In this document: positions 1 to 64,000 of the stretch, piece by piece
Position numbering within the stretch: position 1 is the first letter of the stretch
Layout: every line of letters begins with the position of its first letter
Assembly: GCA_946811185.2 (NCBI GenBank)
Contig: OX328105.1
Location: 43,400,845 to 43,464,844 of the forward strand
Origin: Hippopus hippopus
Lineage: Eukaryota > Mollusca > Bivalvia > Cardiida > Cardiidae
Reading direction: 5' to 3'
Length of the DNA: 64,000 bases
Position numbers and translations under genes: made by a program
Notes under the pieces: generated by a model
Told to the model about the DNA's origin: nothing
What the model saw: only the letters and a program-made list of their open reading frames with translations
The model's database searches: none

Positions 1-171
1 GGCTCTATAAACATAGTGCAACGAAAGCGTGGTAAAATCTACGTCATTCTATATCTAGAGTGACGTCATTCTGTATAAAGTAAGTTATTCAATGGAATAT
101 TATCTGCATCCGCGTTTTTACTCTAAGTATGAACTTGTTTTCCTTTGATTAAGAGTTGGTCATGTTAGAAT

Positions 172-344
172 CGAAATAATCTTCTTTCCATCGTGGTTTA
201 TCGTTCAACAAACCACGTTGAGAGTTATGAGGCGCAATGAATAAACCACTCGGGCTATCGCCCTCGTGGATTATTTATTGTGCCTCATAACTCAAAATCG
301 TGGTTTATTGAACGATAAACCAAGATAGAAAGAAGATTATTTCT
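172..344. repeat. Long palindrome with GC-rich apex (MITE-like)
   Basis: The stretch reads nearly the same on both strands. AT-rich arms (GTGGTTTATCGTTCAA and its complement) flank an apex CTCGGGCTATCGCCCTCG. It has no coding capacity. It lies in intron 4 of METTL27-like copy A. Similar GC-apex palindromes recur through the window, so it is probably a short foldback MITE. Confidence 0.75.
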
Positions 345-394
345 TAACTTAAATATGGATCAAACGGTGGAAGTTGTCTTTGAAACCTGATAGA

Positions 395-500
395 ACACTT
401 TGCGGGAATGGAGAAAATGCTGGTTACCATCATTTCCACTTTTTTCTCCCCACAATGTTTTCAAAAGCCATATTCTTCACAGTAGTTAAAACTAGGAATT
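395..500. repeat. Partial MITE family B copy
   Basis: The core GGAGAAAATGCTGGTTACC with its inverted half and an ACAATGTTTTC flank matches the family B hairpin seen complete near 52.5 and 54.7 kb. Only the centre of the repeat is recognisable here. Confidence 0.5.
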
Positions 501-546
501 GCTTGGTATAGGGTTGATCATTTGAAAGTGTAGTATAATATTTGCG

Positions 547-811
547 CCACACTCTGTGAAAAAAAGGGTTTAACGAATCTTTAAAAAAAGTATCGACCCA
601 TGGCAGCCTGTGCAGTCAATGCAGACTGACATGGGCCGAAACTTTACTTCCATTGGTAAATTTTCTGTATGTCCAAGGATCATTCTACCTCATGATTCAG
701 TCATTTGAAAAAAAAAAATGGATTTTTTGGATCCATAATAATACGATGACTTGCTCAGTGTAACGCATCCCGGAGATGCATTAAATCCCCTTTTCCCAAA
801 GCGTCGCTCAT
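547..811. repeat. MITE family A copy
   Basis: This is a roughly 260-bp repeat whose ends resemble CTCTGTGAAAAGGGG and CCCCTTTTCCCAAAGCG. It has an inner GC palindrome around GGCAGCCTGTGCAG and the family-typical TATGGATCC-like segment. It lies back to back with a second copy at 820-1080. Confidence 0.7.
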
Positions 812-819
812 TTATAAAT

Positions 820-1080
820 GAGCCGTGCTCTGGCAAAAGGGGGCTTAATGCATCTCCGTAATCCATCATACCAAGAAAGCCATCACATACTTATGGATCC
901 ACAATAGCCACTTTTTTTAACAACCGACTCAATCATGAGGTAGACTGATCCTTTGACATGCAGAAAATCGACCAATAGCGAAAAGTTTCGGACCAGTTCA
1001 GCCTGCGCGGACTGCGCAGGCTGACCTGGGTCGAAACTTTTCTCAGATGCATTAAGCCCCCTTTTCACAGAGCGCGGCTC
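820..1080. repeat. MITE family A copy, opposite orientation
   Basis: The 261-bp copy has ends GAGCCGTGCTCTGGC and GAGCGCGGCTC and the inner palindrome CAGCCTGCGCGGACTGCGCA. It ends only 29 bp before the first base of the copy A last exon, so it may have replaced the natural polypyrimidine or branch region. Confidence 0.8.
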
Positions 1081-1109
1081 AAATTGAATTATGACTTCAA
1101 TGCTTTCAG

Positions 1110-1297
1110 GTGGATATATTTGCATTTCGCTGAGACAAGAGTTTGTCGAGATGGCAGAAGAATATAGGGACCATAAACTTGAAGAGGCTATGTCACAACT
1201 TGAGAGAAGTGGTCTTTGGAAAGAGATAGAGCGACGTGAATTACCAGTTTACTTTTACAACAAACCTGGCCTTCTATTTCTACACCAAGTTCTATGA
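1110..1297 (+). CDS. METTL27: METTL27-like methyltransferase, copy A, last exon
   Basis: This is the terminal exon of a class I SAM-dependent methyltransferase resembling METTL27; the earlier exons lie left of the window. The exon follows a TGCTTTCAG acceptor and enters in phase 1. It reads GGYICISLRQEF at its start and ends NKPGLLFLHQVL before TGA at 1295-1297. The segment aligns almost residue for residue with the last exon of copy B (42806-42993), including acceptor phase and stop position. In the family this part follows the VVKPGG loop and forms the C-terminal half of the methyltransferase fold. An ATG upstream of the acceptor is not the start. The substrate of METTL27 proteins is not known to me. 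Confidence 0.75.
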
Positions 1298-1828
1298 GCT
1301 TTTATTAGTGCTAGTACTTTTGTTTCAAACAGCACGATTTTTGCATCATTAAAGAGGGTATTTAGCTCTATGTACGTAACGTTCATTCGACATCCATGTT
1401 TTACTGTATGACAGTGTTAGGCATGTTTTACTTTATGACAATGTTAGAATAAACATTTTCAAGAAACCACTTCGGTATGTGTAAGACTGGTTGTTAACCA
1501 TTCAGCTGGTATTTCAAGGTATTTCAATACACACTTATCGCCGTATTATGCAACAACCTAAAACGATCTCTGAGTCTTATAATTAATTTAGAAAGGAACA
1601 CACTTTCTGATTGGCTTGACCATTTGGTTAAGCCAATTAGAATTTGCGTTACTTTGAAATCTAGAAAATCCTGAGAATTAGAATAATTACGTAATTTCGA
1701 ACTCAACTTAACTCTCAACTCAGCATTTTATTCATATTATAGGCCTCTGGTCCATAATACATAAATATACAAATATAACATGTATATGTCCCTTGACTCT
1801 TTACAAACAGCATTTATAGACATATATG

Positions 1829-2020
1829 TTAACCCTTATCCTATCAGATAACTAAATTTGAATTTTCAGTTCGATAGTTAAAACCCAAATATTGCTAATT
1901 TAAAGTTATATTTTGGGGAATAATATCTCCTTATCGGACAATGCAGATCCAAGATCAGACTGCACGTTCTGTGCAGTCTGATCTTGATCTACACTGTTCA
2001 CAAAATGGTTGGTGAATACA
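1829..2020. repeat. MITE family C copy
   Basis: It starts with TTAACCCTTATCCT and contains the palindrome AGATCAGACTGCACGTTCTG with its complement, followed by the GATCTACACTGTTC segment seen in other copies. The far end is not clear. Confidence 0.65.
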
Positions 2021-2364
2021 GCTACTGAGATTTTAGAAAATGAAGACACCAATTTTGGATTAACACCGTAGAAAAAGCACTGCATATGATTGTGTATGTT
2101 AACAATCGTCGAGAAGGCCGGCAGTTCATTTATCCAAACACCCTTCATTTTGGCCACCTATAGGAAACTAGCAGAAATTTTGCTGACTTATCGCAAACTA
2201 TCCCAATATGAAAGCGTCTAAAGACGCATTTATAGCATAAAATATTTGAAATATTATGGCAAAAGATAAATTCCTTGCCCAATTAAACATCCTCACAATT
2301 TTTGACACGTGCTTTTACAAAATGTAGGCCTAGTTTGTACTGGAATCTTTTTTTTTCCTACAGC

Positions 2365-2598
2365 TCGGGTGAAAAAGTTTCCAAGGAACAATAATCATTG
2401 CGACAGAGTCCATTCTTCTCTCATAGTCGAACATTACTTCAAGGATTTTAAATGGGAAAGCAGCCAGTGGCATTGAAGAAATGTTCTGCGTTGTACTGAT
2501 TGAAGGAACGCCAAGGGTACATAGATAGTTGTACTGGCTGCCGCGATATAACTGAAATATTAGTGTTAAAAGACCTGAAATAAACTACATGCAGTTAT
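2365..2598 (+). repeat. Diverged, 5'-truncated tRNA-derived SINE
   Basis: The order of CATTGCGACAGAGTCCATTC, GGGAAAGCAGCCAGTGGC and the tail CTGGCTGCCGCGATATAACT follows the body of the intact SINE at 53058-53360. The tRNA-like head is missing. Confidence 0.6.
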
Positions 2599-2632
2599 AA
2601 GATACTGCCACATGGAAACATAAGGCTAAATA

Positions 2633-2638
2633 AATAAC
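2633..2638. other. Target-site duplication AATAAC, left of Polinton 1
   Basis: AATAAC lies directly before the AG terminus and is repeated exactly at 14457-14462 directly after the CT terminus. A 6-bp duplication is the Polinton hallmark. Confidence 0.9.
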
Positions 2639-2647
2639 AGTAGTATA

Positions 2648-2701
2648 GGAGGGGAGTCTGGCGAACTACCCAGGCCAGGGTAGTTCGCCAGGCTCCCCTC
2701 C
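2648..2701. other. Terminal hairpin, left end of Polinton 1
   Basis: GGAGGGGAG pairs with CTCCCCTCC. After one mismatch, CTGGCGAACTACCC pairs with GGGTAGTTCGCCAG around an AGGCCA loop. The stem starts about 9 nt from the element end. Polinton 2 has an equally placed hairpin of different sequence. Confidence 0.85.
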
Positions 2702-2959
2702 CTGAGTGGGCTAGATCACCCTCCCTGACAAAAATTTGTCCCTATTCTGCCCTCCCGAAGGAATTTGCATTTTTTATATTCCCTATTTTTACCCAGGCTC
2801 TCCTCCCTGAGAGGGATTTAGCATTCAAAATGGCGGCCTTGTGGAGGATACCCTGGCGAAAAAATTACCCAGGCTCTCCTCCCTGAGTGGAATTTTTCTG
2901 CAAAAAAGCGAAGGGGGGGAGGGGGACCAAAAATGATACATCTTCGAGTGCTCTATAGG

Positions 2960-4930
2960 GATCTGTCAGACCTGATCACTGAGTTGGACTTAGTTTTTTC
3001 ACCCTATGAATGATTTTTCTCTCTTTCTAAAAGTCTGACCATTGAGTTGGACTTAGTTTTTTTCTACACCTATGTATGATTTTACTTTCTAAATGCTTTG
3101 ACATTGAGTTGGACTTAGTTTTTTCACCCTATGAATGATTTTTTTCTCTTTCTAAATGCCTGATCAGTGAGATGGAGTTAGTTTTTTTTACCCTATGGAT
3201 GATTTTCTCTCTTTCTAAAAGCCTGACCATTGAGTTGGACTTAGACTTTTTTCTTTCAAAATGTCTGAGCACTGAGTTGTACTTAGGTTTTTCTTCACTT
3301 ATGTATGATTTTTTTCTCTTTCTAATTGCCTGACCATTGAGTTGGACTTAGACTTTTTTCTGCATCTCTATGAATGATTTCTCTTTTCTAAAAGGAATTT
3401 ATCCTATATCACTGAGTTGGACTTAGCTTTTTCCCCCCTATGAATGATTTTCTTTTTAAAAGGTTGACCATTGAGTTGAACTTAGTTTTTTTCTGCAATT
3501 ATGAATGATTTTTCTCTAAAAGCCTGACCATTGAGTTGGACTTAGTTTTTTCACCCTATGAATGATTTTCTCTCTTTCTAAAAGCCTGACCATTGAGTTG
3601 AACTTAGACTTTTTTTACCCTATGAATGAATTTTCTTTCTAAATGTCTGGATATTGAGTTGGACTTAGTCTTTTTCTGCAATTATGGATGATTTCTCTTT
3701 TCTAAAAGGAATTTGTCCCTATATCACTGAGTTGGACTTAGACTTTTTTCTACATCTATGAATGAATTCTCTTTTCTAAATGCCTAACCATTGAGTTGAA
3801 CATAGACTTTTTTTTACCCTATGAATGATTTTCTTTCTAAAAGCCTGACCACTGAGTTGGACTTAGTCTTTTTTCTGCATCTATGAATGATTTTTTCTCT
3901 CTAAAAGGAATTTGTCCCTATATCACTGAGTTGGACTTAGACTTTTTTCTACATCTATGAATGAATTCTCTTTTCTAAATGTCTAACCATTGAGTTGAAC
4001 TTAGACTTTTTTTACCCTATGAATGATTTTCTTTCTAAAAGCCTGATCACTGAGTTGGACTTAGTCTTTTTTCTACATCTCTATGTATGATTTCTCTAAA
4101 AGACTGAGCACTGGGTTGGACTTAGACTTTTTTCATTCTATGAATGATTTCTCTTTTCTAAAAGGAATTTGTCCCTATATCACTGAGTTGGACTTAGTTT
4201 TTTCACCTATGAATGAATTCTCTTTTCTAATTGTCTAATCATTGAGTTGAACTTAGACTTTTTTACCCTATGATTGATTTTCTCTCTTTCTAAAAGCCTG
4301 ACCATTGAGTTGGACTTAGTTTTTTCACCCTATGGATGATTTTTCTCTCTAAAAGACTGACCATTGAGTTGGACTTAGACTTTTTTCTGCATCTATGAAT
4401 GATTTCTCTAAAAGACTGAGCGCTGAGTTGGACTTAGTCTTTTTTCTGCATCTATGGATGATTTTTCTTTTCTAAAAGGAATTTGTCCCTATATCACTGA
4501 GTTGGACTTAGACTTTTTTCTACATCTATGAATGAATTCTCTTTTCTAAATGTCTAACCATTGAGTTGAACATAGACTTTTTTTTACCCTATGAATGATT
4601 TTCTTTCTAAAAGCCTGACCACTGAGTTGGACTTAGTCTTTTTTCTGCATCTATGAATGATTTTTTCTCTCTAAAAGGAATTTGTCCCTATATCACTGAG
4701 TTGGACTTAGACTTTTTTCTACATCTATGAATGAATTCTCTTTTCTAAATGCCTAACCATTGAGTTGAACATAGACTTTTTTTTACCCTATGAATGAATT
4801 CTCTTTTCTAAAAGGAATTTGTCCCTATATCACTGAGTTGGACTTAGTCTTTCTGATTTTTTTCTGCATCTATGAATGAATTTTCTCTCTAAAAGCCTGA
4901 GCACTGAGTTGGACTTAGACTTTTTCTGAG
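2960..4930. repeat. 60-70 bp tandem array in left inverted repeat
   Basis: Roughly thirty degenerate units contain TGAGTTGGACTTAG, a T-run, CTATGAATGATTTTCTC and TCTAAAAGCCTGACCA. The GGACTTAGACTTTTTT part also occurs singly in intergenic spacers of Polinton 2 (near 59.06 and 60.54 kb), so the array looks like an amplified gene spacer. Open frames in it are repeat artefacts. Confidence 0.85.
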
Positions 4931-4959
4931 TTTTTTACTCTTCGGAGTGTAACTCTTCT

Positions 4960-5475
4960 AAAAGAAGTTTGACAATTTGAAGAAAGATAGAACTTTCATG
5001 GTAATGGTTAGTCCTAAAAAGGACTGTTGGGTTAGCTCTGAAAAGAGCTGTGACAATTTGAAGAAATGACAACTTGAAGATAGAACTTTCGTCTGACAGC
5101 TTGAAGATAGAACTTTCTTCTGATAGCTTGAAGGTAGAACTTTCGTCTGACAACTTGAAAATAGATCTTTCGTCTGTCCTCTTGAAGATAGAACTTTCGT
5201 GGTAGATGCTTAGTCCTGAAAAGGACTGTTGGGTTAGCTCTGAAAAGAGCTGTGACAATTTGAAGAAATGACAACTTGAAGATAGAACTTTCTTCTGATA
5301 GCTTGAAGATAGAACTTTCGTCTGACAATTTGAAGAAATGACAATTTGAAGATAGAACTTTCGTCTGATAGCTTGAAGGTAGAACTTTCGTCTGACAATT
5401 TGAAGAAATGACAATTTGAAAAAAAAGATAGAACTTACGTCTGACAATTTGAAGAAAGGTAGAACTTTCGTGGTA
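4960..5475 (-). repeat. Minisatellite of stem-loop and purine-element units, left arm
   Basis: On the minus strand, units of about 26 bp of the type CAGACGAAAGTTCTATCTTC alternate with CATTTCTTCAAATTGTC. They are interspersed with 16-nt stem-loops. The units resemble the sequence following the stem-loops in Polinton 2 genes, so this is probably amplified gene 3'-end sequence. Confidence 0.75.
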
Positions 5476-5498
5476 GATGGTTAGCCCTGAAAAGGGCT
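5010..5498 (-). terminator. Cluster of five histone-type 3' stem-loops, left arm
   Basis: The minus strand carries AGTCCTTTTTAGGACT (5010-5025), AGCTCTTTTCAGAGCT (5034-5049), AGTCCTTTTCAGGACT (5212-5227), AGCTCTTTTCAGAGCT (5236-5251) and AGCCCTTTTCAGGGCT (5483-5498). All have a 6-bp stem and a TTTC/TTTT loop while the stem sequence varies with matching changes on both sides. Several are followed by AACC/ACC and a CGAAAG purine element. A shorter relative GTCCCTTTTAGGGAC lies at 5507-5521. Confidence 0.75.
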
Positions 5499-5524
5499 GT
5501 TGGGGTGTCCCTAAAAGGGACCTG

Positions 5525-5799
5525 GTTTTGGAGGTTGTGTTTTTTCGTCTCACATTGTTTTTTTCCACTTCTAATGACAGCATCCGAAATTCGCTTGGCA
5601 AATGGGGCATGTTTCAACTCTTTTTTCAGATTACCATTGCTCCATTACCGAAAGTAATCTTCCTCCCAAATTCGATATCAACCAAATTGACATCCGGTGT
5701 TGTCTTTAAAAATAGTTGAACTAATCTTTCGCTGAGATCTTTGTATGGCTGTGTTTTAGTTGTAGTTGTTTTTGTTCCTCCTCTCCTACGAAATGAGTG
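5525..5799 (-). pseudogene. 3' part of small CPxC gene, copy in left inverted repeat
   Basis: On the minus strand this is the same gene as 11070-11390 in the right arm, cut at the inner edge of the repeat so its start is missing. It contains a frame reading CPICQANFGCC near the end, but the A-run just upstream puts that frame out of register with the preceding one, so the copy is broken. In position and ending it matches the 103-residue Polinton 2 gene that ends CPACRKVGGCA. The histone-type stem-loop at 5483-5498 follows it. Confidence 0.55.
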
Positions 5800-6330
5800 C
5801 TAAAAGCCTGAGCACTGAGTTGGACTTACACTTTTTTCTGAGTTTTTTTACTCTCTGGAGTGTAACTCTTCTGAGAGAAAAGAAGATTGCCAATAGAAAA
5901 TGTCATTTTTTGGCCGTTACCTAGCCTTTAATTGCAAATATCCTACATCACTGAGTTGGACTTAGACTTTTTTCTGAGTTTTTTACTCTTTGGAGTGTAA
6001 CTCTTCTGAGAGAAAAGAAGATTGACAATAGAACATGTGTCATTTTTTGTCCGTTACCTAGCCTTTAATTGCAAATATCCTACATCACTGAGTTGAACTT
6101 AGTTTTTCTGATTTTTTTCTGCATCTATGGATGAATTTTCTCTCTAAAAGTCTGAGCACTGAGTTGGACTTAGACTTTTTCTGAGTTTTTTTTACTCTTC
6201 GGAGTGTAACTCTTCTAAAAGAAAGAAGTTTGACAATTTGAAGAAATGACAATTTGAAGATAGAACTTTCGTGGTAAATGGTTAGTCCTGAAAAGGACTG
6301 TTGGGTTAGCTCTGAAAAGAACTGTTGGGT
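5800..6330. repeat. Second, shorter run of spacer repeats inside the left arm
   Basis: After the inner edge of the inverted repeat, the CTGAGTTGGACTTA units, the GAGTGTAACTCTTCT motif and the CAATTTGAAGAAATG minisatellite appear again. A 115-bp unit around GTCCGTTACCTAGCCTTTAA is present twice. This looks like an internal duplication of the gene-end module. Confidence 0.65.
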
Positions 6331-6348
6331 TAGCCCCTGAAAAGGGCT
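6284..6348 (-). terminator. Three histone-type stem-loops behind the inner small gene
   Basis: On the minus strand AGCCCTTTTCAGGGGCT (6332-6348, one extra base), AGTTCTTTTCAGAGCT (6308-6323, one G-T pair) and AGTCCTTTTCAGGACT (6284-6299) follow one another. A CCACGAAAG purine element lies downstream. Confidence 0.65.
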
Positions 6349-6409
6349 GTTTTGTTTTGGAGGCTGTGTTTTTTCGTCTCACGTTGTTTTTCCACTTCTA
6401 ATGACAGCA

Positions 6410-6635
6410 TCCGAAATTCGCTTGGCAAATGGGGCATGCTTCAACTCTTTTTCTGATTACCATTGCTCCATTACCGAACTAATCTTTCGCCGAGATCTTT
6501 GTATGGCTGTGTTATACGTTGTAGTTGGTTTTGTTCCTCCTCTCCTACGAAATGAGTGTTTAGTTGTAATAACTGTTGACCTGCATTTAGATATTCTTGG
6601 AGAGCCTCGCGTAGTTGATAATTTATCTCCTCCAT
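6410..6635 (-). pseudogene. Small CPxC gene, inner copy with internal deletion
   Basis: It starts at ATG 6635 with MEEINYQLREALQEY, an alpha-helical, Gln/Leu-rich stretch. After about 54 codons it hits a stop, because some 67 bp present in the right-arm copy are missing here. Beyond that point another frame ends VEACPICQANFGCCH before TAG. The start follows a TCAATCC/TATA promoter (6745-6768) by about 110 bp. A longer frame from 6713 begins with TTG and is not favoured. Function is unknown; the CPxC end suggests a metal site. It resembles the 103-residue Polinton 2 protein in N-terminus and ending. Confidence 0.55.
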
Positions 6636-6744
6636 ATTGATACTGCTTCCGAATATTGATACTGCTTCCGAATATTGATACCGCTTTCGAAGTGTTCGTT
6701 CGCTGAGTGTCAAAAAATGATGAATGTATGGAAATAACGTTGGG

Positions 6745-6768
6745 TTTTATACGTTTAAGGAGGATTGA
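6745..6768 (-). promoter_or_regulatory. TCAATCC/TATA promoter of the inner small gene
   Basis: On the minus strand TCAATCC is followed after 10 nt by TATAAAA. The same pair precedes most small genes in both Polintons. Confidence 0.7.
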
Positions 6769-6903
6769 AATTTTTAAAGAGCGCGGACCTGACGGGAAAC
6801 ACCAGGATTGTACTGTGTGACACTGAGTTAGGAGTGGTAAAAACAGCATGAAACGCCGACGTGGGAAAAACATAGGAAAAAATGACGTCATGAGTCAATC
6901 AGT

Positions 6904-6928
6904 TCAATCCTCCTGTAAAGCTATAAAA
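6904..6928 (+). promoter_or_regulatory. TCAATCC/TATA promoter of truncated zinc-ribbon gene
   Basis: TCAATCC and TATAAAA are 11 nt apart. The ATG at 6968 lies about 40 nt downstream of the TATA box. An upstream GTCATGAGTCAATCA segment could bind an AP-1-like factor. Confidence 0.7.
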
Positions 6929-6967
6929 CCCAGCGATATTTTTACATAAAATCATATTTGTTCCAGT

Positions 6968-7048
6968 ATGGTTCGAATTCTTGTCTACCCCCACTGCGCA
7001 AGCAGATGTCTGATTGAGTGTGGGAAATGTTTTGCCATACTTTTTTTA
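6968..7048 (+). pseudogene. Truncated zinc-ribbon gene (relative of 59205-59411 and 60703-60909)
   Basis: The frame begins MVRILVYPHCASRC and continues IECGKCFA. This matches the first 22 or so residues of the two 68-residue zinc proteins of Polinton 2, including the IECGKC motif. After that the frame runs into Phe/Leu-rich sequence that is the antisense of the zinc-knuckle gene, so the gene was cut and joined to foreign sequence. The first CxxC is reduced to a single Cys. Confidence 0.7.
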
Positions 7049-7528
7049 CCCTTGTGTTTTGTTGATTTGCAAAAGAAACAGTTCTTTGTTACTCGTTTTT
7101 TTCTTCTTTTCGTTGTTTTGCTTTTTTTCTCCTCTTTTAGATCCAAAGTTTGTTGTTTTCTTAGATTATCGTTTGTAGATATTTTTTTCTCTGCCTGTTC
7201 TGTTATTTTGCAGATTTTTGAATCGGTGATATCCGTTGTGTCGGACTGCATGTCTACGGTCTGATTTTCAACCGGTGATATTGTAGTCTGTAGTGAACTT
7301 GTTTTCCATGTATTTTCGTTGTAGAATGAATTTAGTGTCCCGACGAATTTCGTATGTTGGAGATCGACAACGTTGTAAAACGATGGTGAAATTTCGATGT
7401 CATGACTGTGTGGGTTCACGTAGACAAAAAAACAAATGTTCCTGTCTGATTTTCTTTTTTGGACAATTTCTGGACCAATGTCCTGCTTCGTTGCACGTAA
7501 AACAAATATTTGTACTCTCACCATTCAT
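6985..7528 (-). pseudogene. Zinc-knuckle (CCHC) protein gene with frame change
   Basis: From ATG 7528 the minus strand reads MNGESTNICFTCNEAGHWSR and then NCPKKK. This is a CX2CX4HX4C zinc knuckle of the kind that binds single-stranded nucleic acid. That frame stops after about 45 codons. A second frame, open through the same region, continues with a Ser/Thr-rich and then strongly Lys/Arg-rich tail of about 130 residues with CFFCKSTKH near the end. The shift lies in a T-run, so it may be decay or programmed slippage. The 3' end overlaps the truncated zinc-ribbon gene and no stem-loop follows, so the end is probably lost. A TATAAATAG box lies about 65 bp upstream. Confidence 0.6.
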
Positions 7529-7580
7529 CCGATATCGTTTGTCGAGCGTCGCTTGATCTAAAACTCTGTACCTGATAGTA

Positions 7581-7760
7581 CAGCGTATAGAGCTATTTAT
7601 AAAAAAATACGCTTCACTACTAGACGCTGACGTAGTGTACCTCTACCCAATGGTCTATTTATAGCAACAGACGCTAACATATTGTGATTTAACCCCTTGT
7701 CACACTAAACGGCGTTTCCACTGAGTTGTCACGGTGTTGTTTAAGTTCCCAGACTGCCAA
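7581..7760. promoter_or_regulatory. Bidirectional promoter region, copy 1
   Basis: A TATAAATAGC box on the minus strand (about 7593-7602) faces the zinc-knuckle gene, and CTATTTATAG on the plus strand (about 7651-7660) faces the polymerase pieces. A CCCAATGG box lies between. The block is repeated at 8475-8640. Unlike the small-gene promoters it has no TCAATCC box. Confidence 0.65.
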
Positions 7761-7827
7761 GAGATCGCAGGAAAAATGCGAAGCTCCCGTGGCCTATTAT
7801 CGCGTTCCTGATGTTGATGAATAAAAA

Positions 7828-8180
7828 GTAAGAAGGAAATCAAGTACATTGATATCTGTTCTCTGTACCCTTATGTTTGTAAACACAAATCCTATCCTGT
7901 AGGTCAGCCAGAAATTTTGTCTGCTGAGAATATTGACATGAACAATATTCGACAATATGAGGACTTAATCAAATGCAAAGTTTTGCCTCCAACTGATTTG
8001 TTTCACCCCGTTCTCCCAGTTCACTGTAACAACAAAATGATGTTTCCACTCTGTATGAAATGTGCAGAAGAAAGTTCAAGTATTTGTAGCCATGGTGAAG
8101 AAAAGAGGGCTTTGGTCGGAACTTGGGTTACTTTTGAATTATTCAAGGCTCTTGACTGCGGTTATCAATTATTGCAAAGT
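7828..8180 (+). pseudogene. polB: DNA polymerase B palm fragment (out of order)
   Basis: The frame reads EIKYIDICSLYPYVCKHK, which contains polymerase motif A, and continues through HPVLPVHCNNKMMFPLC to ALDCGYQLLQ. It is nearly identical to part of the Polinton 2 polymerase (63171-64000). It has no start, lacks motifs B and C, and stands upstream of the N-terminal piece, so it is a displaced fragment. The sequence after 8180 is unrelated. Confidence 0.85.
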
Positions 8181-8474
8181 AAAAAAGTTAAAAGTAGAAA
8201 AAGTCAAAAGTCTCTCTTATATAGGTCTAGATCTACATGCAGTGAGGAAATATTCCCGTAAAATGGTCTTTACGAGTGTGTGAACCAATAATTATTCCAA
8301 GTTATTTTTCTTGACATAAATTAACGAAAGTGTCAAGGAACTGTCTTTCTTTTGTTAAGGAAGTCAGGGATATTCACCCTATTTCACATGTACAAATCTA
8401 CGAAAGAAAAAAATGCTTTCTACTTTTGACAACGCTCAAAATTCGAACTCACACCTTTTTTATATTAGTTAAGC

Positions 8475-8640
8475 GTATAGAGGTATTTATAAAAAAAGCT
8501 TTACTAGACGCTGACGTAGTGTACCTCTGCCCAATGGTCTATTTATAGCAACAGACGCTAACATATTGTGATCTAAGCCCCTGTCACTCTAAACGGCGTT
8601 TCCACCGAGTTGACACGGTGTTGTTTAAGTTCACAGAGTA
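8475..8640. promoter_or_regulatory. Bidirectional promoter region, copy 2
   Basis: This is a near repeat of 7581-7760, including GACGCTGACGTAGTGTACC and CTATTTATAGCAACAG. The plus-strand TATTTATAG is about 130 bp before the polymerase frame and probably its promoter. Confidence 0.65.
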
Positions 8641-8677
8641 CCAACAAAGGTTTTCGTTTTGATTTCTGAACAATAGA

Positions 8678-10387
8678 TTGAAATGCTCGAATCAACGTTT
8701 TTTTGCCCAGAAGAAGAAATCTATTATTAAAATTGACAATCATGACCAACTGTTTTGCAAGAGCTGTTGTTGTGGAATTTGCTACAGTGAACGTGAAAAC
8801 ACCGAAGTATGGAATAGAAAATGGCGTCGTATTTGTTGTTCAAAATGCCTTCTTCAAAAGACTGAAGCTGAGAAATTGTTACATGAAGCTGGAGTTTCAC
8901 CAACACAGTCTGTAGGAATTGATGAATACAAAAAAATTCAAACAATCTTGTATGAAAAAGGCTATGTCATTAAAGTTCACCAACAGCATTCAAAAGTGGA
9001 AAAAATATTTAAACATCCAGAAGTGAAAGCCAATAGTAAGATCATACATTTGTACTTTCATCAAAACCATTATGACTACATCAAATCTATCAAAGGTTTT
9101 CTTAGTTGTGGATATTATTGTGAGTTCTGTGATGTGGGTTACTCTAACCGGGAAAGTCATGCTTGTTCAAATATCTGCAAAGGTTGTTATCGCGAAGGAA
9201 AATGTCCATCAGAATCAAAAGAATATGTTTGCAGTGCTTGCAGTAGACGATTTTTTAGTGCTGAATGCTTTTAAAATCACAGAACTGTAAAAGGTAAAGA
9301 AAAGAAATCCATTTGTGTATTAGTAAAACTCTGCTCGAAATGCGGTGCACAATATCATGTCAGAAAGAAAAATCATGTTTGCAATGGAAAGAAAAGATGT
9401 CATATCTGTAAGAGAATTGTTAACTTTTCTCATCAATGCTATATTCAACCTTACCAAAGTAAGTTGAACCATGACAGCGATGACGAGATGAGTTCTTCTG
9501 TAGTCAAAAAACCACAGTTTATTTTCTTTGATTTTGAATGCAAACAAGACACAGGCGTACACATCCCGAATTATTGTATCGCACACAGAGCGTGTGATGT
9601 ATGTATCGATAAATCACTTGATTTTCATTGTTCTACATGCAGTGAATTTGAAGAGGGTAGGGAAGTTATTTTTCAAGGTGAAGAAACTTTGAGTCAATTT
9701 TGCAACTGGCTCTTTTCAAAACATCATAAAGGGGTTACGGCTATTGCCCATAATTTCAAAGGCTATGACGGTCAGTTCATTCTTGACTATATTGTCAAAG
9801 TTGGGTTAAAACTTCCAAAATTGATCATGAATGGAAACAATATTATGAAGTTAGAACTGAATGGTGTACGTCTGATCGATTCTTTCAATTTCATGAGTTT
9901 TGGTTTGGCAAAATTTCCACCCACCTTTGGTCTTCAAGAAATGAAAAAAGGTTACTTTCCTCACTGGGCGAATACAGATGAATTTTGGAGTTACATTGGA
10001 CCCTACTTGGATATGTCTTATTACAAACCCGACTCAATGTCTGAAGAGGTTAGGTCAAAATTCATAGTTTGGTATAATGACAAAGTTCGAAATGGTGAGG
10101 AATTCAATTTTCAGAAGGAGATAACTGATTTGTTTCACCCCGTTCTCCCAGTTCACTGTAACAACAAAATGATGTTTCCACTCTGTATGAAATGTGCAGA
10201 AGAAAGTTCAAGCATTTGTAGGCATGGTAAAGAAGAGAGGGCTTTGCTCGGAACTTGCGTTACTTTTGAATTATTCAAGGCTCTTGACTGCGGTTATCGA
10301 TTATTGCAAGTGTATGAAATTTGGCATTTCAATTCTGTGTCAGATCAGTTCTTTAAACGTTATGTGGACAATTTCTTTGAAAATTAA
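8678..10387 (+). pseudogene. polB: DNA polymerase B, protein-primed type: zinc N-terminus and exonuclease domain, broken
   Basis: This is the N-terminal half of a Polinton-type polymerase, which would copy the element using a protein primer. Residues 1-250 or so hold many Cys/His pairs (CSACSRRF, CSKCGAQYH, CHICKRIV). The exonuclease follows with Exo I around FFDFEC and Exo II around HNFKGYDGQF. Breaks: an in-frame TAA at 9272-9274, no clear ATG (the frame opens at a TTG and an ATG at 8683 is out of frame), and an internal deletion that joins the region after YNDKVRNGEEFNF directly to TDLFHPVLPVH. That removes Exo III, the primer-protein region and motif A. The end at 10387 is another junction, so motifs B and C are missing too. 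Confidence 0.85.
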
Positions 10388-10448
10388 GCAAGAAACCTGT
10401 GGTTATCCAGATCGGTGTCAATCAGACTCAGAAAGAGCAATTGCACAA

Positions 10449-10509
10449 AGACATTACGGAATATGAAGCCAAATGTGAAACTCGTGGTGTTTGTGAATTT
10501 GCATTGTAA
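10449..10509 (+). pseudogene. C-terminal remnant of the 217-residue Polinton gene
   Basis: The frame reads HKDITEYEAKCETRGVCEFA and ends in Leu and TAA. It matches the end of the Polinton 2 gene at 61736-62389 (KTRGICEFAL). A deletion has fused polymerase sequence to the tail of its downstream neighbour. Confidence 0.7.
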
Positions 10510-10760
10510 AAAATTTGTTATATACTGTTTTGCGAATAATTCATTGTAAATAATTCATTGCAAAAAAATATTTCAGTGTGAATTTTTTTTCATTGTTAAG
10601 AAATTTTTTCAGTGTGATTTTTTCATTGTCAAGAATTTTTTTATGATGCTTTTGCAAAAAAATGTTTCCTTGCGAATTTTTTTCATTGCCAAGAAATTTT
10701 TTTCATTGTCAAGAAATTTTTTTATGATGCTTTGCAAAAAAATGTTTCATTGTTTAGTTC
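10510..10760. repeat. AT-rich degenerate repeat behind the polymerase module
   Basis: Units of the type CATTGTCAAGAAATTTTTT recur. Similar CATTG/ACAATG-rich sequence follows the 217-residue gene in Polinton 2 (61560-61735). No stem-loop is present. Confidence 0.6.
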
Positions 10761-10768
10761 TGTTCAGT

Positions 10769-10790
10769 AAATAAAAGTTCAATAAATAAA
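10769..10790 (+). terminator. Polyadenylation signals of the polymerase module
   Basis: AATAAA occurs at 10769-10774 and again in AATAAATAAA at 10781-10790. This contrasts with the stem-loop ends of the small genes. Confidence 0.5.
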
Positions 10791-10956
10791 AGTTCAAAAA
10801 CAATAGATCTCTTCATTCTGTTTTTGCCCCAAAGACTTGTTCTGTCTACATTTTTTTCCATACACCGTCTCATAACTTTTTTGCTATATTAGCATGAAAC
10901 GTAGCATGGAAAAAAATGTATGGGCTTTCTGCCAGATCCGAGCTCTTTAAAAAATT

Positions 10957-10980
10957 TCAATCCACAGTAAACGTATAAAG
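10957..10980 (+). promoter_or_regulatory. TCAATCC/TATA promoter of right-arm small gene
   Basis: TCAATCC is followed after 10 nt by TATAAAG. The ATG of the small gene is at 11070. Confidence 0.65.
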
Positions 10981-11069
10981 CTCGACGTTATTTTCATACA
11001 TTCACCATTTTTGGCTCTCAGCTAACGATCACTTAAAAAGCAGTATCAATATTCGGAAGCAGTATCAAT

Positions 11070-11390
11070 ATGGAGGAGATAAAATTATCAACTATGTGAG
11101 ACTCTCCAAGAATATCTAAATGCAGGTCAATAGTTATTACAACTAAACACTCATTTCGTAGGAGAGGAGGAACAAAAACAACTACAACTATAACACAGCC
11201 ATACAAAGATCTCAGCGAAAGATTAGTTCAACTATTTTTAAAGACAACACCGGATGTCATTTTGGTTGATATCGAATTTGTGAGGAAGATTACTTTCGGT
11301 AATGGAGCAATGGTAATCAGAAAAAAGAGTTGAAACATGCCCCATTTGCCAAGCGAATTTCGGATGCTGTCATTAGAAGTGGAAAAAAAC
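11070..11390 (+). pseudogene. Small CPxC gene, copy reaching into right inverted repeat
   Basis: It begins ATG at 11070 but stops after nine codons. Other frames then read TQPYKDLSERLVQLF, PDVILVDIEFVRKITF and finally ETCPICQANFGCCH before TAG. At least two frame changes are needed to follow it, so it is broken. It is the fullest copy in length and shows what the inner copy (6410-6635) has lost. The stem-loop at 11449-11464 follows about 70 nt later, preceded by AACCTCC as in the Polinton 2 homologue. Confidence 0.55.
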
Positions 11391-11448
11391 AACGTGAGAC
11401 GAAAAAACACAACCTCCAAAACCAGGTCCCTTTTAGGGACACCCCAAC

Positions 11449-11937
11449 AGCCCTTTTCAGGGCTAACCATCTACCACGAAAGTTCTACCTTTCTTCAAAT
11501 TGTCAGACGTAAGTTCTATCTTTTTTTTCAAATTGTCATTTCTTCAAATTGTCAGACGAAAGTTCTACCTTCAAGCTATCAGACGAAAGTTCTATCTTCA
11601 AATTGTCATTTCTTCAAATTGTCAGACGAAAGTTCTATCTTCAAGCTATCAGAAGAAAGTTCTATCTTCAAGTTGTCATTTCTTCAAATTGTCACAGCTC
11701 TTTTCAGAGCTAACCCAACAGTCCTTTTCAGGACTAAGCATCTACCACGAAAGTTCTATCTTCAAGAGGACAGACGAAAGATCTATTTTCAAGTTGTCAG
11801 ACGAAAGTTCTACCTTCAAGCTATCAGAAGAAAGTTCTATCTTCAAGCTGTCAGACGAAAGTTCTATCTTCAAGTTGTCATTTCTTCAAATTGTCACAGC
11901 TCTTTTCAGAGCTAACCCAACAGTCCTTTTTAGGACT
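11449..11937 (+). terminator. Cluster of histone-type 3' stem-loops, right arm
   Basis: AGCCCTTTTCAGGGCT (11449-11464) is followed by AACCATCTACCACGAAAG. AGCTCTTTTCAGAGCT lies at 11696-11711 and 11898-11913, AGTCCTTTTCAGGACT at 11720-11735 and AGTCCTTTTTAGGACT at 11922-11937. A shorter GTCCCTTTTAGGGAC precedes them at 11426-11440. The stems co-vary while loop and length stay fixed. Confidence 0.75.
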
Positions 11938-11990
11938 AACCATTACCATGAAAGTTCTATCTTTCTTCAAATTGTCAAACTTCTTTTAGA
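11470..11990 (+). repeat. Minisatellite of stem-loop and purine-element units, right arm
   Basis: CAGACGAAAGTTCTATCTTC-type units alternate with TTTCTTCAAATTGTCA. The long frames through it (Ser/Phe/Leu-rich) are repeat translation, not proteins. Confidence 0.75.
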
Positions 11991-11999
11991 AGAGTTACA

Positions 12000-14165
12000 C
12001 TCCGAAGAGTAAAAAACTCAGAAAAAGTCTAAGTCCAACTCAGTGCTCAGGCTTTTAGAGAGAAAATTCATTCATAGATGCAGAAAAAAATCAGAAAGAC
12101 TAAGTCCAACTCAGTGATATAGGGACAAATTCCTTTTAGAAAAGAGAATTCATTCATAGGGTAAAAAAAAGTCTATGTTCAACTCAATGGTTAGGCATTT
12201 AGAAAAGAGAATTCATTCATAGATGTAGAAAAAAGTCTAAGTTCAACTCAGTGATATAGGGACAAATTCCTTTTAGAGAGAAAAAATCATTCATAGATGC
12301 AGAAAAAAGACTAAGTCCAACTCAGTGGTCAGGCTTTTAGAAAGAAAATCATTCATAGGGTAAAAAAAAGTCTATGTTCAACTCAATGGTTAGGCATTTA
12401 GAAAAGAGAATTCATTCATAGATGTAGAAAAAAGTCTAAGTCCAACTCAGTGATATAGGGACAAATTCCTTTTAGAAAAGAAAAATCATCCATAGATGCA
12501 GAAAAAAGACTAAGTCCAACTCAGCGCTCAGTCTTTTAGAGAAATCATTCATAGATGCAGAAAAAAGTCTAAGTCCAACTCAATGGTCAGTCTTTTAGAG
12601 AGAAAAATCATCCATAGGGTGAAAAAACTAAGTCCAACTCAATGGTCAGGCTTTTAGAAAGAGAGAAAATCAATCATAGGGTAAAAAAGTCTAAGTTCAA
12701 CTCAATGATTAGGCAATTAGAAAAGAGAATTCATTCATAGGTGAAAAAACTAAGTCCAACTCACTGATATAGGGACAAATTCCTTTTAGAGAGAAAAAAT
12801 CATTCATAGATAAGAAAAAAGTCTAAGTCCAACTCAGTGGTCAGGCTTTTAGAAAGAAAATCATTCATAGGGTAAAAAAAGTCTATGTTCAACTCAATGT
12901 CCAGGCATTTAGAAAGAGAAATCATCCATAATTGCAGAAAAAGACTAAGTCCAACTCAGTGATATAGGGACAAATTCCTTTTAGAAAAGAGAAATCATTC
13001 ATAGAATGAAAAAAGTCTAAGTCCAACCCAGTGCTCAGTCTTTTAGAGAAATCATCCATAGAGATGTAGAAAAAAGACTAAGTCCAACTCAGTGATCAGG
13101 CTTTTAGAAAGAAAATCATTCATAGGGTAAAAAAAGTCTAAGTTCAACTCAATGGTTAGACATTTAAAAAAGAGAATTCATTCATAGATGTAGAAAAAAG
13201 TCTAAGTCCAACTCAGTGATATAGGGACAAATTCCTTTTAGAGAGAAAAAATCATTCATAGATGCAGAAAAAAGACTAAGTCCAACTCAGTGGTCAGGCT
13301 TTTAGAAAGAAAATCATTCATAGGGTAAAAAAAAGTCTATGTTCAACTCAATGGTTAGGCATTTAGAAAAGAGAATTCATTCATAGATGTAGAAAAAAGT
13401 CTAAGTCCAACTCAGTGATATAGGGACAAATTCCTTTTAGAAAAGAGAAATCATCCATAATTGCAGAAAAAGACTAAGTCCAACTCAATATCCAGACATT
13501 TAGAAAGAAAATTCATTCATAGGGTAAAAAAAGTCTAAGTTCAACTCAATGGTCAGGCTTTTAGAAAGAGAGAAAATCATTCATAGGGTGAAAAAACTAA
13601 GTCCAACTCAATGGTCAGGCTTTTAGAGAAAAATCATTCATAATTGCAGAAAAAAACTAAGTTCAACTCAATGGTCAACCTTTTAGAAAGAAAATCATTC
13701 ATAGGGGGGAAAAAGCTAAGTCCAACTCAGTGATATAGGATAAATTCCTTTTAGAAAAGAGAAATCATTCATAGAGATGCAGAAAAAAGTCTAAGTCCAA
13801 CTCAATGGTCAGGCAATTAGAAAGAGAAAAAAATCATACATAGGTGAAGAAAAAACTAAGTACAACTCAGTGCTCAGACATTTAGAAAGAAAAAAGTCTA
13901 AGTCCAACTCAATGGTCAGGCTTTTAGAAAGAGAGAAAATCATTCATAGGGTAAAAAAACTAACTCCAACTCAGTGATCAGGCATTTAGAAAGAGAAAAA
14001 ATCATCCATAGTGTGAAAAAACTAAGTCCAACTCAGTGATCAGGCTTTTAGAAAGAGAGAAAATCATTCATAGGGTGAAAAAAACTAAGTCCAACTCAGT
14101 GTTCAGGCTTACCCTTAGCATATGGGTAAAAAAAACTAAGTCCAACTCAGTGATCAGGCTTACCC
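12000..14165. repeat. 60-70 bp tandem array in right inverted repeat
   Basis: This is the inverse counterpart of 2960-4930, with units containing CTAAGTCCAACTCAGTG and AATCATTCATAG. Confidence 0.85.
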
Positions 14166-14393
14166 TTTACTTTCCCTTAACTTTCACTTTTTTGCAGAAA
14201 AATTCCACTCAGGGAGGAGAGCCTGGCTAATTTTATCCCCAGAGTAACACCCACAAGGCCGCCATTTTGAATGCTAAATCCCTCTCAGGGAGGGTAGAAT
14301 AGGTAAAAATAGGGAATATAAAAAATGCAAATTCTTTCGGGAGGGCAGAATAGGGACAAATTTTTGTCAGGGAGGGTGATCTAGCCCACTCAG

Positions 14394-14446
14394 GGAGGGG
14401 AGCCTGGCGAACTACCCTGGCCTGGGTAGTTCGCCAGACTCCCCTA
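14394..14446. other. Terminal hairpin, right end of Polinton 1
   Basis: This is the mirror of the hairpin at 2648-2701, with CTGGCGAACTACCC and its complement in the stem. Confidence 0.85.
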
Positions 14447-14456
14447 CTATACTACT

Positions 14457-14462
14457 AATAAC
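14457..14462. other. Target-site duplication AATAAC, right of Polinton 1
   Basis: It is identical to 2633-2638. Confidence 0.9.
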
Positions 14463-14841
14463 GTTATTTTACATATCATGCGTCATACGTCGCATTGTTT
14501 TTTTGAAGGTAGTAAAGCGACTCAAGTGACAAATAACTTCAGTGTAACATTTGGTTTTTAAAGAGCATATTAGGCTTATAAAAATGCAGTATCTACGATA
14601 AAATTTGTTAATCGTTCGCAAATCGACTAGAACAACTTGGGGAAAAGAATGCAAGTTATCAACAAAGTGTGTAGATCACATTTCAGTTTAGCTGTTCGTC
14701 GTCTTCGTCAGCCAAACATCTTTTCAGTAAAGAATATTTAAATTTGTTTGTGGTGGTCATCTTTTTTGGTTACACAAACAGTTGCTTTTTTGTACTTCTC
14801 AAAGGCGTCTTGATACATTTTGGGTCAGATTTGTTTTACAC

Positions 14842-14972
14842 GTATGAGCTGCGCTCAGGTAAAAAAGGGGTTCAGTGCGTCTCCATGATACATTGTACCA
14901 AGCAAGTCATCAAAAAATTAAGGATCCATAAAATCCATTTTCTCCAACAGCTAAATGATTCATGAGATATAT
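14842..14972. repeat. MITE family A fragment
   Basis: TATGAGCTGCGCTCAGG, AAGCAAGTCATCA and AAGGATCCATAAAATCCA follow the family order. The second half is missing, replaced by the palindrome at 14975-15120. Confidence 0.55.
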
Positions 14973-14974
14973 AG

Positions 14975-15120
14975 GATCTGACATGAGTTGGCTTTTGAGA
15001 TAAAATTTTATTAAACGAGTCTAGGAAAATGTTATTAAGCTCGCCTTTGGCGAGCTTAATAACATTTTCCTTGACGAGTTTAATAAAATTTTATCTCAAA
15101 CGCCAACGAATGTCAGATTC
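14975..15120. repeat. Long palindrome with GCTCGCCTTTGGCGAGC apex
   Basis: Arms ATCTGACAT and GATAAAATTTTATTAAACGA are mirrored on the other side. It is non-coding and belongs to the same structural class as 172-344. Confidence 0.8.
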
Positions 15121-15527
15121 TTTTTATCACATAACGATATTTCACGAAACATAGATCAGATGATGCAAAACTATTTCAGATACACCCGCGGTAATATCCA
15201 TAAAACCTATTCACTTCTATGAAATACGTCAAAAATGACGTCACACAAATATGATATCAAACGTATATAAGATAAGAAAATTCGTAATGGGTATATTACA
15301 CTGAAAACAAGGGAGGTTATGTGATAAAGCATGATCCTTGGGCAAGTAGAAGTTTATGAATAGCAAAAATATCGACCCTTGTTTCTCAGGGTTGTTAGCG
15401 CTTGATGTTGTGTGGTAAAAGGTTAAAACCTCAATGCCAACGAAGTGTGTAGTAGCATGTTTGAACCATCGCAACCAGGCTTAGTCCTTTAGATTAAGTC
15501 GCCGAGCCAACCTTGAAAAAAAAAATC

Positions 15528-15808
15528 GAGCGTTTCTTTCAGTGAAGCGCAACCATTTACCTATGTCATGCTGAATGTTTTACGTTGCCTTTCGCAAAAG
15601 CCGATAAGCAGGTTTCCTGTACATAATATTTAAAGTGCCTTTCAAACTGTAAATTTTAGTCGGTATTTGTATGTACTGAGGCTATTGCCTCAAACAATCT
15701 TTACAAAAACACACGATCATTGAATGTGAAACGGATTTCCACAACTCTGTGTGAAAACCTGCAACTGAAGGTGAGATTTTATCTAATTCTTTGTAAATTC
15801 TAGTTAGC
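15528..15808 (+). repeat. Segment shared with 52790-53058
   Basis: Both segments start GCGTTTCT..CAG.GAAGCGC, pass through TATTTAAA.T/CACCTTT and end AGGTGAGATT...ATCTAATTCTTT. They lie at comparable places between successive METTL27-like copies, so they probably duplicated together with the gene. Confidence 0.6.
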
Positions 15809-16051
15809 TTTCATTAAGTTCTTGTAAACACATGTGTGCCATTCTGCCTATGAAACACGTATTTTGAACTGAATATGGGAAAGAGGTGCAATAGGCTCGT
15901 ACATCTCTCTTTGTGAACATGAAATTTTTAGATTATAACTCTTTATTTTTTTTTTCAAAAAACAAGCAATGATCATGAATGTTATCCCGCTAATTGTACT
16001 TACGTGACACCGCCACAGGTTATAAAATTACTATTTTGATGTCATTAACAG

Positions 16052-17180
16052 TAATATACTGGACAAAACTTCTAACCGAACTCTTTTTGAACTAAGATAA
16101 ATATTACGCACAAAACAGACATATTTTTATCTCTGTTTTGAATGCACCACAATCTTGTGGAGCGTCCCTATGCATTGCACAAATCTCCAAAATAATCTAC
16201 TAGTAATCATTCGTTCATTTGGTTGGACGTTTAAATCAAAGATTTGCTTATGATTCACGATGAAGAGTTACATGTGCAACATGTTTTTATTATTTCTTGT
16301 AGTTCCCGGCAAAATCAGCATCATTCAAAATCTTTCAAATATTAATTGGCATTTTCTTTATTCCTTTACCGCTTGATGCCGACTTTTAACGACCCTGGGA
16401 GAGAAGCATTTGAAAAACATTGAGGAAAAAAGAGAAAATGCTGGTAACCAGCATTTTTCCTTTTCCCACAATGCTTTCTACCCTATCAAAAAAAAAAAAT
16501 ATTGCACCATTTGGGCCACATTAAAATTGTCGTCCGTAAATGCTTTCAACTTGGACAAGGCTAAAATTTTGTGGTCTGGTAAAGGGTTAATAACACAGAG
16601 CATTCAAAAATTGAATTGTCAGAGCATTTATTTAAAAAAAATGCCATTCAATGCTTGAATGCTCTGTCTTACTTATGAAAATGCCATTTATTGTTTGAAA
16701 CATGTTGAACGATGCTGATTTTGAATCAATGTATCGAAATATGCACTAAAAATATTTATTGAGTAACAAATACATGTATATATGTTTTTTGAAAAATATA
16801 TATTGTGTATAAAGATTTTATATTGGATAAAAAGATATCTATTGTTTATAAAAAGTATTTTTTGTGTATAAAAATATTTATTGGGTAAAAAAATATACCT
16901 TGTGCATAAAATAAATTTATTGTGTATATAAAAAAAAAAAAAAAAAAAAAATTATTGAGTGAAAAAATATATATTGCGTATAAAATAAATTTGTTGTGTA
17001 TGAAATAGATATATCGTGTATAAGTCACGAAAATACTTATGTGCGAAATTAATTTTCATTTGCTGGAAAAAAATATATGATATCAGGAGAACTCGTACCC
17101 TGGAGAACTCGTACCCTAATCTCGTGGGTAATGAGTTTTTGTGCGTCCTTCCGATCTCCTGTCGAACGGGATATCTCACT
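16052..17180 (+). repeat. Left arm of a large inverted repeat
   Basis: ACTGGACAAAACTTCTAACC (near 16057), GGAGCGTCCCTATGCA and AATGAGTTTTTGTGCGTCC reappear inverted at 20302, 20190 and 19130. The arm includes an AT-rich TATTGTGTATAAAA repeat field (16750-17040). Confidence 0.65.
16385..16592. repeat. MITE family B copy
   Basis: The hairpin GAGAAAATGCTGGTAACCAG and the end TCTGGTAAAGGGTTAA are visible. Related cores occur near 17.2, 17.65, 18.33, 22.38, 29.82, 33.47, 41.94 and 43.72 kb. Confidence 0.6.
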
Positions 17181-18651
17181 CAGGCCCCTGAAAACATTGG
17201 TAACTAGCATTTTCTCCTTTGCCCACAATGTTTTTCTTTATGTCCAGCAACTTTCAGTTTTTCAGTCTCATTTATTCCATTCTCTGCAAGTCCTTCAAAG
17301 TTGGACAAGTCTAAAATGTGTTATTTGGTAAGGTGTTATTGTTGTAGCACTTTTTACAACTAAAGTTGAGGTTTCAGTCTGTAAAGATCATGATTAGACT
17401 ACACAACATTGCAGTCGGATCTGTGATCTACACTGTCCCCTTTTAGACATCGTGGGTAATAGCAACATTGAAATTCAATTATTCGAGCCTGAGAAGACTG
17501 AAAATGTTGGGTTCCTTTGGAGTTCTAAAGGTTGATATGATAACATTATACATATATCTGGAATAACTAACCCTTTAAAAACAATCCTGAGTTTTCATGA
17601 CTCTGAAAAAAGGCCTCTGAATACATAGTGGGAAAAGGAATTAAAGCTGGTAAAAGCATTTTTTCCTTTTCGCTCAATGATTTCTAATCTTTTAAGTACA
17701 ATTCCTAATAATTTTAGCCACGTTTAATTCGTCATTTACAAAGATTTCATTTGCATCATAAAATTTTTCCACCATGTAAATAGTAAATCCTTGTCAGATG
17801 GCAAAATTTTAGATTTCTCCAAATTGGCTGAAAGGATAGACTTGTCTTTGAAAGGGTGGAAGAAGGATACATGCTGGTTAGCAGAGTTTTCTGCATATCC
17901 AAGGATCATCTTACCTCATGATTTTGTTGGTTGTAAGACATAATGGATTTTTATATATCCATAATTATTAAAAGACTTTGCTTGACATCATGTATCACCG
18001 AGATACATTTAGCCCCCTTTTGCCAGAGCGTGGCTCATCTATTAAGATATCTCATGTGTACTTCAAGAGTTGTTATAAAGTATGTTGAATAAATCGCATT
18101 TATTTGTTATTATTTAATGGATAAATAAATAGGATGTAGTATTTTTGGTCCTTCAGTGTTATTGTTTATATCTCTGCAGGATCCTGCGTGGCTTATAGAT
18201 GACGATGTAGGATGTAAGATGTAAGCAAAAGATCCTTGCATTCTAAACTCATGAGTCACTAAGTCAAATTGTAGAATACGTCTCTGAAATAGATATCATT
18301 ATTAGAAAACGAGAAAATACTGGTTTCCAGCATTTTATCCTTTTCCAAATATATTCTCAAAAGCCTTTTCTCGTTTTCTAATAATGATTTCTATTCCAGA
18401 GACATATTCCACAATTTGAACCATATTTGATATGTAGTCTTTAAATGCCTTGGATCTGGACAAGTCCAAAATTGTTCCGTCAGGTGTCTCAGAGATATTG
18501 GCATTTACCATGGAAACTAAAAAATCTTACAGCACGAAAGGGCTTGTAAGTAAATGTGTCAAAACATAGAAATTCCCCTTATTTGGTAATTTATCTGTTT
18601 GCCATTATGTATCTTGAAGTTGTGTGCGGACTTGCTCCCTCTAGCTTTGAA

Positions 18652-18967
18652 GCCGAGCCCCGGTAGCTCATTCGGCACTCGGTAGCGTGCAGGACTTGAG
18701 AACAGGAGGTCGCAAGTTGGATCTCCGGCTCAGCCAATTTATTTCCAAGGATTGATGAAAGTCATTGCAACAGGATTCATTCCTGTCTCACCGCTGACCA
18801 GTGTTTTGACGATGGTTATTTGGGAAATCAGCCAGTTGCTTGGAAAGAATATTGTGCGGAGTACTGACAAGAAGAAACTCCAGGGAAGCACGGTTAGGTG
18901 CACTGGCCGCCGCGATGTACCGAAAATATTGTTGAAAACGGCGTCAAACGTCATATAACAATCAATC
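18652..18967 (+). repeat. tRNA-derived SINE
   Basis: The head CCCCGGTAGCTCATTCGG (A box) and AGTTGGATCTCCGGCTC (B-box region) are tRNA-like. The body and tail CACTGGCCGCCGCGATGTAC...CAATCAATCAA match 53058-53360. A 14-nt insertion disturbs the head. Frames through it are spurious. Confidence 0.75.
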
Positions 18968-19094
18968 AACGCTCTGCCTTATGGTTTTTTTTTGTGTGTA
19001 TTTTTGTTGATGATAACTAGTGAATCCTGATCCTAGCAAAGCATTGCATTCTTTCTGAACTGCAATTTTGCATGTTAAGACAGCAGGCCTTGTA

Positions 19095-20302
19095 GCCGAG
19101 TCAGATGCCCGTTCGACAGGAGATCGGAAGACGCACGAAAACTCATTACCGTCGAGGTAAGGGTATGAGTTCTCCAGGGTATGAGTTCTCCAGATACCAC
19201 ATATATTTTTTTTCTAACAAATGAATTTTAATTTCGCACATAAATATTTTCGTGACTTATACACGATATATATATTTTATACACAGTAAATTTATTTTAT
19301 ACACAATATATATTTTTTCACTCAATAGATATTTCTGTATACACAATAAATTTATTTTATAAACAAGGTATATGAGCCATGCTCTGTGAAAAGGGGGCTT
19401 AGTGCATCTGCGAAAAGTATCGACCCAGGTCAGCCTGCGTACTCCGCGCAGGCTGACCTGGGCCAAAACTTTTCGCAATTGGTCAATTTTCTGTATGTCC
19501 AGGGACTAGTCTACCTTATGATTAAGTCGGTTGTTAAACAAAGTAGATATTTTGGATTATTAATTATGTAAAGACTTGCTTGGTACTATGGATCCCGAGG
19601 ATGCACGAAGCCCCCCTTTGCCAGAACACGGCTCATATATTTTTTTTACCCAATAAATATTTTTACTCGTATACATAATAAATATTTTTTATACACAATA
19701 TATATCTTTTTACCAAATAGATAATTTTTTACTCAGTAATTATTTTTATACACAATAAATATATTTTATACACAATATATATATCATCATACATAATAAA
19801 TGTATTTTATAGCCAATAAATATCTTAATATAGAATATAATTTTTTAATATGGAAGGCATGTATTATCAGATACAATATTGCAACGTATTTCACGCCATA
19901 GTCCACGAAAATAATATTTAAACAAAATAAAAGCAAAATGTCTTTTTGAAAGCTCGCCAATCAGCAAACTAACCTCTCGTCCGCGGTCAATAGGAGTCTC
20001 ACGCGGCATGTTTATAGAGTATTTATTTGTTTTTCGGGTATTTCATTCGACTGCCTACTAGAAATGATAAAAATATATTGTACGTGTAACTCACATCGTG
20101 AATCATAACTAAATCTTTGATTTGAACGTCTAACCCAATAAATATATGATTTCAAGTGGACTATGCTGGAGATTGCGTACACTGCATAGGGACGCTCCAC
20201 AAAATTGTGGTGCATGCAAAACAAAAATAAAAATATGTCTGTTTCGTGCGTAATATTTATCTTAGTTAAAAAAGTGTTCGGTTAGAAGTTTTGTTCAGTA
20301 TG
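19095..20302 (-). repeat. Right arm of a large inverted repeat
   Basis: This is the inverse of 16052-17180, ending GGTTAGAAGTTTTGTTCAGT. It is broken by a family A MITE (19373-19635). The whole unit would span about 4.25 kb. Confidence 0.65.
19373..19635. repeat. MITE family A copy
   Basis: The ends are TGAGCCATGCTCTGTG and CCAGAACACGGCTCATA and the inner palindrome is CAGGTCAGCCTGCG. It is inserted in the AT-rich part of the inverted repeat. Confidence 0.8.
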
Positions 20303-20506
20303 GTACTCTGTGAAAAGGGGGTTTAATGCATCTGCAAAAAGTATTGACCCAGGTCAGCCTTCGCAATCCGCGCAGGCTGACCTTAATCAAACCTGTTTGC
20401 TATTGATCAATTTTTTGCATGTCAAAGGACACGTCTACCACAAGAGTCAGTCGACTGTTTTTGCATTAAACCCCTTTTTTTCCAGAGCATGGCTCATATA
20501 TCAAAG
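20299..20506. repeat. MITE family A copy, shortened
   Basis: It runs from TACTCTGTGAAAAGGGGG to CCAGAGCATGGCTCATA and lacks the TATGGATCC middle segment. Confidence 0.7.
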
Positions 20507-20694
20507 AGGTCATCATCATGTACAGAAAGTAACATGTCTGTTCCAAAAGCGCCTATATTCAGAAATCTCGGTGCATGAGTACCAAATTTATGACACGCTA
20601 TATTTCCAACCGTTCAAGTCAACAAGAAGGTCTCGATCATCCTCAGAGGAACATGTAAAAATGAGTTTCATTGATGAGATTGCTTTGACTACAT

Positions 20695-21480
20695 TTACCG
20701 TAAAGGGTAAAGAGGCAGTGATGAAACTATATCACTGAGCCATGTCTGTGTCATACAGTCTGTCAGTCGTTGCTTAAAAGCTCTTAGAAAAGTATCAACG
20801 TCCCCAACATCTTGGGCAATCCAAACATAACCACAACCATATCTGAATAACAATTCCTTAACTTTGGTGGCCCAAGTCCGCCTCCCACTAATGTCGATAT
20901 CCTTTAACATTTTAAACATTTACTGGGTATCTATATAGTGGCATTCTTAATAATTGGCACCAGTACCTTATGTATTTTGAAAAATAATGGATACGAGTAT
21001 ATAGTGGAAGTCGTCCACATTCGCCAAGCACCATAGAAACATTTGTAGTAGAATTAAGTCCTGAAAAATAGCTACAGAACTCAATTTGAGACCTTTCTTT
21101 GATATCGCTATGTGCAAAGCCCCAAATCTCCGATCCGAAGGTAAGTATCGGAACTACCATAGAATCAAAAAGTTGCAACATTTTTGCAAAAGAAAAGTAG
21201 CCAAAGGATTTCTGGAACTGTTTTATTGAGAAAATGGCTTTACGAGCTTATGATGCGAGTTTTGTTTTTGCCGCGGTCCATGACAATGTTGGAGTAAATA
21301 GTAAACCCATATATTTATAAACTGATACTATTCTAATCTGTTCTCCATTATAAAACCATTTTCCGTAATGACGGAGCGGTCCACCGTATCTAAAGACCAT
21401 AATTTCAGTTTTCTGAAGATTAACTTGCATACACATATCTTTACAAAAGGAAGAAACTGCATTCAGTTGTAATCGAGCCT
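20695..21480 (-). pseudogene. Non-LTR retrotransposon (LINE) reverse transcriptase, C-terminal fragment
   Basis: On the minus strand the frames contain LQKTEIMVFRYGGPLRHYG, SVYKYMGLLFTPTLSW and MVVPILTFGSEIWGF, then a tail with YWCQLLRMPLYRYP. This is the thumb and C-terminal part typical of Jockey/CR1-like reverse transcriptases of molluscs. The catalytic core is missing (5' truncation, as usual for LINEs). One in-frame stop lies near 21245 and one frame change near 20915. It is a dead copy. Confidence 0.8.
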
Positions 21481-21640
21481 ATCTAATAGTCTTTCCTAAA
21501 CACGAAGACGGTGTGGATTTCCGATCAGAATGCACGTTCTGTGCATTCTGAGCTTGATCTATGTCGTCAGCAAACGCCTATGCTTTAGTCTATGGCCCTG
21601 AAAGGGTTACGTATATCTGTATAAAGCGCAAATTATAATT

Positions 21641-21901
21641 GGCTTGCAACACGCGAAAAGGGGCATTCAGACATTTGTGTAAAGTGTCGTCTCGGATCAG
21701 CCTGCGCAGTCCGCGCCGGCTAATCCGAGACGGCACTTTACGACTACATTAGATTTTGTGCTACAGTAGGTTTGCGCAAAACAGAAAATTACATAAAAAC
21801 AGAAAGTGTCATTTCGGATTAGCCTGCGCGGACTGCGCAGGCTGATCCGAGACGACACTTAACGCAAAGGTCCGAATGCCCATTTTCGCGTGTTGCAAGC
21901 C
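21641..21901. repeat. 261-bp MITE family D, copy 1
   Basis: Terminal repeats GGCTTGCAACACGCGAAAAG and its complement enclose two GC palindromes with CAGCCTGCGCAG cores. Three copies in this window have exactly the same length. Confidence 0.9.
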
Positions 21902-21905
21902 ATAT

Positions 21906-22161
21906 ATGAGTCATGCTCTGTAAAAAGGGGGCTTAATGTATCTCAATAAGTATCGACCAAGCTCAGCGTCCGCACAGGCTGACCTGTGTCGAAACGTTCT
22001 GCTTTTTTAAATATTTTTTGCATGTACAAGGACCATTCTACCTAATAATTCAGTAGGTTGCTGTATAAAATGGATTTTATGGATCCATAACTACTTAATA
22101 AATAGCATGGCATTATGCATCATGGAGATCCATTAAACCCCTTTGGTTGGAGCATTGCTCA
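21906..22161. repeat. MITE family A copy
   Basis: It runs from GAGTCATGCTCTGTAAAAAG to GGAGCATTGCTCAAA, directly beside family D copy 1. Confidence 0.75.
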
Positions 22162-22240
22162 AATTCTTTTTTAGATTGAAATAAACTAGGTTATAAAAAA
22201 TGCAGTGTGCACTTTACATCTTGTATTTCAAGTAGGCCTC

Positions 22241-22460
22241 TTAACTCTTTACTAGCCAACAAAGTTCTACAATTGCCCAAGTTGAAAGCATTTGCAGACG
22301 TCAAATCGTCAAATGAAAGGGGTTCAAATGATGGAATTTGTTTTAAAAATGGAAGAAAACATCATGAAAAAAGGAGAAAATACTGGTTACCAGCATTTTA
22401 ACCTTGTTCATGGTGTTTGCAAAAACCTTCTACCTTAGCGTCTTTAAAACTGGAGATTGT
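22241..22460. repeat. MITE family B copy, diverged
   Basis: It starts TTAACTCTTTACTAGCC and has AAAGCATTTGCAGACG and the GAAAATACTGGTTACCAGC hairpin. Confidence 0.55.
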
Positions 22461-22629
22461 CGGAAAGAGTGAAAACCATTCCCACTGCTTTATTTTAGAT
22501 TTTAGCAGGGTATGCAAAATTAATAGTGCAGACAGATTTTGTTGATTCAGCGGAAAAACGTTGGATTTTATTGCAGTCGAAATGTAAGTCCTTTCGTAAT
22601 TCAAGCACTGAAAATGTGTCGTTGGGAGG

Positions 22630-22845
22630 TTCAACCCTTATCCAGCTAAATTTGTGAAATGAAACTTTCAAGTCGATAGTAAAAACCAGAATAATGCTAC
22701 TTCAACCTTATCTTTCGGAGAAAAAAAAAATCTTCTTATCGGACAGTGTAGATCAAAGATCAGACTGCACATTCTGTGCAGTCTGATCTTGATTTACACT
22801 GTCCGCAGAAGGTCTGTGAGTCGCGCTTATCAGCATAGCGGTTAA
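22630..22845. repeat. MITE family C copy
   Basis: It runs from TTCAACCCTTATCCAGC to ATCAGCATAGCGGTTAA with the AGATCAGACTGCACATTCTG palindrome. Confidence 0.75.
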
Positions 22846-23079
22846 TAATATCTGAGTGGCATGTTAAGCTCGTTTAGAAGTTGGTGAGTTGGATTGAATG
22901 ATGTTTTACGCCGATTTCAACATTAATTTCAGTCATATCACGGGGACAGCTCACATATTCATGTATTTTCTGGGTTCCACCAGTACTAGGCTTACGTTTT
23001 GTAACTCTTACCAATTCTTGTTTTTAGTTGGATTTAATTATTTATCAAAGAACTTTCAGCGGGAAGCTTATAAAAACTA

Positions 23080-24195
23080 GAGGCCCTTGAGGGTCTGAGA
23101 TTGCTCTACTGGCAGTGATTTTGCTTTTATGCTAACATACATTATAAATTCCTGATGCAAAAAGAAAAAAGACAAAAAAGCACAAAAATGTGTTCTTGCA
23201 ACTGGGCTAGAACCATCTGTGACATCATAAGTAGGCATGGTGAATTGAACAAACAGTGAAAAAAAAAAATGAAGTGTAATTTCTCAAAACTAAATGTTTA
23301 GAATCCAGCCAAATTTGAAAGGGGTTCAGTACGCCTTGTATTGAACAATCCTAGCAAATTTCAAAGAAATGTGACTTATAATGTGGACTTTGTTGAGTAA
23401 ACAATACTAAGTTATCAAATTGCTGCTTTTCCTGAACGGTTTACTAGATTTTCTTCACTTTTGATAGAGTTCAATCCCTTGATGAGCCAAATAATCTTTG
23501 CAAGTTTCAAATGAATTGGATCAACACTGTGAACTTCATTGCCTAAACAAGAAATGGAAATTTTCAACTATGAATGGCTACTTTTCCCATACTGTTTGTC
23601 AGATTTTTTTTTCAAAATCAATAAGGTTCAAGCTGTTTCTGATACAAAGCAACTGTGTAAGTTTCATAAAAATTCGACCACAAATGGAAACTTTCAACTT
23701 GAAATGGCTGCTTTTCCCATGCTGTTTGTTGGATTTTTTCAAAATCAATAGGGTTGAAGCTATTGGTGAGATAAACAAACTATGCAAGTTTCACAAGAAT
23801 CTGATGACACATGCAGACTTTATCATGTAAACAAGAAATGTAAATTTATAACTTGAAATGGCTACTTTTCCCATATTGTTTGTTGGTTTTTTTTCAAAAT
23901 CAAAAGGGTTCAAGCTATTGATAAGATAAACAAACTGTGCAAGTTTCACTGAAATCTGACCACAAATGTAAACTTTATCGTGTAAACAAGAAAAGGAAAT
24001 TTTCAACCTTGAAATGGCTACTTTTCCCATACTGTTTGTTGGATTTTTTTCAATGTGCAAGTTTCACGTAAATCTGACCACAAATGCAGACTTTATCGCG
24101 TAAACAAGAAAAAGACTAACGGACGGACGGGCGGACAGATAGACGGACTGACGGACGACGGAAACCACGCCAGGATATGAGCTCTGCTGGCTTTA
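23080..24195. repeat. Bivalve-type dispersed repeat with internal 150-bp tandem units
   Basis: It starts TAGAGGCCCTTGAGGG and ends with a GACGGACGGGCGGACAG run and GGAAACCACGCCAGG. Between 23480 and 24110 a unit of about 150 bp (AATGGCTACTTTTCCCATAC, GTTTGTTGGATTTTTT, CAAGTTTCAC) repeats about four times. Frames in it are repeat translation. Confidence 0.65.
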
Positions 24196-27100
24196 CTATA
24201 AAAATGAAGAAAATTTATAAAAGTGTTCTTAACACAGCGAAACGTCCACTTTTCCGGATCGGTGAATTCATCAGCAGAATTCTGAGGTAAAAATTCAGTC
24301 GTAGACTGCCTGAATGAAATACCTTAGAGCTGCAGATTCAAATATAATACGATTGTATTTCATCCTACAGACGATTTTCATTTTGCAGCAGACAGCTCTT
24401 AAACACATTTTTGTAAAGTAGAAGATGCTCATAACAACTGCTTTTGCAAATCAGATTGCTGGTATTTTTATTTAGAAACAGAGCACTACCCGGTAAAATA
24501 TCCTATTGAGACATCATATGGGCTAGGCAAAAAAAAAGTGGCTAGTTTTGATTTTTCTGCAACTAATTACATAAAACGCACCGCAGTTTCTTTTTTATTA
24601 TTGTCAGAAGGTGTCTTTCTATGTTCTGTAATAATTCTAAAAGTTTCATCAAAATCGCATGCTCCTTTGAAAAAAAAAAAAAAAAAATCGATTAAAGGGC
24701 TTAAAATGTACGGAGTCTGACAAAAACGTGAGACACTTAAAAATCTTTTGAGTTGACAATTTTATTTTGAAAATCCTGATAAGTGTTCATAATCTGGAGG
24801 TGTTTAAGTTAAAGTTACATTTCTTGGGTATAAATTAACATCACAATTTAGTACATATTACTAACAGGAACTGAAATTCACAACCTTCTGTGAAAGTTGT
24901 CTATGAAAAAAAAGTTCGAACAAATTCTTGACTTTTTTCTTCCAGAACATTTTTTTTTCTCTAAAGAAGTAATCAACAAAGTATATTTGATGTGCAAGCT
25001 TTAATCTGATGTATCTAGCCCTATTTAATACATTTTTGTCACTTCTACTGTAAATATATTTTTCCCTAGGTCCTTTGAGAGAATGTGACCTAACTTTGTC
25101 AGGAGTGTGACTTTTGGTATATATTGCAAGAATGCTATTAGATAATAGCGTATAATCTTACATATATTTTCATGAAGCATGTCCCAAGTACTGATCATGA
25201 GCGATGATTATGATTGGCCCTGATGTTCAGTTATTGATGAAATGTCAAACATATGCATGTCAGGAGTGTGACGCAATTTTTCATGTCAAGGTAACAACTT
25301 ATTATCTCAATTATTTTAAGTGAAATAAAAAGGAGTTATATCTTCTTTACCAGCCTACTCTGTGTAAGATACCGAAAGTACATTAAGATAATGATTTTTC
25401 TACAATTTATATTTTCAATTCATTAGCATATTTTAAAATAATTGAATAAAGGAAATACATTCTATACAACATGAATGTTTTTGCTTTAATAACATTGAAT
25501 TTCATTTATGTATAACTATTTAAGAACATGAATAAGTTAGTTTTCACAATATTTTGATGCACCTGTATTTTTGTTATTAATCTGGAGGTGAAAGTGATTG
25601 TTTTCACACTCCTGACCTAAAATAAAGTTTGGTGGACTGAAATTAATTATCCAGTGAAAACGAGTCTCAGACACTCCATGGAATTTGTTTGATTGGAAAT
25701 ATTTCAAGATTTATTTTCTGGTGACCATGATACTGTTAGGTCATGACCACAATGCAGTCAAGTTGTGACCACAGGTAATCATTTCATGGTCGCGTGATAA
25801 TTTTCGTTATCTTGTGTCCCGTCCACTCTGCCATGTATATAGCATGTAGAATGCTCGCTTGCTTTCACAGGATGAATGTGATACCTGTATTGGTGCCTGT
25901 ACTACTGGCTTCGGTTGCTGAAGCAAAGACAGAAACTGTACATGTGTCTCCAAATGCAATTTTACTATGGCCAAGTCTTGTTCACATAGAGACTGGAAGA
26001 GATCGGGCAAAACATTTTGAAGTAAACACAAGAAAACATCGGCCACATCAAGCAAAGTCATTATCTTAATCAAAGTTTTTGGTTTTGCATATCTGGCCTA
26101 TATTTGTAGATATATATCTGTCTGAATAAGATTTCAAACGAGATTTTTTTTTTTTTGAATAAAATATCTCAAAATCAAATGTCATCCATGAATAAGTCAA
26201 ATGAAAAATCCCATCCTATGGTAAAAACCAGATAGTATGATTTCTTAATTCATTTTCTTTCGATGAAAAAATATCACTTTATCATACAGTGTAGCTCGAT
26301 GGATGACTGCACCTTCCTTACAGTCTGATCTCGATCTTCACCGTCTGCAAAAGCACTGTGAGTCAAGCTTAGCAGCCTAAGGATATATCTTGGTCTCTTC
26401 TATTCTACTCTTTAATGGAGCTTAAATTTTCATCCATTTACAACTCTCAAAGGTAAAAATGGTTCATAGATTGTAAACCGGTTAGAATGAAAAATGGAAT
26501 ATTGAAGAGATCATTATGTTAAAATAAAGATTGAAACATTGAAGATATCATTATATTTCTGAAAAGCCTCTTCTGATTTATCATGTGGTGTGTGGGAGGT
26601 TGTGGATGTGTGGGTTTAAGTTTTTGCAGCGGTCAAGCTGACATCTCGTAAACTTAAAAAATTCCTGTATATTGCAAAGTTAAGGTAAACGAGTTGGAAA
26701 TAAACACTGAAGATGAGACCCATAATTGAGGAGTTGGAACATGTTGGAAAATGTTGTTACTTCATGTCAGAAGTGTGACAAATATTATCTTATTCTATTA
26801 GTACTATAATAAAAGCTTCTGTGTTTTTACCAGTGGTGCTTTACATTTTAACAAAGATTAAGTATTTTCAGATTTACCTGAATGAAAACATCCACAAAAA
26901 GATATGATTACACTTTAGATTATACACACAAAGAATTCAGATGAATGGATCGCGTTTCACTGTCTGTTAAGTAATCTGAACATGGTCAAATAAGTTATTT
27001 TACAATTTAAGTGGTTATGTGTTTGTTGATAACTGTTACATGTTTAACTAGTTTTACTTTTAGTTACATGCTTTCTTGGCTTTTTAGCATTAAGGTTTTT

Positions 27101-27710
27101 GAACTCTTTATGTCAGTTAAGTGTCAGGAGTGTGACAATTTCAACGAAAATCAGGGGCGTTTATCGTTTGATGACTGTGAAATTATAAGGTTATTGTATG
27201 CAAAATGAATGTTTTAATGCAATCAGACATTCTTCAAATTAAATCATAGTTAGTTCTTTTCCTTTATTACTTGTCTATTTCAGTCATACAGAGAACTTTA
27301 ATTGCAAAGTAATTGAAAACATACTGATAAAATGAAGAAATATATGAAATTTTCTGTCATTAAATGATTTTGAATATCCTGGAACATGTTTTTGAATGTA
27401 CCAACATTTATTCTACAAGAAATTATCATATAACTTATCTAGAACCATAATAATGCAAGTTTGACAAAGTAACAAATGTAGCTGTAAAATGTTAATTTTT
27501 TGATAGACACTGGACAATAAAGCTGACAAACATTTTAAATGCGTAACATATATATTGCACCCAAGTAATTTTGAAGACCCAAACGACTGTACAACATAAT
27601 AGAAAAACCAAAATGAGCATATGGAAAGCTTTTTTTTTCACTTAAATTTCACTTTTCACATTTTTTTTAAACTAGCTCATATAGAGGATATTTGTTATTT
27701 TTTCAGAGAA
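24196..27710. other. Intergenic, no gene recognised
   Basis: The stretch is AT-rich and without long frames. The 14-mer GTCAGGAGTGTGAC occurs at 25098-25111, 25259-25272 and 27123-27136, with one change at 26766-26779 and, minus its first base, inverted at 25604-25616. ATAATCTGGAGGTG-like sequence occurs twice (24.8 and 25.58 kb). A partial family C MITE lies near 26.3 kb. Confidence 0.5.
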
Positions 27711-27817
27711 TGATCGAAATTTATTTTATCGAGTTAACATCATCGGTAATATTTTCACGAGTTGCGCACTCGTGAAATATAACTGTTGATGTTCATTTGA
27801 TGAAATAAATTTCGATC
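27711..27817. repeat. Palindrome with CACGAGTTGCGCACTCGTG apex
   Basis: GATCGAAATTTATTTTATCG is mirrored at the right end. It is another member of the GC-apex palindrome class and directly abuts a microsatellite. Confidence 0.75.
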
Positions 27818-27820
27818 TTT

Positions 27821-27844
27821 CACACACACACACACACGCACGCA

Positions 27845-27876
<32 letters not shown>

Positions 27877-27877
27877 C
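27821..27877. repeat. Compound microsatellite (CA)n(CGCA)n(CA)n
   Basis: CA dinucleotides pass into about seven CGCA units and back into CA. Confidence 0.95.
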
Positions 27878-28249
27878 CAACCCACCCACACAAATTAATT
27901 TCATGCTTCTAACCCCTTTTTTTGTTGGAACTTTCATCAAAATCCAGTACAGTTGTTTTCGGTAATTCCCCGTGGCCTACTTTCCCCCACAGCATTACGT
28001 AAAGCCCGAATAATGTTGGGTAGATGCGCGTAAATTACGTCATATTTCCCTCTGGTTGAATGGCACACACTGTTTACCTAGGTACATGTAACTAGTGCAC
28101 AGGAACTATTGTTTCCATCTTCAATCGAAGAGTTACGGAAACATTTACGATTAATTCCACTGGTCGTAACCATGAATTATCAAACTTCACAATTCAACAT
28201 TATTTCCCGATAAATTACCGAAAGGTATGAAATAAGATAATGTTTTTTT

Positions 28250-28393
28250 ACACTATGAAAAATAACACTCTAATGTTCAATATGGCTGCAATGATACACG
28301 TTAAAAAAATGTTCTAGTGGATAAAGTGTTTCTATCTCTTGATAAAGGCAATAGCCGAAATATTGAACATTAGAGTGTTATTTTTCATAGTGT
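28250..28393. repeat. Short MITE with 34-bp terminal inverted repeats
   Basis: ACACTATGAAAAATAACACT at the left is mirrored at the right, with ATGTTCAATAT continuing the match. It lies about 110 bp before the METTL27-like copy B start. Confidence 0.75.
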
Positions 28394-28506
28394 TTTAATC
28401 ATTCCCTAAGGAATTCAAAGTGTCATTGTGTTGTTTTTTTACAGATTGTGAAATCCAGTTCAAACTGTTTTTTTTTTTTTCAACTTGTATTAGTTCTGAA
28501 AGAGCC

Positions 28507-28683
28507 ATGGCAAGTCCATCACAAAGCTACAATTCAGAATCACCAACAGAGCGTATTTCGCCCAAGGAGAAGAACCATGAAGGCACACAAGCGTATGAGG
28601 CCAGTGTAAATGTATATAAAAACGACATTTCCCCTGCTGAAGTTGCCAATTTCTACACGTCCTGGGCGGCTGACTACGACAAG
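28507..28683 (+). CDS. METTL27: METTL27-like methyltransferase, copy B, exon 1
   Basis: This is the first coding exon of the complete copy B (exons 28507-28683, 29435-29566, 33121-33256, 34049-34141, 42806-42993; about 241 residues, close to the usual METTL27 length). It begins with ATG in GCCATGGC, a good start context, reads MASPSQSYNSESPTERISP, and includes DISPAEVANFYTSWAADYDK, the N-terminal helix typical of this family. The same exon in copy C (56560) has the same start and length. The donor is AAG|GTCAAA. A likely acceptor TTTTACAG at 28437-28444 indicates that the 5' UTR is split. The family is a class I SAM-dependent methyltransferase, cytosolic as far as the sequence shows (no signal or membrane segment). 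Confidence 0.8.
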
Positions 28684-29434
28684 GTCAAATCTAAACCTAT
28701 TTCTTAAAAGGCTATTTTATATTACCACACTAACTGTATGTAACAGATAAAAGTGAAAAAAAGACATTAGAAAGAAATGAAAATAGCTTTTAAGAATGAT
28801 ATGGATTCTCTTTTTTTTTTTTTGTCCCTGAAAACACCGCCTGCTGAGGCCCTCAAGCGAAAATCTTCTAATATTTTGATTTCTTTGTTTACTAAAAATT
28901 TGCATACAAAATGCAAAAGCTACAGGATCATAAAAGGTTTTAACTGTATGGTCATAAGATGAAACGCTGGCAAATGTTCGCCATTAGAAATATATATAAA
29001 AATGTGATTCATTGGTTCCATTTTTTCTAATGTGACTAATATGTCGATTACATTCTACTGATAAAAATTAAAAAAAAAAACCTTCAAAATAATGAGTAGA
29101 TCAGTTTCCAGGTACTTTTCACAACTAAAGACATGTGGATTACAACCAATCAATGTAGTGATTAAAATTTGGATTTATCTGTTCAAGCCAAGGGCACCCT
29201 TCTAGCTCCGTTCCTTCTTTTAGGAAAGGAGTGCATTAAACTGACTAGCGAGGATGGTCAAGCTTTTTTCTAGACTTATAATGTCTCTGTCAATCGGAAA
29301 TAGTTGTAATTATGAAATTGGAATTTATATAAGTATAAAATAGTATTGATATAAAATTTTAAAAAAATATTTTAGAACTGAATAAGAAAAATAGCAGCAA
29401 GAATCAATACTAATACAAATTTTACATGTTTCAG

Positions 29435-29566
29435 GATTTCCATACCTCAGGGTTGTACCTGGGGCCAAGCTTTGTGGCTGACACTCTTGCATCACTGTTG
29501 ACGTCCAATAGAGATACTGTGCGAGTTCTGGATGTAGCCTCTGGAACTGGAATTCTGGGAGAAAAG
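29435..29566 (+). CDS. METTL27: METTL27-like copy B, exon 2 (SAM motif I)
   Basis: The exon follows a TTACATGTTTCAG acceptor in phase 0 and reads DFHTSGLYLGPSFVADTLAS, then VRVLDVASGTGILGEK. VLDVASGTG is the glycine-rich SAM-binding motif I. I end the exon at AAG|GTTGCT, because nine residues between GTG and GF fit the family better than twelve. The next AAG is followed by AT, not GT. Confidence 0.8.
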
Positions 29567-29965
29567 GTTGCTAAGATAACCGCTAAGTCTTGCTATCCCT
29601 TTATTCAAAATTGTGAAAAAAAAAAGTGTATAAGCGAGTATCACTTTTTCTAGTGCGAACATTTACAGTGAAAAGTGCATGGTAGTTGATTTCCGTAAAC
29701 GAAATACCACAAGGGAAAAAATAAAGACTTGTACAAATTGAATACATTTGCAGAAGGCAAATTAGATATGACTCAAATGATGAGATTTGTCTTGGATAGA
29801 GTAGAAAACATTGTGGGAAAAGGAGAAAATCTCTGTTACTACAAACTTTTCCGATGTCTTTTCCATAGAGTCAATTATTTAAACGCGGGATTATTCGTAA
29901 ACGGTTTTTATTACATTACAAAAATATAAGGTCATGGGTATCTGAACGATTCTTACTACCCATAA

Positions 29966-30228
29966 GCCATGCTCTGTGAAAAGGTAGTTTAATGCATCTG
30001 CAAAAAAATTTGATCAAGTTTAGCCTCTGCAGTCCACGCAGGATGACATTGTTCCAATTTTTTTTGCTGTATATAAATGTTCTGCATATCTACGAACCAG
30101 TCTACCTTTACTCAGCTGTCAGTCAAAATGAATTTAATAGATCAATAATTATGTGATGACTCGCTTAGTAAAATACATCCCAGAGATTCATGCTCTTCCT
30201 CTCCTTTTTATATAGAGCATGACTCATA
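29966..30228. repeat. MITE family A copy
   Basis: It runs from GCCATGCTCTGTGAAAAGG to TAGAGCATGACTCAT and lies in intron 2 of copy B. Confidence 0.7.
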
Positions 30229-30293
30229 TCTATGGGGGGCTTTGAAGACTATATAATCATCAAGCATTTATTTCCCCCGTAATCTTATAAAAT

Positions 30294-30453
30294 TAAGGGT
30301 TGAGTACATATTTTTGTGTTGCCATCGACAAATAAAATGCAGTTGCCTTGTAACATGGCAAATAACGCCCGAAGGGCGTTATGTTAAGCTATGTAATAAG
30401 GCAATTGCATTTTATTTCTCGATGGCAGCACAAAAATATGCACTCATCCCTTA
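30294..30453. repeat. Palindrome with AACGCCCGAAGGGCGTT apex
   Basis: The arms contain TTTTTGTGTTGCCATCGA and AAATGCAGTTGCCTT with their complements. It is non-coding and belongs to the GC-apex palindrome class. Confidence 0.8.
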
Positions 30454-30459
30454 TAATTG

Positions 30460-32578
30460 CACTCGCTGTTCACTTGAATCAATTTTCGAAAATGAAAGAG
30501 AGAACAAAAAAAGGACAAATACGACAGCAAACACGAGTTAATTTACTGTGTGGCGCGAGCTTGAATACACAATCTATTTTTTCCTTTGCAATACATTTTT
30601 TTAGTCGAAGACAGCTATTATAAATGCTGACTTCGAAATCAATGCTTTCAATAAATTATCAAACAAAATAGAAATTTCTGATACTGTTAATGAAAAATCC
30701 AGTCAGCTATCTAAACTTGAGGCTAAGCGGATGATTAGTCTTAATAATGAGACTCTCTGGTGATTTTTTTCATATCTGGACATTTATTGTGCACCGTACT
30801 GTCTCAAGGCTATCGTAAATTTTCCGGTAGCAAAGATAGAGCGCTATACTGACTGTCTGTTTCGTCGATTTTATCTGTATTACAGCGAAATGCAATTAAC
30901 TGTTAGTAACAAACATGACCAAAGACAAATTGTTAAACCTTTCATTACCTTCAGAGCATGTAGAAGTCGTTTATAATATGTAAATCTCGGAAAAAAAAAC
31001 TGACGAAATCTATCGGGAGTGGCAGCCATTTTATGTGTTTTCGGGAACGTAAATTACTCAAGTAACAAATTAAATGACCTGTTTTTGCTTATTGTTCAGC
31101 GTTTAAATTGAAAATATTTGTATTTCAAACAAAGTATTACTGAATACGCAAGCAACAGGTATGTTTAAATTCAAGTTCTGGCTCTGTGAAACTATGAGAG
31201 TTCAAACTTGCGCACAAAATCTGTGCGGAGATTTCAATTGGTTTTGTCTTGATCGTCTCTGTACCCAGAGGCGACAAGTCAAAAAGTAACATCGCCTTTG
31301 GGGACAGCTATCTGCAGTAAGCGGATGATATGTTCATACGATCGACATTTTTATTGATATTTCGTAAAGAATAGGTCTACATACCGTCGGCAGATCTGTT
31401 CTCGAGGGTATCTACCTGTAGACGACATAAGACTATCCGAGTTTTCATGCAAGCTATGAAGTGAATGACGCCACCGTTTTGTGAACCGCTTATTTGAATA
31501 TAAACAACGGTTTCACAGCTTAATTTACAAACTGGAATAATGTGTCAATATTCCGATCTAAAATTATGTAAGCTTCGCTGAACAGTCCTACGAGACACGT
31601 TCACGACTGCATCTAAAATCCGCCTTCGCAGTTATTTCTTTCAGTCGTCTGTTTAATTGAATTAACAATCCTTACCATAGCACGTTTACACATAGATCTA
31701 TTCGTCAATTTTTTTTTTTTGATCTCCCAGTTCTAGGGTTGTTTAAAACATCACGCCAACATTTAAAAATTCTTGATACAGTGCATTCACTTCTTCCGAT
31801 TTTTTTTCTGCAACATTCCCAGCTTTTACTCCACTTTCTATCTAATCCACGACGGACGTTTTCGGATCAATAGACAGCAGTTAACTATAATTTTTTTTTA
31901 TTTAAATCTTCGGCTTGCGGTAAATAAACTCAGAACAACTCCATCATGATACAAGAGCTCAACTTTATTTAAACAAGAATAAATTTTCTGTTTACACAGT
32001 ACACTTTATATAACTCAATGACCTTGGTTTAATAGAAATCGACCGCTGACTTAGCCTATTGAATGATGTAACTGATGACGTCGACCATTCAAATACATAC
32101 TTAACTCATTTTTGGCACGGTGTATTTTTTATGTTAAGGGTGCAAATAAAGATAATATATCTAGATACTTATCAATTTGTTCAGGTTTATTTGGTTTTTA
32201 TCTCAAGTTTTTTAAGCAAAAGAAATCAATCTTTCAGCATTGGACTGATTCAGCGGATGGAAATCTTAAAATAGCACACAAGGAGGTTACATGAAATCTA
32301 AAATAAGATAATACACAACAACTTGGAAAAACCGAAAGTAGTCCCATTGCGTTGATCGAAAAAATGGTATGACAATTTTTTTTTTATCACATGACTCGAT
32401 TTCGACCAATCAAAAAACGATTTACATAATGAGTGCAAGTATTATAAAATAAAGTATTTGCCATCTGTCCCTCAAGGAGCTAACCATGTCACCTTTCGGA
32501 TGTTATGAAAGTGGGAATGCACACGTTTTCCAAAACATCTAGGTCCTGAAAGTAAAGAAATCACTCGAATATTACAAA
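30460..32578. other. Intron 2 of METTL27-like copy B, unique sequence
   Basis: I see no gene, transposase or clear repeat in this AT-rich stretch. Confidence 0.4.
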
Positions 32579-33090
32579 TGAGCCTCACAAGGGCGATAAA
32601 TGCATCTCCTTGATGCATTATCCGAAGCAAGTCATCATATGGCCTCCAACACGCGAAAAGGGGTATTCGGACATTTGCGTAAAGTGTCATCTCGGATCAG
32701 CCTGCGCACTCCGCGCAGGCTAATCCGAGACGGCACTTTCCGTTTTTATGTAATTTTCTGTTTTGCGCAAACCTACTGTAGCACAAAATCTAATGTAGTC
32801 GTAAAGTGCCGTCTCGGATTAGCCTGCGCGGACTGCGCAGGCTGATCCGAGACGACACTTTACGCAAATGTTCGAATGCCCCTTTTCGCGTGTTGCAAGC
32901 CAATTATAATTATGGATCCATAAAGTCTACTTTGTCTGACAACCAAATATATCATGAATTGGAATAGTCCTTTGACATGCAGAAAATTGACCGATAGCAA
33001 AAGGTTGCGATCCAGGGCTGCACAGGCTACCCTGGGTTGATACTTTTTGCAAGTGCATTAAACCCCATTTTCACAGAGTAATGCTAAAAT
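32579..33090. repeat. MITE family A copy split by a family D MITE
   Basis: The left part (TGAGCCTCACAAGGGCG...AAGCAAGTCATCATAT) and the right part (AATTATGGATCCATAAAG...TTTCACAGAGTAATGCT) are the two halves of one family A element. The 261-bp family D element at 32641-32901 lies between them. The order of insertion is therefore A first, then D. Confidence 0.85.
32641..32901. repeat. 261-bp MITE family D, copy 2 (nested)
   Basis: Ends GGCCTCCAACACGCGAAAAG and CGCGTGTTGCAAGCC, same length and internal palindromes as the other two copies. Confidence 0.9.
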
Positions 33091-33120
33091 ATTCTAGAGC
33101 TAAACCAATTTTTCTTTCAG

Positions 33121-33256
33121 TTGTTTGAAGCCGGGTTCCGAAACATAGACGGCTTGGACCCGTCTCCGGGCATGCTTGAGATATGCAGAAGTAAAAATAT
33201 TTATTCTGATCTGATATGTGATTTTATAACAGAGAAACCATCAAATATATCTACAG
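33121..33256 (+). CDS. METTL27: METTL27-like copy B, exon 3
   Basis: After TTTTTCTTTCAG the frame reads LFEAGFRNIDGLDPSPGMLE, then SKNIYSDLICDFITEKPSNI. The GLDPSPGML stretch is SAM motif II, with the acidic residue expected to hold the SAM ribose. The donor ACAG|GTAACT leaves phase 1, which the next exon completes. Confidence 0.8.
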
Positions 33257-33829
33257 GTAACTCTTGAAAATCTAGTAAAGCGTCATTTGATCATGTTATT
33301 AAATCTTTCTACCCTACTGCACGACATAATTTTACACTTGTCAAAATTGAAAGCATTTGCAGACGACAAAAAATGTGCTCTAACCATGGAATTTGAATAA
33401 AACGAGTAGAAAACATTGTTGGCAAAAGATTTGAATTAAACGAGTGAATAAAAATCTTAGCAAAGGAGAAAATGTTTGTTACAAGTATTTTATCATTCTT
33501 TTGTGACGTTTTCAAAAGCCTTCACGTTCAGGGTCCTCAAAACACGACATGTTTGATAATAGAATAGAGAAACGCTGTATTTAATATATAGTTTCGCTGT
33601 GGATGGTATCTCAAGTGGGTGCTTAGTCTTTCGTAGTAATATTACATGGTGATACTTGCATGCCGTTTGAACAGTCTCAGGTGATTGTTAAATATAGCAA
33701 CAACTATGAGTATATGCGCTTTTGAGGACAAAACTTTATCACAAAATCTCCCTTGTTTCCAGTGTTACATGTATATACCCATTGCGAGTTTTAAGCACTG
33801 TGTAACGTTATACATGTATATTAAAATTT

Positions 33830-34036
33830 ATGAGTCATACGCTGGCAAAAGGAAGATTAATGCATCTCCGTGATGCAGCATACCAAGCCAGTCATCACAT
33901 AATTATGGATCCATGAAATCCTTTCCGCTTAACAAGCGACTGAATTAAGAAGTAAAATGGCCCAAAACTCTGCAAGCTGACTTGGGGCGATACTTTCTTC
34001 AGATGAATTAAACCCCCATTTCACAAAGCACAGCTT
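33830..34036. repeat. MITE family A copy, shortened
   Basis: It runs from GAGTCATACGCTGGCAAAAG to TTTCACAAAGCACAGCTTAT and ends 12 bp before exon 4 of copy B. Copy A also has a family A element just before an exon. Confidence 0.7.
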
Positions 34037-34048
34037 ATATGCTTTCAG

Positions 34049-34141
34049 ATACTTACGACTGCTTGGGTATCTGTGGAGGAATGGGGCCTGGACACATACC
34101 AAGAGGCGCACTACGTGAGATGATTCGTGTTGTAAAGCCAG
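34049..34141 (+). CDS. METTL27: METTL27-like copy B, exon 4
   Basis: After TATGCTTTCAG, completing the phase-1 codon, the frame reads TYDCLGICGGMGPGHIPRGA, then LREMIRVVKPG. This is the post-II to motif III region of class I methyltransferases; VVKPGG is typical. The donor CCAG|GTAATG is again phase 1. Confidence 0.8.
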
Positions 34142-34181
34142 GTAATGCAATGTATACATTTTAAATTTTGAATATCAGTAA

Positions 34182-37100
34182 CACGGGTAGGAAACTTCAT
34201 ATTCAGAGCCAATGGCTCTGACGAGAAAATGTTGTGTTGGTCTTCCGTTTCTGAAGATATCGGCTGAAAAACAACCAAAAAACAGGTAAGCTTGTCATTA
34301 TTTGTAATCATGTGTTCTAATGTCTTTGAAATTCCAAAAATGGAGAATGTCATGCAATGCTCTGGTCTTTCAACGTGTTTTCTACACTACGGAAAGTTGT
34401 AACAAGTGTACGATGTTGTCTAAATCATTTGTGGCGTGGGTTGACCTTAGCTAAAATAATACGTCAAAGACCTAAGTCCAGTTTATTATTGCCATGTAAT
34501 TGGCAATGAAAAGAGAGTCTTGCTGTCCCAAAAGCGTGAATTAATGTCTTGAAATGCTACATTCACTGCTGGTAAAGAATTGAAAAGAAATAGCACAAAA
34601 ATGGTGAAAATAAAGAAGGGCTCCGATTATGTGGGCCGGCTCTGAGTATGTAAGTGGGCACCGATTGATGAGGGTTTCCTTTCAAAAATTTAGTTTTCTG
34701 TAAAAATTTACTTAAGAAGTAGGCTTTGTTTTTCCGTTAATACCTTTTAGTCCAAAATGTATTACTTTTGTTGGATGAAACATGAACCAATTTATGAACA
34801 TACATGTATAAAGGACTGGTAATGTCACGATTGAAAAAACCTGTCGAACATTAGTCTATCTATATTTTGAAAATACTTTTGTGTAGCTTTTGATTAACAG
34901 AATGGTTTATACATGTATATAGCATTTGTCATGCTTTCGTCGTAAGTGCAGCCCACATGTAAAAAAAAAAAAAGAAAAATATTTGGCATCTTTGGAAGAC
35001 TATCTGGTCTTGAAACAGTCATTAAAAAGCTAGATGGAAATTGTACCGACCGTAGCAGAGATGATGAATAGAAAAAAAAAAAAACTTTTACAAAGCGTGA
35101 GAAATACAATTGACCTATTCGCATTACACGCCTAGGGTATATGTGTGACCACTCTTAACTCTTCTCAACACCTAACACGACACAACAGTATGTCGGATGG
35201 GTGGGGTATATACAAGTCTTTAACAAAACAAAAAAAAAAAAAAAAAACAAATCAAAAGCACGTCAAGACCAACACAGGACCAAAAAATGTTCATAGATCC
35301 CTGATTTTGATTTTACTCGCCAAGATCTTTCAATGCAGAGTATGTCATATATTAGTTATTTTCTAAGCCGATGATAAACAAACATCCATCCAAGCGAAGA
35401 TCACGTTTTGTGCAGTCTAATCTTGATCTACACTGGCTGCAGAATCAACTAAAGTTGTGACAGGCACTTTAAGGGTTCATAATAAATAGCTTCGAGTTAT
35501 TTATTTTTCTCTTTCCGTCCTACATATTTGTATGAATGTCCTAAACATTGTCGTTTGCACTCGTTTCAGGAATCTCGCGCCGACCCCTCCACCTTTCTAA
35601 TGTAGAAATCATTCACTTTACGCCGTAATTAGATTGAGATTCTAGCTCCAATATCATGATATATTGAGTGTGTATGCAAATTAGCTGTTTTGAGTCATTA
35701 TTTAGAAGTAAAGGGCAGTTTGAAGGGTCTTTGAGCGGATTATGTCGTGGGTTTTCGTGTTTTGCTGTGCAGAGTAATTTTGATTAGGTAAAAAGTAAAA
35801 TTCTGAGAAAAAAAAAACGTGCGTATCGTCAATTTTTTCGAACAGGTAAGGGAATTTTCATGATGTATTTTACGTGTACGTCTGCTTAAAGAAAGCATTA
35901 AAAGTCTTAAAGTTTTGAAAAACCTTGCTCCGAAAAAAATATCCGATGTCCGAAATCCTTTTAAGCATGTGTAGACGAAATGGATACGAATCAAACGGGA
36001 CAATACGCAGGGTTTTTTTTTTCAGAATTTTATTTTTTACTTAATCAAAATTACTCGGTACGGCAAAACACGAAAACTCACGACAAAACAGGTGCCAAAT
36101 TTACCTAAACCGCTCAAAGACCCTTCAAACTTCCTTTTTATCCTAAATAATGAATCAAAACAGCTAATTACATACACACTCAGTAAATCATGATATTGGA
36201 GCTGCAATCTCAATCTAATTACGGCGTAAATTGAATGATCTCTAATGATTACACGAGAAATGGGGAGGGGTTGGTGTGAGATTTCTGAAACAAGTGCAGA
36301 CGACAATGTTTAGGACATTCATACAAATATCTAGGACGGAAAAAGAAAAATAACTCGACGCTATTCATTATGAACCCTTAAAGTACCTGTCACAACTTAA
36401 GTTGATTCTGCAGCCACTATAGATCAATAGTAGACTGCATAAAACGTGATCGTTTCTTTGTGTGGATGAATATTTGTTTATCATCGGCATAAAGATAACT
36501 GATATGTGACATTTTCTGATCTAATATGCATCTGGTTAATTGAACATTGAAAGATCTGAGTAAGTACTGTCAGAATCAGGGATCCATGAACATCTTTGGT
36601 CTTGACGTGCTTGTGAAATAGATTCTTTTTCGTTGTAAAAGCTTTGTATATACCCCACCCACCTGACATACTGTTGTGTAGTGTTAAGTATTAAAAAGAG
36701 TTAAGAGTGTTCACACATATACCCCGAGGCGTGTATTGCGAATAGGTCAATTGTATTTCTGAAGTTTTGTAAGAGTTTTTTTCTTTTCTATTCATCATCT
36801 CTGCTACGGTCGGTACATTTTCCATCTAGCATTTTAATGACTGTTTCAAGACCAATGAGCATTCTGAAGATGCCAAATATTTTTTCATTATTTTTGCTTA
36901 CGTTTAGGCTGCACTTACGACGAAAGCATGCCAAATGTTATATACATGTACATAGACCATTCTGTTTATCAAAAGCTACACTAAAGTATTTTCAAAATTT
37001 AGATAGACTAATTTTCGACATGATTTTTTCAATCGTGACAATACCAGTCCTTTGTATTTTCATAAATTCGTTCATGTTCCATCCAACAATAGTACTATAT

Positions 37101-37675
37101 TTTGGACTGAAAGGTGATAACGGAAAAACAAAGCCTACTTCTTAGGTAATTTTTTACAGAAAACTAAATTTTTGAAAGGAAACCCTCATCAATCGGTGCC
37201 CACTTACATACTCAGAGCCGGCCCACATAATCGGAGCCCTTCTTTATTTTCACCATTTTTGTGCTATTTCTTTTCAATTCTTTACCAGCAGTGAATGTAG
37301 CATTTCAAGACATTAATTCACGCTTTTGGGACAGCAAGACTCTCTTTTCATTGCCAATTACATGGCAATAATAGACTGAATTTAGGTCCGTGACGTATTA
37401 TTTTAGCTATGGTCAACCCACGCCACAAATGATTCAGACAACATCGTACACTTGTTACAACTTTCAGTAGTGTAGAAAACATGTTGAAAGACCAAAGCAT
37501 TGCATGACATTCTTCTTTTTTGGAATTTCAAAGGTATAAGAACGCATGATTACAAATAATGACAAGCTTACCTGTTTTTTGGTTGTTTTTCAGCCGACGT
37601 CTTCAGAAACGGAAGACCAACACAACATTTTCTCGTCATAGCCATTGGCTCTGAATATGAAGTTTCCTACCCGTG
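34182..37675. mobile_element. Foldback transposon, 3.5 kb, in intron 4 of copy B
   Basis: The element starts CACGGGTAGGAAACTTC and ends GAAGTTTCCTACCCGTG. Each arm is about 1.65 kb and pairs with the other almost throughout, leaving a spacer of about 190 bp (35822-36011). AGTAA stands directly before (34177-34181) and after (37676-37680), so a 5-bp target duplication is present. No transposase frame is visible, so it would depend on another element. It begins 40 bp after the exon 4 donor. Both arms carry a MITE family C core at matching places. Confidence 0.85.
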
Positions 37676-37680
37676 AGTAA

Positions 37681-38420
37681 TAAAGTGAGATATTTCAACT
37701 CATACAATGTGTCGTTATTGAACAGAGACAAATTGTAATCGGCATACCATTCGTCCGTTTCCGTGATGATCCGTTTTATGTGGTTTTACCACGGTAGGAT
37801 AAGATATTGTATCAATACTTCTTATTTCCATCAGTGGAGCTCTTCAAGCTAAAGGCGCATTTAGACCTACTACAGGGACCACGCGTAAACAAAAACCAAT
37901 GGCATCATGTATGAAGTTCAATCAAACGCAGCCATCTGTACAAAGGGAGGCACATTTCATTGTGAAGAAGTGATAAATAAGTGCGAGGTATGTCCGAAAA
38001 GTAATAGGACGCTTCTGCCATATTATCATTTTGCATGCGATATAAATGCAACATGTATCAACTTTAAGTGTTTTCTATTTCTACGTCTGTAAAGACTTTA
38101 ACAATAAGTACTGTCGAACAAACGTTGCTCTAGTAACGCAACTGCCGCCTTACGGACCGCTTTGAAAATAGGTGTCCAACGCGCACAATAGTTGAATTTC
38201 AATTACCTGTAATTCCTTTATTAAGGCGCTTAATCTCACGAAACTCTTGCTGACGTCATTAAAGAACGTAATATGATGTCATGTAGAAAATCATAGTGTT
38301 TCCGATCATTTAAATAGTTGGCACACTTTTTTATGTGAGCAAGTAACATTTTAGCACAGGTAAAATAAGCAACATTGCTGTGCGTACCAAGAGCTACGGC
38401 ATGTGATAAAGTTCTATGTT
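37681..38420. other. Intron 4 of copy B, no feature seen
   Basis: I see no repeat or gene that I can name here. Confidence 0.35.
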
Positions 38421-39060
38421 GGTACTGATATGGCCCCAGTGGACATTTCAAAGATTGCTTCCCGCTATCGTACGATGAGAGTAGCCAGAAGTCTTGTCGG
38501 TCGGTGGTATCGAAGATTCTCGACAGGCGAAACTGGAGTTAGTAACAGTATAAGGTCCGTTGTTCACTAAAATTTAAGAGATGATCTTAAAATGAGCAAA
38601 GTTTGTGCATGCTGTTAAGTGAAGGTAAGAAACTGCAAGAGTAACTTTGTTGTCGATATTCATTCAGCGCTTTGAATGAGAAAAAGAACATTTCCTTTAT
38701 CGCCTTATTAGAATGGATGAAACTTATTTATATTTGTAAGAACCAAAAGCAAAACGTGAGTAAATAGTTTGGAACCACCGTACATCGCAACCACCTAAAT
38801 TGACTTCTTAGGGTTTGAAAGAGTTAAGCATTCTCCGTACACGACGGACTTAGCGCCATTTAGCTGCATTTTCCCTTAGTTGAAATCGGACATCCATGGG
38901 AGTCGGTTCTCGGATCTTAAGGTGCTTCGCCTGGTAGTACGATCTGTTAATAAACCTTACAGAAAGGACTGTTCCAAAAATTTATATCAAAAGGGTTTAT
39001 CGGCATAGGAAGTGTGTCCTTCACGGAGGTTCCTGCTTCGAAAAGGAACTTTTTCCGGTT
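38420..39060 (+). pseudogene. Mariner-like transposase relic
   Basis: Plus-strand pieces in different frames read ARSLVGRWYRRFSTGETG (helix-turn-helix region), KHSPYTTDLAPFSCIFP (compare the HSPYSPDLAP signature of mariner transposases), then RSVNKPYRKDCSKNLYQKG and HRKCVLHGGSCFEKE. Stops and frame changes show that it is dead. The first catalytic block is not recognisable. Confidence 0.7.
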
Positions 39061-40082
39061 TTCATTATTTACACAGACCTAATACAGGGGTAACGTAATC
39101 AACTTAGCTTTTTCCTGTAGTTGTTACAAGGCCTATCAAGGCGAAGAACTTCAAGAAATATCGAAAAGAAATGTTATTCAAATGGTTACATTTCTTCAAG
39201 TTGCACAGACCGTCTTCAGCCATTAAATTTAGCCATTAATGCACAATTAAAAGTTTAAATGAAGTCTTGTTTTGAAGACTTACATGTATATGCCGATGAG
39301 ATCTCAAAACAAGTAACTAGTAACGAATAACGAATCTCTATCTGTTGATATGCGTCTGTCTAGGGTAAAACCACTGCATGCAAAATGTTTGGTAAAATTA
39401 CTGCATACGCTTGGAAAAGATGAAAAGAATATTTAGAGAGGACTGGTTCAAGGAGTCATTGAGAGTGAATGAAAGGGGCATAACTTTAGTAATTTAGAGG
39501 CCATTATTAAACAGTTACATTTTCTTTGTCTCGTAAGTTGCGACGAATGATGTATCTATTTCTTGGAAACACGATTGTTATTGTTTCAATAAAAACCAAA
39601 AAAAAGTTGTTTTTTTTAATGATGTTTTGATTAAGTTGATACAAGTATGTGATATCCATTATCAGAGCTGTTTCTTGTTAACATACAAAGCTGAGGTCTA
39701 GCGGTACGGTAATATGCAGATACAATTTCGGACAGGATAGTTTCCGGATAGTATATAAACTTCCGGTAAGTCTAATTCTGTTATCGATATTTCACTAGAA
39801 CCTTGACCTGGCGAAGAGAAAAATTCGCGATTATTAGCGAAAATTAAGTTCTCGTGAAAAAAAAAGCGATTTACAGTATTTCTACGCGCTACAAGGTTAA
39901 TATACCGTCTTGTGCCATGAAGGTCCAAAAACAAAATGGCTGACGTCAACTATGAATGAGTATTGAAAAACAGAACTGTCTGACACATTCAAAAACGGCT
40001 TATCGTATTTAGTACTTACCTTAGTATTTTGTAATATCCTTTCGGTTTTATCACATTCTCTATCCTCCTTGGTATGCTGCAA

Positions 40083-40430
40083 TATAAGTTCCTGGTTTAC
40101 TCAATAGGAATGTTTGTCCAGACTTCCCGAATGGCTTTCTAAAGCTTATCTGGCGTGTCATTGATTTCAGGCCGGTTTTTCAGTTCTCAGTAATATTTAA
40201 GCCCGAACTTGGATCATTGCATTCGTCACTGAAGATCACTCTTCTCCATTATACAGGCAGTACTGCTTCTGTTTATTCTGTGCACGACTTCTCCGGACCT
40301 TGACTTCAACAACCCGAATCCGTTTTACAATCGTCCATGGTGTCCTTTGCAAAATAGTTTCCTTCGAACAGTCCATTTAGAAACTGTAGAGTTCTTGGCC
40401 TGATTAAAAATTCCCGTTATGTCCGATATT
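40083..40430 (-). pseudogene. Tc1-like transposase relic
   Basis: On the minus strand TVSKWTVRRKLFCKGHHGR and WRRVIFSDEC are in the order of a Tc1 transposase, where FSDE holds the second catalytic acid. A TGA follows after NITEN. It is a degraded fragment. Confidence 0.65.
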
Positions 40431-42805
40431 GTTTGTTTTCTGTTATGTTTTATTATTCTTTACAATGTCCAACCATCACGTTTACTTATTTTTGCCGGGC
40501 GCCACCTCTTTGTGTGTTTTTTTTTTCAAAACTATTTCATAAACGATATCTGTTGATAATCCCATTAATTGTAAGCCGTGGTATCTCCAGTCTACGGCAT
40601 ATGTCCGGTTGTCGAATACACGAATAATACAGTAGCCGTTTTCGTGTCAGGGGTGAGTTTTTTTTTTCTTTCTCCCTACTATGTCTGTTTACAACAACAC
40701 TTCTGCAATTAATTAAGTACGATTTAGAGACAATTACGTCATGTGATGTCACCATATATTGGTGAATTATTTAATCGGAAAAGGGATACAACCCCTAAAT
40801 TTTCTTTTTGGTTGGACGTTATTTACTTGCTGCCCATATTACTGTCGCCATAACTGAAGACGTTTGGACCTTCACTTATGGCACGAGACTGTATTTATAA
40901 GTTGCGTTAACAGTCAGCATACATAGCAAAGCTAGACATATTTAGAAATAACAAACACTGATATCCCGCTAGAAATTGTGAAGAATGACTCATTTTTGAT
41001 GATATATGGGTACTCTAGTTGGATATAATAGAAACTATTACTTTCATCGGATCACTAGAATAAGTGCGTACTTAGACTGTTAAAGGCTCTTGAACACCGG
41101 GGACGTACGTGGACCTGTTGTAAAAAAAAAAAAAAACTCTAATTAAAAAAAAAAGTAAAAATGTACTTTTTCCTTTTGAAAAGGGGATAATTCGAATATA
41201 TGGTTGGTGCCGAGATGGAAAAAAAGTATGCGGCTCGGCCCAAAGACTTAAGAGGGCTCGCTAAAACTCGCCCTCTCAGTTTTCTAAGTCCCACCGGATA
41301 AACTTTATCCATCTCGGCATTTAACTAGCATTTAACGTTTCGTACGTTGCAAAGCACTCCGTAGGTCGAAATCTTGTCATTTTACTGCTATTTTGGTTTG
41401 CTTTAATATATATAGCTGAAAATTGGTACATGTGGAGAAGAAAGGTTGAATGTTATGTATATCAAGTTTTGTTAAATTATTGAATGACGCTTACGGCGTC
41501 GATTAAGCTTGTCCTATTAGTTTCCAGACATACCTCGTATATTCAGGCTTTTTTTCTCATTTGTTATTCTCGTTATTGGTTTGTAAATGTTTTGTCTACG
41601 TTATGGGCAACGTATCTGACCTAATAATACACGGGGCTATCTTACGAGACTTTTTCATGTTTCTTACCAAATATGCAGAAAAGTATTCCAAGGGAGATAA
41701 CTCTATCGGCTGGCGATGATAAGTATAGCCACAATAAAACCAGTTAGTTCGGTAGTCGAACCTTGCAGAAGTAGGACTCACAGAATATGCAGATGTCTCA
41801 ATAAAATCTCTACCAAACAATTAAATTTTCTACTCCATCAAATTGAAAGCATCTACAGACGACAAACTCAAAGTAGCTAAAGTGTTGAATTCTGGCTTTT
41901 ATATGGTAGAAAACATTGTGGAAAAAGAAGAAAATGCTGGTTCCCCGCATTTTTTCCTTTTTTCCACAAGGTTTTTGAAATGATTCTATTTCAGGTTCGT
42001 TAAAACTCAGGATTGTGTCGTTAAAGATTAAAACAACAGAACTTCAGAAACATTCAATCCTTATCTTGCTTTCATCGATGTTTTTGCTGAGAGTGTAATC
42101 CGAAATAAGCTTGCACATTCGCACAGCCTTATCTCAGACTATACTTTCCTTTTCTTAATGAACTGTTTAAGCAACATAACAGTTCCCAAACTTAATGTCA
42201 ATAAGCTCAGTGATGTCATTAAAAGTTCATCAACCTCCGAATTCCCATTGACTTACATATGAACGCATTTTTCAATGTGCAAGAAACTAATTACGCTGTC
42301 TCTGATCATTCAACCATGCGCTAATAGAAAGCAAGGCCACTGGAGCTATTTACTCTACTATACTATGCTATTGGCGCCCATCGCCTGACATCAAAGTTGT
42401 GGCTATCTAAAACATGGTGGTGTTATTTTTTCGCAAAATTTGGGCGATGTCACCGTTGATGCCGATGTAAAAACCGTTTTTCGAAAATACTGATCTTTGT
42501 TTAACAGCTACATTTTAATCATATTACATTGTATTGAGTCTGAAAAAATATCTTTTATTACAAAATTCATTTTTTCCTTTTTTTTTTTTATAACTGTAGC
42601 TTCAAGTTTTAGGTCACGATAAGTAAAAAAGTGAAGTTGGAAATATATGTAATTCAATGGGGATTCGGACTTTAACGAAACATTTATGGCCACTAGCTGT
42701 ACATGTTTCTGGAAATGAGAATGCAAAAGCACAGACGATCATAGATAAGGGAGATACATGTAAATTAAAATCGACCCGATAAAATGACTCGTGTCCTGTT
42801 TTCAG
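40431..42805. other. End of intron 4 of copy B
   Basis: No gene is visible. It holds the palindrome at 41209-41318, a family B MITE core near 41.94 kb and unique AT-rich sequence. Confidence 0.4.
41209..41318. repeat. Palindromic repeat with GAGGGC/GCCCTC inner arms
   Basis: GCCGAGATGGA is mirrored as TCCATCTCGGC. Inside, AGAGGGCTCGC faces CTCGCCCTCTC. Confidence 0.65.
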
Positions 42806-42993
42806 GCGGATATATCTGTAATGCAATGAGGCAGGAGTTTATCGACATGTCGGAAGAATACAATAACAATAAACTAGAAGACGCAATGCTGGAACTCGAG
42901 CAGAGCGGACTGTGGAAGAAAATAGAGCGGTGGATCTTACCCACATTTTTCTACAACAAACCGGGGGTTCTTTTTTTACACCGAGTAATTTAA
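42806..42993 (+). CDS. METTL27: METTL27-like copy B, last exon
   Basis: After GTCCTGTTTTCAG the frame completes the phase-1 codon and reads GGYICNAMRQEFIDMSEEY, ending NKPGVLFLHRVI before TAA (42991-42993). It is the direct counterpart of 1110-1297. With it the five exons form one uninterrupted frame and no disabling change is visible, so copy B is probably functional. Confidence 0.8.
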
Positions 42994-43804
42994 TTTCCTT
43001 CATGGAGTGACTGACATGAACGTTATGAATGGTTTCTCTTACCGAATATCAGCAGTGAACACTGTCAGTAACTTTTAATCTAAATTATGACTTTATAAAC
43101 TCGCAATATCCTTAACTGAGGGCAAAAACTGACTCTAGCTTACCTTTCTGTGAACATAGCGAAAGCGCTTTTTTCTCTTTTACTTCTTTAAGCGAATCTC
43201 TGGGAAAATGGGATATGATGCACTGTGACAAGAACGTCATCGCATAGTGTGGATAAATTTTGTCAAAAGAGTGTCTAATTTAGGACGTACAACAATCCTT
43301 TAACATGCAAAACCTTGATGAATAGCATAAAGTGTCGACCCAGGTCAGTCCGTGCGGACTGCGTAGGTTGGCGCGGGTAGGTACATTTTGTAGATGCATT
43401 GAACCTTATTTCCACAGAGCCTAACTCATATATATTTACATTATGTGATGTTATAACTCAAACAATATATTTGCATCATTCCAGTTCCAACATAAATGGG
43501 CCAAGGTTTTCAAAAAGCCTTTTTCTTCCTCTTGGTTCTTAAAATTCGGCACAATTTGGTAGAAAGTTCACCCTTTGCCAAGCGAAGAAATTCTACATTT
43601 GTCTGCATTGAAAGCATTTGTCTTTATTGAAAGCGGATGACAAATTGGATGTGATTCAAATTACTAGATTTGTATGCGAATGAGCAGAAAACATTGTGGG
43701 AAAAGGAGAAAATGCTGGTTACCAGCATTTTCTTCTTTCACCAAAATGTTTTCAAGAACCTTCTTCATCCGGGTCATTAAAAGTCTGAATCGTGTGGTAG
43801 AATG
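42994..43804. other. Downstream of copy B, repeats
   Basis: It holds a truncated family A MITE (43290-43427, core CGACCCAGGTCAGTCCGTGC) and a family B copy (about 43560-43800, hairpin GAGAAAATGCTGGTTACCAG). No gene is seen. Confidence 0.5.
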
Positions 43805-46464
43805 CAAACCCTTAGGCTGCTAAGCGCGACTTACTGACCTGTTGCGAACAGTGTAGATCAAGATCAGACTGCACAGAACGTGCAGTCTGATCTTTGACCT
43901 ACACAGTCCGATCAGCACCCGATTGTATAAACGTTGGTTAAACTAACCCAGGGTTAAACTCTAACCTTGGGTTAACTTTTAACCAGTTTGGTTAACTAAC
44001 CAAACTGGTTAAACACTTGTATAAAACAGATAACCAAACTGGTTACTTAACTAGAATGGTTAAATTAACCAAAAGTTAACCCAACAAATATATCCCGTCA
44101 TGCAGTTCTCTTTCCAAGTTTTCACGCGCGATACGTCACAAATGTATCCCCTCACGCACATTTTACCGCTCATACAACATAAAGAGAGTGCTTTTGATAA
44201 TTGATTATAAAAATGTATTTTTATAGTAATACCGCTGTTATTTTGGGTTTAAACACATATTTTAGTTTTTGTATAGTCTCCGAAGTCTACACATGTAATT
44301 CAGACAAAAATCTGAGATGTCCGGTCGTATAACGATAAAATAAAGGCTGTCGAAGTGGTTTTGTCCGTACCGAGTGTATCTCTTCCTGCTTGAAAACAGC
44401 GATGACCTCATATTCAGATGCAACGATCTATACATCGGTTTTAAAGACAAATACGATGACTACATACAAGAATATGTCTTAGGTAAGGTTCGTGTGTTTT
44501 ATATATGCAATAGGACTTTCTATCGCAATATTTCTTTCGGCACTTTGAATGACCCGGAAGTTGTGTCATCGGTAACTATTCAGTAAAAGTTTTGTTTGTA
44601 GCAACTGTCTTTTCGTACATTATCCGCCAATATTTGAACAGAAAATGGGTAAATAAGTCCGTAATCCCACACTCCCACCTTCAGTACGATTCTACATAAA
44701 ATGATCGTGTATCAAGACAATGTTTTTGGTCAGTGATTGAAAACAACATAACGGTTGTCACGGGTGAAAAACTACCCAACTTTCGAAAACAAACGATCCA
44801 GAATCCCATGTTGCATCTCATGTTAACTTGACTAAAAGTTGAAAGATTTAGAGTAACATGACGAATATGCTTGATGTTGAAAGTTATCATTATTTGCCAA
44901 TTTGTAATCTTGCCTCACTTTGGCTTGTTTTTGTACCATTTAATAATAAACGAACTAAGGCTGGGAGCTCTATGCAAACAGACATATATAGCTATATACA
45001 TGTAGAAAGTAGCAATCATTCTTAAGTAATTTGTCAGACGATCAGATAACTAGTTGATTTCTGATTATCAGATGGTGATTGGATTTTTAAAACGTGTATG
45101 GTAGATCTATATCCTTTAGTATATTCAACTGAGCACCCACAACATGGGTTTCATCTTGTTTTCATTATGTGTTTTTGTTTTATTCTGATCAATACAAAAC
45201 TTTCATTACTGTCATTCTCATCCTAGGTAAATAAACACATATTTGAATGATGATGGTAAAGTGGTAAAGGGATGGTGTAATTTATTTAGCATGGTAGAGC
45301 ATTATGTCTGATTTTCAAGAACTTGAGTTCAGCATTCTTGGAAAATGACAGGTATGTGTTGTTCAACAATCTAGTTGGTTCAATGTTACCTGTAACTTTT
45401 TTGCCGCCAAAATGAAAAATAATAATAAATCCAGCTTATTTCAAAGCCTGAAAGTAGATTACTCTTGTACTGTAAGATGGTTTTGCTAAAAAAAAAAAAC
45501 AGCATCAGGTAGCAGATTGCACTTTCTGATCTTGATCCATAGTCTCGGCTCTCCAAAAGCTATTTTAATCCCCACTGGCAGTGGAAGAGGTAAGAGAAAT
45601 TAGGTACTGGAAAAATATCTGTCATATCTATGGACTAGTGAATCTCACATGTAACATGCATAAATTACTTTTTCTGTCACGTTTATTTTCTCTGATTATG
45701 CTTTATCTTTCATAGAGATATTTTTGCACCTAATTCAGTTTATGGTAGAAGTGATAGACATACCAGTGTTTTACAGACTTCAAGCAGTTTAAAATTAACT
45801 GCTACCTTACTCATATCTTGTATACAACTGACATATATTTACAAACATGAGCACCAAAAAATATATAGCCTTTGAAGCAGTTACTAGTTGTACATCACTG
45901 AGTTGTAAAAAGAGAGTGTGAAATCATTTTTAGATCCACTGTGGTAAAAAGATCTACTATCAACAGAAAAAAAAATATTGTCATAAATCTACTTCATTGT
46001 AGAGACTTTTAACAGGTCTTTGTATTTTTTTTTGCCAAAGATATTTTCTTTTGTTCTTAGAAATCGAAAGGTGAACAATGTCAGAAAAAAGGGTTATTGT
46101 TGCTTTCATCCAGTAGGTATCAGACTTAGTAAACATTACAAGTACCAGCAGTCAAGTTAAAAACAGAAATCTGTGTCAGTCATAATACACTTTGAAAGGA
46201 AATTTCAGTACAAGTCTATACATTTTATTATATCACTTTCAATCAGTCATTTTCAGTAGATTTTTTTTTGTGGTAAATTTCTCATAAAAGGAGTGAAAGG
46301 TTTAGACTGAAATTTGACTGCTTGTAGAAAAGCTGCATAAGCATGTAGACTGATTTTGGTGTGCAATGGTAGAATTTTACTCATGGTAGGTAGCATCAAA
46401 GTTACAAAAGTGGGCTGGATAGATCTTTGCAATTGTCATTTAGAGATGACATCCATCACATAAC

Positions 46465-46683
46465 AACTCTGTACCAAATAAAAAAAAAATTAGCACTGGT
46501 CCAGATTTAAAACATTTGCAGACAACAAATTAAAGTGTGGTTAAATGATGAAATAGTTGAAAAGGTATAAAACATTGTGGTTAATGGAAAAAATGTTGAT
46601 TACTGGCATTTTTCCATTTTCTCACAATGTTTACCAGGTCTTTTCTATGGTTGCCAAGACAGAATTGTTTGGTAAAGGGTTAA
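46465..46683. repeat. MITE family B copy inside the Harbinger relic
   Basis: It has AACTCTGTACCAAATAA at the start, the AATGTTGATTACTGGCATTT hairpin core and TTTGGTAAAGGGTTAAC at the end. Confidence 0.6.
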
Positions 46684-47166
46684 CACAATGAATTTCACTC
46701 CTTTAAAGATTGAATTTCTACTTTAAATAGGTAAAAACACAGACATTCAGTACAGAATGATAGTGCCTGGACAATGCTGTACCAAGTTTACACTGGGCAG
46801 GTGTTTTAGTGTTATGAGAGATTCAAATGGAGAGCCATACATTCAATCACTCAAACTTTTGAGTAATTTAAGTATCCTCAGTGTGTCACAATGTGCAAAA
46901 GATACTTGAACATGTCACTTGTTCAACCACTCTTTTTCTTTTAAACCAAAGCTATTTGAACCACTTAAAATAGCACATAAAAATGTATCACCATTTCTTA
47001 TCAGACTACCTTTTACAGACAATTTAGATCAAGACCAGACTGCAAAGAACGTGCAGTATGATCTTTGATCTATACCTTTCTTTTGTGTTAACAATATTAT
47101 GGTAGATACTTGTGAAATTATATTGCTATTTTCACTTTTTTTCCCAGACTGGAAAAAGTCCATTTA

Positions 47167-47369
47167 ACTCTTTACCAAAAGACAAAATTGTAGACTGCAA
47201 ATTGAAAGTATTTGCAAACACCAAATTAACTGTTGATCAAATGATGATTTTCCCTTTTTAGAAAACATTTAGGAAAAAGTAAAAAAACTGGTTACCAACA
47301 TTTTCTCATTTTTCAGCAATTTTTTTCTTGGGATCATTGAATCATGTGGTAGAAGGTTAAATTGAATTC
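47167..47369. repeat. MITE family B copy inside the Harbinger relic
   Basis: It starts TTAACTCTTTACCAAAAGAC and ends GTGGTAGAAGGTTAA. The central hairpin has decayed. Confidence 0.6.
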
Positions 47370-47857
47370 TAGGGATTATACGAATTTGTGTATTTCAGTA
47401 CATGTTTTTTTGACAATTTTGGATATTTAATCAGTTTATTATATAAACTTTAGATGGGTATAACATTAGTCATGACATGTTACAGGAATAAATAACTTAA
47501 AATGATAAAACTGTTTTTGTTGCTGTCCCACATTCAGGCTTGTATTGACATCACTCTCCAACTGGAGATAAAAACAACTTTTTATGCCCCTGAAGCTGAT
47601 AGCTTCAAAAAGAAGAAAGTGCTTGTAAAAGTTGATTGCATATCAACCCATTACATTTTTGATGCTGCTGAAAAAGCACATTATCCTCTTCTATAAGTAT
47701 ACATCCTAAATGTAAGGTGAAATGGGGTTTGGAAAATCTAAAAATAGCTTGTTAAGTATAGGTTTTATTTGTTTGTGGAAGAAAGACAAAGGTTTATGAA
47801 AGGAACACACAGATTATGTTCCAGTTGTATGGTTGTATGGTGTTTCACATCATTATC

Positions 47858-48135
47858 ATTATTATAAGTTTCAGTCTTATCATGGCGACCAGTGCACCTA
47901 TCCATGCTTTCCTGGAATTTTTGTTACCAGTACTCACCACAATATCCCTTCCGAGCCACTGGCTGCTTTCCCACATAACCATCATCAAAACAATGATCAG
48001 CGGTGAGAGAGGAATGAATCCTGTCACAATGACTATCACCAATCCTCGGAAAGAAATTGGTTGAGCCGCGGATCAAACTAGTGACCTCCTGTTCTCAAGT
48101 CTTGTACACTACCGACTGAGCTACCGAGGCTTGGC
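47858..48135 (-). repeat. tRNA-derived SINE, minus orientation
   Basis: On the minus strand the head GCCTCGGTAGCTCAGTCGG and a body matching 53058-53360 through CAGCCAGTGGCTCGGAAGG can be followed. The frames on both strands here are SINE translation. Confidence 0.75.
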
Positions 48136-48696
48136 AGATTATGCTCTAGACATGTAGTCGTATCCAATTATGGGAAAAACTGAAAAAGCCATTTTTTTGT
48201 CGTTAGACCCCTTTCTGCAGTCACTGGCACAAATTTATTTAAGTTAAAGGCGCGTATTATGTATTCATTGAAGTCAAAAGCCAAAGTTCTTGATCCAATT
48301 TAAATTTCTGACTACATGAATGTGAAAAAAAATGGAAAGAGTACAGAAAATCCCTTGGTGAAAATAGGTAAAACAGATCTGATTTAAACTCCGAACTCCT
48401 TTTCCGTAGACAGGTGCCATATCCATTAGGCCATCAAATTCTCATTCCTATATGAGCGTAGATTATCATAATTAAATATAGCATACATTCCCTGGTGCAT
48501 AAATTAGATATTATCTTTGTTTTTAAAGAAAATAGGATGTTATATTATGGGGAAAATCAATTAGACTTCACTATTTGCTCTTATTTGTATGTCACTTTCA
48601 ACATTCAGGGTACAGTCCCGACAGGGGAGACTAGACACTGTTTTATCACCCAGGAAAGTTGCAAAATCGCAGGTTTCCTGCACACTTTTATCTGTT

Positions 48697-48771
48697 AATG
48701 AAGGCCGCTCAATATTCAGACGGACATAAAATTTCAATGTGGGTGCCATCAACGCATCCCACAACTCCAGA
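48697..48771 (-). pseudogene. Harbinger transposase fragment
   Basis: The minus strand reads SGVVGCVDGTHIEILCPSEY, the DGTH block with the first catalytic Asp of the DDE_Tnp_4 family. A stop follows directly, then AAFINR, matching the usual next block, and another stop. No further catalytic block can be followed. Confidence 0.8.
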
Positions 48772-49527
48772 AAAAAACTGCCGATCTCGTAAAACCCATG
48801 TCGTGTGGTCCCTCGTTTGTCCCCGGTCGTCGTGAATTTTATGTAGGCCTACCGGTTTACCTAGATCTACGTCTTTCAAAGTAAACAGTGTCTTTTGAGC
48901 CTAACCCTTGCGATGGTTCTGGGCAAATTACGGATATCTACCCCAAATGTGTCCACAAAATCAACCACGAAAAACTTTAGGACAATACTATGCCTAGCTA
49001 GGCTAGATCTTGATGTCAATGTAAGTTACAATTCGTCCCGTGTTGAAGTCGATCCCCTAAAAGTTTTTCTAGTCTGTCTATACAGGAATCATACATATAC
49101 AATCTCTTGTCTAAATTTGCCGCTTCAAACCTAGATCTACATCGTCGTCGAAGTTTTTTGTCGTCGAATTCGTAAGTTTGCACATTTAATCGTCGAGATT
49201 GCCTCGGTTGTCTAGCTACCGGTGTAACAAGGGCGGCCATGTTGTTTTTTGGTTAAATGGTTAACCGGTATAGTGGAGGTGGGTTAAATTTAACCGGAAT
49301 TTGATTCTGGTTAAAGTTAACCAGATCTTTATACAATCGCTAACCAATAATTTAACCCAAACTCTCTCCTAACCAAACTTTTAACCCAGTGGTTAAATTT
49401 AACCAACGTTTATACAATCGGGTGCAGGAGATATTTTTCTCCCCAAAAATACATTTCAAAAAGCAACATTACGGTTTTTACAATCGGCTTGAAACTTTCA
49501 TTTCACTTATTTCGCAGGATAAGGGTT

Positions 49528-51314
49528 AAAAAAAATTGATTCTTGTACTTGATAAGTGCTGTTTTATTACTCAGCATAAAATGGAAATTCTTCTTTTTGT
49601 CTTTTCAATACTGCAAACATCATGCCTTTTATCATTTTAATGTAACAGTTGCATACATTGTTAAGCATTCATGTATGACGCCATTGAAAATATTGAATAA
49701 GATAATGCGATAAAACAATTATATGGTGCACGGTTTGTGTTGCAGAAGGATAATTAACTTTCTGTCCTTGTACATGTCGCGTGAATTATTGACTGCGTCT
49801 CTTACCATGGCGATATCTATAAATAGAATACATTCAAATATCTAAACTGTGCGTGATAAATGTCAGCCAATTAATAATCATTTGTCATTTTTAAGTGACA
49901 AAATTGTTAAAAATTTGTTTGATCTCGTAATACATGAGAAATATCCTAAAATTATATAATGAGATTTTGGGGGACAAAGAAGGGGTGTATAAGGTGTGGA
50001 CAGCGATATTATTTGAAAATAAACGTTACAGTACTGTATGACACTAATTCTACACGAAGTTACAGATTTTCTTGAGAATCAAAAAGAAGCAGAATTTGAT
50101 TTTTAGAAGGTGATGGCCTTTTAGGTCTCACCTTCTTATCTCAACCGTTAAACTGAAATCTTGCGACGACGAATCACTCCTCTGTTTAAAAAAATGGGTC
50201 TTCATAGATCAACGAACAGACTCGTCTGTGTCATTTGATATGTGAAAATAACGCGTGGATTGAAAAAGTGTGCAAGTCAATTACACAAACAATGAGTTTC
50301 CGAGTTAAATTTCATAGAATTAGCTCTAGACTTGAAATTGGCCTCGTTTCGCAGATTTGACATAGCCTAGTTTCACTCGTCACAACTCGGCCGATTCCGT
50401 ACCTACATCTAACCTCGTCCGTATAACGGTCGTTTCCATTTGAACTGCGAACCACGTGATCTTATACATGGCGCGCCTCTGTCAGTCGTTTAGCAACAAC
50501 ATAAACAACCTCGATGAAGTTATTCACATCTGTTTATCTGTCGGTGAAAACTTCAATCGGAATTGATAAACCACGTTAAATAATGAATGTACGAACTGTT
50601 TTCCAACTCAACTGAAATATAGTTAGAAAGATTTCGATAGAAAGTTGAAACTCAGGTTTTCTTTTTTAAGAGGAGCCTTACAATTTTCAGAACGGTAAAC
50701 CGGCGTATTTCCGGGTATGTACCGATCTGGTGCATATCAATCCACCAGATACAGCCGAGGGATTTGATGGCTCCCATCACCTGAGGTATGCCGAATGAGC
50801 CTAGTTTATAAAGACTACATCGCTGATGAATAGATAAGAGAAACACCCAAATGCACCCCAAACCACTTTATTACACCCAAAACCACTGTCATTAAACCCC
50901 AACCACTCTCCTAACACCTAAAACCGCAAGCAAACCACTTATATACACTAAAATAGTCATGAGAAAATCAATCTTAGAGAAAAAATGTTGTCAACCGTCA
51001 GATGGATAAATTTCCAATGAAATGGACCACCGTTAAAACTTATTTGTTTGCAAATCTTTACAATCACCTTCTAGTAGTACCTTCAACTTTGATCCTCTGA
51101 TTTCACTGCACTGACAATGTTTTTTCTCACTACGGCCAATGCAACCCGTACATAAAGCAATTTGGGGTCATCACGTTCCAGTCACATTTCATGCATGGAA
51201 CTTTATCGGCAAACATCTTTCTTTTAAGACTTACCAACGTGATCATTTTTATTTATTATACTGCAAAGAAATTTCTAGTGATCTGATTGGATAATATGCC
51301 CCGCATATATATAT
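49528..51314. other. Intergenic, no gene recognised
   Basis: The stretch is AT-rich and unique. At 50850-50945 an ACCCAAAACCAC-like unit repeats several times. Confidence 0.4.
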
Positions 51315-51575
51315 GGCTTGCAACACGCGAAAAGAGGCATTCGGACATATGCGTAAAGTGTTGTCTCGGATCAGCTTGCGCAGTCCGCGCAGGCTAATCC
51401 GAGACGGCACTTTACGACTACAATACATTTTGTTCTTCAGTAGACTTGCGCAAAACAAAACATTACATAAAAACGGAAAGTGTCGTTTCGGATTAGCCTG
51501 CGCGGACTGCGCAGGCTGATCCGAGACGACACTTTATGCAAATGTCCGAATGTCCCTTTTCACGTGTTGCATGCC
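51315..51575. repeat. 261-bp MITE family D, copy 3
   Basis: Ends GGCTTGCAACACGCGAAAAG and CACGTGTTGCATGCC, identical length to copies 1 and 2. Confidence 0.9.
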
Positions 51576-51888
51576 ATATCAAGTACACTGGCAAAACCAA
51601 CGTAAAAACAGTCTCCCTTTCGGGGGCCCCGTATACATGACTACACTTACAACACAACATTCAAAATAGCGGCGTCGATCAAGATTAACATCAAGATTAT
51701 GCACCAAACTGCACGTTTTACCAAGGTTTCAGTGACGTCAGTAACCAGTGACGTCCGTTTTCATTGAATTGGGGCACTCAGAAGGGAAATTCTACTTCGT
51801 CAGCGTACTCAATTTTTGAAACCAAAAAATAGGTAAATTTCGCTTAACACACGTTGGAATGGTAAAACTTTGCAGTTTAATAAATTCG

Positions 51889-52030
51889 TTGTACGGTCAG
51901 GTGGCAGGGGACTTGGAAACTTGTTCACGGCTGTGGTGAATAATGTCGCCACCGCGCCTTCGGCTCGGGGCGACAAGATTCACCACAGCCGTGAACAAGT
52001 TTCCAAGTCCCCTGCCACCTGACCGTACAA
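51889..52030. repeat. 142-bp palindrome with GC-rich apex
   Basis: TTGTACGGTCAGGTGGCAGG is mirrored at the right end and the arms match almost perfectly for about 60 bp. The apex is rich in CGCC/GGCG. It looks young. Confidence 0.85.
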
Positions 52031-52105
52031 CTACTAATGCAAATGAATTCGGCACACCGTTTTCACTAAATTATGTAAAGATGGTCTTGCACTACAACTG
52101 CATAT

Positions 52106-52365
52106 GAGTCACGCTCCGTGGAAAGGAGGCTTGATGCATCTGCAAAAAGTATCGATCCAGGTCAGCCTGCGCATTCTGCACAGACTAATCTTGGTAGAAA
52201 CATTTTTCTAGTGGTACATTTTTTGCATATCAAAGGAACGTCCTACCTCATGGTTCAGTTGGTTCTAACAAAAGCTAGATTTTATGGATCCGTGATGTGA
52301 TGACTTGCTTGGTATCATGCATTACAGAGATGCATTAAACCCCCTTCTGCCAGAACATGGCTCAC
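52106..52365. repeat. MITE family A copy
   Basis: It runs from ATGAGTCACGCTCCGTGG to CCAGAACATGGCTCAC with all family segments. Confidence 0.8.
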
Positions 52366-52496
52366 TTACACATTCATGGACACAGGGAAGTACGTTTTAA
52401 ACCCGATATCAGGAGAATTCACAAAGAATCTATTTCAAAAGTCCATGAAAAAGGTAGTAGCATCAACATGGTCCAGCTGTTGAGATAAAGTCGTCT

Positions 52497-52725
52497 TTAA
52501 CCCTTTCCCAAACAATCCCTGGTTTTCATGACCCTGAGAAAGAAGCCTTCTGAAAACATTGTGGGAAAAGGAGAAAATGCTGGTAACCAGCATTTTCTCC
52601 TTTTTCCACAATGTTTTCTTCCCTTCCAAAAACAAATTTCAATTTTTGAGTCAGATTAATTTTGTCGTCTTCAAATGCTTCCAAGTTGGACTAGTCTAAA
52701 ATTTTGTCGTTTGGTAAAGAGTTAA
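52497..52725. repeat. MITE family B copy, best preserved
   Basis: The terminal repeats are TTTAACCCTTTCCCAAAC and GTTTGGTAAAGAGTTAA. The centre is a near-perfect hairpin (GTGGGAAAAGGAGAAAATGC mirrored). Confidence 0.8.
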
Positions 52726-52789
52726 GATGAAGACGCAGAGCCAACTTGTCAAACAATTGAAAATGTCAAGTAAAGCATTGACGGAGCGT

Positions 52790-53058
52790 TTCTGGCAGCG
52801 AAGCGCGACAATTTATCTGTGTCATGTTAAGTAATTTACCTTTTTTTTTTGCAAAAGCCCGTAAACATGTTTCATGTTGTTAATATTTAAATCACCTTTG
52901 ACAATGAAAGAAATCACCTTAAAAGATGCTGTCTGTGTGTGCATAGGTGTTTGTCGAAAAGATTTCTTCCAGAAAACTCGGTCATCGATTTGGATTCAGA
53001 TTTCCACAAGTAAAGGTGAGATTATAATTATTATCTAATTCTTTATTAATTCTAGCCG
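52790..53058 (+). repeat. Segment shared with 15528-15808
   Basis: See 15528-15808. Here the shared stretch is interrupted at its end by the SINE at 53058, which the other locus lacks. Confidence 0.6.
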
Positions 53059-53360
53059 AGCCCTGGTAGCTCAGTCGGTAGCGCTCAGGACTTGAGAACG
53101 GGTGTCGTGGGTTCGATCCCTGGCTCGACCAATTTTTTTTTTCCGAGGATTGATGATAGTCATTGCGACAGGATTCATTCCTCTCCCACCGCTGACCATT
53201 ATTACGACAATGATTATGTGGGAGAGTGGCTTGAAAGAAAATTGTGCGGACTACTGGTAAAAAAGCAATCCAGGAAAGCATGGATAGGTGCACTGGCCGC
53301 CGCGATATAACTGAAATAATGTTGAAAACGGCGTTAAACACCAAACAATCAATCAATCAA
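53058..53360 (+). repeat. tRNA-derived SINE with 16-bp target duplication
   Basis: The head GAGCCCTGGTAGCTCAGTCG, with B box GGTTCGATCCC, looks like an almost intact tRNA. The central part GACAGGATTCATTCCTCTCC resembles the conserved core of mollusc V-SINEs such as RUDI. The end is (AATC)n. TTTATTAATTCTAGCC flanks it at 53042-53057 and 53361-53376. The A and B boxes would serve as an internal RNA polymerase III promoter. Confidence 0.85.
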
Positions 53361-53489
53361 TTTATTAATTCTAGCCTTCTAATTAGGTTTTCGCGAAAAC
53401 GCATGCGTTGTTTTGCTTTCAAAACACTTAATTTGAGTAGAATATTCGAATGCAATGCAAAAGGCTTGTACTTTTTTTTAATGGATGTG

Positions 53490-53733
53490 AAATTGCTTTG
53501 GCAAAACGGGATTGATTGCATCCGCGTGATGCATGATAGTAAGCTAGTAAGAACATAATAATGGATCCATACTCGTAAACCCCATTTGTCTATCACCAGG
53601 CTGAATCATGAGATGCACTAGTCCTTTCACCTGTAGGAAATTTACTAATAGTAAAAAAAATTCGACCTATGTCGGCCTGTGCGATACTTTTTTGCAGATG
53701 CACTAAGCCCCTTTTTTCACAGAGATTGGCTCA
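53490..53733. repeat. MITE family A copy
   Basis: It has TTGGCAAAACGGGATTGATT, ATGGATCCATACTCG and TTTTCACAGAGATTGGCTCA. Confidence 0.65.
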
Positions 53734-53750
53734 ATCAGACTTTTGGTATT

Positions 53751-53943
53751 TTAACCCATATCCTGCCAAATAAGTGAAACTGTCAAGCCAGTATTAAAAA
53801 CCCAAATTTTGCTATATCAAAGGTATTTTTTGGGGGAAATATGTCCTTATCGCACAGTGTAGATCCAAGATCAGACCGCACGTTCTGTGCAGTCTGAACT
53901 TGACCTACACTGTCAGCAAAAGGTCAGTGAGTCGCGCTGGGTT
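53751..53943. repeat. MITE family C copy
   Basis: It starts TTTTAACCCATATCCTGCC, has the AGATCAGACCGCACGTTCTG palindrome and ends GAGTCGCGCTGGGTTAA. Confidence 0.75.
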
Positions 53944-54654
53944 AACATTCTTAACAACAGTACTAAAATATACAAAATGTTGATATTCAGAACTTATACG
54001 TCTTCAGGAAGATGTCCATTATTCTTTGAGTAGTATGTAAAAATTGGTTTTTAATCATAGGGTTGTTTAGGCTATACTTACCACAAACGTTAAAATTCAG
54101 CCGAAAAAAAACGGGTACTTTGGCATGAATTTTTTTGCACAATTTAGCTCGGCTGTTTTCGGAGAAAACGTCGAGGTATTGTCACAGCCCTCGCGTTGTC
54201 GTCGTCGTGCAAAAACTATGACATTTTATAATATCCTCTGTTATTACCAAAGATATTTACTTTCAAACTTAGACAAATTGTTAACTATTAAAAGGGGAAC
54301 CTATACAACAAGGGCAGGTAACTATAATGATATTTTTGACACAGTTATGCCTCCTTTTCGACTCAGAATTCTCGCTGAAAATCAAGCAACCGCAGCCGGG
54401 CGATGGCTTCCGCATATGTTGCTCTTGTTGCTTCTTTCTGCGGTTGAATACTCCTTGATATGGAATAAATCTGAGAAGTAAAACGCAAATTGATTTTTGA
54501 GCATTTACAAAACTGAGCAATAATAATTGCAGGGCACATTTTGATTCATTTTGGAGAGATAAGTCTCATGTTTTAAGTATGCCTCTCAGAGCGATTCAAA
54601 AAGCTTCATATGAACGTTTGGAGCAAGATATGCAAAAGTAAAAGTGCAGGCTTT

Positions 54655-54882
54655 TTAACTCTTTACCAAACGACAAAATTTTGGACTAGTCCAAATGAAA
54701 GCATTTGCAGAAGACAAAATAAACGGACTCAAAACTTGAAACTTGACTTTGGAAGAGTAGAAAACACTGTGAGAAAAGGAGAAAATGCTGGTTACCAGCA
54801 TTTTCTCCTTTTCCCACAATGTTTTCAGAAGGCCTCTTCCCCAGGGTCGTTAAACCAGGGATTGTTTGGTAAAGGGTTAATT
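54655..54882. repeat. MITE family B copy
   Basis: It starts TTTAACTCTTTACCAAACG, has a perfect hairpin GAGAAAATGCTGGTTACCAG and ends GTTTGGTAAAGGGTTAA. Confidence 0.8.
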
Positions 54883-55066
54883 GATTCAGTGGAGTGGAGT
54901 TCTTTTCTATTAAAGTGATAAGGTGAGAATGGTCGTTATTCAGGGGTTCTCAAATTCCAACCAACCACATGTTGAGCTCGTTTACAAGATACGTTTTTTT
55001 TTTAAACTTTGTTCAAGACAACCAGCATTTGAGGCGCACTTTATCAAAAAGCGTTTTTTTTTTTAT

Positions 55067-55290
55067 ACATCTGCAAAAAAGTACCGACCCCGAGACAGTA
55101 GTCCGCGCAGGCTGACCTGGATCGAAACTTTTTTGCCATTTGTAAATTTTCTACATGCCCAAGGATCAGTCTGCCACACGACTCAGTCGATTGTTATACA
55201 AATACATTTTATGGATCCATAATCATGTGATATTTGGTATAATGGATCATGGAAATGAATTAAACCCCTTTTACCAGAGCATGGCTCATT
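55067..55290. repeat. MITE family A copy, left end lost
   Basis: It begins within the ACATCTGCAAAAAAGTACCG segment and ends CCAGAGCATGGCTCAT. Confidence 0.65.
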
Positions 55291-55338
55291 TTGAAAGTAT
55301 TTGCGAACGACATACTTAATATGGCTCATATCATTTCA

Positions 55339-55598
55339 GTCGTGCTCTGTGAATAGGGGGCTTAATACATCTGCGAAAAGTATCGACTCAGGTCAGCCTG
55401 CGCAATCCGCGCAGGCTGACCTGAGCCGAAACTTTTCGCTATAGGTCACTTTTCTGTATTGCCAAGTACTAGTCTACCTCAAGATTAAGTAGGTTGTTAA
55501 AAAACGTGGCCATTATGAATCCGTGATTATGTGATGACTTAATTGGTATGATGGGTCAAGGAGATGCATTAAGCCCCCTTTTGCCAGAGCTTGGCTGA
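55339..55598. repeat. MITE family A copy
   Basis: It runs from GTCGTGCTCTGTGAATAGG to CCAGAGCTTGGCTGA with a perfect CAGGTCAGCCTGCGC palindrome. Confidence 0.8.
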
Positions 55599-56118
55599 TT
55601 TGTTTTGTCTTTGTACTGGTTGAAATATTACGATTAAAAAAAAGGGTCTTTACCAAGATATTCTTCTTTTCCCACAAAGTTTTTAAAACTCGTAAAATTC
55701 TTCATTTAGGACCGATAAAACACGGTATCCTTTTGTAAAATTTTTAAAAATATATTCTTTGCAATATATAAAATTTATATCTTGTAGAAAGTTCTTATCT
55801 AAAAGTTTATAAGCCACAAACTAGTCGTATAAGAATTTCAGAATCTTTTAAGATTAATAAAATGATATAGAAAATTCAAGTGCTATGTTTTTGCAGATTT
55901 CGTGCACTAAGCGGGAACTTTCGACTGATGTTAAGCCGATTGCTGGTTAAAGTTAAAGTGTGTTAAAAGAATATTCAGTAAGGAAACTGATGAAAATCCA
56001 CCAAATAATTCTAGCTCTAGGAATAAAGAAAAACAGAATGTCCATTGCCACAGAGAAGTGTTCAATTCCTCCGGATGGATTAATTTACGCCCACAATTCT
56101 ACAATAAAACATTCAGTT

Positions 56119-56396
56119 GAGCCGTGCTCTGGCAAGGGGGGGGGTGGGTTTGATGCGTTATATAAGCATGTTATATAAGCATTATAAGCGTTATACAAGC
56201 AAGTCATCACATAATTTATGGGTCAATAAAATCCATTTCGTGTATCAACCGACTGAACCCTGAGGTAGAATAGTCGTTTGACATACAGAATATTGACCAA
56301 TAGCAAAAAGTTTCGACACATGTCAGCCTGCGCAGACTGACATGAGTCGATACTTTTTGCAGATGCATTAAAACCTGTTTCACGGAGCATGCCTCA
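56119..56396. repeat. MITE family A copy, opposite orientation
   Basis: It starts GAGCCGTGCTCTGGCAAGG and ends TTTCACGGAGCATGCCTC. A short ATATAAGCATTATA expansion sits in the left half. It lies about 110 bp before the 5' exon of METTL27-like copy C. Confidence 0.75.
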
Positions 56397-56559
56397 AAAT
56401 TTTTAACCAATTAGATAACACCCTTGAAAATGAAGCACACTATATAGTATGTTTGGTGAAGAAGCCCACCGATGCATTACCTAAACATTATGCTTACATT
56501 GTTGACAGATTGAAATCAAGTTCCAACTGTTTTCAACTTGAAGTAGTCCTGATAGAACA

Positions 56560-56736
56560 ATGGCGAGTCCATCACAGAACTTCTGTTCAAAGTTACCTAC
56601 AGAGCGTATTTCATTCGATGAGAGGAACTATAAAGGCACACAAGCGTATGAGGCCAGTGCAATTGTATATAAACACGATATTTCCCCCGCTGAAGTCGCA
56701 AAGTTTTACACAGCCTGGGCGGCTATCTACGAAAAG
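56560..56736 (+). CDS. METTL27: METTL27-like methyltransferase, copy C, exon 1
   Basis: ATG 56560 opens MASPSQNFCSKLPTERISF and the exon ends ISPAEVAKFYTAWAAIYEK at AAAAG|GTAAGT. Length (177 nt), start and phase equal those of copy B exon 1. A likely acceptor GTTGACAG precedes it at 56501-56508, matching the 5' UTR exon of copy B. The remaining exons must lie beyond the Polinton, outside the window. The donor is shared with the Polinton end: GTA is host sequence and AGT is the first three bases of the element. Confidence 0.75.
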
Positions 56737-56745
56737 GTAAGTAGT
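56734..56745 (+). promoter_or_regulatory. Splice donor rebuilt by Polinton 2 insertion
   Basis: The predicted 6-bp target duplication AAGGTA (56734-56739) contains the exon end and the first three intron bases. The element starts AGTAGT, so the joint reads GTAAGTAG, a consensus donor. The second target duplication would lie outside the window. Confidence 0.7.
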
Positions 56746-57300
56746 ATAGGGGAGTCACTTGGGGCAGTTTTGGCGATTTTGCCCCAAGTGACTACCCCTG
56801 AGTGCCCCATTCTGCTATCCTGACAGTAAAATGGGGCACTGGATAGCAGAATGGGGCACTTTTGGAAATAAACCGGAAGTAGATAACGCCAAAAGTCCGC
56901 CATTTTGAATTCTGACGGGTAAGCACTATGGGGCACTATGACGTCACTTCCGGTTGCCCCAAGTGACTACCCCTGAGTGGCCCATTCTGCTGCCCTGACA
57001 GTAAATGGGGCAGCGGGGATAGCAGAATAGGGCACCTGACGTCACTTCCGGCTGACGTGACCTTCCGGTACCTACTCTCCTTACCCTGAGAGGGGGAAAG
57101 ATGGGTGTGGCTTAGGAAAAGTCATGTGACGTCATGGTTACAGGGCAAAGACCATTTCCGGTTGATCTTAGACTGTACATATTGCAGAGATTGGCCAGTC
57201 CCTATCTGACTTACCCTGAGTGCCCCATTCTGCTTACCCTGAGTGGGTTGTACTGACTGAAAGTCTTGAAAATTGACAATTTGAAAGATCACTCTTTCGT
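56740..57300. repeat. Subterminal region of Polinton 2 with repeated palindromes
   Basis: After the terminal hairpin (56748-56799), segments such as CCCTGAGTGCCCCATTCTGC, GGATAGCAGAATGGGGCAC and GACGTCACTTCCGG recur in both orientations. Polinton 1 has a corresponding zone of CCCTGAGTG and CCCTCCCTGA repeats with other filler. It may be the inverted repeat of Polinton 2, but its partner is out of view. Confidence 0.65.
56748..56799. other. Terminal hairpin, left end of Polinton 2
   Basis: AGGGG pairs with CCCCT and AGTCACTTGGGGCA with TGCCCCAAGTGACT, with one bulged base and a 13-nt loop. The position equals that of the Polinton 1 hairpin; the inner stem sequence is unrelated. Confidence 0.85.
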
Positions 57301-57310
57301 GTGGAATGGT

Positions 57311-57326
57311 AGCCCTGAAAAGGGCT
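57311..57326 (-). terminator. Histone-type 3' stem-loop of the 103-residue gene
   Basis: The minus strand reads AGCCCTTTTCAGGGCT, 20 nt after the stop codon, directly followed by ACCATTCCACACGAAAGAG. Six-bp stem, TTTC loop, ACCA flank and a purine element after about 10 nt all match metazoan histone mRNA ends. Confidence 0.85.
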
Positions 57327-57346
57327 GTTTGTGGAGGTTGTGTTTT

Positions 57347-57658
57347 TTAGGCACAACCTCCAACTTTTCTGCAGGCTGGACAGCTGCTTGCTGTCCGCCT
57401 CCTTAGCCTCTTTATCTGTTGCTCGTCCAGATCAAACTGGAGAGAGAACGCCGGCTCATTGTCGTCATCCCAGCATTCCGTCACTGGGATGACAAACTCC
57501 TTCTCTTCTTTGTTGGCTATCGCCAATGGTGGTGATGGTAGGCTTTCTTTCTTTTCTGTCATCAGCTTTTCGAGTTGGCCGTTAACCCTCTCTAGTTTTA
57601 ATGAGAGGGACTCTGCCGCTCTCATTAAATTGCGAACTGACTTCCGAAGATCTTCCAT
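57347..57658 (-). CDS. Small coiled-coil protein with C-terminal CPAC motif, 103 residues
   Basis: I do not recognise the family. From ATG 57658 the protein begins MEDLRKSVRNLMRAAES. Residues 1-40 have a Leu/Val heptad pattern suggesting a coiled coil. An acidic middle part (ECWDDDNEPAF) follows, then a basic LRRRTASS, and it ends CPACRKVGGCA with Cys 93, 96 and 102, a possible metal site. The TATA box is 31-37 nt upstream of the ATG, which supports this start. A stem-loop follows at 57311-57326. Polinton 1 has three broken relatives (5525-5799, 6410-6635, 11070-11390) with the same promoter, CPxC ending and AACCTCC before the stem-loop. Being kept in all copies suggests an element function, possibly structural or DNA-binding; that is inference. 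Confidence 0.75.
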   Translation of the reverse strand: MEDLRKSVRNLMRAAESLSLKLERVNGQLEKLMTEKKESLPSPPLAIANKEEKEFVIPVTECWDDDNEPAFSLQFDLDEQQIKRLRRRTASSCPACRKVGGCA

Positions 57659-58511
57659 CGTTCAAATGAATAGTGAAAAATCGTCGGCTTTTATAAGCTG
57701 GTGGGAGGATTGACCTACTTTGACATAGAATTAACGGTGACCAATCAAAATGTGTAATGATATAACGAACGAATCGATTGGAAACCGTTAATTCTATGTC
57801 AAAGTAGGTCAATCCTCTCGTCAGAACTAGGATTGACCCACTTTGATTCAGAATTAAGAGCGCGTTCTTGAAATCATCGAAGTCATCAATCTTTTTTCCG
57901 TATTTGCCCTGTCCTGTCATTGTCGTGATTGCCCAGTTGTTGAGAACTCCTTGCTTTTTGTGAAGTTCCCCATTGCTTTCCTCTGATTTTCTTTTTGTTG
58001 CTCTTCGCTGTTTTTCCTTTGGCTGTTGTTTTTCTTTCTTTACAACCGTTACGATTGACTCTACTAGTTTATGAAGACTGGTTTTATCAAAGTCAAACTC
58101 CATTGGGATTTTCACCGGAATCTGCACAGGAACAGGTGAATTACGCTTACTCTGTTGACATAATGTCTCAATATTTCTGCTCAGCTGTTCAGTGTTTGTG
58201 TTTAAAGTTTTTATCTCCTCCAAATGCTTGTTAAAAGTCTTCAGTTCTTCTAAAAGCTGAGTCAATACAGAATCTTGTTTTGAATTCAGCTGTCTTACTT
58301 CTTCAAAAATGTCGTCCAATATGGTCTTTGGGTTGATGAGTTTTGTATTTATCGCAGTCGTTGGGTTGACGAGTGTTGAATTCATCGCTGTCGATGGGTT
58401 GATGAGTGTTGAATTCATTGCTGATGATAAAATATCTCCAGTGTTTTCTTTTGGTAGGAATTCGTCTATGTCGAAACCGTTCAAGTTGTATCCATTTAAG
58501 TTGAAATCCAT
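57582..58511 (-). pseudogene. Coiled-coil, basic protein; C-terminus replaced by promoter sequence
   Basis: From ATG 58511 (MDFNLNGYNLNGFDIDEFL) the frame is open for 309 codons, but only about the first 215 look like protein. They hold three near repeats of AMNSTLINPSTA type (residues 32-60), a predicted coiled coil (about 65-120, ILDDIFEEVRQLNSKQDSVL), a Pro/Val-rich linker, and a Lys/Arg-rich stretch KEKQQPKEKQRRATKRKSEE that could bind DNA or act as a nuclear signal. After FDDFKNALL the frame runs into promoter sequence that also stands at 58575-58760 upstream of this same gene, and then into the 103-residue gene in another frame. No stem-loop follows. A duplication of the promoter block has probably cut off the true end. 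Function unknown. Confidence 0.65.
57689..57713 (-). promoter_or_regulatory. TCAATCC/TATA promoter of the 103-residue gene
   Basis: The minus strand has TCAATCC, 11 nt, TATAAAA. Upstream to about 57870 lies TTGACC, AACGTTAATTCTGAG-type and CCAAT-type (GACCAATC) sequence in inverted pairs. The block is repeated almost unchanged at 58580-58760. Confidence 0.75.
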
Positions 58512-58579
58512 TTTTCCGTTAGCGTTTTATTCGAGAGCTGAGAGTCGAATAATTTATTATTTAGAAAAAAATCGTCGGC

Positions 58580-58604
58580 TTTTATAAGCTGGTGGGAGGA
58601 TTGA
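58580..58604 (-). promoter_or_regulatory. TCAATCC/TATA promoter of the coiled-coil gene
   Basis: It is identical in layout to 57689-57713, with TATAAAAGCCGACG shared. The ATG at 58511 is about 70 nt downstream of TATA. Confidence 0.75.
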
Positions 58605-58760
58605 CCTACTTTGGTTCAGAATTAACGTTGACCAATCAAAATGTGTAATGATATAACGAACGAATCGATTGGACAACGTTAATTCTATGTCAAAGTAGGT
58701 CAATCTTCTCGTCAGAACTAGGATTGACCCACTTTGATTCAGAATTAAGAGCGCGTTCCC

Positions 58761-59150
58761 GGGCGAAAGCACCCTCGATGAAGAGGGGGTTTAAACGCTA
58801 TGTGTTATTAAGTGTAACTCATAGAGGTAGAAATGGTAAAAAATTTGAAAAGAATAATCTTTCAGAATTAACGTTTTTTGACCAATCAGGAGCTTCGTTG
58901 CTTTAATGTTGACCAATCAGAAGCTTCGTTATATTTCTTTGTGTGAGTAAAAAACTAGAAGGAGAAGATTCGTGTTATGCACAGAAATTTGGACTTAGTC
59001 TTTTTTTTTGATATGGAATACAGTGTGATTTTGAAAGAGAAAACTAGGTCTATATTGGACTTAGACTTTTTTGAGTATAACTCTTAGAGTATAGCTCTTT
59101 GACTGGAAGTCTTTTGCCTGAAAATTGACAATTCGAAAGATCACTCTTTC
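58761..59150. other. Spacer with CCAAT-type boxes and GGACTTAG motifs
   Basis: No gene is supported. It holds two TTGACCAATCAG boxes (about 58877 and 58911) and the spacer motifs GGACTTAGACTTTTTT and GAGTATAACTCTTAGAG that are amplified in the Polinton 1 arms. Confidence 0.5.
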
Positions 59151-59162
59151 TTGCTGAATGGT

Positions 59163-59178
59163 AGCCCTGAAAAGGGCT
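59163..59178 (-). terminator. Histone-type 3' stem-loop of zinc-ribbon gene 1
   Basis: Minus strand AGCCCTTTTCAGGGCT, 26 nt after the stop, followed by ACCATTCAGCAAGAAAGAG. Confidence 0.85.
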
Positions 59179-59204
59179 ATTTTGAGTCTTGTTGTCTGGC
59201 AAGG

Positions 59205-59411
59205 CTATTCATCGACTGTATAAACTACAGGTCTGATCTCTCGCCAGCAATATTCGCACCAAACCCCTGGGTCATCGTCTTCATCATAAAATCCCTCATC
59301 AGGATTTGGACAGTTGTGCTTTTGTCCAAGATACTGTAGGGGAAATGTACATTTCCCACACTCTATGTCGCATGCTTGAGCACACAAAGGGCAAATAAGT
59401 ATCTGAACCAT
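59205..59411 (-). CDS. Small zinc-ribbon-like protein 1, 68 residues
   Basis: I chose ATG 59411 (MVQILICPLC). The longer frame from 59444 would start only about 6 nt after the TATA box at 59450-59456 and thus before any likely transcription start, and the homologues all begin at MV.IL. The protein has CxxC pairs at residues 7/10, 18/21 and 52/55 plus Cys14, His32 and Cys34, enough for two zinc sites. A conserved GQKHNCPNPDEGFYD loop lies between. It is 68 residues long like its paralogue at 60703-60909, and a truncated relative is in Polinton 1 (6968-7048). I know no named family. Small zinc-ribbon proteins in viruses often act in transcription, but that role here is a guess. Confidence 0.8.
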   Translation of the reverse strand: MVQILICPLCAQACDIECGKCTFPLQYLGQKHNCPNPDEGFYDEDDDPGVWCEYCWREIRPVVYTVDE

Positions 59412-59449
59412 AGTGGAACGAATATGATATGATGTATAAAACATTGACT

Positions 59450-59475
59450 TTTTATAGTTTTGCTAGATGGATTGA
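59450..59475 (-). promoter_or_regulatory. TCAATCC/TATA promoter of zinc-ribbon gene 1
   Basis: TCAATCC, 12 nt, TATAAAA on the minus strand. ACGTTGTCCAATC-type sequence lies upstream. Confidence 0.75.
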
Positions 59476-59729
59476 CCTACTTTTGACTCAGAATTAACGT
59501 TGTCCAATCAAAAAGCTCGTTATATCTTTAGTTTTATTGGAGAGATGGGTTTTTCTTACTCAAAACTTACTGCTGGACTTAGTCAGAGGAACGATTTTGT
59601 TCTTTGGGGGAAAGATTTAGCTAGAGAGTTGATGCAAAGGACCTCTTTTTTGACCGTAACTCTTTGACTGAAAGTCTTAGAGAAAATTGACAAATTTGAG
59701 GAAAGATAGATCTTTTCTTGGTGTTGGGT

Positions 59730-59745
59730 AGCCCTGAAAAGGGCT
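59730..59745 (-). terminator. Histone-type 3' stem-loop of the 99-residue gene
   Basis: Minus strand AGCCCTTTTCAGGGCT, 31 nt after the stop, followed by ACCCAACACCAAGAAAAGA. ACCCA is the exact flank of many metazoan histone mRNAs. Confidence 0.85.
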
Positions 59746-59776
59746 GTTTTTAAAAGAAATCAACTCAAAAAAATAT

Positions 59777-60076
59777 TCAGAGTTGGACCTTTTCGTCGAA
59801 AAACTCCCGGTGAAGTTCATCCATCTGCTCACGCTTACAGCAGGTATAGTCTCTGTACATATCGAGTGTTTCTTCAATAACCCATAATTTTTTCCCAAAG
59901 TAACAGCAGTACAATCTGTTATTTGTACGTTCTGACATCTTGTATGCTTTCTCTACCACATCTTGACGATGTTCTAGCAAGTCGATCTGTTTGTAGGCTT
60001 CCATAAATTCTCGTTTGGCAACATTCATTTTGCGTTGTATCTTGCGTTCACTCGAAGTCAGTTTTCTTGTAAACAT
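59777..60076 (-). CDS. Small helical protein, 99 residues
   Basis: I do not recognise it. It starts MFTRKLTSSERKIQRKMNV and is basic at the N-terminus. It is then strongly helical with Glu/Lys/Arg throughout (EAYKQIDLLEHRQDVVEKAY) and carries a Cys pair in RLYCCYFGKKLW and another in YRDYTCCKREQ. No membrane segment is seen. It is flanked by the TCAATCC/TATA promoter (60130-60156, about 55 nt upstream) and a stem-loop 31 nt behind the stop, so it belongs to the small-gene class. No relative is visible in Polinton 1. Confidence 0.75.
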   Translation of the reverse strand: MFTRKLTSSERKIQRKMNVAKREFMEAYKQIDLLEHRQDVVEKAYKMSERTNNRLYCCYFGKKLWVIEETLDMYRDYTCCKREQMDELHREFFDEKVQL

Positions 60077-60129
60077 GATGATTCGATTTGGTTATCTAGT
60101 TGATAATAATTTTTTACAATTGAGTCCGG

Positions 60130-60156
60130 ACTTTATATATTCTTGCATAGGGATTG
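60130..60156 (-). promoter_or_regulatory. TCAATCC/TATA promoter of the 99-residue gene
   Basis: TCAATCC, 11 nt, TATATAAAG on the minus strand. Upstream to about 60340 are inverted AACGTTAATTCT blocks and further CAATCAGA boxes. Confidence 0.7.
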
Positions 60157-60660
60157 ACCTACTTTGACTTAGAATTAACGTTGACGAATCAAAATGTGTA
60201 ATGATATAACGAACGATTCAACTGGGTAACGTTAATTCTATACCAAAGTAGGTCAATCCTCCCATCAATCCTAGTTTTGATTCAGAATTAACGTTTTTTT
60301 TTTAACAATCAGAAGATTCGTTGCTTTAACGTTGGCCAATCAGAACGTTCGTTACATTTTTTTTTATCCAAAAAAACAATTGATAAATCTGTAATGATAG
60401 AAGAGAGGATTTACGCTTTTGATTTTTTTTGGTATGGAATAGTGTGATTTTTTGATACCCACACTGTCTCTGGTCAAAAAGGGTTGGGAATAGACTTTTT
60501 TTGTCTGGTTAGAGTAAAAAATTTGCAGTGGGACTGTGGACTTAGGCTTTTTTGGAGTATAACTCTTAGAGTGTAACTCTTTGACTGAAAGTCTTAGAGT
60601 GTATCTCTTTTAGAGGAAATTGACAAATTTGAAAAGAAAGATCTTTTCGTGGTGTTGGTT

Positions 60661-60676
60661 AGCCCTGAAAAAGGCT
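60661..60676 (-). terminator. Histone-type 3' stem-loop of zinc-ribbon gene 2, variant
   Basis: Minus strand AGCCTTTTTCAGGGCT. One stem C is changed to T, which still pairs with G as a wobble. AACCAACACCACGAAAAGA follows, 26 nt after the stop. Confidence 0.75.
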
Positions 60677-60702
60677 GTTTTTCGAGTATTCATCTATCAA
60701 GA

Positions 60703-60909
60703 CTACTGCTCTTCTAAACGATTTACTGGGATGATTTCACATCCACAGTATTCACAGCATACTGCCGAGCTTTCATCATAGTCATAGAATCCCTCATCAG
60801 GATCAGGACAGTTATGCTTCTGGCCAAGATAGTCCAGAATAGTAAGGCATTTCCCGCATTCTATATAGCATCTGCTACCGCACATCGGACAGAGAAGTAT
60901 CTGTACCAT
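60703..60909 (-). CDS. Small zinc-ribbon-like protein 2, 68 residues
   Basis: It starts at ATG 60909 (MVQILLCPMCGSRCYIECGK); the in-frame ATG at 60942 is only about 6 nt from the TATA box. It has CxxC pairs at residues 7/10, 18/21 and 52/55, and GQKHNCPDPDEGFYD as in paralogue 1. The two share roughly two thirds of their residues and identical length. With the same promoter and stem-loop end they look like an old tandem duplication inside the element. The C-terminal tail (NRLEEQ) differs. Confidence 0.8.
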   Translation of the reverse strand: MVQILLCPMCGSRCYIECGKCLTILDYLGQKHNCPDPDEGFYDYDESSAVCCEYCGCEIIPVNRLEEQ

Positions 60910-60947
60910 GATGGAACGATAATGATTTGATGTATAAAACATTGGAA

Positions 60948-60972
60948 TTTTATAGCTTGCAGGGTGGATTGA
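60948..60972 (-). promoter_or_regulatory. TCAATCC/TATA promoter of zinc-ribbon gene 2
   Basis: TCAATCC, 11 nt, TATAAAA on the minus strand. The region to 61136 is shared with the plus-strand gene at 61227 and is itself an inverted repeat of ACGTTAATTCTGAG and GACCAATC-type blocks, so it is a divergent promoter. Confidence 0.75.
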
Positions 60973-61111
60973 TCTACTTCGACTCAGAATTAACGTTGAC
61001 CAATCTCAGAATTAACGTCATCCAATCGAATTGTTCGTTATATCATTACACATTTTGATTGGATAACGTTAATTCTGAGATTGGTCAACGTTAATTCTGA
61101 GTCAAAGTAGG

Positions 61112-61136
61112 TAAATCCTCCCGTCAACGTATAAAA
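61112..61136 (+). promoter_or_regulatory. TAAATCC/TATA promoter of the 51-residue gene
   Basis: TAAATCC (one change from TCAATCC), 11 nt, TATAAAA. It points right, opposite to 60948-60972. Confidence 0.7.
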
Positions 61137-61226
61137 ACGAACTTTTTTTATGATCGGATTATTTTTCATTTCACAATGAAAGACAATAAAAATTTTAGCA
61201 AGTGTTTTTGAAGGAGAAAGGGCGAA

Positions 61227-61382
61227 ATGATGAAGAGAGAGATGGAGGAGAAGCTAGATCGGGAGAAAAGAAAAAAAGAAGCAAGAAGAGAAGAGGCGGC
61301 GAAGATGAAAACTCTCTGCGAGTTTTTAAAGAGACAAGGGCTTGAGTTTTCGCCCGACTTCATGTCACTGGTATGGAATTAA
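61227..61382 (+). CDS. Small charged helical protein, 51 residues
   Basis: This is the only plus-strand gene of Polinton 2 in view. ATG 61227 (followed by a second ATG) opens MMKREMEEKLDREKRKKEAR, then REEAAKMKTLCEFLKRQGLEF, ending MSLVWN before TAA at 61380-61382. An in-frame TGA just upstream limits the start. The first 30 residues are almost entirely Lys, Arg, Glu and Ala, a single charged helix. It has its own TATA promoter and a perfect histone-type stem-loop 30 nt after the stop, which is why I accept such a short frame. Function unknown. Confidence 0.7.
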   Translation: MMKREMEEKLDREKRKKEARREEAAKMKTLCEFLKRQGLEFSPDFMSLVWN

Positions 61383-61412
61383 TTTTAACCAGCCAGTGAA
61401 TGGAGAAAAAAC

Positions 61413-61428
61413 AGCCCTTTTCAGGGCT
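61413..61428 (+). terminator. Histone-type 3' stem-loop of the 51-residue gene
   Basis: AGCCCTTTTCAGGGCT followed by ACCATTCCCCAAGAAAGAGC. This is the closest match to a metazoan histone 3' end, including CAAGAAAGA at the usual distance. It is on the plus strand, so the signal follows gene direction, not element direction. Confidence 0.9.
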
Positions 61429-61547
61429 ACCATTCCCCAAGAAAGAGCTTTTCTTTCGAATTGTCAATTTTTTCTCTCAAAAGACTTACAGTCCAAAGAC
61501 TTACAGTCAGAAGAAAAAAAGTCAAGTCCAGAATTATTTCATATGTT

Positions 61548-61553
61548 TTTTTA
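61548..61553 (-). terminator. Polyadenylation signal behind the 217-residue gene
   Basis: The minus strand has AATAAA at this place, about 185 nt after the stop at 61736. The 3' region is ACAATG/CATTG-rich as in Polinton 1 (10510-10760). No stem-loop belongs to this gene; the one at 61413 is on the other strand. Confidence 0.5.
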
Positions 61554-61735
61554 TTCAAACAATTTTGTACAATGAAACAAGACATGAACTGTGAAAAACA
61601 ATGGAATGAAAAAAACAATATCTGTTAAAAAACATTGAAAATGAAAAAACAATATCTGTGCAAAAAAACAATTTAGCATAAAAACATTTCGTACAATATA
61701 ACATTTCATACAATATAACATTTTACAATGCAAAT

Positions 61736-62389
61736 TCACAATGCAAATTCACAAATGCCCCGAGTTTTCCATTTGTCTTCATGTTCCATAATAACTGTAT
61801 GCAATTGCTCATTAACCAAATACAATGGATATTCACTGTCCATCTCTCTGAATTCACGTATTCCTCTAAATGGAAAAACATGTTTTGTAACGCCTTTTGT
61901 TGAAAGGGATGAATATACACTTTCTTCTGTAACATCTCTATCAAATAAAATATAGCCTTCCAAGGTATCCACTAATTCTTCATCGTTTTGAATAAATCCT
62001 CTTTTGTAGCGTACGTAAAAGTTAAATAAAACTGATTTCATTTTCAGAACGTTCAGAAAGCTTTCTTCTGTTCTTCCTATGATAATAAAGCACCAGCGAC
62101 TTGTGGATCGGATTTGTTTACCGATAGCACCATCTTTCCACCAACAAGATGCTAAATAAGCTTTGAGAACGAAATCTAAATCCAAATCGTCTACCATCAT
62201 AGCTATAAAGTTGTGTATAGCATACAACTTGCAGGACGGATCTCCTTTTGCAAAACCTTTGTGCAATTTATCTATCCAAAGTTTCACACAGTCGAATTTA
62301 ATGTGAAGTTGCGTTTGTTCATCGAGCGTATGCTGTTGAACGAATTCTCCATAAATCTTTTCACGTAGTTCTATTGGTAAAGGCAGCAT
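61736..62389 (-). CDS. Unrecognised 217-residue protein downstream of the polymerase
   Basis: From ATG 62389 the protein begins MLPLPIELREKIYGEFVQQH. The start loosely resembles an F-box (LPxELREKI), but I cannot confirm this. The middle part is mixed helix and strand with YLASCWWKDGAIGKQIRSTS and WCFIIIGRTEESFLNVLKMK; the end is WKTRGICEFAL. No membrane segment or metal motif is seen. A TATAAAACG box (62470-62476) lies about 80 nt upstream inside the polymerase end, without TCAATCC. Polinton 1 keeps only its last residues (10449-10509), again directly behind polymerase sequence, so the two genes are neighbours in the ancestor. Confidence 0.75.
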   Translation of the reverse strand: MLPLPIELREKIYGEFVQQHTLDEQTQLHIKFDCVKLWIDKLHKGFAKGDPSCKLYAIHNFIAMMVDDLDLDFVLKAYLASCWWKDGAIGKQIRSTSRWCFIIIGRTEESFLNVLKMKSVLFNFYVRYKRGFIQNDEELVDTLEGYILFDRDVTEESVYSSLSTKGVTKHVFPFRGIREFREMDSEYPLYLVNEQLHTVIMEHEDKWKTRGICEFAL

Positions 62390-62469
62390 AATTTTTCAGT
62401 GATATTATTTTACGTCTTACTCGGGCCGTTCAGCTCAAAACAATGTAACATGGAATTATCTTCTCAACG

Positions 62470-62476
62470 TTTTATA
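62470..62476 (-). promoter_or_regulatory. TATA box of the 217-residue gene
   Basis: TATAAAA on the minus strand, overlapping the end of the polymerase frame. No TCAATCC box lies upstream. Confidence 0.5.
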
Positions 62477-62502
62477 GCCATAGGGTACAGTGTCAGTAAC
62501 AT

Positions 62503-63135
62503 TTACAATAACTCTCTTGGTGTATACAGAAGAAACGTTTTTGTTTGCGGTTCACTGGTGACCGTTCTATCTCTATGTGTTTTGATTCTACAATCATATT
62601 CAATTTTGATTTCTGTAGTGCGACTCAAAGCACATTTTGAATATGTATCGAAATTCACCACCTGACTTTTATTGTAATCCAAAGTAATCCCCTTCACTTT
62701 ACATTTGCTTTTCACTTTTCCATCTTTTGTTTTCATTTTGTAAGCATAATTCTTTGGTCCTAGTCCTCTGAAATGAGTGATTTTACAATCAGGCTCTTCA
62801 TCAGTCCATTTTCCTAGTCTGCTATTAATAATGGGAGGGTTCCATAATTCAGGATCATGAATGTACATGCAACTATCTGTATCGAAATACAGAACTCTAT
62901 CCTTTAACTTTTCAAGAACGCTGTACAATTCCAGCCTTGCATAAGCTGTTACGTAGGCTCCTACAATAACATTGGCTGTAGCGTGAGTATCAATATGTTC
63001 CAACTTTGTTTCGTAGTTGACCAAGATGAATGGACAGTCATCGTCAAAGATTTCTACATGCTTCACAGTGAAATTTGGATTGGTGACCAATTCAAAATAT
63101 TTAGACGGATCGTTGATGTATTCCGTCTGGGTCAT
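62503..63135 (-). pseudogene. polB: DNA polymerase B, C-terminal part with motif C
   Basis: This is the continuation of the polymerase at 63171-64000 after a break. It includes FDDDCPFILVNYE, AYVTAYARLELY, and motif C in VLYFDTDSCMYIHDPEL, with both catalytic Asp kept. The thumb region follows (HFRGLGPKNYAYKMK, VKGITLDYN), ending FLLYTPRELL. The frame from 63135 starts at an internal Met just behind motif B, so it is not a separate gene. The final residues may also be affected by a frame change at 62503. Confidence 0.85.
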
Positions 63136-63170
63136 TTTTTCACGCTGGGCTAATTTTCACCAAAGACAGT

Positions 63171-64000
63171 TCAACATAATCTTAGCAAAGGATCTTCTCC
63201 CAGGATTTTTTTAATACAACTTGGATCAAGACGAATACCTTCTGCCTCCTCATATTCACGAATAAACTGTTCTTTTTCTGAATCTGATTGACACCAACTG
63301 GGATATCCGCTAGCTTCTTGCTTAATTTTCAAGAAATTATCCACATAGCCTTTAAAGGACTGATCCGACACAGAATCGAATTGCCAAATTTCATACACTT
63401 GCAATAGCCGATAACCACAGTCAAGAGCTTTGAACAGTTGAAAAGTAACCCAAGTTCCTACCAAAGCCCTCTCTTCTTTGTTATGTCTACAAATGTTCGA
63501 ATTTTCTTCTGCACATTTCATACAGAGTGGAAACATCATTTTGTTGTTACAGTGAACTGGGAGAACGGGATGAAACAAATCATCTGGAGGTAAAACTTTG
63601 CATTTAATTATTCCTTCATACTGACGAATATTCTTCACGTCAATATTCTCAGCAGTTAAGATTTTTGGTTGACCTACAGGATAAGATTTGTGTTTGCAAA
63701 CATAAGGGTACAGAGAACAAATATCAATGTATTTGATTTCCTTTTTACTTTTTTCCTTGACATCATAGGCAATTTTTATTGCATTACACCTTCCTCCAGA
63801 CAACCCCTCCCTTGGATCAATGGGATCCCAATTTGGATACAGGTTTTCAATGAGTTTTTTGTACTCTTTATCCTTCTTCATCTTAGCATCGAATTCATGT
63901 TCCCATATGAACTCTACGTTATATCCCATTTTTTTGATAGCTCCTAAACCTTCAAAAGTACGTTCGTACAATTCAGACATCGATCTTCCATTGATGGGAT
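63171..64000 (-). pseudogene. polB: DNA polymerase B, protein-primed type, palm part with motif A; partial and broken
   Basis: The frame is open to the window edge, so the Met at 63980 is not the start. It covers the region before motif A (YERTFEGLGAIKKMGYNVEF) and motif A itself in EIKYIDICSLYPYVCKHKSY. It then passes a Cys-rich insert (NNKMMFPLCMKCAEE) and VYEIWQFDSVSDQSFKGYVD, ending just before motif B. There the reading frame changes near 63185, and a TGA falls inside the motif B helix region near 63145, so no full-length polymerase can be made from this copy. The type is that of Polintons/Mavericks and related adintoviruses. The polymerase would replicate the element DNA from a protein primer in the nucleus. 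Confidence 0.85.

What the first reader, a model, noticed from the sequence alone, without database searches (positions are those of the whole stretch)
57311..61428. Polinton small genes end in histone-type 3' stem-loops
Five small genes of Polinton 2 on both strands each have AGCCCTTTTCAGGGCT (one wobble variant) 20-31 nt after the stop. It is directly followed by ACCA, ACCCA or AACCA, and 8-11 nt later by a purine element of the type CAAGAAAGA. Length, 6-bp stem, TTTC loop, flank and downstream element match the SLBP/U7-dependent ends of metazoan replication-dependent histone mRNAs (established knowledge). I know of no description of this in Polintons. It would make these transcripts non-polyadenylated and tied to S phase, when the element could replicate.
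Basis: partly seen in the sequence, partly recalled or inferred. Interest (0 to 1): 0.95.

Follow-up and report, generated by a model that had tools for sequence, protein, structure and literature searches.

The report
Mobile element genes dressed as histones
Small genes of a very abundant mobile DNA element end in the special hairpin of animal histone genes, and some also carry a copy of a host histone promoter, so the element probably borrows the host's S-phase histone production line.

Summary
Observation confirmed. All five hairpins exist where stated, 20-31 nt after same-strand stops. Thirteen more lie in a second element in the window. Eleven distinct stems pair in 66 of 66 cells. RF00032 finds all five in Polinton 2, below its cut-off. 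The host assembly holds 5,922 exact copies, against 0 of the reversed pattern. Of the first 48 of 100 listed, 42 follow an ORF stop within 120 nt, against 3 on the antisense side. The host's own histone array settled the interpretation. All five host histone genes end in the same type of stem-loop, with an (A)TTGTC-like box 29-32 nt downstream; the element's copies have that box at nearly the same place. The Polinton 2 small-gene promoters also resemble the host H2A promoter: the best 24 of 3,650 overlapping window segments all lie in Polinton 2. So these genes carry a histone-type 3' end, and in Polinton 2 a histone-type promoter, while coding unrelated proteins. SLBP/U7 processing and S-phase coupling are the best explanation but remain inferred, with no RNA data. 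Caveats: the basal stem pair is A-U, not G-C, and the poly(A) contrast is weak.

The parts
57311..57326 (-). Stem-loop of gene A, 20 nt after stop
   Evidence: (29.9 bits)
59163..59178 (-). Stem-loop of gene B, 26 nt after stop
   Evidence: (24.7 bits)
59730..59745 (-). Stem-loop of gene C, 31 nt after stop
   Evidence: (32.0 bits)
60661..60676 (-). Stem-loop of gene D (G-U wobble), 26 nt after stop
   Evidence: (19.9 bits)
61413..61428 (+). Stem-loop of gene E, 30 nt after stop
   Evidence: (24.9 bits)
57275..57310 (-). Downstream module of A: ACCA, CACGAAAGA, TCTTTC, AAATTGTC
59127..59162 (-). Downstream module of B
59689..59729 (-). Downstream module of C (AAATTTGTC)
60622..60660 (-). Downstream module of D (AAATTTGTC)
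61429..61465 (+). Downstream module of E
57347..57658 (-). Gene A, 103 aa, C-terminal CPxC
   Evidence: weak piecewise similarity to a broken copy in Polinton 1; no Pfam
59205..59411 (-). Gene B, 68 aa (79 aa from an upstream ATG), CxxC-rich, paralogue of D
59777..60076 (-). Gene C, 99 aa
   Evidence: no homologue found
60703..60909 (-). Gene D, 68 aa (79 aa from an upstream ATG)
   Evidence: 62% aa identity to B, pN 0.23 against pS 0.80; no homologue found
61227..61382 (+). Gene E, 51 aa
57707..57721 (-). Histone-type promoter box AAAGTAGGTCAATCC of gene A; TCAATCC starts 18 nt before TATAAA
58598..58612 (-). Same box before the 309-aa ORF at 57582-58511, which has no hairpin of its own
59469..59483 (-). 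Promoter box of gene B
60151..60165 (-). Promoter box of gene C
60966..60980 (-). Promoter box of gene D (2 mismatches)
61104..61118 (+). Promoter box of gene E (1 mismatch, so it reads TAAATCC)
2639..14456 (.). Polinton 1: long terminal inverted repeats, 6-bp target duplication AATAAC at 2633-2638 and 14457-14462
5010..5498 (-). Polinton 1 left arm: five stem-loops, four of them in two tandem pairs, with repeated purine/TTGTC units
6284..6349 (-). Polinton 1: three tandem stem-loops after a broken gene A copy (the outer one has an indel)
11449..11937 (+). Polinton 1 right arm: mirror copies of the left-arm stem-loops
56740..64000 (.). Polinton 2, left end to window edge; continues past the window (L060)

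Best explanation
A high-copy, Polinton-type element runs its small accessory genes as imitation replication-dependent histone genes. Shown by sequence: most such genes have a TATA promoter with a TCAATCC box (in Polinton 2 much of the host H2A promoter), a short ORF unrelated to histones, then typically 20-50 nt later a 6-bp/4-nt histone-type stem-loop, ACC-type flank, purine element and a TTGTC-type box that the host's own histone genes carry at nearly the same distance. Inferred: host factors switch the promoters on with histone genes; SLBP binds the stem-loop; the U7 snRNP machinery cleaves 4-5 nt after it; the mRNAs end without poly(A), are made and stable mainly in S phase, and so supply accessory proteins when DNA can be copied. 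The large genes seen (PolB, the 217-aa gene, the zinc-knuckle gene) lack the stem-loop, so the element appears to have two expression classes.
For: 18 hairpins against 0.30 expected. Five of 5 in Polinton 2 lie 20-31 nt after same-strand stops, on both strands. RF00032 E down to 3.6e-6 over 4,227 families. 66 of 66 stem cells paired in 11 distinct sequences; covariation score above all 500 shuffles; loop TTTC in 11 of 12 aligned rows. 5,922 exact genomic copies, reversed control 0. 42 of 48 sampled follow an ORF, antisense control 3 of 48; 46 of 48 have ATT+GTC within 70 nt. Of 40 sites with enough upstream sequence, 36 have TCAATCC and 37 a TATA box, and the 34 TCAATCC-TATA spacings counted are 18 (28) or 17 nt (6). 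Host: 58 H4 matches. Five of 5 host histone genes have an [A/G]T+GTC box at +29 to +32. Eight of 9 element 3' flanks beat the 95% background against each of the five host 3' flanks; 3 (H4) or 6 (the other four) of 9 beat the 99% level. The top 24 of 3,650 overlapping window segments against the host H2A promoter all lie in Polinton 2. B and D: 62% aa identity, pS 0.80 against pN 0.23, so the ORFs look selected.
Against: No RNA data. No match reaches Rfam's cut-off. The basal pair is A-U, while the host histone pair is G-C. RF00066 found no host U7 (uninformative, since the control rang nowhere), so HDE-U7 pairing is untested. The purine element can fold back on a downstream TCTTTC, which could hinder U7. 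The contrast with polyadenylated core genes is weak: AATAAA follows the 217-aa gene in 2 of 5 copies. Promoter likeness to H2A is strong only for Polinton 2-type copies: 18 of 48 sampled loci exceed the background maximum, and that comparison is not length-matched. The number of stem pairs with double changes (2) is reached by 138 of 500 shuffles. Copies are related, so counts are not independent, and the 48 were picked by exact hairpin match.
Confidence: 0.86

Rival explanations
1. The stem-loops are of histone type and bind SLBP, but act mainly in stability, export or translation; 3' ends are made by ordinary cleavage and polyadenylation downstream.
For: No host U7 found (uninformative). The purine element may be sequestered in a hairpin. 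The basal pair differs.
Against: AATAAA within 150 nt after the stem-loop in only 3 of 48 sampled copies. The downstream box shared with host histone genes lies beyond the expected cleavage site, which fits a role in processing.
Confidence: 0.08
2. The hairpins are DNA elements for replication, packaging or recombination, spread with the repeats, and their place after genes is incidental.
For: In Polinton 1 most sit in terminal repeats, several in tandem sets.
Against: They follow gene orientation: 42 of 48 sense against 3 of 48 antisense. Second G-C and closing U-A pairs fixed while other stem pairs covary. Flanks resemble host histone genes.
Confidence: 0.03
3. They are hairpin polyadenylation signals like those of Mimivirus and the Sputnik virophage (PMC6723459, passages read).
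For: Polinton-type elements are related to virophages, and Sputnik has a Mimivirus-type hairpin signal at the end of 16 genes (PMC6723459).
Against: Nearly fixed 16-nt sequence with histone-type loop, flanks and downstream box, of the same kind as the host's own histone genes.
Confidence: 0.02

Closest known systems
Metazoan replication-dependent histone mRNA 3' end (Rfam RF00032; SLBP/U7 snRNP)
   Same: 6-bp stem, 4-nt TTTC loop, invariant second G-C pair, ACC-type flank, purine element from +9, host-type TTGTC box near +30; in Polinton 2 a promoter like host H2A
   Different: Basal pair A-U; protein products are not histones; tandem stem-loops in some copies; carried by a mobile element
Polinton/Maverick elements and adintoviruses
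   Same: Viral/organellar-type DNA polymerase B, long terminal inverted repeats, 6-bp target duplication (Polinton 1)
   Different: No integrase or capsid gene noticed in the stretches examined (not all ORFs scanned); Polinton 1 is 11.8 kb; accessory genes in histone-type dress, a feature I found in no paper searched
Mimivirus/Sputnik hairpin polyadenylation signal (PMC6723459, passages)
   Same: Hairpin at the end of viral genes as a transcript-end signal
   Different: Specific to the giant virus and polyadenylating; here the host's own histone signal is resembled

Membership tests
Replication-dependent histone 3' end | 6-bp stem with 4-nt UUUM-type loop | tested here: met
   66 of 66 cells paired; loop TTTC in 11 and TTTT in 1 of 12 aligned rows
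Replication-dependent histone 3' end | Two basal G-C pairs (GG..CC) | tested here: not met
   Second pair G-C in 11 of 11 distinct sequences, but first pair A-U in 11 of 11; all five host histone stems begin GG
Replication-dependent histone 3' end | ACC-type 3' flank and purine-rich downstream element | tested here: met
   ACC or AACC in 45 of 48 sampled (AGCCA 2, TCCAT 1); GAAA(A)G in place in 38 of 48
Replication-dependent histone 3' end | Same downstream layout as the host's own histone genes | tested here: met
   [A/G]T+GTC box at +29 to +32 in 5 of 5 host genes; a TTGTC-type box starting at +29 to +35 in 34 of 35 distinct element flanks
Replication-dependent histone 3' end | Rfam RF00032 gathering score (34 bits) | tested here: not met
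   Best 32.0; host histones 30.0-35.2, 2 of 6 reach 34
Replication-dependent histone 3' end | Base pairing of the downstream element with U7 snRNA | tested here: inconclusive
   No host U7 found by RF00066; control rang nowhere
Replication-dependent histone 3' end | Non-polyadenylated, S-phase-limited mRNA; SLBP binding | not testable with these tools
   Needs RNA and protein work
Replication-dependent histone gene | Encodes a histone | tested here: not met
   No histone family among the Pfam matches of the five small ORFs
Replication-dependent histone gene | Host histone-type promoter | tested here: met
   Met for Polinton 2 against host H2A; Polinton 1 type shares only TCAATCC, TATA and one short H1-like word
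Polinton/Maverick | Viral/organellar-type DNA polymerase B | tested here: met
   PF03175, E 1.5e-23 and 1.7e-15, 7.4e-42
Polinton/Maverick | Terminal inverted repeats and 6-bp target duplication | tested here: met
   Polinton 1; right end of Polinton 2 not examined for it
Polinton/Maverick | Retrovirus-like integrase, capsid genes, ATPase | tested here: inconclusive
   None noticed among ORFs of 5 core stretches, but only 3 of those ORFs were scanned with Pfam

The most novel reading that the evidence does not exclude
The 3' signal shared by this host's histone genes and by the element is a new form of histone processing signal. The pre-mRNA itself carries, after the purine element, a complementary pyrimidine strand and an AAUUUGUC-like stretch resembling the 5' end and Sm site of U7 snRNA, so that part of U7's role is played in cis or the Lsm10/Lsm11 ring is contacted directly. 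The element has multiplied this unit thousands of times, turning its accessory genes into a pseudo-histone regulon expressed at the histone locus body.
Probability: 0.06. Interest if true: 0.95.

Novelty: new variant of a known kind. Interest (0 to 1): 0.92.

Why it matters
[quoted passage not shown] Here non-histone genes of a mobile, virus-like element carry that 3' end signal, with a histone promoter on some copies; one animal genome holds 5,922 exact hairpin copies, of which 48 were examined. If confirmed, it widens the class beyond histones, shows a route by which an element ties its genes to S phase without its own regulators, loads the host's histone machinery with competitors, and gives many natural variants for learning what SLBP and U7 accept. 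It also points to a conserved TTGTC-type box about 30 nt after the stem-loop in this host's histone genes.

Tried and rejected
IMG/VR held no relatives. Pattern hits (8 loci) show no ATTGTC box in the short flanks printed and are at the chance level that I estimated by hand. Protein scans and specific stem-loop+purine patterns found none. An H3 scan gave one 42% match (L011), not followed up. Genes C and D have no homologue in the protein database (A, B and E not searched); the 217-aa gene has 35.

The idea of a U7-like moiety special to the element was weakened: local alignment to the mouse U7 core (recalled) was outstanding at one of 9 sites (D; 5 of 3,654 windows as good), the rest matched by 116 to 1,543 windows. 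The same box then turned up in the host's own histone genes, so it is not element-specific. Purine/pyrimidine hairpin of at least 5 bp: 29 of 35 distinct flanks, but 39% of shuffles also reach 5 bp.

The idea that core genes use poly(A) and small genes do not was kept only as weak: 2 of 5, one of the five with only 192 nt of downstream sequence. Unrelated histone clusters found as contaminants in bacterial MAGs (L009, L010) served as control: 0 of 9 have the full module, 1 of 9 has an ATTGTC.

Papers: searches showed no description in the listings; passages read in PMC7026596, PMC12775136, PMC5011920, PMC6210712, PMC6723459 and PMC11071296; all others seen only as listings.
Full report
CHECK. 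Stop-to-hairpin distances are 20, 26, 31, 26 and 30 nt, on the strand of the gene in 5 of 5. A purine element starts 9 nt after each hairpin (sequences). The other 13 places are in a second element, Polinton 1 (2639-14456), which has 95-99% complementary arms and a 6-bp target duplication AATAAC. None of the 18 lies outside the two elements.

STRUCTURE. Twelve copies from both elements were aligned (11 distinct rows; the five mirror-arm copies and one copy with an indel were left out). All 66 cells pair. Two stem positions change on both sides; that number is reached by 138 of 500 shuffles, but the number of such cells, the covariation score and the percentage paired by none. The second G-C pair, the closing U-A pair and a basal A-U pair never vary. 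RF00032 finds all five of Polinton 2 at 19.9-32.0 bits and seven of the 13 places in Polinton 1 at 19.2-24.4. None reaches the cut-off of 34. True histone genes score 26.9-37.5 in two contaminant clusters and 30.0-35.2 in the host, so the best element copies fall in the range of real ones and the weaker ones below it.

THE GENES. The ORFs are short (51-103 aa in Polinton 2). B and D are paralogues with 62% amino-acid identity, saturated synonymous sites (pS 0.80) and pN 0.23, so they look selected as proteins. Polinton 1 has a broken copy weakly similar to A and a 25-aa stretch clearly similar to B/D. No Pfam family passes its cut-off for A-E; no database homologue for C or D. The large genes are a DNA polymerase B (PF03175), a 217-aa protein with 35 homologues and a 282-aa zinc-knuckle protein. 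In five core stretches of the element, of the closed ORFs of at least 100 aa only a copy of gene A (L060) has a stem-loop within 150 nt; two ORFs run off their stretch and could not be judged.

GENOME-WIDE. The assembly has 5,922 exact copies; the reversed pattern has none. I examined the first 48 of the 100 places listed, all on contig C1. 42 of 48 have an ORF of at least 40 aa ending within 120 nt upstream, median 34.5 nt, 39 of them at 20-49 nt; the antisense control gives 3 of 48. The flank is AACCA in 21, ACCCA in 15, others in 12. GAAA(A)G is in place in 38, ATT+GTC within 70 nt in 46, AATAAA within 150 nt after the hairpin in 3. These were picked by exact hairpin match, so hairpin identity itself is not evidence; the context is. 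Of 40 sites with enough upstream sequence, 36 have TCAATCC and 37 a TATA box; the 34 spacings counted between them are 18 nt (28) or 17 nt (6).

THE HOST COMPARISON. A histone H4 search found 58 matches, all on one contig, spaced at about 8.5 kb or more. One unit (L073) holds H1, H2A, H2B, H3 and H4. Their stem-loops are GGCCCTTTTAAGGGCC (H4, H2A, H3), GGCCCTTATCAGGGCC (H2B) and GGTCCTTTTCAGGACC (H1); the last differs from the Polinton 1 hairpin AGTCCTTTTCAGGACT only in the basal pair. In all five an [A/G]T+GTC box lies 29-32 nt after the stem. Among the element's 35 distinct flanks, 34 have a TTGTC-type box starting at 29-35 nt. Against each host 3' flank, 8 of 9 element flanks of the window beat the 95% level of 2,986 segments outside the elements; 3 of 9 (H4) or 6 of 9 (H2A, H1, H3, H2B) beat the 99% level. 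The failing flank is the Polinton 1 tandem unit at 5212 against H4, H2A, H1 and H3, and P2A against H2B.

PROMOTERS. The host H2A promoter reads ATTGG...TTAATTCTG...AAAGTAGGTCAATCC, then TATATAAA. The best Polinton 2 promoter matches it over 46 nt with 38 identities, and the 24 best of 3,650 overlapping window segments all lie in Polinton 2. AAAGTAGGTCAATCC with up to 2 mismatches occurs 11 times in the window, all in Polinton 2, against 0.18 expected. Host H2B also has GGTCAATCCTCC before its TATA box. Polinton 1-type promoters keep only TCAATCC and TATA, plus, at one place, AGGTCCGCGCTCTT as before host H1. Of the 48 sampled loci, 18 exceed the background maximum against H2A, in a comparison that is not length-matched, and 10 hold AGTAGGTCAATCC exactly. 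So the promoter likeness is clear for one subfamily and partial for the other.

MECHANISM. The simplest account is that the element acquired host histone regulatory sequence at both ends of a small gene and multiplied it over its accessory genes. Transcription with histone genes, SLBP binding, cleavage by the U7 snRNP and S-phase coupling follow from established knowledge of that pathway (PMC7026596 and PMC5011920, passages read), and are inferred. In the unbound RNA the purine element can pair with a TCTTTC-like stretch downstream in all five Polinton 2 copies; whether it helps or hinders U7 is open. No host U7 was found, in a search whose control also found nothing.

NOVELTY. Searches for histone stem-loop, SLBP or U7, hairpins or poly(A) signals together with Polinton, Maverick, adintovirus, virophage, transposon or virus listed nothing that, by title and abstract start, describes this; none of the 20 papers listed (of 240) holds SLBP or U7 snRNA. 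The library is open-access only. I rate it a new variant of a known kind: a known RNA-processing signal, with host-specific parts, in use by a mobile element.

Noticed in passing
window 2971-4925 and 12095-14167: Long imperfect tandem arrays (about 61-63 bp units around CTAAGTCCAACTCA) fill the outer terminal repeats of Polinton 1; Polinton 2 has a few CTAAGTCC-type copies after its stem-loops.
   Followed up: no
window 5067-5455 and 11476-11880: A 27-bp unit that combines the purine element and a TTGTC-like box is itself tandemly repeated after the stem-loops of Polinton 1.
   Followed up: partly
L073 808, 3596, 4761, 8279 and the H2B 3' end near 2538: Host histone genes of all five types share an [A/G]T+GTC box 29-32 nt after the stem-loop: possibly a lineage-specific downstream element.
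   Followed up: partly
stem-loops of both window elements: The basal pair is A-U in all 11 distinct element stems compared, while the host's histone stems begin G-C: a consistent tag separating element from host.
   Followed up: partly
L061-L064: Core of the element seems to be only a polymerase of up to 1368 aa, the 217/218-aa protein and a 282-aa zinc-knuckle protein; no integrase or capsid noticed, so how it integrates is unclear.
   Followed up: partly
window 57582-58511: A 309-aa ORF with the same promoter lacks a stem-loop and runs into the promoter of gene A; it may have lost its 3' end by recombination between promoter repeats.
   Followed up: no
L009, L010: Bacterial MAGs hold contaminating eukaryotic histone arrays (L009 with 5S, U1 and U2 genes alongside).
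   Followed up: partly
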